A stretch of DNA of 64,000 bases from Rhynchopus sp. YZ270_cl-10 (lineage: Eukaryota; Euglenozoa; Diplonemea; Diplonemida; Diplonemidae), in contig OZ037860.1 in assembly GCA_964035575.1 (NCBI GenBank), positions 124,001 to 188,000 on the forward strand, written 5' to 3'. Below are positions 1-64,000 of the stretch, one piece after another. Under the pieces are notes generated by a model that saw only the letters and a program-made list of their open reading frames with translations, was not told where the DNA came from and did not search any database. The stretch's first letter is position 1. The number at the start of each line of letters is the position of its first letter. Made by a program: the position numbers and the translations under genes.

Positions 1-2702
1 CTTTCTGTTTAGATCAGCTCTTTGTTCCTCAACAATACTGCTCTGTTTTTCCATCTGAAACTCTGCTTCGTGAAACAGGGTCCCAGACATGTATTTTGCC
101 TCTGACTGTACAACGTCAAAATCAGCTTTGGAATGTTTCTCTATAAGCTCCCCCATGAGGTTCTGCTCTTTGATCATGAGCTCCTTGAGGTTTCTTATTT
201 GCCGTGCACTCCATATAGACTTTGCTTCCTCCACAGAAGCTGGGTCGAACACCATTTTTGACATTGGGTCCACGTTTCTCAGCGTAACAAAACTGGCCTC
301 ATGCTCAAGCAAAAAAATCCTAGCTTTAACCTCCTCAAGCTCATCAAGTTTGGTATACGTCTGCTGCCTTTTTGTTTCAAGTGACTTTAGCTTTCTGAGA
401 TCCCATTTTTTTTGCATGATGTCGACCACACAGTCGTTGAAGGTGTGAGATTTTGGTTTGTTGTCCTTAATCAAGGGAACATTTATGTGTGACCACAGCA
501 GCACTTTTTGGAACCTTAGCAGATTATCCTGTGTGGCATAGTATGGCCTTGAAGAAGTCCTTAACGCCGAAATGCGAAATACTTCAGCTGAATGGAACAG
601 CCAGGAAAATAACGGCGGTGTGTAATCGTTGAAGTCAAAGTACTGGGGAAGTTCTATGGCTGCCAAACACAAAACTGCTGCAACACTAGCAGACAGTGCA
701 GGTGTTATAGCACTCACATTCTCCTTTTGTAACTCTCTCTCATCCTGTCCAAGCAAAATGTATGAAAGATAGTCCATTTTGCAATTGAGAGTTTTGAACC
801 TCAGGCAGTATTGTGTGATGTGTTTCAGTAGAATATTTACCTCTGCAAACTGTGCATAGCAGTACGGACATGTTTTTTCGCAGGTTGCTGCATGTGATTT
901 CATGTTTTTAACCTCGGTGAATTCTTCCCCACAGTGCTCACAGCAAAGTTTTCCTAAGCACGCATGATTTTCCTTCTGTGCCTGCAGAGGTGATGAAAAA
1001 CTGCGCCTACAAAGAGTACAGGCAGGTTGACATTTTTTCAGATGCTCCGTCAATTTGTGAATACGTTTGTATGTAGCATCGCAATTAGGACATTTGAAAC
1101 GGCCGTCTGAAGTCTTATCCAGTTTTTGCTTCTTGGGGGGTGGCACATCAGGAGTAGAAGGTGCTTCCTGAGGAGAAGGAGTAGAAGGTGCTTCCTGAAA
1201 CCCACCTGTGCAGCCCTTCTGATGATTGTGCCTCTCAAGGAAATTAGAAAACGTAATTCTGCACTTTGGACACGTTTTTTTGCATTTTTTTGAGCCTTTT
1301 TTGTGTGCTTTGAGCTGTTTATCTACTGCAAAGCTGGCACCACAGTTTTCACAAATGAAAGGTTTCTGCTCCTGCGCACTTCTTGGTTCATCATCTCCCC
1401 TCTTCCGTTTTGTACTGCATTCTACTGTTGTAGGTTCATTGCGCTCATCTTCTGTTTTTTCCTTTTCTTCATCATCCTCTCCAGTCTGTTTTTGAAAAGC
1501 TTCTGTATCATCTTCTTCTGCCTCCTGTGTTGCTTCTTTTGTTGTCTTAGGCTTTTTGTCAGCACGCCCATCCGCAGACCCGCTCTCACTACGTTGCCTT
1601 TTCATATTATTTATGCCATGTGTTCCTATGCTAATGTATGTGAAGAAAGAAGGAATCTGGGAAACAATGTGAATAGAAATATTAATTCTCATTAAACTCT
1701 CTTTCGTTTTGGGGAAGTGTTTCCCTCTTCAGCTTATGTTGTCTTTGTATTAGCCTTCTTATTAGTGTGCCCATCATCAGATCTTTCCTCGCTTTTGTTG
1801 TCTTTTCATTTTTTTTTTTGCAAAAAGTAAAGTACCCAGACCACTGTTATGTTAGTTTTGAATAGTTGTGATAAATTGCTAGAAATTGTATTGTAGAAAA
1901 TATAAAATGGTGGGTGGGAGAAAGTTTTGAGTTTTCAAGAAGGAAAATAAAAAAGTCTCACAACTAAGTTTTCAAAAAAAAATAATTAAAAAATGATCTT
2001 GAAAATTTTGACAAAAATTAAAACCAATCTGCATGTGCATTAAAAAAAGGGGAACCCATATTTTTGCGCAGGAAGAAGTAATTTGCACATTCTCTGCGAT
2101 AAGAAATACCCCCAAACGAAAAAAAAAAAATTATTCTCTAATGATGTGCTTTATTGTGCTGGAAAAGAGCACCTTTGTGTTGAAATTCCCTTCCCCTCCA
2201 AGTACTAGAGCATTCGTGAGCATAACACGTCTTTGCTATTTTTTCGTCTTCTGCTGCTTCGCGCTTTCTCTTTCTGTCTAGCTCCTGTTGAGTTTGAGTT
2301 GTTGAAAGTGATACTTGAAAAGTTGATACATACCTTTTTCATGTCCTGACACAGAAGGAACACTTCGTTCAGCTGTTTCTTGAGATCTGAGACAGTCTGT
2401 TTCACCTCTTTCAGCTCTTCAGTCACTGAGGAAAAGCTTTCTGCAGAAACAGGAATTTCCAATGCTGCGGCCTGTTCTGACGGAAGCACAGAGTCCTTCT
2501 GAGTTTGCTCCTCTGTTTTAACGCCTTGCTCCTGTACCTTCGTTAGTACTGTCTCCTTCTTCTGGGAGCACACTGGAATTGGTGGCAATTCCTCATTCTC
2601 ATGAGGAGCTTGATCCTGCACATTGAACACCGCCAACATGCTTGGTGCATCTTTCTTCTGCACAAAGGGCACTGGCTTCCGCTTAATCTTCATGGTGTTC
2701 AT
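1..2702 (-). CDS. Helentron-like protein, N-terminal part (partial, runs off left edge)
   Basis: Probable exons are 2334-2702 and <1-1656. Exon 1 (123 codons, MNTMKIKRKPV...CQDMKK) ends at a GTATGT donor in phase 0. A pyrimidine-rich acceptor (TTTCCCAG) before 1656 keeps the frame and adds 17 codons ahead of the first ATG at 1605. From 1605 the frame is open to the window edge (535 codons). It holds a Lys/Glu-rich start, several C2HC/C2H2-like fingers (for example CENCGASF, CPKCRITF, CPNCDATY, CEHCGEEF), then a helical, Glu/Lys-rich region with likely coiled coil. The finger region is clearly homologous to the gene at 4771-7999, which continues into a Helitron-type helicase, so this is probably the N terminus of a Rep/helicase transposase whose catalytic part lies off the window. 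The exon 1 join is inferred: it skips a dead copy of another exon 2 start at about 1695-1870. Confidence 0.6.
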
Positions 2703-2946
2703 AGTTTTTTGAGAAATAGTTCACCTGTTTTTGGTGTGTGAGTACAAAAGTGCTATGAAAAGAGAAATGAGGGGTGAGCCAAGTTTAATTCATTTTTCTA
2801 TTCAATTTTTTCGGCATTCACATTTGTAAAAATGCAAAACCTTCAGACAATAAAAAATAAGTTCTGTTCACAACCACACCAGCCTCCTACATTTTAGCGA
2901 GCTTTCTTCTTGTGCGGGTTTGCGGGTTTGCGGGTTTGCGGGTTTC
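1697..2946. repeat. Duplicated Helentron 5' segment, copy 1
   Basis: Near-identical to 7006-8242. It covers the start of a family exon 2, the intron, the 5' exon, the upstream promoter-side sequence and a short GCGGGTTT microsatellite (about 4 copies, 2914-2946). In this copy the start of the exon 2 remnant has in-frame stops and is cut off near 1697, where the sequence switches to the paralogous gene on the left. Confidence 0.85.
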
Positions 2947-3554
2947 TAGTTATTACGGAATAGAGGGCTTGCTTTTGGCATCTCATCTTTCATGGCGGTT
3001 TGCTACTTCCGAGTGATTCTGATATGATACTCCAGTAGTATGGGGCCCAGAAACGACAGCCCCGACCGGGGGCCTCAGTCCCCAGGATCTGGGAATATCT
3101 AAAATGTGTGCGGCATTTCACGGCTATTTTTGTGAGTAAAATTGCGATATTTTGTGTTTCTGAGGTACTGGGTGTATATGTTATAAAATTTCAAAAAACG
3201 AGATAACCATGAAATATGGCCAGTATCCCCATAAAATGAGGCTATTGCGACCCTGGAGGCCCACTTTTGACACTTAGGGCCAAATTTAGGTGTGTAAGAG
3301 TATCGGCTTGAAAATATTTTTTTTCGTGATTTTTGGGGTCATTTTCTGGCTGGGAAAATTGGGCCACATATAACTACAACTGCTCAAAAGGTCAAATCAG
3401 TGGCTTTAAATGACTCATTGGGCATTTTTATGACCTGGACATGGGGGTCAGATTCCATTTTTAACATGATTAAAATTGGTCACAAGACCCTGAGAGAAAA
3501 CCCAAGGTCAAATTGACCTTGAGTACCAGGTCAAATTTGTGTGGAAAAATTTTT
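2947..3554. other. Non-coding, AT-rich; no gene seen
   Basis: No open frame with recognisable protein. About 3380-3500 is a diverged relative of the duplicated unit that follows: it shares the words TGACCTGG and ACATGGGGGTCAGA and a stretch with TGCTCAAAAG. Confidence 0.5.
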
Positions 3555-4225
3555 CAGTACCTAATTTCTGATGCTCAAAAGTACAAAATTCCTTCGGCAA
3601 TGGCTTCATAGGACATTTCCATAACCTGGACATGGGGGTCAGACTCCACTTTTGACCACCTAAAATTTGGTCATACACATGTATGAGACCCAAAAACCAG
3701 GATTTTTGACCAAAAAAAATTTCCCAGCAATTTTTGCCTACAAAAAATCGAAAAAAAAAATTTTTGATTTTGGCTCTCCGGAGTCTGTGCGTGCTGTGGT
3801 GGGGTCAATTTGCGCTGAGAAATGGGTATTTTTGACCTAAAATGCATGTATCAGTTTTTACATGATTTTTGGTGTTTTTGGGTTTTGTGTGGGTTTTTTG
3901 GTCAGTACCTAATTTCTGATGCTCAAAAGTACAAAATTCCTTCGGCAATGGCTTCATAGGACATTTCCATAACCTGGACATGGGGGTCAGACTCCACTTT
4001 TGACCACCTGAAATTTGGTCATACACATGTATGAGACCCAAAAACCAGGATTTTTGACCAAAAAAAAATTTCCCACCAATTTTTGCCTACAAAAAATCGA
4101 AAAAAAAAAAATTTGATTTTGGCTCTCCGGAGTCTGTGCGTGCAGTGATGGGGTCAATTTGCGCTGAGAAATGGGTATTTTTGACCTAAAATGCATGTAT
4201 CAGTTTTTACATGTTTTTTGGTTTT
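3555..4225. repeat. Tandem duplication, ~348-bp unit, two copies
   Basis: Unit 1 starts at 3555 (CAGTACCTAATTTCTGATGC) and unit 2 at 3903. They match closely for over 300 bp, differing by small indels in A-runs and a few substitutions. A more diverged third unit may lie just upstream. Not coding. It could be the 3' non-coding part of the neighbouring transposon or an independent minisatellite. Confidence 0.85.
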
Positions 4226-4770
4226 TGTGTAAGTTCCTGTAGGACAGTTGGGTTGATTGGTAAGTAATTTACAACTGGAAAACTAGGTGGATCGATTCTT
4301 TTGTGCGTTTTTACTACAGAAATATTCTGTTTTCCCTTTTTTTCTTTTTTTGATCTTTATTTTTGTGGCATGACAATACTCTCACCGGCCAAAGTGAGCG
4401 CCTTCTTCAAGGTGTAGTCTTTCTTTTGTTTAAGCTATGTTTTAACCTATTTCCTTATTTTTTTCAATCCAAGACAAAAATACTTCTTCATCACAAGAGA
4501 TTACCTCCGGCTGGGAAGAAAAAAACAACAAAACTGCTGATGAAACCGGTAACCTGAAACCGGTCAAAAAGTATCTGACAATTTCCAAACTAATTGATTT
4601 TTTTTAAACTAAACAAACTCCACAAAAACAGTTTGATTTATCCATCACAAGATAGAGTCAAAACTCCAATTAATAACTTATGATAACCTTTTTTTCTTTT
4701 TTTATGCAATCAACAAAATCCCAAAAATACAACAATATAAAAAAAGCAACACACAAAATATTCACAATTT
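4226..4770. other. Non-coding 3' flank of the Helentron gene
   Basis: AT-rich, without a supported gene. It may contain the 3' end of the transposon, but I could not recognise a terminal hairpin or CTAG-type Helitron end. Confidence 0.4.
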
Positions 4771-7700
4771 TTAAATAATTTGAAAGTCAGAAAAAATCTT
4801 TGATGGAAATGTTGGAGACAATAGGGCTTTTTTGTGTGCTTTCAATATATTTCCATCAGTTCCCGTACCAATGTTAAAATGGTCAGGATAAAAAGTTTGC
4901 ACTAACAGCAGTCTATTTTGTGGTGGTATTTTTTCGAGAATCTCTTCAGGAGAAAGATCCTTTGGCAAAAAATGAAAACAAGAGTAGCCATCATTTTCAA
5001 ATGTTCTAGAAGTTACAACAGTGATGAGAACATGATGCATAACTGACATTAATGCTATCTCAGTGTCCTGTGCATATTTGTCAGCTGCCCTAAGCTGAAC
5101 ACGGCTGAGTATGATATCAAAGCTTCTGTTGTTTTATGATAGTGGTTAGTATGAAGTCAAGCAGTTACAAGAAGTACATACGTATTTTTGTCTCCACTTA
5201 TGAGGGGATGCTCCCTGAACAGAATCTCATTTTCTTCTAAGAATGCTCCAAAGGTTCTACGAAGACTGAACCCATCATCTACTTTCCCAGTGAGAAGCTG
5301 CTGCACTGCATGATAGAAACAAGTTCCATCACCTCGAACATTTATTAGTTGCAGATCACATATCGACAGAACATCCTGCAGATTGTAATATCCATCTGGT
5401 ATGGAATTTGATCTTCCCCTGTTGTTTAATTATGATTAAATCATAGACAAATGATCACATACATATATTTTTCAGAAACTGTTGTTGACATTTGCAAAGC
5501 TTTTGAAAGTTTCTTGCTGTTGTCGATTGTCTTCTCCCTGTACATTATTTTTATGTAAATTATGCACCAATATTTTCCAACATACCTGTCATCCTCTGGA
5601 TACTTAAACGGATGGTAATCTTCTCTGAAGTTTTCATTTTCATATGTTACTTCTGCAAGAAGCCTCCCACAAGCAGGATTGCAGGCTTCATATTCATCAT
5701 CATCAATAGGGCTCTCTCCATCAGCAGATGTTTGCAGGTTTTTGGGTTTGCGTATCACAGACGGGTCTTCTGTTGGGTTTGCTGCAATATCATGTAGGCT
5801 TTTTGCATAGTCTGCTTCTGTGAGCCTCAGGTCACGCTTAAGCTGCTTCCTCCTTTCCGCACTGAGATTCATTTTGATTCCCCCAACAGACTCCTCAACT
5901 GCAGATATGACCTCCTGGTGGACGCAGTTGTAGAGATATGTGTCACCTCTAGGTGGAAGACAAATCTTGATGTCGGTCCTGCTGCACACCCTTGACATTG
6001 CAACGTACAGATGGCCATGAGAAAAGCAGGGCGACTGTGACACATCAAGGCCCACCCTACGGAGCGTTTGCCCCTGCGATTTATTAATAGTCATTGCAAA
6101 GGAGAGTCTTACAGGAAACTGCTGACGCGTAAAATCAATCGTTAAATCCTTCGCGTCACCGTCGCAGGGAAGCCTAGGGATGGCAACTGGATGTGGTCTA
6201 TCTGACCCGTTATTCTTTTTCCACTCGCATTCTTCTGTCAGGTTGGTGCAGACAAGGATGTTCTTCTTCACCTCCTTCACAACAAGGCGCGTCCCATTGC
6301 AGAGTCCTCCTGCTGGGTCTAGGTTCTTTAGAAGCATCACTATGCAGTTCACCTTCAAGTTTAGAGCGTGTGGAGGAAGACGCGGATGGTCCATTTTATT
6401 TAGGGCCTCTGTGGAGAAGAACTCGGCTGCGGTGGGATCCTTGCACGTGTCCTCTGACAGGCTGGTGATTGTATTCCCGGGGAATCTGCTGAGAATTTTT
6501 TCGTTCATAAACACCTGGCGTTCGTTTGTTGGGCACAACAGCGCACAATTCTCATAATGTCCCTCACTGATGCCTGGAAAGGTAAAAGAAATCAGACTAA
6601 GGTTTTTCACATCATCAAACTCTTCACCACAGTGCTGACAGCAGATCTTCCCTAAGCACATATGGTTTTCTTCACACTCCCGTCTACACAATATGCACAC
6701 CTTCACACATTTTTCAAGGTGCTCATTTAGTTTCCATACATTTTTGTACGAAGCATCACATTGCGAACATGTAAAACGGTTATTTTTTTTATCAGCTTCC
6801 ATCTTGGGTTTCTTCTGGGGTGGGGCTGTCTGACATTCTCCTGCACAGGTCTTTTGGTGTTTGTATCTAGCATTCTTAGACGGAAACCTCACTCGGCACT
6901 TTGGGCAAGTTTCTTTGCACTTCTTTGTCTGTTTGTGATTCTTGCTCTGCTTTTCATGTGTAAAGTATGAGCCACAATGGTCGCACATAAATCCCTCATC
7001 ATCTCTCTTTCGTTTTGGGGAAGTGTTTCCCTCTTCAGCTTCTGTTGTCTTTGTATTAGCCTTCTTCTTAGTGTGCCCATCATCAGATCTTTCCTCGCTT
7101 CGTTGTCTTTTCATTTTTTTTGCAAAAAGTAAAGTACCCAGACCACTGTTATGTGAGTTTTGAATAGTTGTGATAAATTGCTAGAAATTGTATTGTAGAA
7201 AATATAAAATGGTGGGTGGGAGAAAGTTTTGCGTTTTCAAGAAGGAAAATAAAAAAGTCTCACAACTAAGTTTTCAAAAAAAAATAATTAAAAAATGATC
7301 TTGAAAATTTTGACAAAATTAAAACCAATCTGCATATAAAAAAGGGGAACCCATATTTTTGCGCAGGAAGAAGTAATTTGCACATTCTCTGCGATAAGAA
7401 ATACCCCCAAACGAAAAAAAAAATAAATTATTCTCTAATGATGTGCTTTATTGTGCTGGAAAAGAGCACCTTTCTGTTGAAATTCCCTTCCCCTCCAAGT
7501 ACTAGAGCATTCGTGAGCATAACACGTCTTTTCCATTTTTTCGTCTTCTGCTGCTTCGCGCTTTCTCTTTCTGTCTAGCTCCTGTTGAGTTTCAGTTGTT
7601 GAAAGTGATACTTGAAAAGTTGATACATACCTTTTTCATGTCCTGACACAGAAGGAACACTTCGTTCAGCTGTTTCTTGAGATCTGAGACAGTCTGTTTC

Positions 7701-7999
7701 ACCTCTTTCAGCTCTTCAGTCACTGAGGAAAAGCTTTCTGCAGAAACAGGAATTTCCAATGCTGCGGCCTGTTCTGACGGAAGCACAGAGTCCTTCTGAG
7801 TTTGCTCCTCTGTTTTAACGCCTTGCTCCTGTACCTTCGTTAGTACTGTCTCCTTCTTCTGGGAGCACACTGGAATTGGTGGCAATTCCTCACTCTCATG
7901 AGGAGCTTGATCCTGCACATTGAACACCGGCAACATGCTTGGTGCATCTTTCTTCTGCACAAAGGGCACTGGCTTCCGCTTAATCTTCATGGTGTTCAT
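4771..7999 (-). CDS. Deleted Helentron protein: zinc fingers + PIF1-like helicase C-terminal half + OTU cysteine protease
   Basis: Four exons join in frame: 7631-7999, 5586-7180, 5182-5418 and 4771-5125 (introns 450, 167 and 56 bp, GTATGT donors, AG acceptors), giving 851 residues. Exon 2 carries C2HC-type fingers, then the second half of a Helitron-family helicase: LLCPTNERQV, GLCNGTRLVV, QFPVRLSFAMTINKSQGQ (motif V region) and GHLYVAMSRV (motif VI). Exons 3-4 encode an OTU cysteine protease: GDGTCFYHAV (catalytic Asp/Cys) and YPDHFN (catalytic His). OTU domains are known in some Helitron/Helentron proteins. The Rep nuclease and helicase motifs I-III are absent. At about 6573 the frame runs through what looks like the 3' end of an old intron (TTTTACCTTTCCAG), so a deletion probably fused the finger exon to that intron and the next exon. 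The product could be translated but cannot be an autonomous transposase. Confidence 0.7.
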
Positions 8000-8250
8000 A
8001 GTTTTTTGAGAAATAGTTCACCTGTTTTTGGTGTGTGAGTACACAAATGCTATGAAAAGAGAAATGAGGGGTGAGCCAAGTTCAATTCATTTTTCTATTC
8101 AATTTTTTCGGCTTTCACATTTGTAAAAATGCAAAACCTTCATACAATAAAAAAAAAATTCTGTTCACAACCACACCAGCCTCCTACATTTTAGCGAGCT
8201 TTCTTCTAGTGCGGGTTTGCGGGTTTGCGGGTTTGCGGGTTTGCGGGTTT
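7006..8250. repeat. Duplicated Helentron 5' segment, copy 2
   Basis: Partner of 1697-2946, with only scattered differences. Here exon 2 continues into the helicase gene, and the octamer microsatellite at the upstream end is expanded to about 390 bp. Because both copies end in the octamer repeat, the repeat may be part of, or next to, the element's 5' terminus. Helentron-related elements commonly carry internal tandem repeats, so this fits the family. Confidence 0.8.
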
Positions 8251-8600
8251 GCGGGTTTGCGGGTTTGCGGGTTTGCGGGTTTGCGGGTTTGCGGGTTTGC
8301 GGGTTTGCGGGTTTGCGGGTTTGCGGGTTTGCGGGTTTGCGGGTTTGCGGGTTTGCGGGTTTGCGGGTTTGCGGGTTTGCGGGTTTGCGGGTTTGCGGGT
8401 TTGCGGGTTTGCGGGTTTGCGGGTTTGCGGGTTTGCGGGTTTACGGGTTTGCGGGTTTGCGGGTTTGCGGGTTTGCGGGTTTGCGGGTTTGCGGGTTTGC
8501 GGGTTTGCGGGTTTGCGGGTTTGCGGGTTTGCGGGTTTGCGGGTTTGCGGGTTTGCGGGTTTGCGGGTTTGCGGGTTTGCGGGTTTGCGGGTTTGCGGGT
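8211..8600. repeat. GCGGGTTT octamer microsatellite (~48 copies)
   Basis: An almost perfectly uniform array of the 8-bp unit GCGGGTTT, with one visible variant unit (TTACGGG, about 8441). All plus frames stay open through it, which creates spurious long Cys/Gly/Leu/Arg-rich ORFs. The same unit occurs as about 4 copies at 2914-2946 and in short runs inside the GC-rich repeats at 45.2-45.7 kb. Confidence 0.97.
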
Positions 8601-9996
8601 GCGCGGGGTTCGGGCAACGTTATCTGGTTCGTGTGGTCGATAAGCTGGCTGGTGGGTGCGGGTGCGCGGGAACCTGCTGGTTCTAGGTTACGTTATCTGG
8701 CTGGTGGTTGGTGCGGGTTTGCGGGTTTGCGGGTGCGCGGGTTTGCGGGTTCTAGGTTGCGTTATCCGGCTGGTGTGGTTGTGCGGGTGCGCGGGGTTCG
8801 GGCAACGTTATCTGGTTCGTGTGGTCGATAAGCTGGCTGGTGGGTGCGGGTGCGCGGGAACCTGCTGGTTCTAGGTTACGGTATCCGGCTCGTGGTTGGT
8901 GCGGGTGCGCGGGTTTGCGGGTTCTAGGTTGCGTTATCCGGCTGGTGTGGTTGATAGGGTTCTCGGGGTTCAGGCACTTTATCTGGTTGGTGTGGTCGAT
9001 AAGCTGGCGGGTGGGTGCAGGTGTGCAAACCCGCAAACCCGCGGGAATCTGCAGGTTGCGTTATCTGGTTGGTGTGGTTGTGCGGGTTTTTTGTTGCGCC
9101 TGCTGGTTGGTGCTTTGTGGGTGGGCATATGTGGCCATGTGTTGTTGCACCACCATGCTTCCCTGAGAGATGGCTTTTTTTCTTGTGTATACTGTATACT
9201 GTGTATATTGCTTTAGTGAGTTTCTGCTTTATGTGAGGTTCTTGGGCTACTAAAGTGGTTTGTGTTGTACTAGTCCTCACTGTAATACTATGCTTCCCTG
9301 CTGACGGAGGGTGTACTGTACTGTGTACTGTGTACTGTGTACTGTGTACTGTGTACTGTGTACTGTGTACTGTGTACTGTGTACTGTGTACTGTGTACTG
9401 TGTACTGTGTACTGTGTACTGTGTACTGTGTACTGTGTACTGTGTACTGTGTACTGTGTACTGTGTACTGTGTACTGTGTACTGTGTACTGTGTACTGTG
9501 TACTGTGTACTGTGTACTGTGTACTGTGTACTGTGTACTGTGTACTGTGTACTGTGTACTGTGTACTGTGTACTGTGTACTGTGTACTGTGTACTGTGTA
9601 CTGTGTACTGTGTACTGTGTACTGTGTACTGTGTACTGTGTACTGTGTACTGTGTACTGTGTACTGTGTACTGTGTACTGTGTACTGTGTACTGTGTACT
9701 GTGTACTGTGTACTGTGTAGGACTGCCCTCAGAATATGTTTTCCTTGGTCAGAGGCTCCATACACGTGAAAGGTGAAAAGTTTTCAGGCAGCAAAAAAAA
9801 AAGTTTTGCCTGTGAAAGTCATAGGGTGCCAATCTCAAGGGCACCCTGTGCACCCTTTTTCGGGACCAAAAAAGGCACCCTGTGCACCCTTTCAAAATCC
9901 AGTTCCGGGGGGTTTCGGGAGAGTTTCGTGCAGTGGGTTTTCAGGCACCCTGTGCACCTTAGATACCTTTTCAGGCACCCTGTGCACCTTAGATAC
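8601..9996 (-). mobile_element. Fragment of a LINE B 5' leader (satellite-bearing)
   Basis: Colinear with 45.6-46.82 kb: GC-rich higher-order repeats, a unique ~230-bp stretch, the 7-bp array, then a ~280-bp segment with four GCACCCTGTGCACC motifs ending in GATACC. At 9996 it stops exactly where the 46-kb copy stops, but the next base is 13-bp satellite here and LINE A leader there. Two different neighbours at the same breakpoint indicate a true element end (5' end GGTATCT on the minus strand). The body of this element is missing; its place is taken by the octamer array and the Helentron. Confidence 0.55.
9311..9719. repeat. 7-bp satellite ACTGTGT (~58 copies)
   Basis: Perfect head-to-tail copies of a heptamer (GTGTACT phase), with one shortened unit near the left end. 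Being 7 bp long it is open in every frame on both strands, which explains the long TVYCVLC-type frames. A 27-copy version lies at 46360-46549 in the same context. Confidence 0.97.
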
Positions 9997-10179
9997 CAAG
10001 GATGCTGTGCAAGGATGCTGTGCAAGGATGCTGTGCAAGGATGCTGTGCAAGGATGCTGTGCAAGGATGCTGTGCAAGGATGCTGTGCAAGGATGCTGTG
10101 CAAGGATGCTGTGCAAGGATGCTGTGCAAGGATGCTGTGCAAGGATGCTGTGCAAGGATGCTGTGCAAGGATGCTGTGC

Positions 10180-10183
<4 letters not shown>
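9997..10183. repeat. 13-bp satellite CAAGGATGCTGTG, left part (~14 copies)
   Basis: Uniform tandem array ending in GTGCAAGG directly at a 33-nt T-run. It is the same unit as the array at 47115-48240. The two are best read as one array of about 100 copies that was split by the retrotransposon pile-up between them. Confidence 0.95.
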
Positions 10184-10216
<33 letters not shown>

Positions 10217-10217
<1 letters not shown>

Positions 10218-11198
10218 GGTGTTGTTCAACTTAGCCCTAGGCTCGCTTTTTTTTTATCTACATCCAGTGACAGAGGGGGTACTTACTAGTCAAGCGAGTA
10301 TGTAAACAGCTAGATGTCCAGACAAGGGCACTTTACTATTGTACTGGCAAGACAGTGCCTGAAAACACAGTTAGTGGCACTAAAATAGAAAGCATCTGGG
10401 ACAACTACAACCAACACTTCCCTGCAAATAAGCAAAAGGGTCGTATGTGAGTGCAATTTTTCCCAAAAGGAAAAGGGGAGGGGATGGGACGGGAGGGTTG
10501 CTCTGTCTACCGGTGTAGTTTTATTTTGCTTTGTCTTGGGGAGGGGAGGGGAGGAGAAGGAGGGGATTGAGTGAGCCGTTTCCTCTGTAACACACAAACA
10601 AATAAAAAGGAAGTTCCATAATCTTTTTAGTAGTTTTCTTTTTGGTGAAAATTTTTGAGAACTTCTGTAAGTGTGACCTGACCCGACTGACTGACACCAA
10701 AGGGGAAAACAACAATAACGCACAACAAAATCAACAACAACAATGGTGGGTCTCGTGCTTACCTGTGGTGGTTTTGAAAAATGAAAAATTGAAATTGACC
10801 TTCACAAGGTAAAAATGAAAAACTAAAAGAGTGAAAAAAGAAACTCAAAGGACAAGAGTTCTGTACAAACTCTACTCTACTGCACAATCTATAAAAGTGG
10901 CCCAATGGCTCCTGATGCCACTGGCCTGGCTCTTAGACAGGTCTTACTCCGAGACTGCCCTCTACCCTCGTCCAAGGGCTAAGGGCCGTCGCTGGGGTAG
11001 ACCCGTCCTAGCCAGCAGCCAACCAAAAATATTAACAAAAAGGAAGGGGGGCGGAAAGGGGGGAAAGGGGGGGCAAACCCCAAAGGATGAAAAGAACAAA
11101 AAACACAAAATAAAAAGGGTTAAAAATAAACATGGGGCAAACTGTCATTCTCTACACGCTTCTACACACACACTCTCACCCTCTAACTCTCTAACTCT
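10217..11198 (-). other. LINE A copy 1 3' UTR
   Basis: The 28 bp next to the T-run (10218-10245) are identical to the 28 bp next to the T-run of LINE B (26808-26835), as expected of a 3' tail recognised by related reverse transcriptases. From about 10630 to 11198 it matches 34907-35485 downstream of copy 2 almost perfectly. Copy 2 lacks the last ~400 bp. Confidence 0.7.
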
Positions 11199-14100
11199 CT
11201 AATTCTTTTTATTCCCCTTTTTCCCCTTCCTTCCTCCGCTCTGTCTCCCCTTCTGTCCACCACCGCGACCATTGCGCCCTCTCTGCACCTCCTGGGGCGA
11301 GAGCACATGCTGCGTCGCTTGTGCCACTGCGTCGGTGAACACGTTCGACGTGTTGGACCTACCCTGAGCTGCATGGCGCTGGGGTCCTTTGGGAGCTGGG
11401 GAAGGAGCAGGTTGGGCGGAGGAGGTTGCATTGCCACGGCCTGCCGATGAGGAGGAGGAAGAAGTGGAGACTGCAGGTTGGGCGATGGAGGTTGTAGTGC
11501 CACGGCCTGCAGAGGTGGAGGAAGAAGAAGAAGAAGAGGAGGCTTGAGGTTGTCGGCCTATTCCCTCTCGAGCCGCTCGTGCCTCATTCTCCCTCCTTGT
11601 ACTCTCCGCTGCAAAGGCCTGCCCCCTACTGCTCCGGTTGTCCGTCAGGGCATGCAACGTCGACTTTGCCTTGCACTTTTCCTTAACCGACCACTCATGC
11701 AAACCCACCACCTTCATCACCTCATACCACTGAGTGAAAGTAGCGGTAGAGAGGGGGAGTGACAACAAGGGTCTGCCATCCTGTTTCTCTCCCTGACGGT
11801 AGTGGAACAGGGAGATCCACTTCGTCACAGAAGAAGGCACCGGCGACCCCATGGTGAGGCACGGGAAAAGACCCCCCCTCTCCGTCCGCTCCTCCTCCGT
11901 CCACATCCAAGCCTCGCTCTGCGCCCTCAGCAATTCCCTCACCCTCGCTTGCTTCTTCTGGTCAGGGATGCCTTCCACTGACAGAGAATGCGAGCGATCC
12001 GCCCCCTCCATCGCGGTGTCGAGGTCCTCCTCCTGCTCCTGCTCATCATCATCCATCTCCTCCACCTTCACACGCACCTCGGTGTCTGCCGCCTCGGCCT
12101 GTCGCCCCACCTCCTCCTCCAGCTGATCCCGAGAAGGGGTTCCCCAGCTGACCCTGCCTTCCCGAACGACGATGACCGCGCTGGTCTTGCCCCAGGTGTC
12201 GCAGTATCCGGCCTCCCCTGCTATCTTCCTAACCGCCTGACGGGCGACCACCGACTCCGGGCAATCACCGTCCCCCTCCCCGTTCCCACTCCACGGCTGC
12301 TGTGTCGCCCAGCAGTACAGGAACTCGCCCGGGCACGGAGAAGCACCTTGAGGACCAAAGAGAGCCATCCAGTCGCCGACACAGTCAGGTTCGAGTCCTT
12401 CAGGGTCGTCGCCCACCGCTCTCCGCACCGCATGGCAGGGGAGGAATAGCCGCCCTTCGCACACCACCCCAAAGCACCGCCCGTATGCCACCATGCGTTC
12501 TGCCTCCAGCTGTCGGGAGAGGTTCACCGCCGTCAACAACAGAGTGGTCGCCTTCTGCTCCGACTCATGCTTAGCTGCGATGGCGTAATGCCTCTCGCAG
12601 CGTTGCCTGTCATACTCCGCCCGGAGCGACTCTCCTGCTTCGGGGTGCCGATCGCAGTCTTCCAAGTACTGCGCATGCATCTTCTTCGCGTCCTCTGCGA
12701 GTTCCCGCTTGTGCCTGGCGGTCAGCTCCTCCACACGATGCCTGTCCGCCGCCTTCGCCTGGTCCAGACGCACATTCTGTTCCTCCAGGAAACGACTCAA
12801 CTCCTGCTGGCGGTCGCCAAAAGTGCCCCGAAGCGCGGCCAAATCCGGTCCCCACGACCGACGATGCTCCCGCCGTACCTCCAGGGCTTGCTGCCACGCG
12901 TCCGACGCACGCTGCAACGCTTCCTTCTTCTCCTGGTCCGCCTTTTGTTGTTGCTGCTTCTGCTGTTTCCGTTGCTTCTCGTGCTTCTGCTGCTTCTGTT
13001 CTGCCTGCTGCCCCTCTTCGCCCGCCATTGGCATGTCTACCTCCTCGACGTCCTCGCCCTCGGGAGCTGGCACTGCTGGAGAAGGAGCCCGTTTAGGTGG
13101 TGGGTCTCCGCTCCCCTCCGCAGAGGCAGCCTGAGCCGGAACATTCGAGTGCAAAAAAGACAGGGCACTGAAATATTCCGCCCTGCCAATTTGCGACAGA
13201 GGGCAGTGCTTGGACCCCTGAGCGCAGTGCAGACATGCCAAGCCACCACACGTGTGACAGCAGAAGTGTGCGTCCGACGCATCGAAGAGCTTGCTGCATT
13301 GTTCGCACTGCAGGAAAGTGTTCGACGCCTCCGCCTCCCTCGCTCCCACAAAAGCCATGGGGCGCTCTGACTGGCACTCCCCCTTACCACCTGTGGCCTC
13401 AAAAGACAGGATGTGCTGCTGCAGAGCCGGGTCCATGGTGAGGGGCTCGTAGTGTCCCGGGATACTGCCGGATCCATCTGCCGCATCCTGATCACCCGAG
13501 TGGAGGAGAAGGACCACTGCCTTAGGCCGTTTTCTTGGCACCATCAGAGAAGGGCGGGCGAACTCGTTGAGGATGACCACAGATACCTCAAGAGCCTCCC
13601 CTGCCCCCGCCACTGCAATGGCATCCGCCCACGTACGCTGGTCTCCTCTGTCCCCACTCGTCATCAGCCGCTGCCAGACCCCAAAATTAGGGACAGCCGC
13701 ACTCGACAGATCAGCGCGGCCCTGGACCTTCTTCACTGCCGCCTGGCGCAGACCCTCCACCGTCAAATCCGTGCGCCCGGTGGCGAAGAGCAAAGCCTCA
13801 AAAGCACAGTCCCCCGCCACAAACGACCAAGTCACCTTCGAGGCTCCCAGCTTGGCCGCCTGCTCCGTCGCCCGAGGCCTCTGCGCTGCCGGGCACTCAC
13901 GCAAAAACTCCCACTCACGCACCACATCGAGACCAGGCCCTTCCGGAATCACGGTGGCCGAATCGAACCTCCCGGTCCGCTTCCTCGGTGGCTCCACGTG
14001 GTCCGGCTTCACGTCCCTCTTGCGCTTCCCCTGCTGCTCCTCCGTTCGGTCTGCAGGACGACTCATATCGTCGTCAGGGTTCGCATCGTCACAGAGAGGT

Positions 14101-15251
14101 TCCACGGCCCCTGCACTGCGGCGTCCAAACCGGTCCATGTCCTCTGCAGACGGTGCCACATCTACCTCCACACACGGCTCCCGCTTCAGGGTGGCAATCC
14201 CTACACACATAGCACCCCGCTCCAGAAAGGAAGATGCGACCTTTTTCTGGTACGCCACCGCAATGCTCTCCCGGATGCGCAACTCTGCCGACCCTGTTAG
14301 GTGCGACGTCTGTCCCGTCGTCAGGCCTCCAAGCTGCGCAATCAAGAGGTTCGCCTCGTCGCCTGCACCCCCGAAGGCTTCAAACACAATAGGGGAGAAC
14401 TTGGTGTTGATCTTGTTCAAATCCCGCTCGTGCTTCTCCCGTTTGACCTGGCCCTGGTTCTTCGCCGACCAGCCCACAAACTTCGAGGCCCCTGTTCTGT
14501 AGGAAGGCAAGGTGGGGCACACGTGGGTGATGTCCAAACAACGAGGTCCATTTTCCGCCACTCCTACTGGGAGGTAGACATCGCCTGGCCGCTTCTTAGA
14601 CTCCAACTCCACTCGCACGGTCTCCTCCAAAGCAGGGTCCAAGCCCGCCCCTTGAGCCGCTCTGTACACCGAATCCCGCAAGGCGTTGTGGCGGGCGACG
14701 CGGTGTTTGGAGTAGGGGCAGCCAAAGGTGTGGTCGCCAAAGGAGTCCATGACAACCCTTTTCTGCCCCCCCTGACATGCCGAGCAAGTCGTTCCCTCCG
14801 CATGGATGGCCACCCCTAGTCGGAAACGGGTCACAACCGCAAAATCCGCTGAAGACATCTGGTTCCTTGCTGAGGGTGTCGCCGTGAGGTACGTCCCGGA
14901 AAGCGGCAGGAGAAGGGACTTCATCCGTGCTCGGTCTCGCATGCAGAGCTGTTGCATCAACTTGTCTGCCTGGGCGTCAATCACCGCAGATGACAGACTC
15001 TGCTGCTCCAGGATCTTCTTCGGCTGGGCCCTGTCCACGTGAAACGCCACCGGTACCCTGGAGTTGTACTCCTCAGCCGCGCTGTTCCATCTCTCCTCAT
15101 CCCAGGTGAAGGCAGGGTCCAAGGCCTGCGACAGTTGCAGGTTCCCTGACTGAGAGGCGAGGGACGCAGCCGTCCGATGGTCCACTGTGCGACGGATACC
15201 CAGCCCCCCAAGCGCCACAGGAAGCGCCGCCTGCGCCCTTGCCAACTCCGG
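11199..15251 (-). CDS. LINE A copy 1 polyprotein, C-terminal piece
   Basis: Encodes the region from the RT thumb (LARAQAALPVALGGLGIRRT) to the end. In order: CCHC knuckle (CSACQG...GDHTFGC), restriction-like endonuclease (RHNALRD, KRPGDVYLP, LDITHV), second OTU-like domain (AGDCAFEAL...GHYEPL), Cys-rich finger (CEQCSKLF...CCHTCGGLACLHC), a Gln/Lys/Glu-rich coiled coil, the FPCLTMGSPVPSSV module and a Ser-rich basic tail. The frame is intact from the insertion point at 15251 to the stop at 11199. An ATG at 15284 lies inside the inserted element and is not a real start. The copy is cut from its N-terminal part by insertions and should be non-functional. Confidence 0.85.
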   Translation of the reverse strand, partial: PELARAQAALPVALGGLGIRRTVDHRTAASLASQSGNLQLSQALDPAFTWDEERWNSAAEEYNSRVPVAFHVDRAQPKKILEQQSLSSAVIDAQADKLMQQLCMRDRARMKSLLLPLSGTYLTATPSARNQMSSADFAVVTRFRLGVAIHAEGTTCSACQGGQKRVVMDSFGDHTFGCPYSKHRVARHNALRDSVYRAAQGAGLDPALEETVRVELESKKRPGDVYLPVGVAENGPRCLDITHVCPTLPSYRTGASKFVGWSAKNQGQVKREKHERDLNKINTKFSPIVFEAFGGAGDEANLLIAQLGGLTTGQTSHLTGSAELRIRESIAVAYQKKVASSFLERGAMCVGIATLKREPCVEVDVAPSAEDMDRFGRRSAGAVEPLCDDANPDDDMSRPADRTEEQQGKRKRDVKPDHVEPPRKRTGRFDSATVIPEGPGLDVVREWEFLRECPAAQRPRATEQAAKLGASKVTWSFVAGDCAFEALLFATGRTDLTVEGLRQAAVKKVQGRADLSSAAVPNFGVWQRLMTSGDRGDQRTWADAIAVAGAGEALEVSVVILNEFARPSLMVPRKRPKAVVLLLHSGDQDAADGSGSIPGHYEPLTMDPALQQHILSFEATGGKGECQSERPMAFVGAREAEASNTFLQCEQCSKLFDASDAHFCCHTCGGLACLHCAQGSKHCPLSQIGRAEYFSALSFLHSNVPAQAASAEGSGDPPPKRAPSPAVPAPEGEDVEEVDMPMAGEEGQQAEQKQQKHEKQRKQQKQQQQKADQEKKEALQRASDAWQQALEVRREHRRSWGPDLAALRGTFGDRQQELSRFLEEQNVRLDQAKAADRHRVEELTARHKRELAEDAKKMHAQYLEDCDRHPEAGESLRAEYDRQRCERHYAIAAKHESEQKATTLLLTAVNLSRQLEAERMVAYGRCFGVVCEGRLFLPCHAVRRAVGDDPEGLEPDCVGDWMALFGPQGASPCPGEFLYCWATQQPWSGNGEGDGDCPESVVARQAVRKIAGEAGYCDTWGKTSAVIVVREGRVSWGTPSRDQLEEEVGRQAEAADTEVRVKVEEMDDDEQEQEEDLDTAMEGADRSHSLSVEGIPDQKKQARVRELLRAQSEAWMWTEEERTERGGLFPCLTMGSPVPSSVTKWISLFHYRQGEKQDGRPLLSLPLSTATFTQWYEVMKVVGLHEWSVKEKCKAKSTLHALTDNRSSRGQAFAAESTRRENEARAAREGIGRQPQASSSSSSSSTSAGRGTTTSIAQPAVSTSSSSSSAGRGNATSSAQPAPSPAPKGPQRHAAQGRSNTSNVFTDAVAQATQHVLSPQEVQRGRNGRGGGQKGRQSGGRKGKKGNKKN

Positions 15252-15627
15252 CCGGGGTTCATTTTTTTTTACAAAGGGGTTCATTTTTTTTTACAAAGGG
15301 GTTCATTTTTTTTTACAAGGGGTTCATTTTTTTTTACAGGGGTTCATTTTTTTTTACACAAAAAACTATGTTAAGACGAAATCCTATCTTGTTTTGTATA
15401 AAACTCTGTTGGCTCTACCGTACTCTTCGCCCGCCTTTTATACAAAACTTGAAACACCGACCATTTTTGGTCATCATTTTTTCCTTTTCATTTTTCCATT
15501 TCCTTTTTCCTTTTCCATTTCCTGTTCATTTTATTGTCTTTATTGTCTTCTCCATTTCTTCCTTTTTCCTTTCTAATCTCATAAAAAACTAGACCAAGTA
15601 CAAAAGAGAAAAAAAAAAAAAAAAAAA
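15252..15627 (+). mobile_element. Short poly(A) retroelement (SINE-like) inside LINE A copy 1
   Basis: Flanked by an exact 9-bp TSD, CAACTCCGG (15243-15251 and 15628-15636). The uninterrupted site is seen in LINE A copy 2 near 39533-39541. It ends in about 20 A on the plus strand. The first ~100 bp are five imperfect tandem copies of a unit of about 20 bp starting GGTTCATTTTTTTTTACA; the rest is AT-rich and non-coding. No tRNA-like A/B boxes are evident, so it may be a SINE of another origin or the end of an unknown LINE. Confidence 0.8.
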
Positions 15628-15779
15628 CAACTCCGGCAGCGCCCCATCCGGGTCATGCAGAAGCGCAGCCAGGCACCTGTCGATCAGGTCGTCAAAGGCC
15701 GTCAGGTACTCCGCGCACTGTGGGATCCCCCGCATGTAGAACACCATGCGGCAGTAGCCTTCGCAGTATCTCAGTACGT
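15628..15779 (-). CDS. LINE A copy 1 polyprotein, middle piece
   Basis: About 50 codons of the RT thumb (YCEGYCRMVFYMRGIPQCAEYL...DPDGALPEL) left between the SINE-like insertion on one side and LINE C on the other. It matches 39533-39684 of copy 2. Confidence 0.8.
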
Positions 15780-15801
15780 TTTTTTTTTTTTTTTTTTTTT
15801 T

Positions 15802-15839
<38 letters not shown>

Positions 15840-15850
15840 CCACCTCCACT

Positions 15851-15882
<32 letters not shown>

Positions 15883-18800
15883 CCCGGTGGTCCGGGTTTT
15901 GAGTGTTTTTAGTGTTTTCTTTTTCCCAGAGAGGGTTGGGGGGAGGTGATCAGGGGTCTCAGGGACCTCGAATCAAAACAGAGGTGTCTTGACAAAAAAG
16001 GCTCAAAGGTGCAGAGGTCTGTTTAGCCTTACAGCAAATCCTTTAAAAAAGGAAAGGCCTTGAGACATAACAAAAGAGGGTTTTGAGGCAGACGGAGGGG
16101 CTCAACAAATAAGACCTTCCAGGACCCAAGTTTTTTCTAGCCCACAGCAACATAGGTAGAAAGAACATGAGAGGAAGAAGGGACTTACCTGCATGTGAGA
16201 TGAAGAGGGAAATAGGCAGAGGAGAAGGAGGGGCTTTTTCACTTCAGGGGTTCTTGATGGTCAGGGCTGGGTTTCTTCTAGGTGGAGATTCCCATGGGTA
16301 GACCAAAAAGAGAGAGTAGGTTGAGGTGAAAAAGTTTGGGACAATAAAGACAATAAAGACAATGTAAAACAGTTGAAACAATGACAATAACATACAGACA
16401 GACCAAGTGATGACCTCCCATGCCTCAGGGGCAAGGATGTTCAGCTGGTTCTGGGTTAGTTTCCTGAATCTGGAGGGGGGGTGAGCGAATCATACAACCC
16501 TTCAGTATGGAAACGGAGTCTTGGGCAAGCCTGTGAAAAAGAGGAATAATGGAACAAAAGGACAAGGGTAAAAAAAATATTAACAAGGGGGTGAATAAAA
16601 TAAAGAAAATATTAACAAACTAGACAAGGGGGTGAGGGGTAAAAAATGGGAGTTGTGTTTTTGAATTTTCTGTACAATATTGGATCTGTGCACAGGGGGC
16701 ATTACCCCTCTAACAGCAAGGGTAAAGTTGAAAATAAAGGAAAGTGCTTCTTTGAGGCACTATGACACTTTGACAATCTATTTTTTGAAAGTAAAGTAAA
16801 AAGAAGTGCATCCTGGTGGCACTTTGACACTGGCAAACATTCTATTCTATTGTGTCTACTGTTTCTATTCTAAATTCTAAAACACTGGCTGGGCGACCTC
16901 CTGGGAACACCTCACACAAAAATCAAAATGGTAAATGACAAAAATAAAAATGGGGAAAACCACGTTTTCGTACACATATTCTTTGCTTTGCTTTGCTTTG
17001 GTTTGCTTAGTTTTGTGTTGTTTTCTTTGTATCTCTTGTTTATTGAAAGTCCTCATCAACCGCGTCGACATCGATGGAGCAAGCCGCAGCACAGGAAGTG
17101 GCAGACGGGTGGGCGGAGGGTGCGGTGTGGCCACTTCCTGTCTGGGCGTTCATTGCTGCTGATGCGGTGGAGGAGTCGGAGGTGGACTGTGCGGCGGCGA
17201 TGGGGGACTCTTCATCGCTCTCCATCATCACCTCTGCGGCAGTGTAGCGTCGTCCGAAAGGGGATGTGGGCTCAGCAGAACAGGAAGTGGCAGACGGGTG
17301 GGCGGAGGGTGCTGTGTGGCCACTTCCTGTCTGCGATGTTGTAGCGGGTGCCGTGGTGGCATCGACCCCATCTGGGTCTCGCCCTCGGGACCCTGGATCC
17401 AAAGCTAGCGACACCGTCACCGTAGGGTCCCAATCATTCGCCCTATCCCGAAAGCTCGAGTCGCTCATTGCCCTGTTGAGGCAGTCCAGTGTGGACCGGA
17501 TCTTCTTCTTTGCCGCCTCGGGAGCCTCCCAATTCAGCGCCTTCCAGGTGTGGAGCCATTCCCGAAACGCCCAGAAGCACCCCTCTGTGCCGAGTCGCGT
17601 ATCCACCGCCCCTTGCCTGTGGTGGAAGGCCTCCACCCACTGCTGGACGTTCCGCATCACCGGCTGCCCCATTGACAGGCAGGGGTAGAAACCCCCTTTC
17701 GACACCGTGTACCCCCACTGCAGCTTCCGTGCGATCTCCTCCACCTTCTGCCGCGCTTCGCCCTCCACATCGTCCAGGCGAAAAGAGTCCGTCGGGGTCT
17801 CAGCGTCCGCCTTCGGGTTCTCGACCGCGGGGGTGGACTGCCTGGCCTTACGCACCCTGTTGTCCCGTTCTGTCGTCACCCTGGCCTGGGAGACCCCCTT
17901 CCTACGAGTCTGTGTGTCCCCGAGCTCGATACCCTGCTTTGCGGTACCTGGTTTCGCGGTTCCAGGCTTCTTGTCCTCCCCAGTGGACGGAGCAGCACGC
18001 GGCAGGAAGGCCTGAGGGAGGAGACAGGACGCAGTGCACAGCTTGGAGAAAGCCATGTCCTCCTCATCCCTCAAATCGCCATGCGAGCGTTCAGCGTCCC
18101 TCAGCAGCAAAAGACACCGCTCAGACGTGGCGTGCAGGAGGATGGTCTCCCGTCCCTGCATGGACTCTTCGTTGCCGATGTTGCGGCGCCCCTCAGCCTC
18201 CTGTTCCTCGCACGAGGCAAACCCTAACCGGAACCTCAGACGGCTCTCCTCTCTCCTCTGCGATGCAGTGAGGCTCTGGGCTTGCCTTCGGTTCAAGGCA
18301 CCTGCCTTCGTCAGCTCACTCGTCTTCGCCGATCCAGGCTGCGCTCCAGCGGGGCTGCGGACACCCATCGCCTTCTCCTGCATCGTCTCACGTCGCTGCT
18401 CCGACGATTTGACCTTAGCAGAAACGAAGCGAGATGCACTCTCGGATCTGGCCCGGCGCAAGAGGACCTCCGCAGCCTCCCGTTCCTGCCTCTGGCGTTC
18501 CTCCGACAACCTCCTCCGCTCTGCCGACCGCCGGCGTAACTCTTTCCCCTCCTCTGGTGGGACTTCACCCTCAACCCCACCCTCGAAGCCCGATTCCCTA
18601 TCCTCAGGTTCCTCGGCAAAGCGGGGTGGCGTCACCGGCTGGGGAGAAGCGTCAGTCTGGTGCAGGTCTTGCATCGTAGCGCCAGCCTGCTCCCAATCTC
18701 CTTGAGAAGAGGGCGGCATAGGAGGAGTCTCATCAGGGTGTGCAGGGTGACGGACCGGTGTCGCTCCTGTCTGAGTCTGATCCACATCCATCTCCTCCTC

Positions 18801-19800
18801 CTTGACCCCGGCTTGGCGCATCTCAGCCTCATGGCGCTTCACCATCTCAGCTACCTCCAGTTCCTCTTCCCTTTCCCATTGGTCTTTCAGGGCACCCTCA
18901 TGAACCCCCGCTCGTACACACCACCAAAGCCGCAGGAGACCCCTCTCAGTTTCATGGAACCGCATAAGGTCACGAACATGGGGAGCACCGTTGTCAATCG
19001 GGTCCTCATTCCCACGCCTGGTCCCTCTGGGCCCGTCTGGCTGGTCATCCATAGGGACCGGGGGCCCAGCACAAGTCACTTGGTCCTGGCTGACTCGGCA
19101 CGCCACGCAACAGCTCGTGCAGCAAGTCGTACAGAAATGTGACTCTGCTTCCGCTCCTTCGCTGTGCCCATCGCATCCCCTGCAAATGAACGGGCCTGTC
19201 GTAGGCTCCCAAAGGTATGTGTCGGCACGTAGAGGCTTCGCTGCGCAGAGGATCTTGACTGCATCGACGTTCAGCGAGAGGGTCTCAAAGTGCCCGGCGA
19301 TTACTCCAGTAAAAACCAGTCCCAGGGCTCCGTGGGGGGCACATAGGCGAGGGACATAGATTTTGGGCACGGCGCCCGGGGAGACAAGGATTATGGTCAT
19401 CTCGAGTACCTCACATAAGCCCATGATCATCGTTTCATCCGCCCACGTGGTGTCGTCTCTGCATCCTTCTCGCAATTTCCGTTCCATCCACGATCGACGG
19501 TCTCCAGTGCGCGCAGCCAGCTTAGCGTCACGAAGAACTTGGGCAACTGCCAGTTTCCGGAGGAGCGATGACGAATGGTAGGGTGTATTCGGAGCGAAGT
19601 TCGCGGCCAAGGCGTCAAACAGGCAGTCACCCACAGTGAAGCTGTTCCTCGTACGCGAGCCAAGAAATTCTGCCTGCCTGTCCACCGCCCAAGACTTGAA
19701 GACATTCATATCTGTCAGAGAGTGGGTCGGGGAGAGGACCAGCTTCTCTAAGTTGTGTAGAAAAGATGAGGCCTCCTGATCGTCCTCCCTCGGTGTCGCC
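15780..19800 (-). mobile_element. LINE C, 5'-truncated copy inserted into LINE A copy 1
   Basis: Exact 14-bp TSD GTATCTCAGTACGT at 15766-15779 and 19801-19814; the empty site is present in copy 2 (about 39671-39684). The 3' end begins with a ~60-nt T-run, a 13-bp spacer, a second T-run (15853-15882) and about 1.15 kb of 3' UTR. The 5' end at 19800 cuts into an open frame, the usual 5' truncation of target-primed reverse transcription. The protein is related to the second half of LINE A and B but clearly divergent, so it is a third family. Confidence 0.85.
17040..19799 (-). CDS. LINE C polyprotein, C-terminal half (OTU domain + coiled coil + tail)
   Basis: The frame is open from the truncation point (ATPREDDQEASSF...) to a stop at 17040; the first ATG is at 19709. 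An OTU-like domain comes first (VGDCLFDAL with the catalytic Cys, TWADETMIMGLCEVLEMTIILV, AGHFETL with the His), then a Cys-rich finger (CRGCDGHS...CTTCCTSCCVAC), a long charged region with coiled coil (RRRSAERRRLSEERQRQERE), a conserved FYPCLSMGQPVMRNV module, and a Ser/Thr-rich tail with a repeated block (QTGSGHTAPSAHPSATS, twice). The order matches the C-terminal third of LINE A and B. No RT or endonuclease remains in this copy. Confidence 0.75.
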   Translation of the reverse strand, partial: ATPREDDQEASSFLHNLEKLVLSPTHSLTDMNVFKSWAVDRQAEFLGSRTRNSFTVGDCLFDALAANFAPNTPYHSSSLLRKLAVAQVLRDAKLAARTGDRRSWMERKLREGCRDDTTWADETMIMGLCEVLEMTIILVSPGAVPKIYVPRLCAPHGALGLVFTGVIAGHFETLSLNVDAVKILCAAKPLRADTYLWEPTTGPFICRGCDGHSEGAEAESHFCTTCCTSCCVACRVSQDQVTCAGPPVPMDDQPDGPRGTRRGNEDPIDNGAPHVRDLMRFHETERGLLRLWWCVRAGVHEGALKDQWEREEELEVAEMVKRHEAEMRQAGVKEEEMDVDQTQTGATPVRHPAHPDETPPMPPSSQGDWEQAGATMQDLHQTDASPQPVTPPRFAEEPEDRESGFEGGVEGEVPPEEGKELRRRSAERRRLSEERQRQEREAAEVLLRRARSESASRFVSAKVKSSEQRRETMQEKAMGVRSPAGAQPGSAKTSELTKAGALNRRQAQSLTASQRREESRLRFRLGFASCEEQEAEGRRNIGNEESMQGRETILLHATSERCLLLLRDAERSHGDLRDEEDMAFSKLCTASCLLPQAFLPRAAPSTGEDKKPGTAKPGTAKQGIELGDTQTRRKGVSQARVTTERDNRVRKARQSTPAVENPKADAETPTDSFRLDDVEGEARQKVEEIARKLQWGYTVSKGGFYPCLSMGQPVMRNVQQWVEAFHHRQGAVDTRLGTEGCFWAFREWLHTWKALNWEAPEAAKKKIRSTLDCLNRAMSDSSFRDRANDWDPTVTVSLALDPGSRGRDPDGVDATTAPATTSQTGSGHTAPSAHPSATSCSAEPTSPFGRRYTAAEVMMESDEESPIAAAQSTSDSSTASAAMNAQTGSGHTAPSAHPSATSCAAACSIDVDAVDEDFQ

Positions 19801-22800
19801 GTATCTCAGTACGTAGAAGGCTGCCTGGGAGTCCCCGAGGTCCACAAGGGCTTCCAGGTTGCGGCGGGAATCGTCCACCTTCCGGGCCATGTACTCCTCG
19901 CAGAATGCCGCAGACCCAATGGGGATGCCCAAGAAATCGAACCCATCCACATCCAACAGCCGGAACCCGCCTTCACCCATGGCGTCCTGTCCACCCTCGG
20001 TCAACGTGAACCCCACCGCCTTGAGCTCCTCCGTGGAGACGCCACCAGTGGAGATGAGCTCACACTTGTTCGCGTTCACCTCCAACCCCAGTTCGGAGCT
20101 ACGAGTGCGCAGAACCTGGTACGCCTCAAAAACCGCCTTAGGGGACCCCCGCAGAGAGCCGTCATCGAGGTACCACAAAGTCCCATCCAGGCCTGGGTGC
20201 CCCTTCAGCTCTAGCGCCATCTGGTGGATGGTCAGGGAGAAGAGAAGCGGGCCCAAGGGATCTCCTTGTTGAGCTCCGCGCTGTGACCTTATGGTATCTC
20301 CACCATAAAACAGGCTGGAGGGCTCCAGGTAACACCATCGCACCCATGGGGCCAGCTCGGGGAGGTTCGCGTCGACCGCTCTTAGCATCGACAGGCGGTC
20401 TACGCAGTTGAACGCGTTACGGTAGTCAATTTTCAAAATGACTTTACCTTTTCCGCGGTTGCGCACGGCGTACTGCGAGATAACATCAGTCGCCACTGCC
20501 GCCCCCCTTGCCGTTGCCACCCCCACCTGGTTCCCTCGAAGAAGAAGCGTCCTAGCAGGCACCCGCACTCGCGCCGACAGAATCTTTCCCACCAGTCTGC
20601 GGAGAGTGTCCCCAACCGCAATCGGTCGCACGTCCTCCTCCAGGCCCGGCCCCTTTGCAGGCTTCCGGAGAGCCACCAAGTTAGCGCCGGCGAAGAACTC
20701 AGCCACCTCCACTGGAGCATTTCCTCGTGCCAAAGACGTCAACACTGCGGCCAGCGCTGCCAAAGTGCCCTTAGCCCGCCTCTGTAGGCAAAGTGTACGA
20801 AGGTGCGCGCCCGTCACGTTCGAGGGACCCGCCGCCGATGACTTCGGCATGCTCCGCAGGGCCTTCATCACCTCCACCACTGTCACCGGTGGGACCTCCT
20901 GAGGCTGGGGCCAATCCGCCTGCTCCAGGGCCTTGGAGTCGGCAGCGGCTGGGTGCTTCGTCTGAAGCTTTTCCATCGTCGCCGGTGTCTGTGGGGCGAG
21001 GCCGTCGCTGGTAGCGCAAGACATGGCCTGGCTCGGGAGTCCTGCTCTCGCTTTGGCGATGGTGCGCTTCCGTTTCCCTTCGTCAGTGTCTTCATCCGAC
21101 CACCCAGAGGGCCTTGGCTTCCGCTCCTCTACCGTTTGCTCCCACAGGGCGACATACTGGCCAGCCTTCCAAGCCTCCAAGTCCTTCCCCCAGGTGCTCG
21201 TCAAACGTCGCTCCTGGTCCTTGCCCCCTCGTTCTGTCCGTGTCCGGTGCAACACTGTGAAGAACAGTGCAAGGCGCTTCCAGGCCACCTCGTCCTGGTA
21301 CTCCAGGATGTCCATGAGGACCCTCAGGAAGAGCTCGCTGTACAGCTGTAGGTGTTTGTCTGGGCACCCGCCCTTCAGCTGGATCCTGGTGGTCCCCATG
21401 ACTTCAAAGGAGGGGAGGTCATCCTGATCTGTCAGCATTCCTCGACTGGAGGGAGACGGAGCGGTGAAGCCTTCTTCGCCAAAGTGCACCGTACAGGTGT
21501 TGCAGACCTCCTTGCTCTGCGGCAATAGCATGTCGCACTGATCGTTCGCACAGCGCGACATGCCCAAGTGGCCCAACAGCTCGTCGGGGATGTACGCCCC
21601 ATCGGCCTGGTGGCGACGCATGTGCTGCAGCAAGCCCTTACGAGACAGGCCCCCGACCGCATCACTCGAAGACAAAATTCCCGCTCTGCATCCATCAAAG
21701 GGGCAGAACACCCGATCCGCATTGATGTGTCCCAGCTTGGTAGCCAGGGGGGCGGTGGTGGTGGTGTTGGTGGGGATGATGCCATCCAAATGCGCTGTGT
21801 CCAGCACTGCCTGCCGAGCCTCCTTCCTCATCTTCTCTGCCATCCCCTCCTTGGTCTTCCCCACCTCCGGGACAAGCTCCACTGCCTCAAAGTGAGAGTC
21901 ACAGAGAGCGATGACGACCGTGGGAAGTTTCGCTTGGAAGCTCTCCGCGTACGACTTGGCGACTCTTTTGCTACCAGGGGTGATGCGCACGAGGGGGTTC
22001 TCTTCCGATGCCTGCACCACCACGATGTTGATGCGGGATGCTGTCGCGGTGAGCTGAAGCCCCAAGTGGTTGAGGTGGGCCTCGCCGGTCACACCATTGG
22101 CAAACTCCGTCATGGCCTCCTGCGACCCCAGCACCTGCACCAGGCGGTTCGACACCTCCACTGCTGTGTCATATAGCTGCTTGCGCATTGCCCTCACGTC
22201 CGGCTGCGTGTCGTGGTCCCAGAGGTGTAGTGCCACATAACCACAATCATTAGTAGACACGTTGGGGATGCGTTTAGCTCCAAACTTCGCCAGAGTCGCG
22301 TCCACAGACACCGCCTGCTCTGTATACGCAGGAGCGTTCACGTTTGCGCACCCACCGGTCAACGCAAACGGGGACAAGCTTACCGGGTGCTCCGGATCAG
22401 CAGGGGCAGGGCGCAGGTCCCAGGGCGTCACCGCTCGCCACAACAACGACAGCAAGACCAGTAGGGACACCGCCAGCATGCCAAATGCCATCCCGATCCT
22501 ACGAGTCCACCTGCGTGCTGCCACACGGCGCACCTCCAAGAGAAGAACCCAGCCAAGTGGGCGCGCGACGCCGACCAGTGCCACAAAACCCGCCAAACAA
22601 CCACCTGCGGACCATGCAACCCACACCCACTCGGCTGCACGCACCGACAACTGACCCACCCCCATCACACTGGCTCTCACCAAGCTGGCAGCCACTCGGA
22701 TCCCTCCGGTCCATCGGTGCACTCGCTCGCTCGCCCCTTCCAGCCACCGCCACCCCCTGCGTGCGCGGCACAGTCCCCGCAGCAGACCCACCCCCAGCAC

Positions 22801-25034
22801 CTCCGCGTCCCGAAACAGCGCACAACCCAAAGCATGTGGCGCTGACCTCCCAAGCTCAGACCCCACAAAAACCAGAACCCAGATGGCCACACACTGCAAA
22901 GCACCTCTCAACGCATCGGCGACCCTGATCCTGCGGAAAACTGGGTGCGCTGCCGGGGAGGGCGGACGATTGCAGGGCGCCTTGCGCCGACGGAGCCTGC
23001 CCGCCTGTGACTTGGTCCAGTTCAAGGACCGGTGTCCTCGTCGCGTCCTCCTGGTCCTCCTGCCCACCAGCCACAAAATGAGATGACTGAGGGTAGGGGC
23101 GCGTCTGTCCTTCCACAGATCCAGGACCGCGAACGACACAAACACTCCCCACTCAGGTGCCTCGGCTACCCAGCAGGGGTCAGGCTGACGCAAGGAGGTG
23201 AAGACCTCCCAGAGGTTGCACCACCAGTCGAACCAAAACTCTATCTGTACACACCCCTTTTGCCACACCCGCATCATCACACAGCCACTCTGTCCTTCTC
23301 GCCCCGCAAGGCTGACCCCGAACACCAGCATACCTCGCTCACCACCCCCTAGGTTGTTGTCGCTGATGTTGTTGCTGCGTCTGCTGTTGATGTTGGTGCT
23401 GCTGTTGGACCTGCTGTTGGAACTGCTGCTGCAGAAGTCTTTGGAACTGCAGTTGAAACTGCTGTTGTGCCTGCTGTTGGAACTGCTGCTGGAACTGCTT
23501 TTGGAGACGCTGTTGGAACCGCTGCTGCAGAAGTCTGTGGAACTGCTGTTGAAACTGCTGTTAAGCCTACTGTTGGAACTGCTGTTGGACCTGCCGTTAG
23601 AGCTGCTGCCGCAGAAGTCCTTGCTGATGAAACTGTTGTTAAGCCTGCTGTTGGAACTGCTTTTGGAAACGCTGTTGGAACTGCTGCTGCAGAAGCCATT
23701 GGAACTGCTGTTGAAACTGCTGTTGTTGAGCCTGCTGTTGGAACTGCTGATGGACCTGCCGTTGGAGCTGCTGCCGCAGAAGTCCTTGCTGATGAAACTG
23801 CTGTTGTGCCTGCTGTTGGAACTGCTGCTGGAACTGCTTTTGGAGACGCTGTTGGAACCGCTGCTGCAGAAGTCTGTGGAACTGCTGTTGAAACTGCTGT
23901 TAAGCCTACTGTTGGAACTGCTGTTGGACCTGCCGTTAGAGCTGCTGCCGCAGAAGTCCTTGCTGATGAAACTGTTGTTAAGCCTGCTGTTGGAACTGCT
24001 TTTGGAAACGCTGTTGGAACTGCTGCTGCAGAAGCCATTGGAACTGCTGTTGAAACTGCTGTTGTTGAGCCTGCTGTTGGAACTGCTGATGGACCTGCCG
24101 TTGGAGCTGCTGCCGCAGAAGTCCTTGCTGATGAAACTGCTGTTGTGCCTGCTGTTGTGCCTGTTGCTGGAACTGCTTTTGGAAACGCTGTTGGAACTGC
24201 TGCTGCAGAAGCCATTGGAACTGCTGTTGAAACTGCTGTTGTTGTGCCTGCTGTTGGAACTGCTGCTGGACCTGCTGTTGGAACCGCTGCTGCAGAAGTC
24301 TGTGGAACTGCTGTTGAAACTGCTGTTAAGCCTACTGTTGGAACTGCTGTTGGACCTGCCGTTAGAGCTGCTGCCGCAGAAGTCCTTGCTGTTGAAACTG
24401 CTGTTGTTGAGCCTGCTGTTGGAACTGCTGATGGACCTGCCGTTGGAGCTGCTGCTGCAGAAGTCTTTGGAACTGCAGTTGAAACTGCTGTTGTGCCTGC
24501 TGTTGGAACTGCTGCTGGAACTGCTTTTGGAAACGCTCGTGGAACTGCTGCTGCAGAAGCCGTTGGAACTGCTGTTTAAACTGCTGTTGTGCCTGCTGTT
24601 GGAACTGCTGTTGGACCTGCTGTTGGAACCGCTGCTGCAGAAGCCTTTGGAACTGCTGGTGAAAAAGCTGTAGAGCCTGCTGTTGGAACTGCTGCTGTAA
24701 AGGCCTTTGGAACTGCTGCTGCTGCACACCAGGGGTGATACTGGGACCCCACCCAGGACTCCGAAGATTTCGTTTTTGCTGCTATCACAGTTGCAGCCAC
24801 TGATGTGGTTGGGCATACATTGCCTCTTTTTGGGGATATCATGGGGGGAAGGGGGGTGTGGGTTGTTATGACAACAGTTCTTTGCTTTGTTGCCTCCACA
24901 CACGTTTTTGTTGCTGCTATCAAAGCTGCAGCTGCTTGGGTTGTTGGGCTCAAGAGGCCTCTTTTTGGGGTAAAAAAGGGGGGGAAGGGGGCTCCTGCTA
25001 CTGCTGTTGATGCAGCTTAAGTTGTTGCTCCTGT

Positions 25035-25075
<41 letters not shown>

Positions 25076-26721
25076 TTGTTGCTGCTGTTGTTGCTGCTGC
25101 TCTTGTTGCTGCTGTTGCTGCTGCTGCAGTTGCAGCTGGTGTAGCATATGTTGTTGCTGCTGTTGCTGCTGCTGCTGCTGTTGCTGCTTTTGTTGCTGCT
25201 GTTGCTGCTGCTGCTGTTGCTGCTGTTGCTGCTGTTGCTGCTGTTGCTGCTGTTGCTGCTGTTGCTGCTGTTGCTGCTGTTGCTGCTGTTGCTGCTGTTG
25301 CTGCTGTTGCTGCTGTTGCTGCTGTTGCTGCTGTTGCTGCTGTTGCTGCTGTTGCTGCCGTTGTTGCTGCTGCTGCAGTTGCAGCTGGTGTAGTATATGC
25401 TGCTGTTGCTGCTGTTGCTGCTGTTGCTGGTGTTGCTGCTGTTGCTGCTGTTGCTGCTGTTGCTGCTGTTGCTGCTGTTGCTGCTGTTGCTGCTGTTGCT
25501 GCTGTTGCTGCTGTTGCTGCTGTTGCTGCTGTTGCTGCTGTTGCTGCTGTTGCTGCTGTTGCTGCTGTTGCTGCTCTTGTTGTTGCTGCTGTTGCTGCTG
25601 TTGCTGCTGTTGCTGGTGTTGCTGCTGTTGCTGCTGTTGCTGCTGTTGCTGCTGTTGCTGCTGTTGCTGCTGTTGCTGCTGTTGCTGCTGTTGCTGCTGT
25701 TGCTGCTGTTGCTGCCGTTGTTGCTGCTGCTGCAGTTGCAGCTGGTGTAGTATATGCTGCTGTTGCTGCTGTTGCTGCTGTTGCTGGTGTTGCTGCTGTT
25801 GCTGCTGTTGCTGCTGTTGCTGCTGTTGCTGCTGTTGCTGCTGTTGCTGCTGTTGCTGCTGTTGCTGCTGTTGCTGCTGTTGCTGCTGTTGCTGCTGTTG
25901 CTGCTGTTGCTGCTGTTGCTGCTCTTGTTGTTGCTGCTGTTGCTGCTGTTGCTGCTGTTGCTGGTGTTGCTGCTGTTGCTGCTGTTGCTGCTGTTGCTGC
26001 TGTTGCTGCTGTTGCTGCTGTTGCTGCTGTTGCTGCTGTTGCTGCTGTTGCTGCTCTTGTTGTTGCTGCTGTTGCTGCTGTTGCTGCTGTTGCTGGTGTT
26101 GCTGCTGTTGCTGCTGTTGCTGCTGTTGCTGCTGTTGCTGCTGTTGCTGCTGTTGCTGCTGTTGCTGCTGTTGCTGCTGTTGCTGCTGTTGCTGCTGTTG
26201 CTGCTGTTGCTGCTGTTGCTGCTGTTGCTGCTGTTGCTGCTGTTGCTGCTGTTGCTGCTGTTGCTGCTGTTGCTGCTGTTGCTGCTGTTGCTGCTCTTGT
26301 TGTTGCTGCTGTTGCTGCTGTTGCTGCTGTTGCTGGTGTTGCTGCTGTTGCTGCTGTTGCTGCTGTTGCTGCTGTTGCTGCTGTTGCTGGTGTTGCTGCT
26401 GTTGCTGCTGTTGCTGCTGTTGCTGCTGTTGCTGCTGTTGCTGCTGTTGCTGCTGTTGCTGCTGTTGCTGCTGTTGCTGCTGTTGCTGCTGTTGCTGCTG
26501 TTGCTGCTGTTGCTGCTGTTGCTGCTGTTGCTGCTGTTGCTGCTGTTGCTGCTGTTGCTGCTGTTGCTGCTGTTGCTGCTGTTGCTGCTGTTGCTGCTGT
26601 TGCTGCTGTTGCTGCTGTTGCTGCTCTTGTTGTTGCTGCTGGTGTAGCTCCTGCTGCTGCTGCTGCTGATGCAGACATGCAGCACCACCCACAACGCCCC
26701 CAAAAGGGCCTTCCTCCTCAT
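19801..26721 (-). CDS. LINE A copy 1 polyprotein, N-terminal piece (OTU1, finger, RT)
   Basis: Starts at MRRKALLGALWVV (26721), the same start as in copy 2, because upstream similarity is leader-like. It contains a hugely expanded low-complexity region (25.0-26.66 kb), a second Ser/Asn/Phe-rich repeat region, hydrophobic segments, OTU-like domain 1 (TNDCGYVAL...DSHFEAVEL), a C2H2 finger (CPFDGCRAG...LLQHMRRH) and the reverse transcriptase (KIDYRNAFN, GAQQGDPLGPLLFSL, WYLDDGSL). It is interrupted at 19801 by LINE C, after which the frame runs on into unrelated codons. Apart from the repeat expansion it is nearly identical to copy 2. Confidence 0.85.
23345..24730 (-). repeat. Degenerate minisatellite inside the LINE A copy 1 ORF
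   Basis: Tandem variants of a GTTGGAACTGCT-type unit, with higher-order duplications of about 350-400 bp. On the minus strand it encodes Ser/Asn-rich text with recurring DFCSSSSN/NGFCSSSS blocks. Copy 2 has only about 580 bp of it (43225-43800), so length varies strongly between young copies. Confidence 0.85.
25020..26660 (-). repeat. CAACAGCAG nonamer/trinucleotide expansion (~1.6 kb) in the LINE A copy 1 ORF
   Basis: A long, nearly pure array of GCTGCTGTT on the plus strand. In the ORF frame it reads (Ser-Asn-Ser)n. The other two minus frames read poly-Gln and (Ala-Ala-Thr)n, and plus frames read poly-Leu; all stay open for hundreds of codons. Copy 2 has only about 50 bp at the same place (44165-44215). 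Confidence 0.95.
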
Positions 26722-26772
26722 TTTTAAAAAAGCAAAAACCAAAAAACGAAAACAAAGAAGGACAAGACACAC

Positions 26773-26807
<35 letters not shown>

Positions 26808-26808
<1 letters not shown>

Positions 26809-27630
26809 GTGTTGTTCAACTTAGCCCTAGGCTCGACTTTTTTTTGTTCCACATCAAACTGGACAGGGCAAGGGGGGTACGTTTATAATGCACATGAAAG
26901 GCGCTTGGTCCGAGCGAAGCGAGGGCCAAAAGTCTTACAATCAGTACATGTGCCGGTTTAGTTAGAACGAGGCACAAAAGTGAATTAAACGAGGGAGATA
27001 TTTGTCATCAGCATGTCGCCCTATTATGTATCGTTGTTTGCCGAGCGAAGCGAGGCATACAACTATATTTAGCTCTATGACAATTTGGGATAAAGGAGGG
27101 GTGAACATTAACACGGGAGAGGCAGGGGTGAATATAGACTGTCCAGTCTGTGTGGTTTTGCTGTATTTCCAGTATTGGTGCCCAGCTGGTTCTGGAGGGG
27201 AGGAAGGGGCGGGATGGGGCTTTCTTTTTACAATACGAAGTTCCTTTCTTGTTACTTTTGTTTTGTCTCTTGTAGTCTTTTTTGTTTGGATGATTAACGC
27301 CAGTAGCGACCCCCCATGGAACTCGTAGGGGATGGGGTGGGGGAAAAAATCTCCGTCGCTTACTCCTAGGCCGACGCCCACAGACAAACCGCCTCCTTGG
27401 CTTACTCCTGACGTTTTCTGTGAGGGGGAAGATTTGGAATTTACATACAAGGGGCTTGACACCAGGGGGATTACACACATGTATCTAATGGGAGGGGTTG
27501 GGGGTAAAAAGGAAACAGGGAACTAAACAGGTGTTGCTACACACAAAAGTTGGGGTGGGGGAAAATAACAGAGAAGGGAAGGGCAACAGTGCCCACATAA
27601 ACCACAATCACAACCAATCGCGAGGCCCTT
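26808..27630 (-). other. LINE B 3' UTR, with a 121-bp segment repeated elsewhere
   Basis: Shares its terminal 28 bp with LINE A. 27000-27120 is about 95% identical to 49992-50112 in the host intergenic region. No coding capacity is evident. Confidence 0.7.
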
Positions 27631-30600
27631 CTATTTGAAGGTCGCCTCCATCATCAGCACCAGGACCGCCCTAAGCGCCCCGTACTGACTCGTCTGCCGT
27701 CCTCCGACGCGCCCCAGCTCCTCCCGCTGATCCCACCACGCGTCCAGCGCCTCGTACGCCACCTCCGGTGCCAAGGGAGTCATTCCCTCTCGCCTGGTCC
27801 CTCCCCTGGGGAAGAAGCAGTCCGCCCACTCTTCGACATTTCTCGGCACCCTGTCCCCTTCCTTCTGGCTGTGTGGGACTAACCCTTTCGCCTCCACATC
27901 CGACCCTCGCGAGATAGGGGGAGAAGGCCGCCTTGCTGTGGTCTCCGCAGACCTGTCCTCCACTACACCGGAGCGACGAGTGTGGTTCCCCTGCGCCCGC
28001 CGCGAAGTCCCAAGGGTGGTCAGCTTCGTCCTTCTTTCCGCGTGGGACTTAGCCGTCCATCCACCAGTCTTCGCTGAACCCAAGTGGTGGTCACCAGTCA
28101 GAGCTGTTGGTGTGGTGTTGTAGCTCTGCTCTGATGGCCCCCAGACGAAGGATTCTGCTGCGGTTGCGGTGTTGTTGTCCATGGTGGTGTCGTGGTCGGC
28201 GCAGTCGGCGGAATCCTCCTCATCCATAACCTCCTCCTTCACCTCCGTTGCCGCGTCCTGTGGGGGAGCTGGGTTGCTGTTGTAGTAGCTACCTCCCACT
28301 GTCTGCGATGTTGTCGGCTGAACTGGCTGAACTGGCTGAACTGGCTTTGCCCTCAGCACACACTTTGCGTTGGCGCTCCCACATCCCTCACACCATGTGC
28401 GCTCGCAGGAACTACAAAACCAGTGGGGGACACTACATTCGGTGATGAGTGCGCAGTTTTCGCACGTGAGCAATTCCCCCTGTCTCCCCGGGCGCTCCTC
28501 CATCCGTGACAGCGCTCCGGTGCTGTGGCACTGCATCTCTGGAAGGGGGGTGTCGGGGGCAAGGCTTCGCAGATATGCAAACGTGTTGTCTGTCATGCAT
28601 AACGGCGAGAAGTGGCCAGCCTCGTGAGCTCCTGTGTGCAGCACTGCTACGGCCCCGTTCGACTTGCTGGCTGGTCTATGGATGTGCACCTTAGAGTCCG
28701 ATGACACGACCGCCACAATGACTACCTGCAAAGCCCGTGCCAGACCCGCCAGTGCTGTCTGGTCCGCCCACGACCTGCGATCCCTGTTCCCTGCCAGGCT
28801 CATCCATCGCACCCAGGTCGCGAGGTCGGGCATCGCATTTCTCGCCAGGTCAGCATCTCTCTTCACTCTCTCCACCGCCAGGGACCGAAGGGTCGACGAT
28901 GTCACCACCTTCCAGCTCCGCACTGACCAGCACACTGCGTCGAACGCACAGTCTCCTACTCGGAACGGCACGGGCACCTGCGGTCGGGACAGCCCCCACT
29001 TCACCAAGTTGGCCTCCAGTTCGCTGTGGGGGGTTGGGTCCTGTGCTGCTGTCTCTGGCGCCGTTTCCTTCTCGTTGCCTGTCTCTGGCTCCTCCTCCGC
29101 ACTCACCCTGATGTCTCCCTGGTGGTCGTCTGTCACTTCCAGGTTAGGTAGATGGTCGGGGGGCAAGCGTATCAAGTCCCCCTCTTCCGGGTCGACGGTG
29201 GGATCTAAGTCCACACGCTCTCGCAGAGGACCCCTCAGGCAACCAGTCAGAGACCCTCGATCCGTCGCGGCCTTCCCGATCTGTCGCTGCAGCGTCGTCC
29301 CTAGCCCCCAATTCCACCTCTGTGACATCTCCACTCTGTTCCCAAGCTTCCTGTCCGCTGCGAAACGGAGCATCTGCTGCCATATCGACGCCGCCGCGGG
29401 TCCCAGACCTCCTGTGGTCTCCAGGGCGAAGGGTGTGAACGCCAGCCGCTCCGCCGCACACGCGTCACCATGCTTCTTCCTCTTGGCAGTTTCCGCCTTC
29501 GTCGCCGCGTACCCCTTCGCGACTGCGGCACCCTGCACCATCGACGCTGACGTCGGCGTCCACACAGTCACATCGATAGCTCGTCCTCTCGACTCCCCGA
29601 CCCCTGTGGACAGCAGAATGTCAGCGGGCTTGTTGTTGCCCAGGATGAGGTGGTTGGGTTCCAGGATGGGGCTCAGACCTGCCTCATTTGCTGCTCCATA
29701 CACATAATCGCGTACTGAGTTATGTCGCAGTATACGATGCCCACCCATTCTGCAGGCGAAGATGTGGTCCCCCCTGGTGTCCATGGGCTGGTTGCATTGC
29801 CTGCATGAGACACCCTCCGCGTATATGGGGAGGTGGAGGCGGAGTCTGGCTGCGGCCTTGAATGCAATCGGAGGGATGTAGTGCTCCCAGGTGGGGGGTG
29901 CAGTAAGCCAGGACCCTGCTTGGGGGAGGGCCAGAGAATTGAGACGCGCCTTGTCGTACGCATCACCCTTGACGAAGAGGTCCCGCAATTGTTCCTCCAG
30001 GATCCCTGCAGACAGATCACGTTGACGCAGGGGGACGGCTGGCTGCAGCTTGGGGTCAATCCTAGCACCTTCAGCCACTTGCTCGTTGTACAGCGTTGCC
30101 GTCCGTTCCCATCCTTCGGCGTCCCAGGTGAAGCTGGGGTCCAGTTCGGTGCACAGTTGGTGCAGGCCGCTCCTTGCTCCCATGGCTGCTGCAGTCCAGT
30201 GGTCGCGGATGCGGCGCACGCCCATGCCCCCTACCCTACATGGCAGTGCGGCCTGTCTCCGTGCTTCTTCCGGCAGGCCTCCATCCTCATCACCAAAAAG
30301 CGCGGCCAGGGCAGCGTCTACCTCCTTGTCGTACTGGCTGAGGTACTTGTGGGTGCACGCGTGACCAATGGCTCTCATGTAGAAAACCATGCGTGCAAAC
30401 CCCTCGCACTGACGGAGTAATGTCAGTCCAGCCTGCGAGTCAGACACCTTCTGCAGCAGACGCAGTTGCACCGCGAATTCCTCCACCTTCTTCTCCATGT
30501 ACGCTTCGCAGTACTCGTCGTCCCCGATTGGCGCCCCCAGGAACGCAAAGCCTCCATACTTCACGCTCATCACTTTTCCTTCACAGGCTGAGCAAGTCTC

Positions 30601-33600
30601 CGCCAAGTCAGTGGTGTGGCTGCACACGGGGAGGCCAGCTCTGTCCAGGTCCAACGGAGTCTGCTGTCCTAGGGCGATGACTTCACACTTTGACAGCTTC
30701 ACCTTCAGCCCCAGCTCCGCACTGCGTGTCCTCACTAACTCCAGCGCTCGAGCCACCGCCTCTGGGTTCCCCATGATCGTCCCATCATCGAGGTACCAGA
30801 TGCTACAGTCGATGCCCTGGACTGCACGCACTTCGTCTGTCAGTGCTTTGATCCCCAGGGAGAAGAGTAGGGGCCCTGCGGGGTCGCCTTGCTGCGCGCC
30901 TCTGGTGGATGGGATCATCTCGTCACCATACACTAGCCCGGTGTGGGAGTTGTAGCACCATTCGACCCACGGTGAAATGGACGGGAGATATTTCCTTGTG
31001 GCTTCCAGAAAAGTCTTGCGAAAGATGCTGTTGAATGCGTTCTCGTAGTCAATCTGTACGATCACTTTGTCGCTCCCCTGGTGTCGTTTTGCGTATGCTG
31101 CCACAACCATTGTCGCCGCTTCCAGTCCACCGTCCACCGCCACCCCAACTTGTCTCCCTGGCAGCAGCACTCCTCGTGCCTTTTCCCTCACAGACGCCAC
31201 CTCGATCTTGCTCACGACTCGCCGAAGTGTGTTGCCTGCAGAGATGGGGCGGACGTCGCCTTGGTCACCCTTCTTTAACGCCACCAGAGTAGCTCCTGCC
31301 ATGAACATAGCTGTCTCGGAGGGGGCTTTCCCGCGTCGCAGCAGGTCCAGGACTTGCGTCATCAGTGGCAAGATGTTCAGGTCCGGGTGTTTGACCATCC
31401 ACCCCTTGAGGTGATCCCCGCGCAGACCAAAGGGACCTGGAGCAGAGCCCTTTGCCATGCTATTTATGGCTTTGAGGGCGGCGATCGGCTTCAGCGGCTC
31501 GGAAGCAATTTCCGGCAGAGAAGTGGCAGGTTGGGGTTCCTCATGGGGGTGCTTTCTGCGGAGGATGTCTGTGGATTCCTCAGTACGCTCTGCCAGCCCA
31601 CCCTTGTGGAGGCGGCTCATCCCTGCTGCCATCCTCCCATTCCGCACCTCCCGGACCATCGCCTTCTCCCTTTCTTCCCACGTTGGTTCCTTCCGCTCCT
31701 TCTCCTTCTTCGTACCGCCTGTGCGATTCGCAGCTGCTCGCCACATTGCTGCGATCTCACCTTCTCTCCACTCATCCACATCCTTCTGCCGCAAGACTGC
31801 CACCTTCGTCTTGAGGTGCTTCCCACCTCGCTTCGCCGGTAGGACCAGCTTCGCGAACATGCACAAACGTTTCCAGCTTGCCTCATCGCCAACTGCGGCC
31901 ACATCCTCAAGTGCCTGGGTGAACTCCACAGCGGCTGGACGGTCGATGCTCGTGGGGATCGCATCTGTTGTCCTGATGGGGATTTGAGCTATCTCCCACC
32001 ACTCCGGCAAGTCAACGTCGTCTGCCTTTTCCACTGCGGTGCGTTCCCTGGGTGTGGGCTTTGCGATCGCCTTTACCAGTTTCGCACACTGAAGACATGT
32101 CTCCTTCGATGCCGACCGTATCCCCCCACACGCTTCACACTGTCCTAACCCCAACTTGTTGAGGGTGTCGTGGGGGATGTGGTCGCCGGAAGACAGGTGT
32201 GCACCGATGTGTGTGCGCAGGCCGGGAACAGAGAAGGGCTGGGGACGGTGTAGACTGCTTCCGTTGCAACACGGAACAGGGCAGAAGAGCCTCGGTGCAT
32301 CAGCCCCCAGAGGAGAAGGCGACTCCTTCGTCATGGCAGGGATGGGTGTTGCTGTTAGGCCTTTCGGGTCAAGCTCTGCGAAGGGGGCCGACTGGACCAT
32401 TGCCAGGGCGTTCTTTGGGTCCATTTGCACTTCCTCATAGTGATTATTGAGGAGTGAAACTACCCTGACGCGGCGGTCTTTCTGCGTCCGCAAGTCTTTC
32501 GATGAGGCTGCGGGGTTGATCGTCACCACTGGATTCGGCCCAGGCTGCACTACCGCTATCGTGGTGGACCATGCATTTGCTGCCAGGTGTAGGGTGAGGT
32601 GGTTGCCCCACACCTCAGGGTTGGTGAGGCCGTCAATGAAGCTTGACAGCTGTGCCTCGGTCTCGAAGTAGCGTCTGAGACCGGTCTTCACCTTCGTGAC
32701 CCGCGCTCTGTCAGCCAGCTCAGTGCGTGCTTTGCTGACATCCAAGTACAGCGCGTTCTTCTTACCCAGTAAGGCCACGTACATGCACTCGCCGTTGGCT
32801 GCGTTCGGCACCCTCTTCCCCCCATGCACCTCGAGGAATGCGTCAAGGTTTGCCGCCTCCTCCGGGTTGATGTCCCCGTCTGCTCCACCTGCCAGCGCCC
32901 CGGGCCCCAGGCTTATGCTCTGAGGTGACAGCTCCCACCCGTCCCCTGTCCCCGCCGGTCGCCTCAACCTCTGCATGAAAACCCACACCCTGCTGGCAAG
33001 TACTCGCAACCACAGCCTCCCGCTACGTGCTCTGTATCGGCCCTGTAGGAGCCCCTTCCTCAGCAGCACACTCAGCAGCTCTGCGTCCCGGATCAGTGCA
33101 CAACCCAAAGCCCGTGGCGCCGATCTCCCAAGCTCATACCCCACGCAAACCAGAGCCCAGATGGCCACCCACTGCAAAGCCACTCTCACAACGGCTGCCC
33201 TTATCCTGCGGAAAAGTTGAGAGGGCGGACGCTTGCATGGCGCCTTGCGCCGACGGAACCTGCTCGCCTGTGCCTTGGTCCAGTTCAAGGACCTGTGACC
33301 TCGGCGCGTCCTCCTGGTCCCCCTCCTACCCACCAGCCACAATATGAGGTGACTGAGGGTAGGGGCGCGTCTGTCCTTCCACATGTCCAGGACCGCGAAA
33401 GACACAAACACACCCCACTCAGGTGCCTCGGCTACCCAGCGGGGGTCTGGTCGGCGCAGAGAAGAAAGGCGTTCCCAAAGGATGCTCCACCAGTCAAACC
33501 CAAGCCCATGTTCTGCACGCCCCATGTGAACATTGGGGGTGATAAAGGTCCCCCACACCCGTAACGTCACACAGTAACTCTGTCCTTCTCGCCCCGCAAG

Positions 33601-34650
33601 GCTGGCCCCGAACACCAGCATACCTCGCTCACCCCCACCTACAGTGTTGTTGCTGCAGTTGCTGCTGCTGCTGTTGCTGTTGCTGTCGGTGCTGCTGCAG
33701 GTGCTGCTGATGCTGTTGTTGTTGCTGGTGTTACGGTTGTTGTTGTAGTTGCTGTTGTTGCTGCTGATACTGTCCGCCCGCACATCCTGTGTCCGCCCGC
33801 GCATCCGCTGTCTGCCACCGTTGTTGTAGTTGCTGTTGTTGCTGCTGATGCTGTCCGCCCGCACATCTAGTGTCCACCCGCGCATCCACTGTCTGCCACT
33901 GTTGTTGTAGTTGTTGTTGTTGTTGCTGCTGATGCTGCCCGCCCGCACATCTAGTGTCCGCCCGCGCCTCCACTGTCTGCCACTGTTGTTGTAGTTGCTG
34001 TTGTTGCTGCTGATGCTGTCCGCCCGCACATCTAGTGTCCGCCCACGCATCCAGTGTCTGCCACCGTTGTTGTAGTTGTTGTTGTTGTTGCTGCTATCAA
34101 AGCTGCAGCCGCTTGGGTTGTTGGGCACAGGCCTCTTTTTGGGGTAATAATGGGGGGGAATGGGGGTGCACCTGCAGCTTCTGTAGCCGCTGCACATGAA
34201 GCCCTTGCGGCCATTGCTGCAGGTGTAGATGTTGCTGGTGTGGTTGTTGGAGCCGCTATTGTTGCAGTAGACGCTGCCATAGAGGCCATCACTCCAGTCA
34301 TGGCTGCTCATGTTGCTGCAGCGAGAACGTGGTACCTGAGAGTGCTGAGTTGGTGTTGAGGAGCCCACTCGCGATACGTGCCTGCCGCAACCGTGGGAGG
34401 TACTGATGTTGATGGCAGTGCTCCTGCTCACGATGCTGCTGCTCATGCTGCTGCTGCTCATGCTGCTGCTGCACATGCTGCTGCTGCTCATGCTGCTGCT
34501 CATGCTGCTCCTGCTCATGCTGCTGCTGCTGCGCATGTTGCTCATGTTGCTGCACCAGCTTCGGCTGTCACCCCCGCCATCATCCATGGCTCCACACAGG
34601 AGCACCATAGCCCAAAGCTGGGCACTCCACCTGCACATCTTCACCACCAA
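27631..34650 (-). CDS. LINE B polyprotein (OTU1-zinc finger-RT-CCHC/RLE-OTU2-finger-tail), intact
   Basis: Uninterrupted 2,339-codon frame; the start may be the ATG at 34650 or the next at 34638 (MCRWSAQLWAMVLL, signal-like). In order: Ser/Met/Asn-rich low-complexity region; a region with hydrophobic segments shared with LINE A (EWGVFVSFAVLD, LILWLVGRR); OTU-like 1 (NGECMYVAL, WGNHLTLHLAA, NNHYEEV); Cys/His finger (CPVPCCNG...LRTHIGAH); RT with QIDYENAFN, GAQQGDPAGPLLFSL and YLDD at about residue 1286; CCHC (CRQCNQPM...GDHIFAC); restriction-like endonuclease (RHNSVRDYV, KPADILLS, AIDVTV); OTU-like 2 (VGDCAFDAV, SWADQTALAGLARALQV, AGHFSPL); finger (CENCALI...CSSCERTWCEGC); acidic tail. It differs from LINE A throughout, so it is a separate family. 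It looks coding-competent. Confidence 0.85.
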   Translation of the reverse strand: MVVKMCRWSAQLWAMVLLCGAMDDGGGDSRSWCSNMSNMRSSSSMSRSSMSSSMSSSSMCSSSMSSSSMSSSIVSRSTAINISTSHGCGRHVSRVGSSTPTQHSQVPRSRCSNMSSHDWSDGLYGSVYCNNSGSNNHTSNIYTCSNGRKGFMCSGYRSCRCTPIPPHYYPKKRPVPNNPSGCSFDSSNNNNNYNNGGRHWMRGRTLDVRADSISSNNSNYNNSGRQWRRGRTLDVRAGSISSNNNNNYNNSGRQWMRGWTLDVRADSISSNNSNYNNGGRQRMRGRTQDVRADSISSNNSNYNNNRNTSNNNSISSTCSSTDSNSNSSSSNCSNNTVGGGERGMLVFGASLAGREGQSYCVTLRVWGTFITPNVHMGRAEHGLGFDWWSILWERLSSLRRPDPRWVAEAPEWGVFVSFAVLDMWKDRRAPTLSHLILWLVGRRGTRRTRRGHRSLNWTKAQASRFRRRKAPCKRPPSQLFRRIRAAVVRVALQWVAIWALVCVGYELGRSAPRALGCALIRDAELLSVLLRKGLLQGRYRARSGRLWLRVLASRVWVFMQRLRRPAGTGDGWELSPQSISLGPGALAGGADGDINPEEAANLDAFLEVHGGKRVPNAANGECMYVALLGKKNALYLDVSKARTELADRARVTKVKTGLRRYFETEAQLSSFIDGLTNPEVWGNHLTLHLAANAWSTTIAVVQPGPNPVVTINPAASSKDLRTQKDRRVRVVSLLNNHYEEVQMDPKNALAMVQSAPFAELDPKGLTATPIPAMTKESPSPLGADAPRLFCPVPCCNGSSLHRPQPFSVPGLRTHIGAHLSSGDHIPHDTLNKLGLGQCEACGGIRSASKETCLQCAKLVKAIAKPTPRERTAVEKADDVDLPEWWEIAQIPIRTTDAIPTSIDRPAAVEFTQALEDVAAVGDEASWKRLCMFAKLVLPAKRGGKHLKTKVAVLRQKDVDEWREGEIAAMWRAAANRTGGTKKEKERKEPTWEEREKAMVREVRNGRMAAGMSRLHKGGLAERTEESTDILRRKHPHEEPQPATSLPEIASEPLKPIAALKAINSMAKGSAPGPFGLRGDHLKGWMVKHPDLNILPLMTQVLDLLRRGKAPSETAMFMAGATLVALKKGDQGDVRPISAGNTLRRVVSKIEVASVREKARGVLLPGRQVGVAVDGGLEAATMVVAAYAKRHQGSDKVIVQIDYENAFNSIFRKTFLEATRKYLPSISPWVEWCYNSHTGLVYGDEMIPSTRGAQQGDPAGPLLFSLGIKALTDEVRAVQGIDCSIWYLDDGTIMGNPEAVARALELVRTRSAELGLKVKLSKCEVIALGQQTPLDLDRAGLPVCSHTTDLAETCSACEGKVMSVKYGGFAFLGAPIGDDEYCEAYMEKKVEEFAVQLRLLQKVSDSQAGLTLLRQCEGFARMVFYMRAIGHACTHKYLSQYDKEVDAALAALFGDEDGGLPEEARRQAALPCRVGGMGVRRIRDHWTAAAMGARSGLHQLCTELDPSFTWDAEGWERTATLYNEQVAEGARIDPKLQPAVPLRQRDLSAGILEEQLRDLFVKGDAYDKARLNSLALPQAGSWLTAPPTWEHYIPPIAFKAAARLRLHLPIYAEGVSCRQCNQPMDTRGDHIFACRMGGHRILRHNSVRDYVYGAANEAGLSPILEPNHLILGNNKPADILLSTGVGESRGRAIDVTVWTPTSASMVQGAAVAKGYAATKAETAKRKKHGDACAAERLAFTPFALETTGGLGPAAASIWQQMLRFAADRKLGNRVEMSQRWNWGLGTTLQRQIGKAATDRGSLTGCLRGPLRERVDLDPTVDPEEGDLIRLPPDHLPNLEVTDDHQGDIRVSAEEEPETGNEKETAPETAAQDPTPHSELEANLVKWGLSRPQVPVPFRVGDCAFDAVCWSVRSWKVVTSSTLRSLAVERVKRDADLARNAMPDLATWVRWMSLAGNRDRRSWADQTALAGLARALQVVIVAVVSSDSKVHIHRPASKSNGAVAVLHTGAHEAGHFSPLCMTDNTFAYLRSLAPDTPLPEMQCHSTGALSRMEERPGRQGELLTCENCALITECSVPHWFCSSCERTWCEGCGSANAKCVLRAKPVQPVQPVQPTTSQTVGGSYYNSNPAPPQDAATEVKEEVMDEEDSADCADHDTTMDNNTATAAESFVWGPSEQSYNTTPTALTGDHHLGSAKTGGWTAKSHAERRTKLTTLGTSRRAQGNHTRRSGVVEDRSAETTARRPSPPISRGSDVEAKGLVPHSQKEGDRVPRNVEEWADCFFPRGGTRREGMTPLAPEVAYEALDAWWDQREELGRVGGRQTSQYGALRAVLVLMMEATFK

Positions 34651-35485
34651 GAAAACAAAAAAGTCAAAACAGTAAAAAACAAAAGGACAAGGAAGACAAA
34701 ATACACGTCTCTACCTGCACTTCGCCAGAGAGGAACTACTCAACGGCCTTCTCTCTGCCCAGGACACGCCACTAGGAGGCGACAGGTAGGACCCACACAA
34801 GGGGGAAAACAAGTGGGGGAAAGGGGATAAGGGGAGAAGCAAAGGACAAGATGGGGTAGTGTGTAGCAAAACGTGTGTGCCCCTTCCTTTTTTTTTTTTT
34901 TTTTTTAGTAGTTTTCTTTTTGGTGAAAATTTTTGAGAACTTCTGTAAGTGTGACCTGACCCGACTGACTGACACCCAAAGGGTAAAACAACAATAACGC
35001 ACAACAAAATCAACAACAACAATGGTGGGTCTCGTGCTTACCTGTGGTGGTTTTGAAAAATGAAAAATTGAAATTGACCTTCACAAGGTAAAAATGAAAA
35101 ACTAAAGGAGTGAAAAAAGGAACTCAAAGGACAAGAGTTCTGTACAAACTCTACTCTACTGCACAATCTATAAAAGTGGCCCAATGGCTCCTGATGCCAC
35201 TGGCCTGGCTCTTAGACAGGTCTTCCTCCGAGACTGCCCTCTACCCTCAGAGCCTCGTCCAAGGGGTAAGGGCCGTCGCTGGGGTAGACCCGTCCTAGCC
35301 AGCAGCCAACCAAAAATATTAACAAATAGGAAGGGGGGCGGAAAGGGGGGAAAGGGGGGGCAAACCCCAAAGGATGAAAAGAACAAAAAACACAAAATAA
35401 AAAGGGTTAAAAATAAACATGGGGCAAACTGTCATTCTCTACACGCTTCTACACACACACTCTCACCCTCTAACTCTCTAACTCT

Positions 35486-38400
35486 CTAATTCTTTTTATT
35501 CCCCTTTTTCCCCTTCCTTCCTCCGCTCTGTCTCCCCTTCTGTCCACCACCGCGACCATTGCGCCCTCTCTGCACCTCCTGGGGCGAGAGCACATGCTGC
35601 GTCGCTTGTGCCACTGCGTCGGTGAACACGTTCGACGTGTTGGACCTACCCTGAGCTGCATGGCGCTGGGGTCCTTTGGGAGCTGGGGAAGGAGCAGGTT
35701 GGGCGGAGGAGGTTGCATTGCCACGGCCTGCCGATGAGGAGGAGGAAGAAGTGGAGACTGCAGGTTGGGCGATGGAGGTTGTAGTGCCACGGCCTGCAGA
35801 GGTGGAGGAAGAAGAAGAAGAAGAGGAGGCTTGAGGTTGTCGGCCTATTCCCTCTCGAGCCGCTCGTGCCTCATTCTCCCTCCTTGTGCTCTCCGCTGCA
35901 AAGGCCTGCCCCCTAGTGCTCCGGTTGTCCGTCAGGGCATGCAACGTCGACTTTGCCTTGCACTTTTCCTGAACCGACCACTCATGCAAACCCACCACCT
36001 TCATCACCTCATACCACTGAGTGAAAGTAGCGGTAGAGAGGGGGAGTGACAACAAGGGTCTGCCATCCTGTTTCTCTCCCTGACGGTAGTGGAACAGGGA
36101 GATCCACTTCGTCACAGAAGAAGGCACCGGCGACCCCATGGTGAGGCACGGGAAAAGACCCCCCCTCTCCGTCCGCTCCTCCTCCGTCCACATCCAAGCC
36201 TCGCTCTGCGCCCTCAGCAATTCCCTCACCCTCGCTTGCTTCTTCTGGTCAGGGATGCCTTCCACTGACAGAGAATGTGCGCGATCCGCCCCCTCCATCG
36301 CGGTGTCGAGGTCCTCCTCCTGCTCCTGCTCATCATCATCCATCTCCTCCACCTTCACACGCACCTCGGTGTCTGCCGCCTCGGCCTGTCGCCCCACCTC
36401 CTCCTCCAGCTGATCCCGAGAAGGGGTTCCCCAGCTGACCCTGCCTTCCCGAACGACGATGACCGCGCTGGTCTTGCCCCAGGTGTCGCAGTATCCGGCC
36501 TCCCCTGCTATCTTCCTAACCGCCTGACGGGCGACCACCGACTCCGGGCAATCACCGTCCCCCTCCCCGTTCCCACTCCACGGCTGCTGTGTCGCCCAGC
36601 AGTACAGGAACTCGCCCGGGCACGGAGAAGCACCTTGAGGACCAAAGAGAGCCATCCAGTCGCCGACACAGTCAGGTTCGAGTCCTTCAGGGTCGTCGCC
36701 CACCGCTCTCCGCACCGCATGGCAGGGGAGGAATAGCCGCCCTTCGCACACCACCCCAAAGCACCGCCCGTATGCCACCATGCGTTCTGCCTCCAGCTGT
36801 CGGGAGAGGTTCACCGCCGTCAACAACAGAGTGGTCGCCTTCTGCTCCGACTCATGCTTAGCTGCGATGGCGTAATGCCTCTCGCAGCGTTGCCTGTCAT
36901 ACTCCGCCCGGAGCGACTCTCCTGCTTCGGGGTGCCGATCGCAGTCTTCCAAGTACTGCGCATGCATCTTCTTCGCGTCCTCTGCGAGTTCCCGCTTGTG
37001 CCTGGCGGTCAGCTCCTCCACACGATGCCTGTCCGCCGCCTTCGCCTGGTCCAGACGCACATTCTGTTCCTCCAGGAAACGACTCAACTCCTGCTGGCGG
37101 TCGCCAAAAGTGCCCCGAAGCGCGGCCAAATCCGGTCCCCACGACCGACGATGCTCCCGCCGTACCTCCAGGGCTTGCTGCCACGCGTCCGACGCACGCT
37201 GCAACGCTTCCTTCTTCTCCTGGTCCGCCTTTTGTTGTTGCTGCTTCTGCTGTTTCCGTTGCTTCTCGTGCTTCTGCTGCTTCTGTTCTGCCTGCTGCCC
37301 CTCTTCGCCCGCCATTGGCATGTCTACCTCCTCGACGTCCTCGCCCTCGGGAGCTGGCACTGCTGGAGAAGGAGCCCGTTTAGGTGGTGGGTCTCCGCTC
37401 CCCTCCGCAGAGGCAGCCTGAGCCGGAACATTCGAGTGCAAAAAAGACAGGGCACTGAAATATTCCGCCCTGCCAATTTGCGACAGAGGGCAGTGCTTGG
37501 ACCCCTGAGCGCAGTGCAGACATGCCAAGCCACCACACGTGTGACAGCAGAAGTGTGCGTCCGACGCATCGAAGAGCTTGCTGCATTGTTCGCACTGCAG
37601 GAAAGTGTTCGACGCCTCCGCCTCCCTCGCTCCCACAAAAGCCATGGGGCGCTCTGACTGGCACTCCCCCTTACCACCTGTGGCCTCAAAAGACAGGATG
37701 TGCTGCTGCAGAGCCGGGTCCATGGTGAGGGGCTCGTAGTGTCCCGGGATACTGCCGGATCCATCTGCCGCATCCTGATCACCCGAGTGGAGGAGAAGGA
37801 CCACTGCCTTAGGCCGTTTTCTTGGCACCATCAGAGAAGGGCGGGCGAACTCGTTGAGGATGACCACAGATACCTCAAGAGCCTCCCCTGCCCCCGCCAC
37901 TGCAATGGCATCCGCCCACGTACGCTCGTCTCCTCTGTCCCCACTCGTCATCAGCCGCTGCCAGACCCCAAAATTAGGGACAGCCGCACTCGACAGATCA
38001 GCGCGGCCCTGGACCTTCTTCACTGCCGCCTGGCGCAGACCCTCCACCGACAAATCCGTGCGCCCAGTGGCGAAGAGCAAAGCCTCAAAAGCACAGTCCC
38101 CCGCCACAAACGACCAAGTCACCTTCGAGGCTCCCAGCTTGGCCGCCTGTTCCGTCGCCCGAGGCCTCTGCGCTGCCGGGCACTCACGCAAAAACTCCCA
38201 CTCACGCACCACATCGAGACCCGGCCCTTCCGGAATCACGGTAGCCGAATCGAACCTCCCGGTCCGCTTCCTCGGTGGCTCCACGTGGTCCGGCTTCACG
38301 TCCCTCTTGCGCTTCCCCTGCTGCTCCTCCGACCGGTCTGGAGCAGGACGACTCATATCATCGTCAGGGTTCGCATCATCACAGAGAGGTTCCACGGCCC

Positions 38401-41400
38401 CTGCACTGCGGCGTCCAAACCGGTCCATGTCCTCTGCAGACGGTGCCACATCTACCTCCACACACGGCTCCCGCTTCAGGGTGGCAATCCCCACACACAT
38501 AGCACCCCGCTCCAGAAAGGAAGATGCGACCTTTTTCTGGTACGCCACCGCAATGCTCTCCCGGATGCGCAACTCTGCCGACCCTGTCAGGTGCGACGTC
38601 TGTCCCGTCGTCAGGCCTCCAAGCTGCGCAATCAAGAGGTTCGCCTCGTCGCCTGCACCCCCGAAGGCTTCAAACACAATAGGGGAGAACTTGGTGTTGA
38701 TCTTGTTCAAATCCCGCTCGTGCTTCTCCCGTTTGACCTGGCCCTGGTTCTTCGCCGACCAGCCCACAAACTTCGAGGCCCCTGTTCTGTAGGAAGGCAA
38801 AGTGGGGCACACGTGGGTGATGTCCAAACAACGAGGTCCATTTTCCGCCACTCCTACTGGGAGGTAGACGTCGCCTGGCCGCTTCTTCGACTCCAAATCC
38901 ACTCTCACGGTCTCCTCCAAAGCAGGGTCCAAGCCCGCCCCTTGAGCCGCTCGGTACACCGAATCCCGCAAGGCGTTGTGGCGGGCGACGCGGTGTTTGG
39001 AGTAGGGGCAGCCAAAGGTGTGGTCGCCAAAGGAGTCCATGACAACCCTTTTCTGCCCCCCCTGACATGCCGAGCAAGTCGTTCCCTCCGCATGGATGGC
39101 CACCCCTAGTCGGAAACGGGTCACAACCGCAAAGTCCGCTGAAGACATCTGGTTCCTTGCTGAGGGTGTCGCCGTGAGGTACGTCCCAGAAAGCGGCAGG
39201 AGAAGGGACTTCATCCGTGCTCGGTCTCGCATGCAGAGCTGTTGCATCAACTTGTCTGCCTGGGCGTCAATCACCGCAGATGACAGACTCTGCTGCTCCA
39301 GGATCTTCTTCGGCTGAGCCCTGTCCACGTGAAACGCCACCGGTACCCTGGAGTTGTACTCCTCAGCCGCGCTGTTCCATCTCTCCTCATCCCAGGTGAA
39401 GGCAGGGTCCAAGGCCTGCGACAGTTGCAGGTTCCCTGACTGAGAGGCGAGGGACGCAGCCGTCCGATGGTCCACTGTGCGACGGATACCCAGCCCCCCA
39501 AGCGCCACAGGAAGCGCCGCCTGCGCCCTTGCCAACTCCGGCAGCGCCCCATCCGGGTCATGCAGAAGCGCAGCCAGGCACCTGTCGATCAGGTCGTCAA
39601 AGGCCGTCAGGTACTCCGCGCACTGTGGGATCCCCCGCATGTAGAACACCATGCGGCAGTAGCCTTCGCAGTATCTCAGTACGTAGAAGGCTGCCTGGGA
39701 GTCCCCGAGGTCCACAAGGGCTTCCAGGTTGCGGCGGGAATCGTCCACCTTCTGGGCCATGTACTCCTCGCAGAAAGCCGCAGACCCAATGGGGATGCCC
39801 AAGAAGTCGAACCCATCCACATCCAACAGCCGGAACCCGCCTTCACCCATGGCGTCCTGTCCACCCTCGTTCAACGTGAACCCCACGGCCTCGAGATCCT
39901 CCTTGGAGACGCCACCAGTGGAGATGAGCTCACACTTGTTCGCGTTCACCTCCAACCCCAGTTCGGAGCTACGAGTGCACAGAACCTGGTACGCCTCAAA
40001 AACCGCCTTAGGGGACCCCCGCAGAGAGCCGTCATCGAGGTACCACAAAGTCCCATCCAGGCCTGGGTGCCCCTTCAGCTCTAGCGCCATCTGGTGGATG
40101 GTCAGGGAGAAGAGAAGCGGGCCCAAGGGATCTCCTTGTTGAGCTCCGCGCTGTGACCTTATGGTATCCCCACCATAAAACAGGCTGGAGGGCTCCAGGT
40201 AACACCATCGCACCCATGGGGCCAGCTCGGGGAGGTTGGCGTCGACCGCTCTTAGCATCGACAGGCGGTCTACGCAGTTGAACGCGTTACGGTAGTCAAT
40301 TTTCAAAATGACTTTACCTTTTCCGCGGTTGCGCACGGCGTACTGCGAGATAACATCAGTCGCCACTGCCGCCCCCCTTGCCGTTGCCACCCCCACCTGG
40401 TTCCCTCGAAGAAGAAGCGTCCTAGCAGGCACCCGCACTCGCGCCGACAGAATCTTTCCCACCAGTCTGCGGAGAGTGTCCCCAACCGCAATCGGACGCA
40501 CGTCCTCCTCCAGGCCCGGCCCCTTTGCAGGCTTCCGGAGAGCCACCAAGTTAGCGCCGGCGAAGAACTCAGCCACCTCCACTGGAGCATTTCCTCGTGC
40601 CAAAGACGTCAACACTGCGGCCAGCGCTGCCAAAGTGCCCTTAGCCCGCCTCTGTAGGCAAAGTGTACGAAGGTGCGCGCCCGTCACGTTCGAGGGACCC
40701 GCCGCCGATGACTTCGGCATGCTCCGCAGGGCCTTCATCACCTCCACCACTGTCACCGGTGGGACCTCCTGAGGCTGGGGCCAATCCGCCTGCTCCAGGG
40801 CCTTGGAGTCGGCAGCGGCTGGGTGCTTCGTCTGAAGCTTTTCCAGCGTCGCCGGTGTCTGTGGGGCGAGGCCGTCGCTGGTAGCGCAAGACATGGCCTG
40901 GCTCGGGAGTCCTGCTCTCGCTTTGGCGATGGTGCGCTTCCGTCTCCCTTCGTCAGTGTCCTCATCCGACCACCCAGAGGGCCTTGGCTTCCGCTCCTCT
41001 ACCGTTTGCTCCCACAGGGCGACATACTGGCCAGCCTTCCAAGCCTCCAAGTCCTTCCCCCAGGTGCTCGTCAAACGTCGCTCCTGGTCCTTGCCCCCTC
41101 GTTCTGTCCGTGTCCGGTGCAACACAGTGAAGAACAGTGCAAGGCGCTTCCATGCCACCTCGTCTTGGTACTCAAGGATGTCCATAAGAACCCTCAGGAA
41201 GAGCTCGCTGTACAGCTGCAGGTGTTTGTCTGGGCACCCGCCCTTCAGCTGGATCCTGGTGGTCCCCATGACTTCAAAGGAGGGGAGGTCATCCTGATCT
41301 GTCAGCATTCCTCGACTGGAGGGAGACGGAGCGGTGAAGCCTTCTTCGCCAAAGTGCACCGTACAGGTGTTGCAGACCTCCTTGCTCTGCGGCAATAGCA

Positions 41401-44296
41401 TGTCGCACTGATCGTTCGCACAGCGCGACATGCCCAAGTGGCCCAACAGCTCGTCGGGGATGTACGCTCCATCCGCCTGGTGGCGACGCATATGCTGCAG
41501 CAAGCCCTTACGAGACAGGCCCCCGACCGCATCACTCGAAGACAAAATTCCCGCTCTGCATCCATCAAAGGGGCAGAACACCCGATCCGCATTGATGTGC
41601 CCCAGCTTGGTAGCCAGGGGGGCGGTGGTGGTGGTGTTGGTGGGGATGATGCCATCCAAATGCGCTGTGTCCAGCACTGCCTGCCGAGCCTCCTTCCTCA
41701 TCTTCTCTGCCATCCCCTCCTTGGTCTTCCCCACCTCCGGGACAAGCTCCACTGCCTCAAAGTGAGAGTCACAGAGAGCGATGACGACCGTGGGAAGTTT
41801 CGCTTGGAAGCTCTCCGCGTACGACTTGGCGACTCTTTTGCTACCAGGGGTGATGCGCACGAGGGGGTTCTCTTCCGATGCCTGCACCACCACGATGTTG
41901 ATGCGGGATGCTGTCGCGGTGAGCTGAAGCCCCAAGTGGTTGAGGTGGGCCTCGCCGGTCACACCATTGGCAAACTCCGTCATGGCCTCCTGCGACCCCA
42001 GCACCTGCACCAGGCGGTTCGACACCTCCACTGCTGTGTCATACAGCTGCTTGCGCATTGCCCTCACGTCCGGCTGCGTGTCGTGGTCCCAGAGGTGTAG
42101 TGCCACATAACCACAATCATTTGTGGACACGTTGGGGATGCGTTTAGCTCCAAACTTCGCCAGAGTCGCGTCCACAGACACCGCTTGCTCTGTATACGCA
42201 GGAGCGTTCACGTTTGCGCACCCACCGGTCAACGCAAACGGGGACAAGCTGATCGGGTGCTCCGGATCCGCAGGGGCAGGGCGCAGGTCCCAGGGCGTCA
42301 CCGCTCGCCACAACAGCGACAGCAAGACCAGTAGGGACACCACCAGCATGCCAAATGCCATCCCGATCCTACGAGTCCACCTGCGTGCTGCCACACGGCG
42401 CACCTCCAAGAGAAGAACCCAGCCAAGTGGGCGCGCGACGCCGACCAGTGCCACAAAACCCGCCAAACAACCACCTGCGGACCATGCAACCCACACCCAC
42501 TCGGCTGCACACACCGACAACTGACCCACCCCCATCACACTGGCCCTCACCAAGCTGGCAGCCACTCGGATCCCTCCGGTCCATCGGCGCACTCGCTCGC
42601 TCGCCCCTTCCAGCCACCGCCATCCTCTCCGAACGCGGCACAGTCCCCGCAGCACACCCACCCCCAGCACCTCCGCGTCCCGAAAAAGCGCGCAACCCAA
42701 AACATGTGGCGCTGACCTCCCAAGCTCAGACCCCACAAAAACCAGAACCCAGATGGCCACACACTGCAAAGCACCTCTCAACGCATCGGCGACCCTGATC
42801 CTGCGGAAAACTGGGTGCGCTGCCGGAGAGGGCGGACGATTGCAGGGCGCCTTGCGCCGACGGAGCCTGCCCGCCTGTGACTTGGTCCAGTTCAAGGACC
42901 GGTGTCCTCGTCGCGTCCTCCTGGTCCTCCTGCCCACTAGCCACAAAATGAGATGACTGAGGGTAGGGGCGCGTCTGTCCTTCCACAGATCCAGGACCGC
43001 GAACGACACAAACACTCCCCACTCAGGTGCCTCGACTACCCAGCAGGGGTCAGGTTGACGCAAGGAGGTGAAGACCTCCCAGAGGTTGCACCACCAGTCG
43101 AACCAAAACTCTATCTGTACACACCCCTTTTGCCACACCCGCATCATCACACAGCCACTCTGTCCTTCTCGCCCCTCAAGGCTGACCCCGAACACCAGCA
43201 TACCTCGCTCACCACCCCCTAAGTTGTTGTTGCTGCGTCTGCTGTTGATGTTGGTGCTGCTGTTGGACCTGCTGTTGGAACTGCTGCTGCAGAAGTCTAT
43301 GGAACTGCAGTTGAAACTGCTGTTGTGCCTGCTGTTGGAACCGCTGCTGCAGAAGTCTTTGGAACTGCTGTTAAAACTGCTGTTAAGCCTGCTGTTGGAA
43401 CTGCTGTTGGACCTGCCGTTAGAGCTGCTGCCGCAGAAGTCCTTGGAACTGCTGATGAAACTGCTGTTGTGCCTGTTGCTGGAACTGCTTTTGGAAACGC
43501 TGTTGGAACTGCTGCTGCAGAAGCCATTGGAACTGCTGTTGGAGACGCTGCTGGACCCGCCGTTGGAGCTGCTGCCGCAGAAGCCATTGGAACTGCTGTT
43601 GAAACTGCTGTTGTGCCTGCTGTTGGACCTGCTGTTGGAGCTGCTGCTGCAGAAGTCTTTGGAACTGCAGTTGAAACTGCTGTTGTGCCTGCTGTTGGAC
43701 CTGCTGTTGGAACCGCTGCTGCTGAAGCCTTTGGAACTGCTGGTGAAAAAGCTGTAGAGCCTGCTGTTGGAACTGCTGCAGTAAAGGCCTTTGGAACTGC
43801 TGCTGCTGCACACCAGGGGTGATACTGGGACCCCACCCAGGACTCCGAAGATTTCGTTTTTGCTGCTATCACAGTTGCAGCCACTGATGTGGTTGGGCAT
43901 ACATTGCCTCTTTTTGGGGATATCATGGGGGGAAGGGGGGTGTGGGTTGTTATGACAACAGTTCTTTACTTTGTTGCCTCCACACACGTTTTTGTTGCTG
44001 CTATCAAAGCTGCAGCTGCTTGGGTTGTTGGGCTCAAGAGGCCTCTTTTTGGGGTAAAAAAGGGGGGGAATGGGGCTCCTGCCACTGATGAGGAAGCTGT
44101 TGTAGCATAGGAAGCTGCCGCTCCTGCTGTTGGTGCTCCTGCTACTGCTGTTGATGCAGCTTATGTTGTTGCTGCTGTTGCTGCTGTTGCTGCTGTTGCT
44201 GCTGTTGCTGCTGCTGTTGGTGTAGCACCTGCTGCTGCTGCTGATGCAGACATGCAGCACCACCCACAACGCCCCCAAAAGGGCCTTCCTCCTCAT
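35486..44296 (-). CDS. LINE A polyprotein, full length (double-OTU, RT, restriction-like endonuclease)
   Basis: About 2,936 residues from MRRKALLGALWVV. The frame is open further upstream to 44677, but that part is leader repeats. Residues ~20-360 are Ser/Asn-rich. Then come hydrophobic, Trp-rich segments (e.g. GMLVVSLLVLLSLLW) and OTU-like 1 with C728 (TNDCGYVAL) and H845 (DSHFEAV). A C2H2 finger follows at ~905-950. RT has D1334 (KIDYRNAFN), GAQQGDPLGPLLFSL and Y1419-LDD. CCHC and restriction-like endonuclease follow (RPGDVYLP with D1809, LDITHV). OTU-like 2 has C2068 (AGDCAFEAL) and H2186 (GHYEPL). The end is a Cys-rich finger, a Gln/Lys coiled coil, an FPCLTMGSPVPSS module and a Ser-rich basic tail. 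RLE-type LINEs normally end soon after the endonuclease; the ~1,000-residue extension with a second protease is unusual. Confidence 0.88.
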   Translation of the reverse strand: MRRKALLGALWVVLHVCISSSSRCYTNSSSNSSNSSNSSNSSNNISCINSSSRSTNSRSGSFLCYNSFLISGRSPIPPLFYPKKRPLEPNNPSSCSFDSSNKNVCGGNKVKNCCHNNPHPPSPHDIPKKRQCMPNHISGCNCDSSKNEIFGVLGGVPVSPLVCSSSSSKGLYCSSSNSRLYSFFTSSSKGFSSSGSNSRSNSRHNSSFNCSSKDFCSSSSNSRSNSRHNSSFNSSSNGFCGSSSNGGSSSVSNSSSNGFCSSSSNSVSKSSSSNRHNSSFISSSKDFCGSSSNGRSNSSSNSRLNSSFNSSSKDFCSSGSNSRHNSSFNCSSIDFCSSSSNSRSNSSTNINSRRSNNNLGGGERGMLVFGVSLEGREGQSGCVMMRVWQKGCVQIEFWFDWWCNLWEVFTSLRQPDPCWVVEAPEWGVFVSFAVLDLWKDRRAPTLSHLILWLVGRRTRRTRRGHRSLNWTKSQAGRLRRRKAPCNRPPSPAAHPVFRRIRVADALRGALQCVAIWVLVFVGSELGRSAPHVLGCALFRDAEVLGVGVLRGLCRVRRGWRWLEGASERVRRWTGGIRVAASLVRASVMGVGQLSVCAAEWVWVAWSAGGCLAGFVALVGVARPLGWVLLLEVRRVAARRWTRRIGMAFGMLVVSLLVLLSLLWRAVTPWDLRPAPADPEHPISLSPFALTGGCANVNAPAYTEQAVSVDATLAKFGAKRIPNVSTNDCGYVALHLWDHDTQPDVRAMRKQLYDTAVEVSNRLVQVLGSQEAMTEFANGVTGEAHLNHLGLQLTATASRINIVVVQASEENPLVRITPGSKRVAKSYAESFQAKLPTVVIALCDSHFEAVELVPEVGKTKEGMAEKMRKEARQAVLDTAHLDGIIPTNTTTTAPLATKLGHINADRVFCPFDGCRAGILSSSDAVGGLSRKGLLQHMRRHQADGAYIPDELLGHLGMSRCANDQCDMLLPQSKEVCNTCTVHFGEEGFTAPSPSSRGMLTDQDDLPSFEVMGTTRIQLKGGCPDKHLQLYSELFLRVLMDILEYQDEVAWKRLALFFTVLHRTRTERGGKDQERRLTSTWGKDLEAWKAGQYVALWEQTVEERKPRPSGWSDEDTDEGRRKRTIAKARAGLPSQAMSCATSDGLAPQTPATLEKLQTKHPAAADSKALEQADWPQPQEVPPVTVVEVMKALRSMPKSSAAGPSNVTGAHLRTLCLQRRAKGTLAALAAVLTSLARGNAPVEVAEFFAGANLVALRKPAKGPGLEEDVRPIAVGDTLRRLVGKILSARVRVPARTLLLRGNQVGVATARGAAVATDVISQYAVRNRGKGKVILKIDYRNAFNCVDRLSMLRAVDANLPELAPWVRWCYLEPSSLFYGGDTIRSQRGAQQGDPLGPLLFSLTIHQMALELKGHPGLDGTLWYLDDGSLRGSPKAVFEAYQVLCTRSSELGLEVNANKCELISTGGVSKEDLEAVGFTLNEGGQDAMGEGGFRLLDVDGFDFLGIPIGSAAFCEEYMAQKVDDSRRNLEALVDLGDSQAAFYVLRYCEGYCRMVFYMRGIPQCAEYLTAFDDLIDRCLAALLHDPDGALPELARAQAALPVALGGLGIRRTVDHRTAASLASQSGNLQLSQALDPAFTWDEERWNSAAEEYNSRVPVAFHVDRAQPKKILEQQSLSSAVIDAQADKLMQQLCMRDRARMKSLLLPLSGTYLTATPSARNQMSSADFAVVTRFRLGVAIHAEGTTCSACQGGQKRVVMDSFGDHTFGCPYSKHRVARHNALRDSVYRAAQGAGLDPALEETVRVDLESKKRPGDVYLPVGVAENGPRCLDITHVCPTLPSYRTGASKFVGWSAKNQGQVKREKHERDLNKINTKFSPIVFEAFGGAGDEANLLIAQLGGLTTGQTSHLTGSAELRIRESIAVAYQKKVASSFLERGAMCVGIATLKREPCVEVDVAPSAEDMDRFGRRSAGAVEPLCDDANPDDDMSRPAPDRSEEQQGKRKRDVKPDHVEPPRKRTGRFDSATVIPEGPGLDVVREWEFLRECPAAQRPRATEQAAKLGASKVTWSFVAGDCAFEALLFATGRTDLSVEGLRQAAVKKVQGRADLSSAAVPNFGVWQRLMTSGDRGDERTWADAIAVAGAGEALEVSVVILNEFARPSLMVPRKRPKAVVLLLHSGDQDAADGSGSIPGHYEPLTMDPALQQHILSFEATGGKGECQSERPMAFVGAREAEASNTFLQCEQCSKLFDASDAHFCCHTCGGLACLHCAQGSKHCPLSQIGRAEYFSALSFLHSNVPAQAASAEGSGDPPPKRAPSPAVPAPEGEDVEEVDMPMAGEEGQQAEQKQQKHEKQRKQQKQQQQKADQEKKEALQRASDAWQQALEVRREHRRSWGPDLAALRGTFGDRQQELSRFLEEQNVRLDQAKAADRHRVEELTARHKRELAEDAKKMHAQYLEDCDRHPEAGESLRAEYDRQRCERHYAIAAKHESEQKATTLLLTAVNLSRQLEAERMVAYGRCFGVVCEGRLFLPCHAVRRAVGDDPEGLEPDCVGDWMALFGPQGASPCPGEFLYCWATQQPWSGNGEGDGDCPESVVARQAVRKIAGEAGYCDTWGKTSAVIVVREGRVSWGTPSRDQLEEEVGRQAEAADTEVRVKVEEMDDDEQEQEEDLDTAMEGADRAHSLSVEGIPDQKKQARVRELLRAQSEAWMWTEEERTERGGLFPCLTMGSPVPSSVTKWISLFHYRQGEKQDGRPLLSLPLSTATFTQWYEVMKVVGLHEWSVQEKCKAKSTLHALTDNRSTRGQAFAAESTRRENEARAAREGIGRQPQASSSSSSSSTSAGRGTTTSIAQPAVSTSSSSSSAGRGNATSSAQPAPSPAPKGPQRHAAQGRSNTSNVFTDAVAQATQHVLSPQEVQRGRNGRGGGQKGRQSGGRKGKKGNKKN

Positions 44297-44592
44297 TTTA
44301 AAAAAGACTTTAAAAAAGCAAAAACCAAAAAACGAAAACAAAGAAGGACAAGACACACTACGCCTTGCGCTTCGCCGGCCTGCACTCCTCAACCGTTGCC
44401 CAGGGACCGCCCCGTGGAGGCGTACAAGGCTCACAATAAAACAAAGGAAAGGGGGAGGGAGGGTAAAAAGAAAGGACAAGTGTGTTGTAATGTGTAAAAA
44501 ATGGTCCCCTGTAAAAAATGGTCCCCTGTAAATGTAAAAAGACTTTAAAAAAGCAAAAACCAAAAAACGAAAACAAAGAAGGACAAGACAGG
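44297..44592 (-). repeat. LINE A leader, two tandem partial monomers
   Basis: 44297-44360 and 44535-44592 share a stretch containing GACTTTAAAAAAGC and GAAGGACAAGACA. Between them lie GC-rich leader sequence and two copies of AAAAAATGGTCCCCTGT. Tandem 5' monomers are common in LINE promoters. The copy 1 leader has three GGTCCCCTGT units and ends there. Confidence 0.65.
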
Positions 44593-44935
44593 CCACTCCG
44601 GTGCACAGGGTGCCGGTCCGGTGCACAGGGTGCCCCCAAAAAATCCGGTGCACAGGGTGCCAAAAAATCCGGTGCACAGGGTGCTTTTTAGCCGGGGCTT
44701 ATAACGTGGGGGGCACCCTGTGCACCGGATTGCGAACCCGTAATGGCACCCTGTGCACCGGATTAAAAGGGGCACCCTGTGCACCGGATTTTTAGGGGCA
44801 CCCTGTGCACCGTTTTTTGCGGGCACCCTGTGCACCGGATCCAGTGCCAAAAAGGCACCCTGTGCACCTTTTGGGGGCACCCTGTGCACCGGATTTGGAA
44901 CCACTATGTCACCCTGTGCACCGGATCCAGGCTTC
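44593..44935. repeat. Cluster of 12 GCACCCTGTGCACC motifs with an orientation switch
   Basis: Four copies read GGTGCACAGGGTGC (44598-44685), then eight read GCACCCTGTGCACC (44712-44925), mostly followed by GGAT and separated by short variable spacers. The switch near 44695 would let the strand fold into a long imperfect hairpin. Related four-motif clusters lie at 9840-9990 and 46664-46815. Confidence 0.85.
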
Positions 44936-45027
44936 CAATATTACTCACCCAGTTTTAGAAACACTGGCATATTGTGTTGTCCAGGTTCGTGTGGTTAAAC
45001 AGGTGTTTGGGCTTCACGCACTGAGCA

Positions 45028-46130
45028 GGTTCTAGGTTGCGTTATCCGGCTGGTGTGGTGGTGCGGGTGCGCGGGGTTCGGGAAACGTTATCTGGTTCGT
45101 GTGGTCGATAAGCTGGCTGGTGGGTGCGGGTGCGCGGGAACCTGCTGGTTCTAGGTTGCGTTATCTGGTTCTAGGTTATGGTATCCGGCTGGTGGTTGGT
45201 GCGGGTTTGCGGGTTTGCGGGTGCGCGGGTTTGCGGGTTCTAGGTTGCGTTATCCGGCTGGTGTGGTTGTGCGGGTGCGCGGGGTTCGGGCAACGTTATC
45301 CGGCTGGTGTGGTGGTGCGGGTGCGCGGGGTTCGGGCAACGTTATCTGGTTCGTGTGGTCGATAAGCTGGCTGGTGGGTGCGGGTGCGCGGGAACCTGCT
45401 GGTTCTAGGTTGCGTTATCTGGTTCTAGGTTATGGTATCCGGCTGGTGGTTGGTGCGGGTTTGCGGGTTTGCGGGTGCGCGGGTTTGCGGGTTCTAGGTT
45501 GCGTTATCCGGCTGGTGTGGTTGTGCGGGTGCGCGGGGTTCGGGCAACGTTATCTGGTTCGTGTGGTCGATAAGCTGGCTGGTGGGTGCGGGTGCGCGGG
45601 AACCTGCTGGTTCTAGGTTACGGTATCCGGCTCGTGGTTGGTGCGGGTGCGCGGGTTTGCGGGTTCTAGGTTGCGTTATCTGGTTCTAGGTTACGGTATC
45701 CGGCTGGTGGTTGGTGCGGGTTTGCGGGTTTGCGGGTGCGCGGGTTTGCGGGTTCTAGGTTGCGTTATCCGGCTGGTGTGGTTGTGCGGGTGCGCGGGGT
45801 TCGGGCAACGTTATCTGGCTGGTGTGGTGGTGCGGGTGCGCGGGGTTCGGGCAACGTTATCTGGTTCGTGTGGTCGATAAGCTGGCTGGTGGGTGCGGGT
45901 GCGCGGGAACCTGCTGGTTCTAGGTTACGGTATCCGGCTCGTGGTTGGTGCGGGTGCGCGGGTTTGCGGGTTCTAGGTTGCGTTATCCGGCTGGTGTGGT
46001 TGATAGGGTTCTCGGGGTTCAGGCACTTTATCTGGTTGGTGTGGTCGATAAGCTGGCGGGTGGGTGCAGGTGTGCAAACCCGCAAACCCGTGGGAATCTG
46101 CAGGTTGCGTTATCTGGTTGGTGTGGTTGT
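45028..46130. repeat. GC-rich higher-order repeat array
   Basis: About five copies of a roughly 205-255-bp unit, each starting GTTCTAGGTTGCGTTATCCG and containing GTGGTCGATAAGCTGGC, GCGCGGGAACC and short GCGGGTTT runs. It is strongly G/T-rich on the plus strand. A shorter version lies at 8601-9080. Non-coding; the long frames through it are by-products of composition. Confidence 0.9.
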
Positions 46131-46359
46131 GAGGGTTTTTTGTTGCGCCTGCTGGTTGGTGCTTTGTGGGTGGGCATATGTGGCCATGTGTTGTTGCACC
46201 ACCACGCTTCCCTGAGAGATGGCTTTTTTTCTTGTGTATACTGTTTTCTGTGTATATTTCTTTAGTGAGTTTCTGCTTTATGTGAGGTTCTTGGGCTACT
46301 AAAGTGGTTTGTGTTGTACTAGTCCTCACTGTAATACTATGCTTCCCTGCTGACGGAGG

Positions 46360-46549
46360 GTGTACTGTGTACTGTGTACTGTGTACTGTGTACTGTGTAC
46401 TGTGTACTGTGTACTGTGTACTGTGTACTGTGTACTGTGTACTGTGTACTGTGTACTGTGTACTGTGTACTGTGTACTGTGTACTGTGTACTGTGTACTG
46501 TGTACTGTGTACTGTGTACTGTGTACTGTGTACTGTGTACTGTGTACTG
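46360..46549. repeat. 7-bp satellite ACTGTGT (27 copies)
   Basis: Same unit and same flanks as 9311-9719, but less than half the copy number. Confidence 0.97.
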
Positions 46550-46860
46550 CTACTCAGAATATGTTTTCCTTGGTCAGAGGCTCCATACAGGTGAAAGGTG
46601 AAAAGTTTTTCAAGCAAAAAAAAAAGTTTTGCCTGTGAAAGTCATAGGGTGCCAATCTCAAGGGCACCCTGTGCACCCTTTTTCCGGACCCAAAAAGGCA
46701 CCCTGTGCACCCTTTCTCAGGGGCCAAAAGCACCCTGTGCACCTTTTCAAAATCCAGTTCCGGGGGGTTTCGGGAGAGTTTCGTGCAGTGGGTTTTCAGG
46801 CACCCTGTGCACCTGAGATACCACAAGACACACTACGCCTTGCGCTTCGCCGGCCTGCAC

Positions 46861-46865
<5 letters not shown>

Positions 46866-46896
<31 letters not shown>
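46866..46896 (-). mobile_element. Poly(A)-only retro-insertion with 9-bp TSD
   Basis: Thirty-one T with nothing else, flanked by exact GCACTCCTC copies (46857-46865 and 46897-46905). LINE A copy 2 has the empty site, with a single GCACTCCTC. It looks like target-primed reverse transcription that copied only a poly(A) tail. Confidence 0.8.
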
Positions 46897-46898
<2 letters not shown>

Positions 46899-46989
46899 AC
46901 TCCTCTACCGTTGCCCAGGGACCGCCCCGTGGAGGCGTACAAGGCTCACAATAAAACAAAGGAAAGGGGGAGGGAGGGAGGGTAAAAAG

Positions 46990-46994
<5 letters not shown>

Positions 46995-47028
<34 letters not shown>
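46995..47028 (-). mobile_element. Second poly(A)-only retro-insertion, ~14-bp TSD
   Basis: Thirty-four T between GGTAAAAAGAAAGG (46981-46994) and GGTTAAAAAAGAAAGG (47029-47044). The copy 2 leader has this sequence once and no T-run. The two flanks differ by two small indels in homopolymers. Confidence 0.65.
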
Positions 47029-47029
<1 letters not shown>

Positions 47030-47114
47030 GTTAAAAAAGAAAGGACAAGTGTGTTGTAATGTGTAAAAAATGGTCCCCTGTGTAAAAAATGGTCCCCTGT
47101 AAAAAATGGTCCCC

Positions 47115-48240
47115 TGTGCAAGGATGCTGTGCAAGGATGCTGTGCAAGGATGCTGTGCAAGGATGCTGTGCAAGGATGCTGTGCAAGGATGCTGTGCAAG
47201 GATGCTGTGCAAGGATGCTGTGCAAGGATGCTGTGCAAGGATGCTGTGCAAGGATGCTGTGCAAGGATGCTGTGCAAGGATGCTGTGCAAGGATGCTGTG
47301 CAAGGATGCTGTGCAAGGATGCTGTGCAAGGATGCTGTGCAAGGATGCTGTGCAAGGATGCTGTGCAAGGATGCTGTGCAAGGATGCTGTGCAAGGATGC
47401 TGTGCAAGGATGCTGTGCAAGGATGCTGTGCAAGGATGCTGTGCAAGGATGCTGTGCAAGGATGCTGTGCAAGGATGCTGTGCAAGGATGCTGTGCAAGG
47501 ATGCTGTGCAAGGATGCTGTGCAAGGATGCTGTGCAAGGATGCTGTGCAAGGATGCTGTGCAAGGATGCTGTGCAAGGATGCTGTGCAAGGATGCTGTGC
47601 AAGGATGCTGTGCAAGGATGCTGTGCAAGGATGCTGTGCAAGGATGCTGTGCAAGGATGCTGTGCAAGGATGCTGTGCAAGGATGCTGTGCAAGGATGCT
47701 GTGCAAGGATGCTGTGCAAGGATGCTGTGCAAGGATGCTGTGCAAGGATGCTGTGCAAGGATGCTGTGCAAGGATGCTGTGCAAGGATGCTGTGCAAGGA
47801 TGCTGTGCAAGGATGCTGTGCAAGGATGCTGTGCAAGGATGCTGTGCAAGGATGCTGTGCAAGGATGCTGTGCAAGGATGCTGTGCAAGGATGCTGTGCA
47901 AGGATGCTGTGCAAGGATGCTGTGCAAGGATGCTGTGCAAGGATGCTGTGCAAGGATGCTGTGCAAGGATGCTGTGCAAGGATGCTGTGCAAGGATGCTG
48001 TGCAAGGATGCTGTGCAAGGATGCTGTGCAAGGATGCTGTGCAAGGATGCTGTGCAAGGATGCTGTGCAAGGATGCTGTGCAAGGATGCTGTGCAAGGAT
48101 GCTGTGCAAGGATGCTGTGCAAGGATGCTGTGCAAGGATGCTGTGCAAGGATGCTGTGCAAGGATGCTGTGCAAGGATGCTGTGCAAGGATGCTGTGCAA
48201 GGATGCTGTGCAAGGATGCTGTGCAAGGATGCTGTGCAAA
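47115..48240. repeat. 13-bp satellite CAAGGATGCTGTG, right part (~86 copies)
   Basis: A very uniform array with no internal variant that I can see, ending at GTGCAAAGATGG. Because 13 is not a multiple of 3 and the unit lacks stops, all six frames are open and give several spurious ~400-codon ORFs. Confidence 0.97.
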
Positions 48241-50543
48241 GATGGATGCCCATGGGGAAACCCTGCCAACGTTTCTTTGCCACACGTTAGCACGCGGGTT
48301 TGCACGTTAACGGCTACCTTGTATGAGATGTGCTGGCTTGGGTTGCAAAACTTGGTTTCTTGGAACTGTGTTCTGCATGCCGGTCCACAACAGACGTTGG
48401 CGCAGCACACAGAAGCTTGGTGCATCGTCCGCAGGATGTCGACAGCACAACACCACAACTAAGATGAAACCCTGACCACGGATGACCATTCATCTTGAAC
48501 TCGCGTGCACCGCCTCAAACAGGTGCGACATCAGCAGTCGTGATGAAACAACAGCATCGGTTCCGTGTACCAAACTGTGCCCTTCAACTTGAAATCATAG
48601 TAGTCCTTCTGCCTGCACTACGACTGGATGATGGATCATCCCCACCTCCTCAGTCCCTCCAGTTCAGCACACACAGAAGCATGGCAAAGCGTCCCCGTCT
48701 GTCGCAGTGCGGGTTGTCAGCGAAGTACAAACTGTCTGATATTCCGATGCAATGGAATCACTCAGAGGGAGTGGGTAGTTACTTGAACACTTTGAGTAGT
48801 CCTATTAAAAGGGGCAGTGACAATTGGGCGATAGAATACTGAAATAATTACTACAAATAACACTCCACTCCTTTTTTCTGATGATTTCTGATAAGTTATG
48901 CAATGATTTTGTTGGCACTCATATTGTTGAGGCCCGCATGCACCCTCAATGTGGGGACGAAGAATTCAGTGTCAACAGTGAAAAGGCACACAGTAAAAAA
49001 GCATGTTTTCATTAAAGACTCAGATGGGAGAATGGGAGAAAAATTCATCTCATGAACAATAAGGGAAGACACAGGAAACGCTGATAAGAAAAGCGTGAAC
49101 GATGACCCTTGACGGGCATCTTATGTTCGATCAGCGAATACAGTTGAGAGAAAAGAACAAGAAAAATTTGGTAGATGAACGACACATCGCTCTCTTCAAA
49201 AAATAATGGGAGTTATTGAGTTGTACATCAAGGATGGCACACCACGCAATTGAGTTGTACACAAGGGAGCTATTTGTAGAGATATTTGTGTGGTTTCAAT
49301 ACCGAAGAGATAGGGAATGAATAAAACAAAAGCATGCTAAAAGTCTTTGCTCACAGCTGCAGGCGCGCAGAGTGAAAAAGCTGCAAAAATAGAGAACCCA
49401 CAACTGAGAACAAAACTCTTCTAGCACTGAAGTGATAAGGGGAAGTCCCTGTTGAGCAGCCTCTCTGCAATGTCAAAAAATGTCTCCAAACTCAATTTTT
49501 TGAATAGGCCTGGAAAAAAGTAAAAGAAGCAACGAAAAATAAAACAAAATCACACACACTCTTCCCACGGGGCGTTCGCGTGTGTTCTCCAGGTATAACT
49601 GGTACTCAAAAGGTTCATTAACGAAGGAATCTTGCACTTTTGACCATCACATATTACATGTGTTTTTCCAGGTTTTTCAATGCACTTTCCTGTGCTGGGA
49701 AGCATGCCACAAGTGTCATGTTTTACAAGGTAAAAATGACCAAAAAAGCTGATTTTTGGCCGAATGCCACATGTCATTTGGCAGTCCATTTTTTGAACAG
49801 GACTGTCTTAATTTTTTTTTTTGGGCCTCAATACCCCCAAACAACACGTTAAGCCCAAAAAATTCACTTTTGGAAGAGCAACTATTTATTTAAAAAAATC
49901 GATTTTTTTGGTCAAATCCCACCTGGGGAGGGGGTGTGGGTGGGTGGCGCACATCTCTTTAGTAAAGACTAAAAAACTAAGGTTTTTTAGGATTTGTCAT
50001 CAGCATGTCGCCCTATTATGTATCGTTGTTTGCCGAGCGAAGCGAGGCATACAACTATATTTAGCTCAAAAACAATTTGGGATAAAGGAGAGGTGAACAT
50101 TAACACGGGAGACTAGTTTGTACTCAGCATCTCCCCTTTCGTGCACCGCTTAGTGGTGTCCTTCCGTAATTATCCAAAGTTTTCTTTTCCCCGCCCCCCA
50201 CCCCGTTGCCTTTACTTTGCTTGCACACCCCGCTCCCCCCGTCCCCCATCAAAAAAGGAAAAGACGACTATCGCATCAGATAGCTGGAAAAAAAAAAAAA
50301 AACGACCAAAGGGTCGGTGGAATTTTTGACAACACACTGGTTAAGTGACCGGTCAGAACCGGTCAAATTACATACCCCCCTCTGTGAAAAATATTTCACC
50401 AAAAAATCGTTACTTTGTTTTTTCTGCATATTCATCCCATCTTCCACAGGGTTTGCTTATTCCGCAAGGAAACGAGACATGTACTGTGTGGAGTTAGAAA
50501 GGGAAGCAAAGTTAGATGGCACCTTTCCGTTGTGAAAATGGGT
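48241..50543. other. Host-side intergenic region; no gene supported
   Basis: Mixed composition, with no recognisable protein or RNA. 49992-50112 repeats part of the LINE B 3' UTR. The rest is A/T-rich runs and short frames without codon structure. Confidence 0.5.
49992..50112. repeat. 121-bp dispersed repeat shared with the LINE B 3' UTR
   Basis: About 95% identical to 27000-27120, containing TTTGCCGAGCGAAGCGAGGC. It could be a small non-autonomous element, a transduced flank, or a fragment of a family B tail. No TSD is evident here. Confidence 0.8.
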
Positions 50544-51646
50544 TCAAGACAGGTGTGAGATGTCAACAATCTCAACACAATCATCCCTGACGTACATCAC
50601 CACACCACCACAGCTGCTGATTGCAAGACCGTAATTGGACTCGCCACCAACGTCACGGTGCAAGAGTTGCTTCCCTGTTGAGATGCACCACAACCACAAT
50701 ATACCAGAAGTGGAGAGAGCAACAGTGTCGTTGGACACAGCCGTATCACTACAGTCGTCTGAGTTGCTGCTTCCTGAGTTGTCTTCAAATACACACCCAC
50801 CTGTTTCAATGTTCCAGACACTCACACAGTTGTCCGTACACGCTGCAATTAAACGCTGGTTTGGTGACATCAGTGTGCGACATCACAAACATTAGAAGTG
50901 CAGGTCAGAACAAGCACCTCCACCCCTGTCGTGTAGTCCCGTATGGTGACATCTTTGCTGTTGTTATCAAACATCGCCACTCTGTCGCCCGTCACAACCA
51001 TAGCGCACAAATACCCCGCAGTAAGGTCCCATTCATGCACAACAACACCTGTTGCAATGTCCCACACCTGAAAACCCTTCCTGCAGTACGACAACAGCTT
51101 TGCCCCACAGGGTGACCATGCCGTGGCCATGGCCCCCCTGTCATCACCTTCATCTCCAAAGGAGTGCTTCAATGCACCTGTCTTCACGTCATGAACTTCA
51201 GCACACTGCGTGTCCTTGTTGATACATGAGATCCACTCACCGCACGGTGAGAATGCTAGGTCGAAAGAAACGTCGCAAGGGAGGTAACACAAAAACTCGT
51301 GTGTTTCCGTGTCGAAGATGACCGTATACTCATCACGTTCCACTGCAAGGTACCTGTCACATGGGGAGAGTGTGAGCGAGTATGTGTCAACCGAAGGGAT
51401 CACCCCAGGAGTGATGTTGGCACCAGTGCAGTACAGCTCAACGGCACATCCCTCATCCATCTCCGTGTCGCAGATGCGCAAGTCGTCGTTGCCGATGTCG
51501 CCACCGCCTCTCATCCGCACACCAACATGCCGAGCACGTGGCACGCCAAGCTCCGCAACAAGATTCCCCTTCACCTGTGCAAGGGTGGCGCTCCCGTCCA
51601 CTTCTATCACACAGCTTGCAGACTCGAAGTGTCCTGTGATATCCAT
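50544..51646 (-). CDS. Ubiquitin-like + WD40-repeat protein with an apparent 2-bp frameshift
   Basis: The first ~75 residues look like a ubiquitin-like fold (VIEVDGSATLAQVKGNLVAELGV...VRMRGGG). WD40-type blades follow, with recurring SPCG starts and D/T-T-G ends (LSPCDRYLAV, FSPCGEWISC, WSPCGAKLLS...VWDIATG). The frame stops at about 50870, but the next blade continues in another frame (MSPNQRLIAACTDNCVSVWNIETG) to 50544. The break is at GTCGCACACTGATG; two extra bases (a doubled CA) would explain it. Two unspliced frames, a sequencing error or a recent pseudogene are all possible. A 48-bp intron (GTTTGT...TTGCAG) was considered but would remove a WD40 core. The function of this family is unknown to me. 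Confidence 0.7.
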
Positions 51647-52360
51647 GTTCAGGGGGTGTGACTCTGTTCTGTGTGGGACAGGTGCGTGGGGAGGGCAGGA
51701 AGAAGAGGCTAATGCGAGAAATGCAGGTAATTAAAAGCATGTGGCCTGGGTAAGTGTCTGCACAGGGCGCTATGCGCCCCATAATAAAAAGGCGAAGAGA
51801 CATTTTATGTGTCGACCCACTCTCGCCACCTATTCAACAGAAGAGGAGAACAAAGAAGTGTGGTCAGGATAGGTTGCGTTGCATGCATTGTGAAAACGAG
51901 AATCGGAAACTTTTATTTTTGTGAATGTTTTTGTTGAAACGGTGAGCACACTTCTTCTGTCTATTAATGTAATACGATCGTTGCTAAGGGTGCACATGAA
52001 GCGCTTATAACACTTGTGTGCACTTAGTTGTTTGGCGTTAATGTTTGTGATCGGAAAGACTAGTGTCCGATTCGAATGGCTGGATATGGGTTAGGACTAC
52101 TCGCCCCAAACCTGTTTCAGGGGGATTGGTATGAGATGAGCGCATGATATGGGCATCGCGAAGAAAAATGAAAAAAGAGCACCAGTCAGCACGCCACGGT
52201 GGCAACTCAGTAAACCGAGTCGGCACCAACCGGGGACAGGACCACTCTGATAACAAACAAGAAGAGCGCCACCGCCTTGGCGGTGTGCATCCGTCAAAAA
52301 AAAAAAAGGTAACGCAACAGTAAAGAACTGCTGTTACCACGAGCTAGCAAATTATTGGAT
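51647..52360. other. Intergenic; no gene supported
   Basis: Contains a perfect short inverted repeat, CACCGCC TT GGCGGTG (52270-52285), next to an A-run. No coding or RNA gene is recognised. Confidence 0.4.
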
Positions 52361-53137
52361 CTAAAAAGTTCCGTACGTCTCCTCCTTCTTCCATTCGGAG
52401 CTGCGCTTCATCCAGGCGTGACGTATTTTGTTGGACACAAGGGACGTCACAACAAAGGAAGACGAAAACGCAAACAAAGGCGCACAGAGGCTTCCGAGGA
52501 AGACAGAAAGGCGGAAGAACCGGTTCTCCGACACATGTGACACTGTGATCATCGTCAATATGCTGAGAATAATGGTGACAAAAAACGAGTGGTGCCTCGG
52601 GTTGCTGCACGTACCCAAGTACCCTTGCACAACCAAGAAGCCCGGGGTAACGCATAAAACCAAACACGCCGTCGAGTGCTTCGTCGGAGTGTCAGAGAAA
52701 AAAGGCTTCACACCAAATTCGTACAACGTGCACACACCCGCAATCAGAGTGGCCGCCATTGTCACGTTCCTGTTTGCAAATCTCCACGGGAACGCCCTCT
52801 GCAGCAGATCCACTATCAAAAGACCGAGGAAGAAAAAGGTCATGTTGACGGCTGTGCTGAACCCCATGGAATGCCCCCAACCGTCTTCCGAGAGGCGCCA
52901 CGTCATCATGGCGACACCACTTGCCACGGTGATGAGAAGAAGCTTCACAAACACTGCACCCGTCTCCACGTGTCGCTTCACACCACCGCAGAGCACCAAC
53001 CACCCACACAGCACACACAGCAGCCCGATGGCCGCATGCATCGCGAGTATCCCTACAAATGCGTACTTCCCATCAAAGCAGACGTCATGTTGCAACACCA
53101 GCGTCTCAATGCACGAGTTCGTAACAGCCATTCTCAC
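52361..53137 (-). CDS. Seven-transmembrane protein of unknown function
   Basis: 258 residues in one exon, starting MRMAVTNS (a second ATG two codons in is equally possible). About seven hydrophobic helices are visible, at roughly residues 25-51, 62-82, 91-113, 124-142, 154-174, 184-202 and 207-236, joined by short loops, with a charged cytosolic-looking tail (KIRHAWMKRSSEWKKEE). The N terminus carries several Cys. I do not recognise a family signature. The layout resembles small multi-pass proteins such as the Frag1/DRAM group, but I see no diagnostic motif, so this is only a suggestion. Confidence 0.7.
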   Translation of the reverse strand: MRMAVTNSCIETLVLQHDVCFDGKYAFVGILAMHAAIGLLCVLCGWLVLCGGVKRHVETGAVFVKLLLITVASGVAMMTWRLSEDGWGHSMGFSTAVNMTFFFLGLLIVDLLQRAFPWRFANRNVTMAATLIAGVCTLYEFGVKPFFSDTPTKHSTACLVLCVTPGFLVVQGYLGTCSNPRHHSFFVTIILSILTMITVSHVSENRFFRLSVFLGSLCAPLFAFSSSFVVTSLVSNKIRHAWMKRSSEWKKEETYGTF

Positions 53138-53679
53138 TCTCTCTCAAGTTGCTTTAAACTGTGTGGCTCCAAGCGAGCATTGAGAAATTACAAAATACGA
53201 GCCTGGGGTGTGCGGTGATGTGGGTGTGTGCTGAGACAGAAACAAAACAAAGCAGAAATGTTCTTCATTCTAATGAGAGCTAATTTGTACGTTCGCCTTT
53301 TCTTACATTTTTGGGTGAGACCCAGCACGATAAAAAAAAGACAGAGCAAAAGTGTCGTGATTTGTTACTGCGTTGCAATACAACAAACACTGAACATCAT
53401 CACGAGCGTTCTTTACCAAGACAAGGGTGGAAGGAGAATGGAGAAGAGAGAAAAAAAAGAAGAATGTAAGATGAATGTGTCTCTCGTGCACACATCTTAT
53501 CACTATCGTTATCGCGCTGGAACGCGCTGGGTTTGAAGGTGGGCTGTCTCTTCGTCACAAAGACGGTAGGGGTGATGCCGTCACCCCATTTGACAAATTA
53601 AGTCATGGGATATTTGTTCTAGAGCACATGCGCAGTAAGTAAAGAAGAAAAGAGTTGACGGATGCATCATACGTCCCAC
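53138..53679. other. Intergenic; no gene supported
   Basis: Presumed promoter of the 7-TM gene and 3' flank of the sulfatase gene. No RNA gene or repeat recognised. Confidence 0.4.
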
Positions 53680-55308
53680 TCACATAAAGGGCTGCCAATA
53701 CCCAGTCTCTGCCGCAATTTCGCAGGCACGTTCACTGGGGGCACCTCTGTCTGGGTTAAACCACGTCCGCTCTGCGATCTCCATCTTCTGCAGGATCTCA
53801 AGTGCCTTGTCCGGCATCTTCAGAGCAAGGTCGTTATGTTCGGTAGGATCCTCCAGCACGTCGAACAGGCAGCCGAGCTTCCCTATCTCCGGCACAGTGC
53901 AGTTTTCAATCGTTTTGTAGGAGTCCCACTGCACCGTGACATTAGGGTGCACCTGCCCACACCACCCTGCCTGCTGAATCACCCCAACAATCAACTTGTA
54001 CCGCCCCTCAGACATGTACGCAGCGTCACCTCCATGCGACGATCTCTGCAAATCTTCTCCAAAAGGCGTGAGTGCCCATTCGGTACGAGGCGACGTCTTG
54101 TTTGTTCCAGTGATTAGCGCCCACACGTTGTGTGAATCTATGGGCGGGAGAGGAGGTTCCGCCTCCGCTGCTTTGTGGTCCGTTGGGTCGACCCCCGCAA
54201 GGTGGCAGAACGTAGCATACCAGTCCGCCTCGTGGATGAAGCCTTCCAACTTCGTGCCGCTCACGTTCTGAGGTAGATACCCCCCAGAGAGGAAGGCGGC
54301 AGCACGGATGCCACCCTCCCAGTTGTTCTCGTACCCGCCACGGAGCGGCCACACGTTCGCACCACCGCCAAGGTGGACTGCGCCGCCGTTGTCGCTGGAC
54401 CAGAGGAGCAGTGTGTTGTTCCACATACCTCGCTGCTTGAGTGTGTCGGTGATGTTCCCCACCACCTCGTCCATGAGTGCCACAGTGGCGTGGTTCGCAC
54501 GTCTGTCCACGTCATCGATGAAGGCAAACTTCTCCAAGAACTCTGGGTCCGGCTGCTGCACACTACCCCCCTTCTCCACATCGTACCCCCAGGCGGAGGT
54601 GTGGAACGCGTAGTACAGGAACAGCGGGTCTGTGGTGTTGTGCTCTGTGAGAACCTTCTGTGCACGTCGCGCAAAGAGGCGCTCTTCGTACTCTGTGCCG
54701 TTGAAGGTGGCGGGGCTTCCTGAGTCCCACAGGTCTACTGCAGGCTTCTTTCCGCATCCCTGCACCATTTCGCTGGTGTAGTAAGAGTTCCTTGCGTGGA
54801 AATACCCCAACGACGATGAGAACCCGCGTGCCTCTGGGGTGTGCGTAGCTTTGTCGGCCATCCCGACGTGCCACTTTCCTATGAAGTGCGACGTGTAGCC
54901 AGCAGTCTTCAGCTTCGTCGCGATGACAGTCATATTTGCAGGAATACCAGCACCGGGCTTCGTGGGGTCGTCGTTGTAGATGTTTACGTGGAAGGGAAGG
55001 CGACCTGTGCAAGACAAGACGTACACAACTCAAAGAATGCTGAGACACATACCTGTAAGCATCGACGAGCGCGACGGCGAGCAGAACTTGTACGTATAGT
55101 GTCTGTCCAACTCTACGCCCTCTGCAGCGAGTCTGTCAATGTTGCTTGTTTGGAACTCGCGCGGGTCTGCTTCAGGCGGACGGTGATAGCCCACATTCGC
55201 CCACCCCAAGTTGTCCGCGAAGAGGAAAACAATGTTAGGCCTGTCGCCGTAGTTGTCCCCCTGTGCACAGACAACAGCCACGCCGACGAGGGAAAAAAGT
55301 CTTAGCAT
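53680..55308 (-). CDS. Secreted/lysosomal sulfatase, arylsulfatase B-like
   Basis: Two exons, 55053-55308 and 53680-55004, separated by a 48-bp GTATGT...CAG intron that splits the glycine codon of MLTG|RLPFHVN; 526 residues. An N-terminal signal peptide (MLRLFSLVGVAVVCAQG) points to the secretory pathway, which supports the ATG at 55308 over the upstream one at 55389. The sulfatase signature C-S-P-S-R (C76) should be converted to formylglycine by a formylglycine-generating enzyme. GKWHVG, the RGF...GYF block and SDNGG (metal/sulfate site) are present, with several N-glycosylation sites (NMT, NTT, NVS). The family hydrolyses sulfate esters of sugars or lipids. One oddity: the first metal site reads ADN instead of the usual ADD. 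The substrate cannot be told from sequence. Confidence 0.9.
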
Positions 55309-55424
55309 TGTGCAATGTGTGTTCTGAGGTGGGTGGTGTGGAGATGAGAGAGATGAGAGCAAAAACAAAACAACCCAAAAAGCACCCAAAAACTCTGTTT
55401 CAATAACAAGATTTCATAGTAAAT

Positions 55425-57167
55425 TTAAGTTAGTGCATCTATTTCTCTAAGGGCGGAAAGTGCCTCCTCGCTCGCTTGTTCGGTCCCGGAGGCTGCTGCA
55501 ATGTCCTTCAGCGGTGCTTTTAAAAGCACGAAGCATTGGATACTGTCGTGGGAACGTTTGACTCTCTCTTGTGCAGCTAAGTCTACACCGATTGCTTGGT
55601 GGGACACTGTTCTGTGCAGCAACGTGAGAAACTTGTTGCACAGGAAGCGGGTACACGACAGTGCTATCATGCGTGCTGAGTCAGTGCCCCTGGTCAACAC
55701 CAGGTGCACTGCAGGGAGGAGCGCATCGCAGTGCTCCTGGCCCAAAGACTCTTTGTACTTCTGCACAGAGACGATCACCCCCAGCAGGTCCGTCACGACA
55801 CCGATGTCTGCCTGCCCCGCACGTTCTGCATGCTTGATAGACGCTACCTTGTCGCCAGACGTCCACAGCGAGCGTACTATCTTGACGGCCTCTACCCTTG
55901 CCTCGAGAAGCTTTCCCATTTTGTCGCCTGTGCGTATCGTTTTGCGGATCTCTTCGTTAACAACGGTTGCCGAGGGGGTCTGTGTACTGCGCCACTTCGC
56001 AAAGTCCAGATCCAAAGGGGCACGTGGCTCGGCACTGATGAGAGGCTCGTTCGCAAGTGATGTGTTCCGCACAAGCGCAGCACGCAGCTGTGGTGACGAT
56101 GACGGCAACACCTGAAGTTGACCTGACGATGGCTTTCGTGGGAAGGCTGAGCTTGCTGGGGCCTGCTGTTGCTGCTGCTGGTGATGGTGTTGCTGGTGAT
56201 GCTGCTGCGCAGGTGGTGCAGCCTTGCCCAGCTTCTTTACATCGACACTCCATATCGTTACCTCCGACTTCCGCACTACTGTCTGCAGCAACTTCTGCTC
56301 TGACTCCGCAAACGTCGAGTCCACCACCATCCCCTCCCACGGCAGGTCGTAGTTGGCGAGCAACGCTGTCCCCTTGTGCACACGCAGCCCTTCGCTGGAG
56401 GTGGAAATCATGTAGTCGGTGTTCCCCGCGGGCACAAGGTCCACCGACCACACAGGGTTCACCTGTGAGTGCGTCGCTGTTCCGAGCGATGACGACGGGT
56501 GACCTACGTCGTAGAGGTGGATAGACCCCGAACGTGTACCGCCAGCGAGCAACAGCTCGAGAGGGTGCAGACGCAAGCACGAGATAGCACCGTCACATGC
56601 AAAGCTCGACATCGACTTCCACTTCCGCATGTCGATGAAGTTGATCTTCCCACCTTCATCCCCAGAGGCGATCCAACGTGCGTCGGGCGGTATCGCCATT
56701 TTTGTGATTGCACTGTGCGCTCCTTTGAGTACGTTCACGGGCTGTGAGACACGTGTGTCCCAGTACTTCACTGTTGCGTCGAGCGAGCCTGTTGCCATGA
56801 AGTTGTTCTCGACGGGGTGGCACACGATTGAGCTGACAGAGGTTCTGTGTGCGGCTGCGAAGGTTTCGACAACACGTTCGCAGGCACCGTCGACCACCTT
56901 TACTGTGCCTGAGGAGGAGCCGACGATGACACGCCCTTCCGATGTGTCGAAGGAGCATGCATCCACCTTCGCTGAGGAGAACGCCTGCACGGTGCCCAGG
57001 CAGGACGGACGCGCCTCGTTCTTGTCGGCCACCTTCCACAAGTGCAGCACACCCTCCGATGTGCCTACAGTGCACAACGACCCCGTGTTTCTGCTCAGCT
57101 GGCAGCACACCACATTCCCATGGTTGTCCCACTTCTTAAGCGGGATGACCAAGTCGCGATACGACAT
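55425..57167 (-). CDS. KATNB1: Katanin p80 regulatory subunit (WD40 + con80)
   Basis: 580 residues, single exon. Residues ~1-310 form WD40 repeats that match katanin p80 order (GTSEGVLHLWKV, ATGSLDATVKYWDTR, ASGDEGGKINFIDMRKW). A His/Gln-rich linker follows (QQHHQQHHHQQQQQQ, ~325-340). The C-terminal con80 domain (~420-580) contains the TGDKMGKLLEARVEAVKIVRSLW and FLTLLHRT regions; it binds the p60 AAA ATPase and microtubules. Katanin severs microtubules at centrosomes, basal bodies and flagella, so this fits a flagellated or at least centriole-bearing cell. The start MSYRDLVIPLKKW is the first in-frame ATG and aligns with the usual N terminus. Length is close to the family norm (~650). Confidence 0.9.
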   Translation of the reverse strand: MSYRDLVIPLKKWDNHGNVVCCQLSRNTGSLCTVGTSEGVLHLWKVADKNEARPSCLGTVQAFSSAKVDACSFDTSEGRVIVGSSSGTVKVVDGACERVVETFAAAHRTSVSSIVCHPVENNFMATGSLDATVKYWDTRVSQPVNVLKGAHSAITKMAIPPDARWIASGDEGGKINFIDMRKWKSMSSFACDGAISCLRLHPLELLLAGGTRSGSIHLYDVGHPSSSLGTATHSQVNPVWSVDLVPAGNTDYMISTSSEGLRVHKGTALLANYDLPWEGMVVDSTFAESEQKLLQTVVRKSEVTIWSVDVKKLGKAAPPAQQHHQQHHHQQQQQQAPASSAFPRKPSSGQLQVLPSSSPQLRAALVRNTSLANEPLISAEPRAPLDLDFAKWRSTQTPSATVVNEEIRKTIRTGDKMGKLLEARVEAVKIVRSLWTSGDKVASIKHAERAGQADIGVVTDLLGVIVSVQKYKESLGQEHCDALLPAVHLVLTRGTDSARMIALSCTRFLCNKFLTLLHRTVSHQAIGVDLAAQERVKRSHDSIQCFVLLKAPLKDIAAASGTEQASEEALSALREIDALT

Positions 57168-58554
57168 TGTGTTTCCTTATTGCTTCTTTACTGAGGGTGG
57201 GTCGGATGGTAGAAGGGGGGTGAAGAAAAGCCAAGGATGCATAGGAAAATGATTGGGAGGGACAACTAATTTTCCCCGTAAGAAAACCTTCACACCGCAC
57301 AACATGGCCCCGACACACCCCCACACCCGCAGACAGCTTTTTCGCACATCGCGAGATACGTTTTTTTTTTTTTTTTTTTCCAGAATTTATTTCTTGCATA
57401 GCCGTATTCGAACTGGGGTTGGCTTGCAACAATAAATTGTCACTTTTTCTTTTGTGGAGCGAAAACCCCGCTTTTGTATTTCTTTGAAGAGAGCGAAAAA
57501 AAAAAGGCATTTGACAAAGTACAGACGCCTTCGTACACGTCAAACAAAAGAGAGGATAGTGAGGATGGTAACAAGTGCGACAACACAAACTATCCAGCCA
57601 ACAAATTTATGAAAACTTAAATTCAAAAATTTGAAAAGCCCTTTCGTAAAAAAACCCCCCCTTTTATGTTTTCGTTTTTTTCTGTTCGGTAATAAAAAAA
57701 AATAGATACTGATGTGGGAAGGGCTTTTTCGTATTCGTTCCACACAAGGGAGAAGTGCATGTATCGAAGCTGCTTGAAACCTAACGGTTTGCGCCTTCTT
57801 TGTTGATGGTTTTATTTTATATTTTTGTTGTTGTTGTTTGTTTTTCCCTGAAGTATTATTTGAGCAGGAAACACATCAACTTCTCTTTGAAGCGTTCATG
57901 TTTTTTTGAGGAGTTTTTTTAAATCATTTTTCTAAAAGCAAAGCAAAACAAAAACTTGAAAGATTGGGCCTCATGGGCACGCAAACATTTCAAACAAGGG
58001 AAAGGCGTCGCGATTCGAACGGCACTCCTTCCTCACTAAGATGTGAAGTACTCAAAATCTCAAAACAAAAATTTGATAATGCGCAAAGCGTCATGTTTGA
58101 CGCAGACACCACGGAAAAATGAGTAAAGTAAAAAATGGGGTGGCAGGATTCGGTCTACAGAACAAATCTGCGGCATTTCCGCCACCCAAACTGGAGAGAA
58201 AGACACTTGAAAGATGCAACAATACCCCAAAAAGGGATGCACATCAGTTCAAAATAACACACAAATCACATTGAACACGCTTGTGTCGAAGGCTGCTAAG
58301 GAAAACACAATGAGTGCTTGCCTGTAGCAGACAAAAAATAATAACAAAATGGAAAAAATCGAGAAAACTTGGGAAAAGAACAACCATTTTTTTGGATCTT
58401 CTCAAGATTCGAGGTTTAAAAAAGGAGGTTTCTTTATACTTTTTTAGTTTTTTTAGCAAAGAGTTCTTTTTTTTGCTCTTCCCTTTCTTGGATTTTTAGA
58501 AGTTTTTTTTAGAAATTTTTTTTGAGGTTTTGCTGTTACACTTTTATACCCGCT
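57168..58554. other. Intergenic, AT-rich; no gene supported
   Basis: Long A/T runs and no convincing coding frame. It should hold the katanin promoter (right of 57167) and the 3' end of the saccharopine dehydrogenase transcript. Confidence 0.4.
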
Positions 58555-59859
58555 CTACATCTTGGAACGCTTCATCTCCTCCACCTTCTCAGTGTAGGTT
58601 GCGGTGGCACGTTCCCAGACCTTGTCCTTGTCGTCGACAATGTCAAGAAGCATGGGGATAAGGCCAGAAGAGAAGTCGTCACTGCTCTCGCAGGGCACAA
58701 GGGCGGGAAGGTGGTCAATCGCGATCACGTCGAAACCGGCCTTCAGGGTTCCCTCCACAGGCGCAAACGAGGCGCGTGTGTACGCAAAGACCCCCTTGTT
58801 GCCATCCATGACCACCTCCAAGTCGCCGTTCTCAGCCTTCTGCACCTTTCCCTTCGCACCCTCCGCAACAGTCCCAAAGCCCTCCACACCAACGGTGCGC
58901 AGCGCCTTCATCGCAGCGCCAACCGCAGGCAGCTCAGGCTCCACGACACGCAGGGTAGGGTCCTTGAGGTACGTGATGGCGCCGTAGACGGGGACAGGGT
59001 TCTTCGGGTTGTTCGGGTCGCAGGAGACGTCGACCATGACGGAGCAGTTGCGCTGCTTCTCAAGCATGTCCTTGGTAAGGAAGGCGGGCGTCGTGGAGGT
59101 AGGGTCCAAGTAGATGCAGTTCACGAAGATGTCCACGTCGAGGATCTCGGGGAAGGGCCCGCCCTTGCTGGTCTCGGCCATGTCCCACTTCAGGATGTTG
59201 GCCTCGGGGATACCAGAGTCGACTGCCATCTCGACAGCACCACCACCACAGCGCCCAAGAGCTCCGATGATCATGATGCGTGGTTGCCTGCCTGCAAGCT
59301 TGATGCAGCTCTTCGCGTGCTCGATGAACTCACCCTTGGACGGGTAGAAGATGTCCTGAGGGAACTTCGCCGCGGTCATGGCCGCGTTGCTCTGGAACTG
59401 ATGTGCCCACGCGAGGATGCCGGTACCCATCCCGCAGAAGCCTGCACTGCGGCCAAAGGCGACCTTACGGCGGCCGCTCTCGTCACGAAGGAACTCGAGG
59501 TCGTAGAGCTTCCCGTTGCCGTCGATGAAGCGCTGCATCACGTCACGCCAGCCGTCCTGCCCTTTGAAGCAGTGTGCGAACATCAGGTGGGTGTGCGGCA
59601 GGGCAGACTTACCGTCGGGGAGCTCCTTCAGCCCGACAATGATGGCGTCCTTGTCCACGGCGCCAGGCTTCTCCCAGGTGCCGTTGGCAGCGATGGTGCA
59701 CCCCACGGCGGCGTAGTCCTTGTCCGGGTAGCAGCGGTCGGGGAACTCCTCGACAGTGACAGTGTGCCCTGCGTCAAGAAGCTGCTTCGCCGCAGCAGGC
59801 GTGAGCGACGTTCTGCGCTCACCCTCCTTCGTCTCGCTACGCATGTGGAAATGCACCAT
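58555..59859 (-). CDS. LYS1: Saccharopine dehydrogenase (L-lysine forming), with peroxisomal signal
   Basis: 434 residues, one exon. It catalyses the NAD-dependent interconversion of saccharopine with lysine and 2-oxoglutarate, the last step of the aminoadipate route (or the reverse in degradation). Visible features: N-terminal RSETKEGERRTSLTP, GLKELP and FAHCFKGQDGW (the catalytic Lys/His region of the yeast Lys1 family), then the dinucleotide-binding stretch IIGALGRCGGGAVEMA and the VDVSCDPNNPKNPVP block. It ends in SKM, a type 1 peroxisomal targeting signal; yeast Lys1 likewise ends in a PTS1. It is longer than yeast Lys1 (373), with extra loops rather than an extra domain, and is not fused to a lysine-ketoglutarate reductase. 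PEX16 is the next gene upstream. Confidence 0.92.
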   Translation of the reverse strand: MVHFHMRSETKEGERRTSLTPAAAKQLLDAGHTVTVEEFPDRCYPDKDYAAVGCTIAANGTWEKPGAVDKDAIIVGLKELPDGKSALPHTHLMFAHCFKGQDGWRDVMQRFIDGNGKLYDLEFLRDESGRRKVAFGRSAGFCGMGTGILAWAHQFQSNAAMTAAKFPQDIFYPSKGEFIEHAKSCIKLAGRQPRIMIIGALGRCGGGAVEMAVDSGIPEANILKWDMAETSKGGPFPEILDVDIFVNCIYLDPTSTTPAFLTKDMLEKQRNCSVMVDVSCDPNNPKNPVPVYGAITYLKDPTLRVVEPELPAVGAAMKALRTVGVEGFGTVAEGAKGKVQKAENGDLEVVMDGNKGVFAYTRASFAPVEGTLKAGFDVIAIDHLPALVPCESSDDFSSGLIPMLLDIVDDKDKVWERATATYTEKVEEMKRSKM

Positions 59860-61695
59860 TTTGTCTTAGGTTGTTTGTTTGGAAATAGAGACGAAACCTG
59901 TACGGAAACATAAAAAGAAGGGAAAACGCCTTAAATTACACTGAAATAGATGAAGGGAAAGGGAAAGCTTTTTTTTTTTCTAGGTCCCCAAAACAATACA
60001 CCCACGATGGTTGGGTGTCTGTGTTGGCGAGGGGGGTGGGTGGATACGGCGTGAGAGGGGGAGAAGGGGTAGGGGGAAACATGATTCGGATGGGGCAACA
60101 CAACGTCCCTGTTTATTTTCCCCACTCCCACACGTACAACACACACACACACCCTATTTTCTTGCTTTGTTGACATTTTTTTTATTTTTGTGGTTATGCA
60201 GGCAAACCTGGTTCGTTGTGTTGACATGCTTTTTACTTCCACTGAGGGAAGATGTGTGCACTTTGTGTTTTGATATCAAGTGTGGGTTATCTCTAGCATT
60301 CGGAATAGATCCCATTGAGCGTGTGCAATATTTATATTTTTTTGTTGTTGTGGAGTACCATTTTTCACTCACAACTCATAGGATAGGGTTAAAAAAAAAT
60401 ACTTGAAAAAGATGAAAAAATGTGCCTCGCTCTGTCACTTCTGTTTAGAAAAAAATGTTGATTTCGCTTGCCCCAATTTTTATTTAATTTTGCCGGCGTA
60501 TCAAGCGCCTGGCCGTATCGCAGTCACTTTATAAAAATGGCCACAATATTTGATTATTAGTTTCATTGAGAGATCGCTGAAGAGGCGTTTTGCGGATCTC
60601 TTCATTGAAGAAAAAAAAGGGTATTTGAGATGATGCTTAGCCTGCTGAGTCATCTCAGAAAGAAAAAAAAACGAAAAAGAAAACTTGAAACGAGACAAAA
60701 GCCTCTGTTGCTTAGTCAAAAAAAAAGGGGCAGGGAAAAAAATATTTTTTTTGAAAGACGCAACGTACCTCATCTTTCACAAAGAAGAGATTCTCCTTTC
60801 GTTTTGCAATGGAGCTGTTTTTTTTTAGGTTAGAAGGAGGAAGAAAATGCCGAGACGCTCTGACTAGAAGGAAGGCGAGGCGCGCCTTTCTGATGATTTG
60901 GGGGAACATGTTACCATTCTTTTTGTTTGTTTTTTTGAAAACTTCGTTGCATTAGTGTAGACACCCGAGGATGTAGCTCCACTAGTGTTGCTCACCTCTC
61001 CAAAGACTGGTTCTGCACACAAAAAAGTCGCCCGAAGGCCACCAAATTACAGAGGCATAGAAGACTGTCATACAACCTAATAAACCATATTTAGTTAACC
61101 CTGTTGGTAAGTGATGTAGCTGCCTCGTTGTCACAAAAATATTTGTAGACAAGTCTTCACAAAAAAAGGGTGGTTGAAATGTGCTAAAACGCATCTCAGT
61201 CGAGCTCAAGCAAAGGGTGGAAAAAAACCCCCCCCATCGACGTTTTTTTTTAAAGGTTTACTTCGGTTTTTCACAGTGTCAGCGAAAACAAAATCGAACT
61301 CACTCAGGGAGCCCCAAATGAGCAATGCAAAGCGCAAAAAACAAAACAGTCTTTTTTTTCAGCTAAAACGAAGAAGTAAAAAAAAGGTGGAAACAAGAGC
61401 GAAAAACCCTTGAGATGGAGGGCCTTCACATACGCTCAAAATCATCTCATAAAAAGTAAATGAAAGGGGTGATATACTAGAGCAAAACCAACAACCCTCA
61501 ATGATGGCAGACATCACCAATACGACATAGCAGGGGTTCATCTACAAAAGAAAAGCACCAAAAATGCCAAAAATGCCAAAAAAAAACACGCCTTTCTTTT
61601 GCTCTGTGTTTGCGAGAGAAAAAAACCCCCATATTTTATTTGAAGACGAAGAGAAAAAAGATACTGTGACGAAACTAAACTCTGATATTTGTGCT
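59860..61695. other. Intergenic, AT-rich; no gene supported
   Basis: Runs of A and T and short frames only. No tRNA, snRNA or repeat is recognised. Confidence 0.4.
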
Positions 61696-62836
61696 CTATG
61701 AACCGCTTGTTTCAAAATACAAATTCCGCTTCAGCAGATACGACTCCACGAAGAAACCGAAGATCGGAACTCTGTGAGAAAGGAAAAGGTGGGCAGAATG
61801 GTAGATAAGACAAGGGGAGAATGCGAGAAGGTGGTACAGAAGGTGGCACATACTTTTCAACAAAGTTAATGAGGAACCCAAACTTTGCCTGGATGTAGTC
61901 TGCGTACACCGGGTCACGAAGCTGTTGTGGATATGTTGTGTGTTTCTATCCAGAACAACGCTACATACCAAATAATCTCTGAACCTACTGACTTGTCGGC
62001 TCAGTTTCCTGGACGTGGCAACGTCTGATGGAACATCCTGCGGGGGAGAAAATGTGTTTTAAATTATCTTTCAACAGACGTGCAATGCAAAAAAACCCTC
62101 AAATACATACCTGATCACGTCGTCTCAACATCCGTGCATGGTGCGCTGTGTCGAGCTTGCCTTTGATAAAGGTGACGAGGAAAACGCAGAGCTCAAGCAG
62201 GAGGGAGACGCTGAGGGCACGCCACGGGCGCCCTTTGTTGTGGTCGAGAAGCAGCACCCCAGAGTAGACAAGCGGACGCACGACGGTGGCCATATCCGCG
62301 AGGGGCTGGAGCACATCCCAGATGGTGAGAATCGGGGGCAGTGCAGGGGCACCTTGCTCTGCGAGCAGGGGGACGCGGAGGCCGGTGCGCCGCCCTGTAG
62401 GCAGATTTCTGAAGTAGACGCGCAGCGTGCGCAGGAAGTGCGAGAGGTGGCTGTTCACCTTCAGCAGCAGAAGCGCCTTCACAAGCTCTATTGCCACGAT
62501 GACCTTTCTGACGAGAAGCGGCGTCTCCCACGGCCAATGCAGTGCACCCACGAGCCGCATGCGCAGCGCAACCTCGACTGCACGCTGAAGGATGCGGATT
62601 GTCTTTACCGCCGCAATGTACAGATTGAACCGCTCCCCTTCCTCCGTCCTCCGGATCTCGCCGTTCACATGCTCAATGAGCCCCACCGCACTGCCGAACA
62701 GCTCATTCTTCCAGACGTATTCCAACAGCGTTCCGTTGTACCCCATCATAACCTGCGTCAACGTCGCAAAGGTGCGGATCTGGTTGTCCCCACCCTTGAC
62801 CACCCACTGCTTGTAGGAGTCCCATACTTCAGACAT
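61696..62836 (-). CDS. PEX16: Peroxisomal membrane biogenesis protein PEX16
   Basis: Four exons join in frame: 62111-62836, 61969-62037, 61854-61921 and 61696-61771, with 73-, 47- and 82-bp introns (all GTATGT donors), giving 312 residues, near the family size (~336). PEX16 recruits PEX3 and helps insert membrane proteins into forming peroxisomes. Signature regions: an N-terminal helical part with ENELFG-like text (VWKNELFGSAVGLIEHVNG), the central LLVRKVIVAIELVKALLLL helix (the family's KA/RL hydrophobic segment), VVRPLVYSGVLL, a second hydrophobic stretch (ALSVSLLLELCVFLVTFI) and a C-terminal VPIFGFFVESYLLKRNLY. It lacks a signal peptide, as expected. Similarity is moderate, but the order of hydrophobic segments and VRPLVY make the call good. 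Confidence 0.8.
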
Positions 62837-63814
62837 CGGAGAAGAGGGCCCTCAGGTGGCAGGGGGGTGGCTTGCAAGTGCCCTCCCTACCACTCCAAAA
62901 AAAAAGCTACACTTCCGATTTCCTCCTCAAAACATGTAGATTTTTTTTTGTTTTGGTTTCTGAAAAAAAAGGTGGTTTGAAGAAATGGGAAAGGAGTGGA
63001 GAAAAGGTAGGGTGAGGAGAAGAACGGACCAGTTGTTTTTTTTTCCCCCGGAGAACAAAAATAAAAAGAGATCGCTGGGTACCCTCTTTGTGCCACGCTA
63101 TTCTTGTTGTTTGCTGTGTGTGTGTTTTTTTTCTTTGTTTCCTTTTTTGAATAAAAAAATCAGGGGGAAAAAATGATATGCTTTGGTTTTTTTGGTTCTT
63201 GATAGAGCGAGATAAAAAAACCACAGATAACCCCACCCACACCCCTTTCTTTCCCCTGCGCGTCCATTCCACAAAATGCGCGCAGAAAAGAAATAAAAGA
63301 AAATTTGAAACGATGAGCTGTGCCTATTATGCACACACATCTTAAAAAGTGAAGTTGATAAGTTTCATAACACTAAAAAAAAAAATGCTGCTTTGTTTTC
63401 GTATGCAGTGTACAAAAAGGGTTTCGCCAAAAAGGGTGGTTGGGAAACATCCTGCTTCCCCCCCCACCCTCCCACCCCTCCTCGTGACAAAGGGCCGCAT
63501 GGGAAGTGGTACGTCTTTCATTAAAGATCGCTTTGGTGGAAGGTCGAAACACTCCTGTCACTGTTGCTATTGAACACGGGGCACAACCCCTGTAGAACCC
63601 TATTCTTCTTCCACTGGAGACAAAAGGAGATTTGGAATAGAGAACACCATGGGTTTGCCGTCAGGGCCGCAGTGTCACCCTGTAGGATCCACAACCAAAA
63701 AAAACTTTAAAAAAAATTCTTCAGGCTAGAAGAAGAACAAATGGTTTTTTTCTTGTAAAACAAAACACAAAAAACACGCCGCTGTTGACAAAACACCTAT
63801 GTGCTGAGACCTCT
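62837..63814. other. Intergenic; no gene supported
   Basis: Contains the PEX16 promoter side and the 3' flank of the PdxT gene. A/T homopolymers are frequent. No RNA gene recognised. Confidence 0.4.
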
Positions 63815-64000
63815 CTATTTACGTGCAGCCTTGGCCTCTGCCACGATTCCTGCGAAGTACTTGTGCCAGCATGTGTCGTCGGTGAGCTCAGGGTGGAAGG
63901 AGACAGCGAAGATGTTGTCCTGGCGGATGCCGACAATGATCTCCTGGTTCTCCTTCTCCTGCTCAACACCGCGCACGGTGTACTTGTCTTTGAAGGAGTG
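63815..64000 (-). CDS. PDX2: PdxT/PDX2-type glutaminase subunit of PLP synthase (C-terminal end, runs off window)
   Basis: The last 61 codons of a protein whose start lies beyond the window. They read HSFKDKYTVRG...IIVGIRQDNIFAVSFHPELTDDTCWHKYFAGIV and end at a TAG at 63815. SFHPELT carries the His and Glu of the class I glutamine amidotransferase triad, and the R-Q-x-N-I-F-A-V-S-F-H-P-E-L-T-x-D context is that of PdxT/SNO/PDX2. The family makes ammonia from glutamine for the PDX1 synthase in vitamin B6 synthesis. The Cys nucleophile is off the window. Confidence 0.85.
   Translation of the reverse strand, partial: HSFKDKYTVRGVEQEKENQEIIVGIRQDNIFAVSFHPELTDDTCWHKYFAGIVAEAKAARK

What the first reader, a model, noticed from the sequence alone, without database searches (positions are those of the whole stretch)
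35486..44296. Giant LINE polyprotein with two OTU-like protease domains around RT and endonuclease
Seen: an intact ~2,936-residue frame with OTU-like signatures both before the RT (C728/H845) and after the restriction-like endonuclease (C2068/H2186), plus fingers and coiled coil. LINE B repeats the same order with divergent sequence, so both domains are kept by selection. Known: RLE-type non-LTR elements usually end soon after the endonuclease, and only some clades carry a protease. Inferred: a self-processing or deubiquitinating retrotransposon polyprotein, possibly a new clade.
Basis: partly seen in the sequence, partly recalled or inferred. Interest (0 to 1): 0.88.

Follow-up and report, generated by a model that had tools for sequence, protein, structure and literature searches.

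The report
Jumping gene with two deubiquitinase-like domains
A very long, recently active jumping gene carries two protein-cutting domains of the kind cells use to remove ubiquitin tags, one before and one after its copying machinery, suggesting that it trims its own protein and shields itself from the host's disposal system.

Summary
On the minus strand, element A is an intact RLE-type LINE with OTU folds before the RT (Cys855/His972, P0001 numbering) and after the endonuclease (Cys2195/His2313). Pfam misses both in A itself; predicted structures place both with solved OTU enzymes. The same order recurs in A, B, B2, C, D, E and F; family G is split over two incomplete proteins. One family (F) appears to lie in another genome. 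All eight rows in the RT tree form one clade, whose sister is a Diplonema papillatum element with a USP deubiquitinase after the endonuclease.

Related LINEs repeatedly carry ubiquitin/SUMO proteases (USP 17, OTU 3, Ulp1 1 of 120 listed) and some carry 2A-like NPGP motifs. Three families hold a dead OTU2 plus an OTU3 with intact catalytic residues.

Best model: OTU1 processes the polyprotein in cis; the C-terminal OTU-zinc module deubiquitinates in trans. No activity is shown. Placement against CRE, NeSL or HERO was not tested.

The parts
34888..44540 (-). Element A, approximate extent (5' end near the GGGGACC repeats; 3' end at a poly-A abutting the 5' end of element B)
   Evidence: the 5' limit is approximate
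35486..44677 (-).
42233..43234 (-). N-terminal domain with a hydrophobic, TM-like stretch at 42311-42367 (19-residue Kyte-Doolittle mean 2.6); 66% identical to B over residues 486-696, against 34% over 796-2398
42221..42232 (-). LTGG, candidate OTU1 self-cleavage site (L-x-G-G, then Cys)
41723..42190 (-). OTU1 (C855, H972)
41348..41575 (-). C2H2-like and CxxC zinc fingers between OTU1 and RT (by motif, by eye)
39791..40510 (-). Reverse transcriptase (RVT_1, E 2.9e-15; YLDDG)
38807..39076 (-). Restriction-like endonuclease core (CxxC...HxxxC finger, RPGD...D; by motif and homology to relatives)
   Evidence: motif assignment recalled, not modelled
37703..38200 (-). OTU2 (C2195, H2313)
37511..37594 (-). 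Cys-rich zinc finger directly after OTU2 (by motif)
36758..37360 (-). E/K/Q/R-rich, probably coiled-coil stretch (by composition only)
27631..34650 (-). Element B open frame with the same order: LAGG 32884-32895, OTU1 32416-32862, RT 30556-31275, OTU2 28591-29055, zinc finger 28381-28464
19627..26772 (-). 5' half of a second A copy (A2), interrupted inside the RT-RLE region
11199..15284 (-). 3' half of A2 (RLE, OTU2, C-terminus)
17040..19709 (-). Frame of a 5'-truncated family-C element inserted into A2 (insert about 15780-19795, poly-A, 14-bp target duplication ACGTACTGAGATAC); carries OTU3 with intact Cys/His and its zinc finger

Best explanation
Element A is an autonomous RLE-type LINE whose single polyprotein carries two OTU cysteine-protease domains with different jobs. 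OTU1 acts in cis: it cuts after the ubiquitin-tail-like LxGG just upstream of itself and frees the zinc-finger/RT/endonuclease part from a hydrophobic N-terminal domain. OTU2 with its zinc finger stays on the RT/endonuclease protein and removes ubiquitin in trans, most likely from the retrotransposition complex itself (protection from the proteasome) or from proteins at the nicked target. Supported by computation: folds, catalytic pairs, the conserved [L/M]xGG, purifying selection, recent copying with poly-A tails. Inferred: cleavage, the division of labour and the ubiquitin targets.
Against: No activity data. The segment holding LxGG is predicted with confidence (pLDDT 84-85 over model residues 1-20) and nairovirus OTUs align from residue 1, so LxGG could be a structural turn of an N-terminal extension. 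B2 has MRGG, not LxGG. No conserved LxGG was seen before OTU2. C and D are close relatives and A groups with them, so the eight families are not eight independent tests. F's listed protein has no strong hydrophobic stretch (0.96). Pfam recognises neither OTU of A; scanned singly, OTU is matched in 1 of 6 OTU1 and 5 of 6 OTU2 members. The A/A2 count for OTU2 (3 silent, 2 replacement) is weak alone, and the same comparison gives 6 and 6 for the RT core.
Confidence: 0.5

Rival explanations
1. Both OTU domains are deubiquitinases only; LxGG is a structural part of OTU1's N-terminal extension and nothing is cleaved. They protect the LINE protein from the ubiquitin-proteasome system or edit ubiquitin at the damaged target.
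For: Relatives carry unrelated USP or Ulp1 domains; in P0064, P0069 and P0091 a single OTU begins at residue 97, 10 and 21, with little upstream to cut off; nairovirus OTU sits on the polymerase and does not self-process (PMC3968130, passages); the LxGG segment is predicted as ordered.
Against: GG (8 of 8) and L (7 of 8) are the most conserved residues of an otherwise variable linker, at a variable distance (31-41) from the Cys, downstream of a hydrophobic stretch in 7 of 8; some relatives have NPGP upstream of the RT.
Confidence: 0.33
2. Both OTU domains are polyprotein proteases: OTU1 releases the N-domain and OTU2 releases the C-terminal coiled-coil domain; deubiquitination is incidental.
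For: 2,936-residue polyprotein with two proteases flanking the core; cis precedent in arteri- and tymoviruses.
Against: No conserved LxGG near OTU2; USP, which is not known (recall) to process polyproteins, occupies the post-RLE place in Diplonema and animal relatives; a zinc finger follows OTU2.
Confidence: 0.09
3. The OTU domains are non-catalytic ubiquitin-binding or structural modules.
For: OTU2 of C and D is dead (Cys and His lost) yet more conserved between them (65.5%) than OTU3 (41.1%).
Against: Cys and His are invariant in OTU1 and in one C-terminal OTU of A, B, B2, C, D, E and F.
Confidence: 0.05
4. The OTU signatures are chance matches in a GC-rich frame.
For: Pfam-A does not report OTU in A; a PDB sequence profile of OTU1 finds one chance hit at E 2.1.
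Against: Structure matches, a profile of OTU2 lists OTUD5 first though weakly (E 0.0085), conservation and selection.
Confidence: 0.02

Closest known systems
Diplonema papillatum 'Retrotransposable element SLACS 132 kDa protein' (P0012)
   Same: Sister in the RT/RLE tree (SH-aLRT 99); a deubiquitinase domain after the endonuclease
   Different: USP/UCH fold (PF00443) in place of OTU; the listed protein begins at the RT, so the presence of an OTU1 is unknown
RLE LINEs with C-terminal USP (P0043, P0112, P0131 scanned; 17 of 120 listed carry PF00443)
   Same: RT-RLE plus deubiquitinase after the endonuclease; four also have NPGP upstream of the RT
   Different: Separate groups in the tree; USP not OTU; no second protease among the Pfam domains listed
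RLE LINEs with a single N-terminal OTU (P0064, P0069, P0091; P0020 by eye)
   Same: OTU upstream of the RT
   Different: No second OTU reported; elsewhere in the tree
NeSL and Utopia-1_TSP elements (Ulp1)
   Different: Ulp1 fold; no C-terminal protease in the passages seen; U2 snRNA or spliced-leader target specificity
Ginger1 transposons (C-terminal OTU or Ulp1) and OTU-bearing Helitrons
   Same: Mobile-element enzyme fused to OTU; authors propose a role of the ubiquitin pathway in transposition (PMC2836005, passages)
   Different: DNA transposons; in Ginger1 either OTU or Ulp1, not both
Arterivirus PLP2 and tymovirus PRO
   Same: OTU-like proteases that process their own polyprotein and deubiquitinate (PMC3968130, passages)
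   Different: RNA viruses; no homology beyond the fold claimed here

Membership tests
OTU cysteine proteases | OTU fold | tested here: met
OTU cysteine proteases | Catalytic Cys and His in the family motifs | tested here: met
   OTU2 of C, D and E lacks both
OTU cysteine proteases | Score over Pfam cut-off PF02338 | tested here: not met
   A: not reported; B and P0007 above cut-off
OTU cysteine proteases | Ubiquitin hydrolysis | not testable with these tools
   needs a biochemical assay
RLE-type non-LTR retrotransposons | RT with poly-A 3' end and target duplications | tested here: met
   RVT_1; poly-A after the element's 3' end in 23 of 24 tails examined; 14-bp duplication around the family-C insert. 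Duplications around A itself were not examined
RLE-type non-LTR retrotransposons | Restriction-like endonuclease after the RT | tested here: inconclusive
   Motif CxxC...HxxxC, RPGD...D and homology of the region to P0012 and P0014; no Pfam hit, fold not modelled
R2 clade | Insertion in 28S rDNA | tested here: not met
   No Rfam match (rRNA included) in the 20 fetched A 3' regions, 65,619 bases; flanks differ
Dualen/RandI | APE and RLE together | tested here: not met
   no Exo_endo_phos hit in A or B at E <= 10
NeSL/Utopia | N-terminal Ulp1 protease (in part of the clade) | tested here: not met
   no PF02902 in A or B; RT placement not tested
CRE clade (SLACS, CZAR) | RT phylogeny and spliced-leader target | not tested
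   no reference sequences obtained

The most novel reading that the evidence does not exclude
A LINE polyprotein that carries its own ubiquitin-tail mimic (LxGG) as the cleavage signal for a captured deubiquitinase, so that one captured fold serves polyprotein maturation and another disarms host ubiquitin. In the same genome an unrelated APE-type LINE has gone further and encodes UBX-like, ubiquitin (ending RLRGG), OTU, APE and RT in one frame. Ubiquitin-system capture would then be a convergent strategy across LINEs: USP, OTU, Ulp1 and ubiquitin itself.
Probability: 0.4. Interest if true: 0.88.

Novelty: new variant of a known kind. Interest (0 to 1): 0.72.

Why it matters
LINE proteins are usually described without proteolytic processing (recall). 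If OTU1 cuts at LxGG, these would be LINEs with virus-like polyprotein maturation. The scattered presence of USP, OTU and Ulp1 in related RLE LINEs makes the question whether retrotransposons must counter host ubiquitin directly testable with small, well-defined domains and single catalytic mutants.

Tried and rejected
Plus-strand reading: many stops. Pfam as sole test: misses both OTUs of A. PDB sequence profile of OTU1: one chance hit, E 2.1. Site-specific insertion: flanks after the poly-A of 23 tails differ, but they are not random: 11 are A or B sequence in the same orientation, 3 in the opposite, 9 match neither; four of the 11 abut the very 5' end of B. I cannot say whether that is target preference or duplication. 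Telomere-end attachment: not supported, since copies near contig ends lie in both orientations; the poly-A faces the nearer end in 42 of 65 (binomial p 0.025, copies not independent). Spliced-leader target: the recalled SL motif matched twice (control 0), in stretches that look by eye like SL-bearing cDNA. LxGG before OTU2: none conserved. dN/dS between C and D: no DNA obtained because the genome search was not answering. P0020's OTU label in the tree is by eye; Pfam does not report it. Tree: 62 of 63 chosen rows (P0093 had no recognisable motif) out of 143 proteins held; quick method; long branches P0020, P0018, P0019, P0024; B2 is not in it. One search indicates that F is not in this genome (best 38% identity, 22 of 2370 candidates scored); E could not be tested. 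Novelty in print: searches of open-access papers listed, by title and abstract, no description of a LINE with two OTU domains, of this LxGG or of USP-bearing RLE LINEs; subscription papers and Repbase reports were not searched. Only listings were seen for papers not marked 'passages'. VIA rows without arterivirus or tymovirus entries say nothing.

Full report
OBSERVATION. The interval holds an open frame on the minus strand (44677 to 35486, 3063 codons). Element B downstream repeats the order with 34% identity over residues 796-2398 of A. A second copy of A (A2) lies at 26772-11199. It is split by a 5'-truncated family-C element with a poly-A tail and a 14-bp target duplication, and by a small insert with a 10-bp duplication. 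A, B and A2 are head to tail: A's poly-A abuts B's 5' side and B's poly-A abuts A2's.

COPIES. The window lies in an unnamed 152-Mb, 126-contig genome. The RT-RLE region of A gave 65 scored matches at 99-100% identity, none with a stop inside the matched 681 residues; 44 of 65 sit in frames of 2,900 residues or more. B gave 51 matches at 99-100% (some partial, one with a stop) and 12 at 75%, here called B2. These counts are lower bounds. Of the A copies 52 of 65, and of 50 of the 51 B copies 37, lie within 100 kb of a contig end, a zone of about 16.5% of the assembly; unknown contig lengths were bounded by rank, so these too are lower counts. Most A tails and B end in GAGCCTAGGGCTAAGTTGAACAACACC plus poly-A; some A tails, the window's A among them, carry poly-A earlier. 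The sequence after the poly-A of 23 tails is A or B in the same orientation in 11, opposite in 3, neither in 9.

SELECTION. A against A2: OTU1 5 silent and 1 replacement change over 142 silent and 446 replacement sites; OTU2 3 and 2 over 147 and 438; N-domain (482-800) 12 and 9 over 246 and 711; RT core 6 and 6 over 295 and 842; C-terminus (2701-3063) 2 and 3 over 264 and 825. B against B2: dN/dS 0.31 for OTU1 and 0.28 for OTU2 at dS about 1.6, near saturation. The N-domain ratio suggests translation from about residue 482 at the latest.

DEAD AND DUPLICATED OTUs. Families C and D (P0007, P0008) and E (P0009) have a second OTU whose Cys and His are both gone, followed by a zinc finger, and then a third OTU with both residues followed by another zinc finger. 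A, B, B2 and F have one C-terminal OTU, with both residues. Thus A, B, B2, C, D, E and F each keep one OTU with intact residues before the RT and one after the endonuclease. Family G could not be judged: P0022 is cut short after the OTU2 Cys region and P0023 lacks the N-terminus. Between C and D the dead OTU2 is better conserved (65.5%) than OTU3 (41.1%), so it probably keeps a binding role.

A CANDIDATE CLEAVAGE SITE. In the six-family alignment the first invariant columns, ahead of the OTU core, are L-x-G-G. Family G, found afterwards with B as query, has LRGG; B2 has MRGG. In total 8 of 8 families have [L/M]xGG and 7 of 8 LxGG, 31-41 residues before the Cys; in B, C and F it is the only LxGG of the protein. 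Chance per family is 0.2-5.8% by shuffling the 120 residues upstream, computed for the seven strict families. C and D are close relatives and A groups with them, so these do not multiply. The best hydrophobic stretch within about 400 residues upstream (19-residue mean 2.0-2.6) lies 27-244 residues before the motif in 7 of 8; F's listed protein has none (0.96); no null was computed. LxGG resembles ubiquitin's end (LRGG, recall).

RELATIVES. With P0014 as query, 232 proteins were found and 120 listed (the query among them): 17 carry PF00443 (USP), 3 PF02338 (OTU), 1 PF02902 (Ulp1). Of seven that I scanned, USP lies well after the RT in P0043, P0112 and P0131; OTU or Ulp1 lies before it in P0064, P0069, P0091 and P0066. 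NPGP (2A-like; search for the four letters only) occurs upstream of the RT in 11 of the 143 proteins held, including four with USP (P0086, P0104, P0113, P0125), and in none of the double-OTU proteins. In the RT-RLE tree of 62 rows the eight double-OTU rows are one group (SH-aLRT 99) whose sister is Diplonema papillatum P0012 with USP (99). USP needs at least 6 gains or losses and OTU outside this clade 3, one of the four OTU labels being by eye (quick method). Two different deubiquitinase folds thus occupy the place after the endonuclease in sister elements. That is my main reason for reading OTU2 as a deubiquitinase. The NPGP motifs upstream of the RT in relatives, where A has LxGG and OTU1, are my main reason besides LxGG for reading OTU1 as the processing enzyme.

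HOST. Not named. Nearest named relative element: Diplonema. A recalled euglenozoan spliced-leader end matches twice, control 0. I infer a diplonemid-like euglenozoan; this is not tested. The Diplonema genome paper mentions SLACS-like gene models; the passages seen name no protease domains (PMC10161547, passages).

COMPARISON AND NOVELTY. OTU or Ulp1 on mobile elements is known: NeSL/Utopia Ulp1 (PMC4640811, passages) and Ginger1, Helitron and others (PMC2836005, passages), whose authors already suspected a role of ubiquitin in transposition. OTU-like viral proteases that both process polyproteins and deubiquitinate are known (PMC3968130, passages). What I did not find in print (searches named in Tried and rejected) is a LINE with OTUs on both sides, the dead/active OTU series, the LxGG site, or USP-bearing RLE LINEs. 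I file it as a new variant of a known kind.

Noticed in passing
L034 (G000:C3:1034500-1041500), 28-5954 minus: APE-type LINE frame with OTU1_UBXL, ubiquitin (E 4.4e-15; by eye ending RLRGG and followed by more protein), OTU, Exo_endo_phos and RVT_1 in one polypeptide: an unrelated LINE that captured ubiquitin itself plus a deubiquitinase.
   Followed up: partly
L032 and L033: Further frames with an OTU motif ahead of an APE-like endonuclease and RT (by eye); the OTU of L032 and L034 is 31-33% identical to the C-terminal OTU of RLE family F (P0010/P0011).
   Followed up: partly
G000, (88 OTU matches); L002, L035: Multi-copy frames with OTU but no RT seen in the stretch held; L035 has an N-terminal ubiquitin-like stretch (by eye).
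   Followed up: no
window 42659-43290 against 33067-33713: The 5' coding part is far closer between A and B (80% DNA, 66% protein) than residues 796-2398 (34%), which suggests recombination or template switching between LINE families.
   Followed up: partly
G000 contig ends; window 34888: A and B are concentrated within 100 kb of contig ends (52 of 65 and 37 of 50). A's poly-A is followed by same-orientation A or B in 11 of 23 tails, four at B's very 5' end, and faces the nearer contig end in 42 of 65 copies.
   Followed up: partly
P0013, P0015-P0017, P0086, P0104, P0113, P0120, P0125, P0134, P0136: NPGP (2A-like) motifs upstream of the RT in 11 of 143 RLE-LINE proteins held.
   Followed up: partly
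L030 and L031: Spliced-leader-like sequence joined to what looks by eye like coding cDNA, possible retrocopies of trans-spliced mRNA.
   Followed up: no
window 47116-48245: Long 13-bp tandem repeat (TTGCACAGCATCC) upstream of element A, open in several frames by periodicity (by eye).
   Followed up: no
P0131: Barnacle protein named 'Ubiquitin carboxyl-terminal hydrolase 2' in NCBI carries RVT_1 plus USP and groups with RLE LINEs; probably a retrotransposon misannotated as a host gene.
   Followed up: partly
P0001 residues 2805-2993 and P0005 residues 648-826: A C-terminal domain of unknown function is shared by families A and C (27% identity).
   Followed up: no
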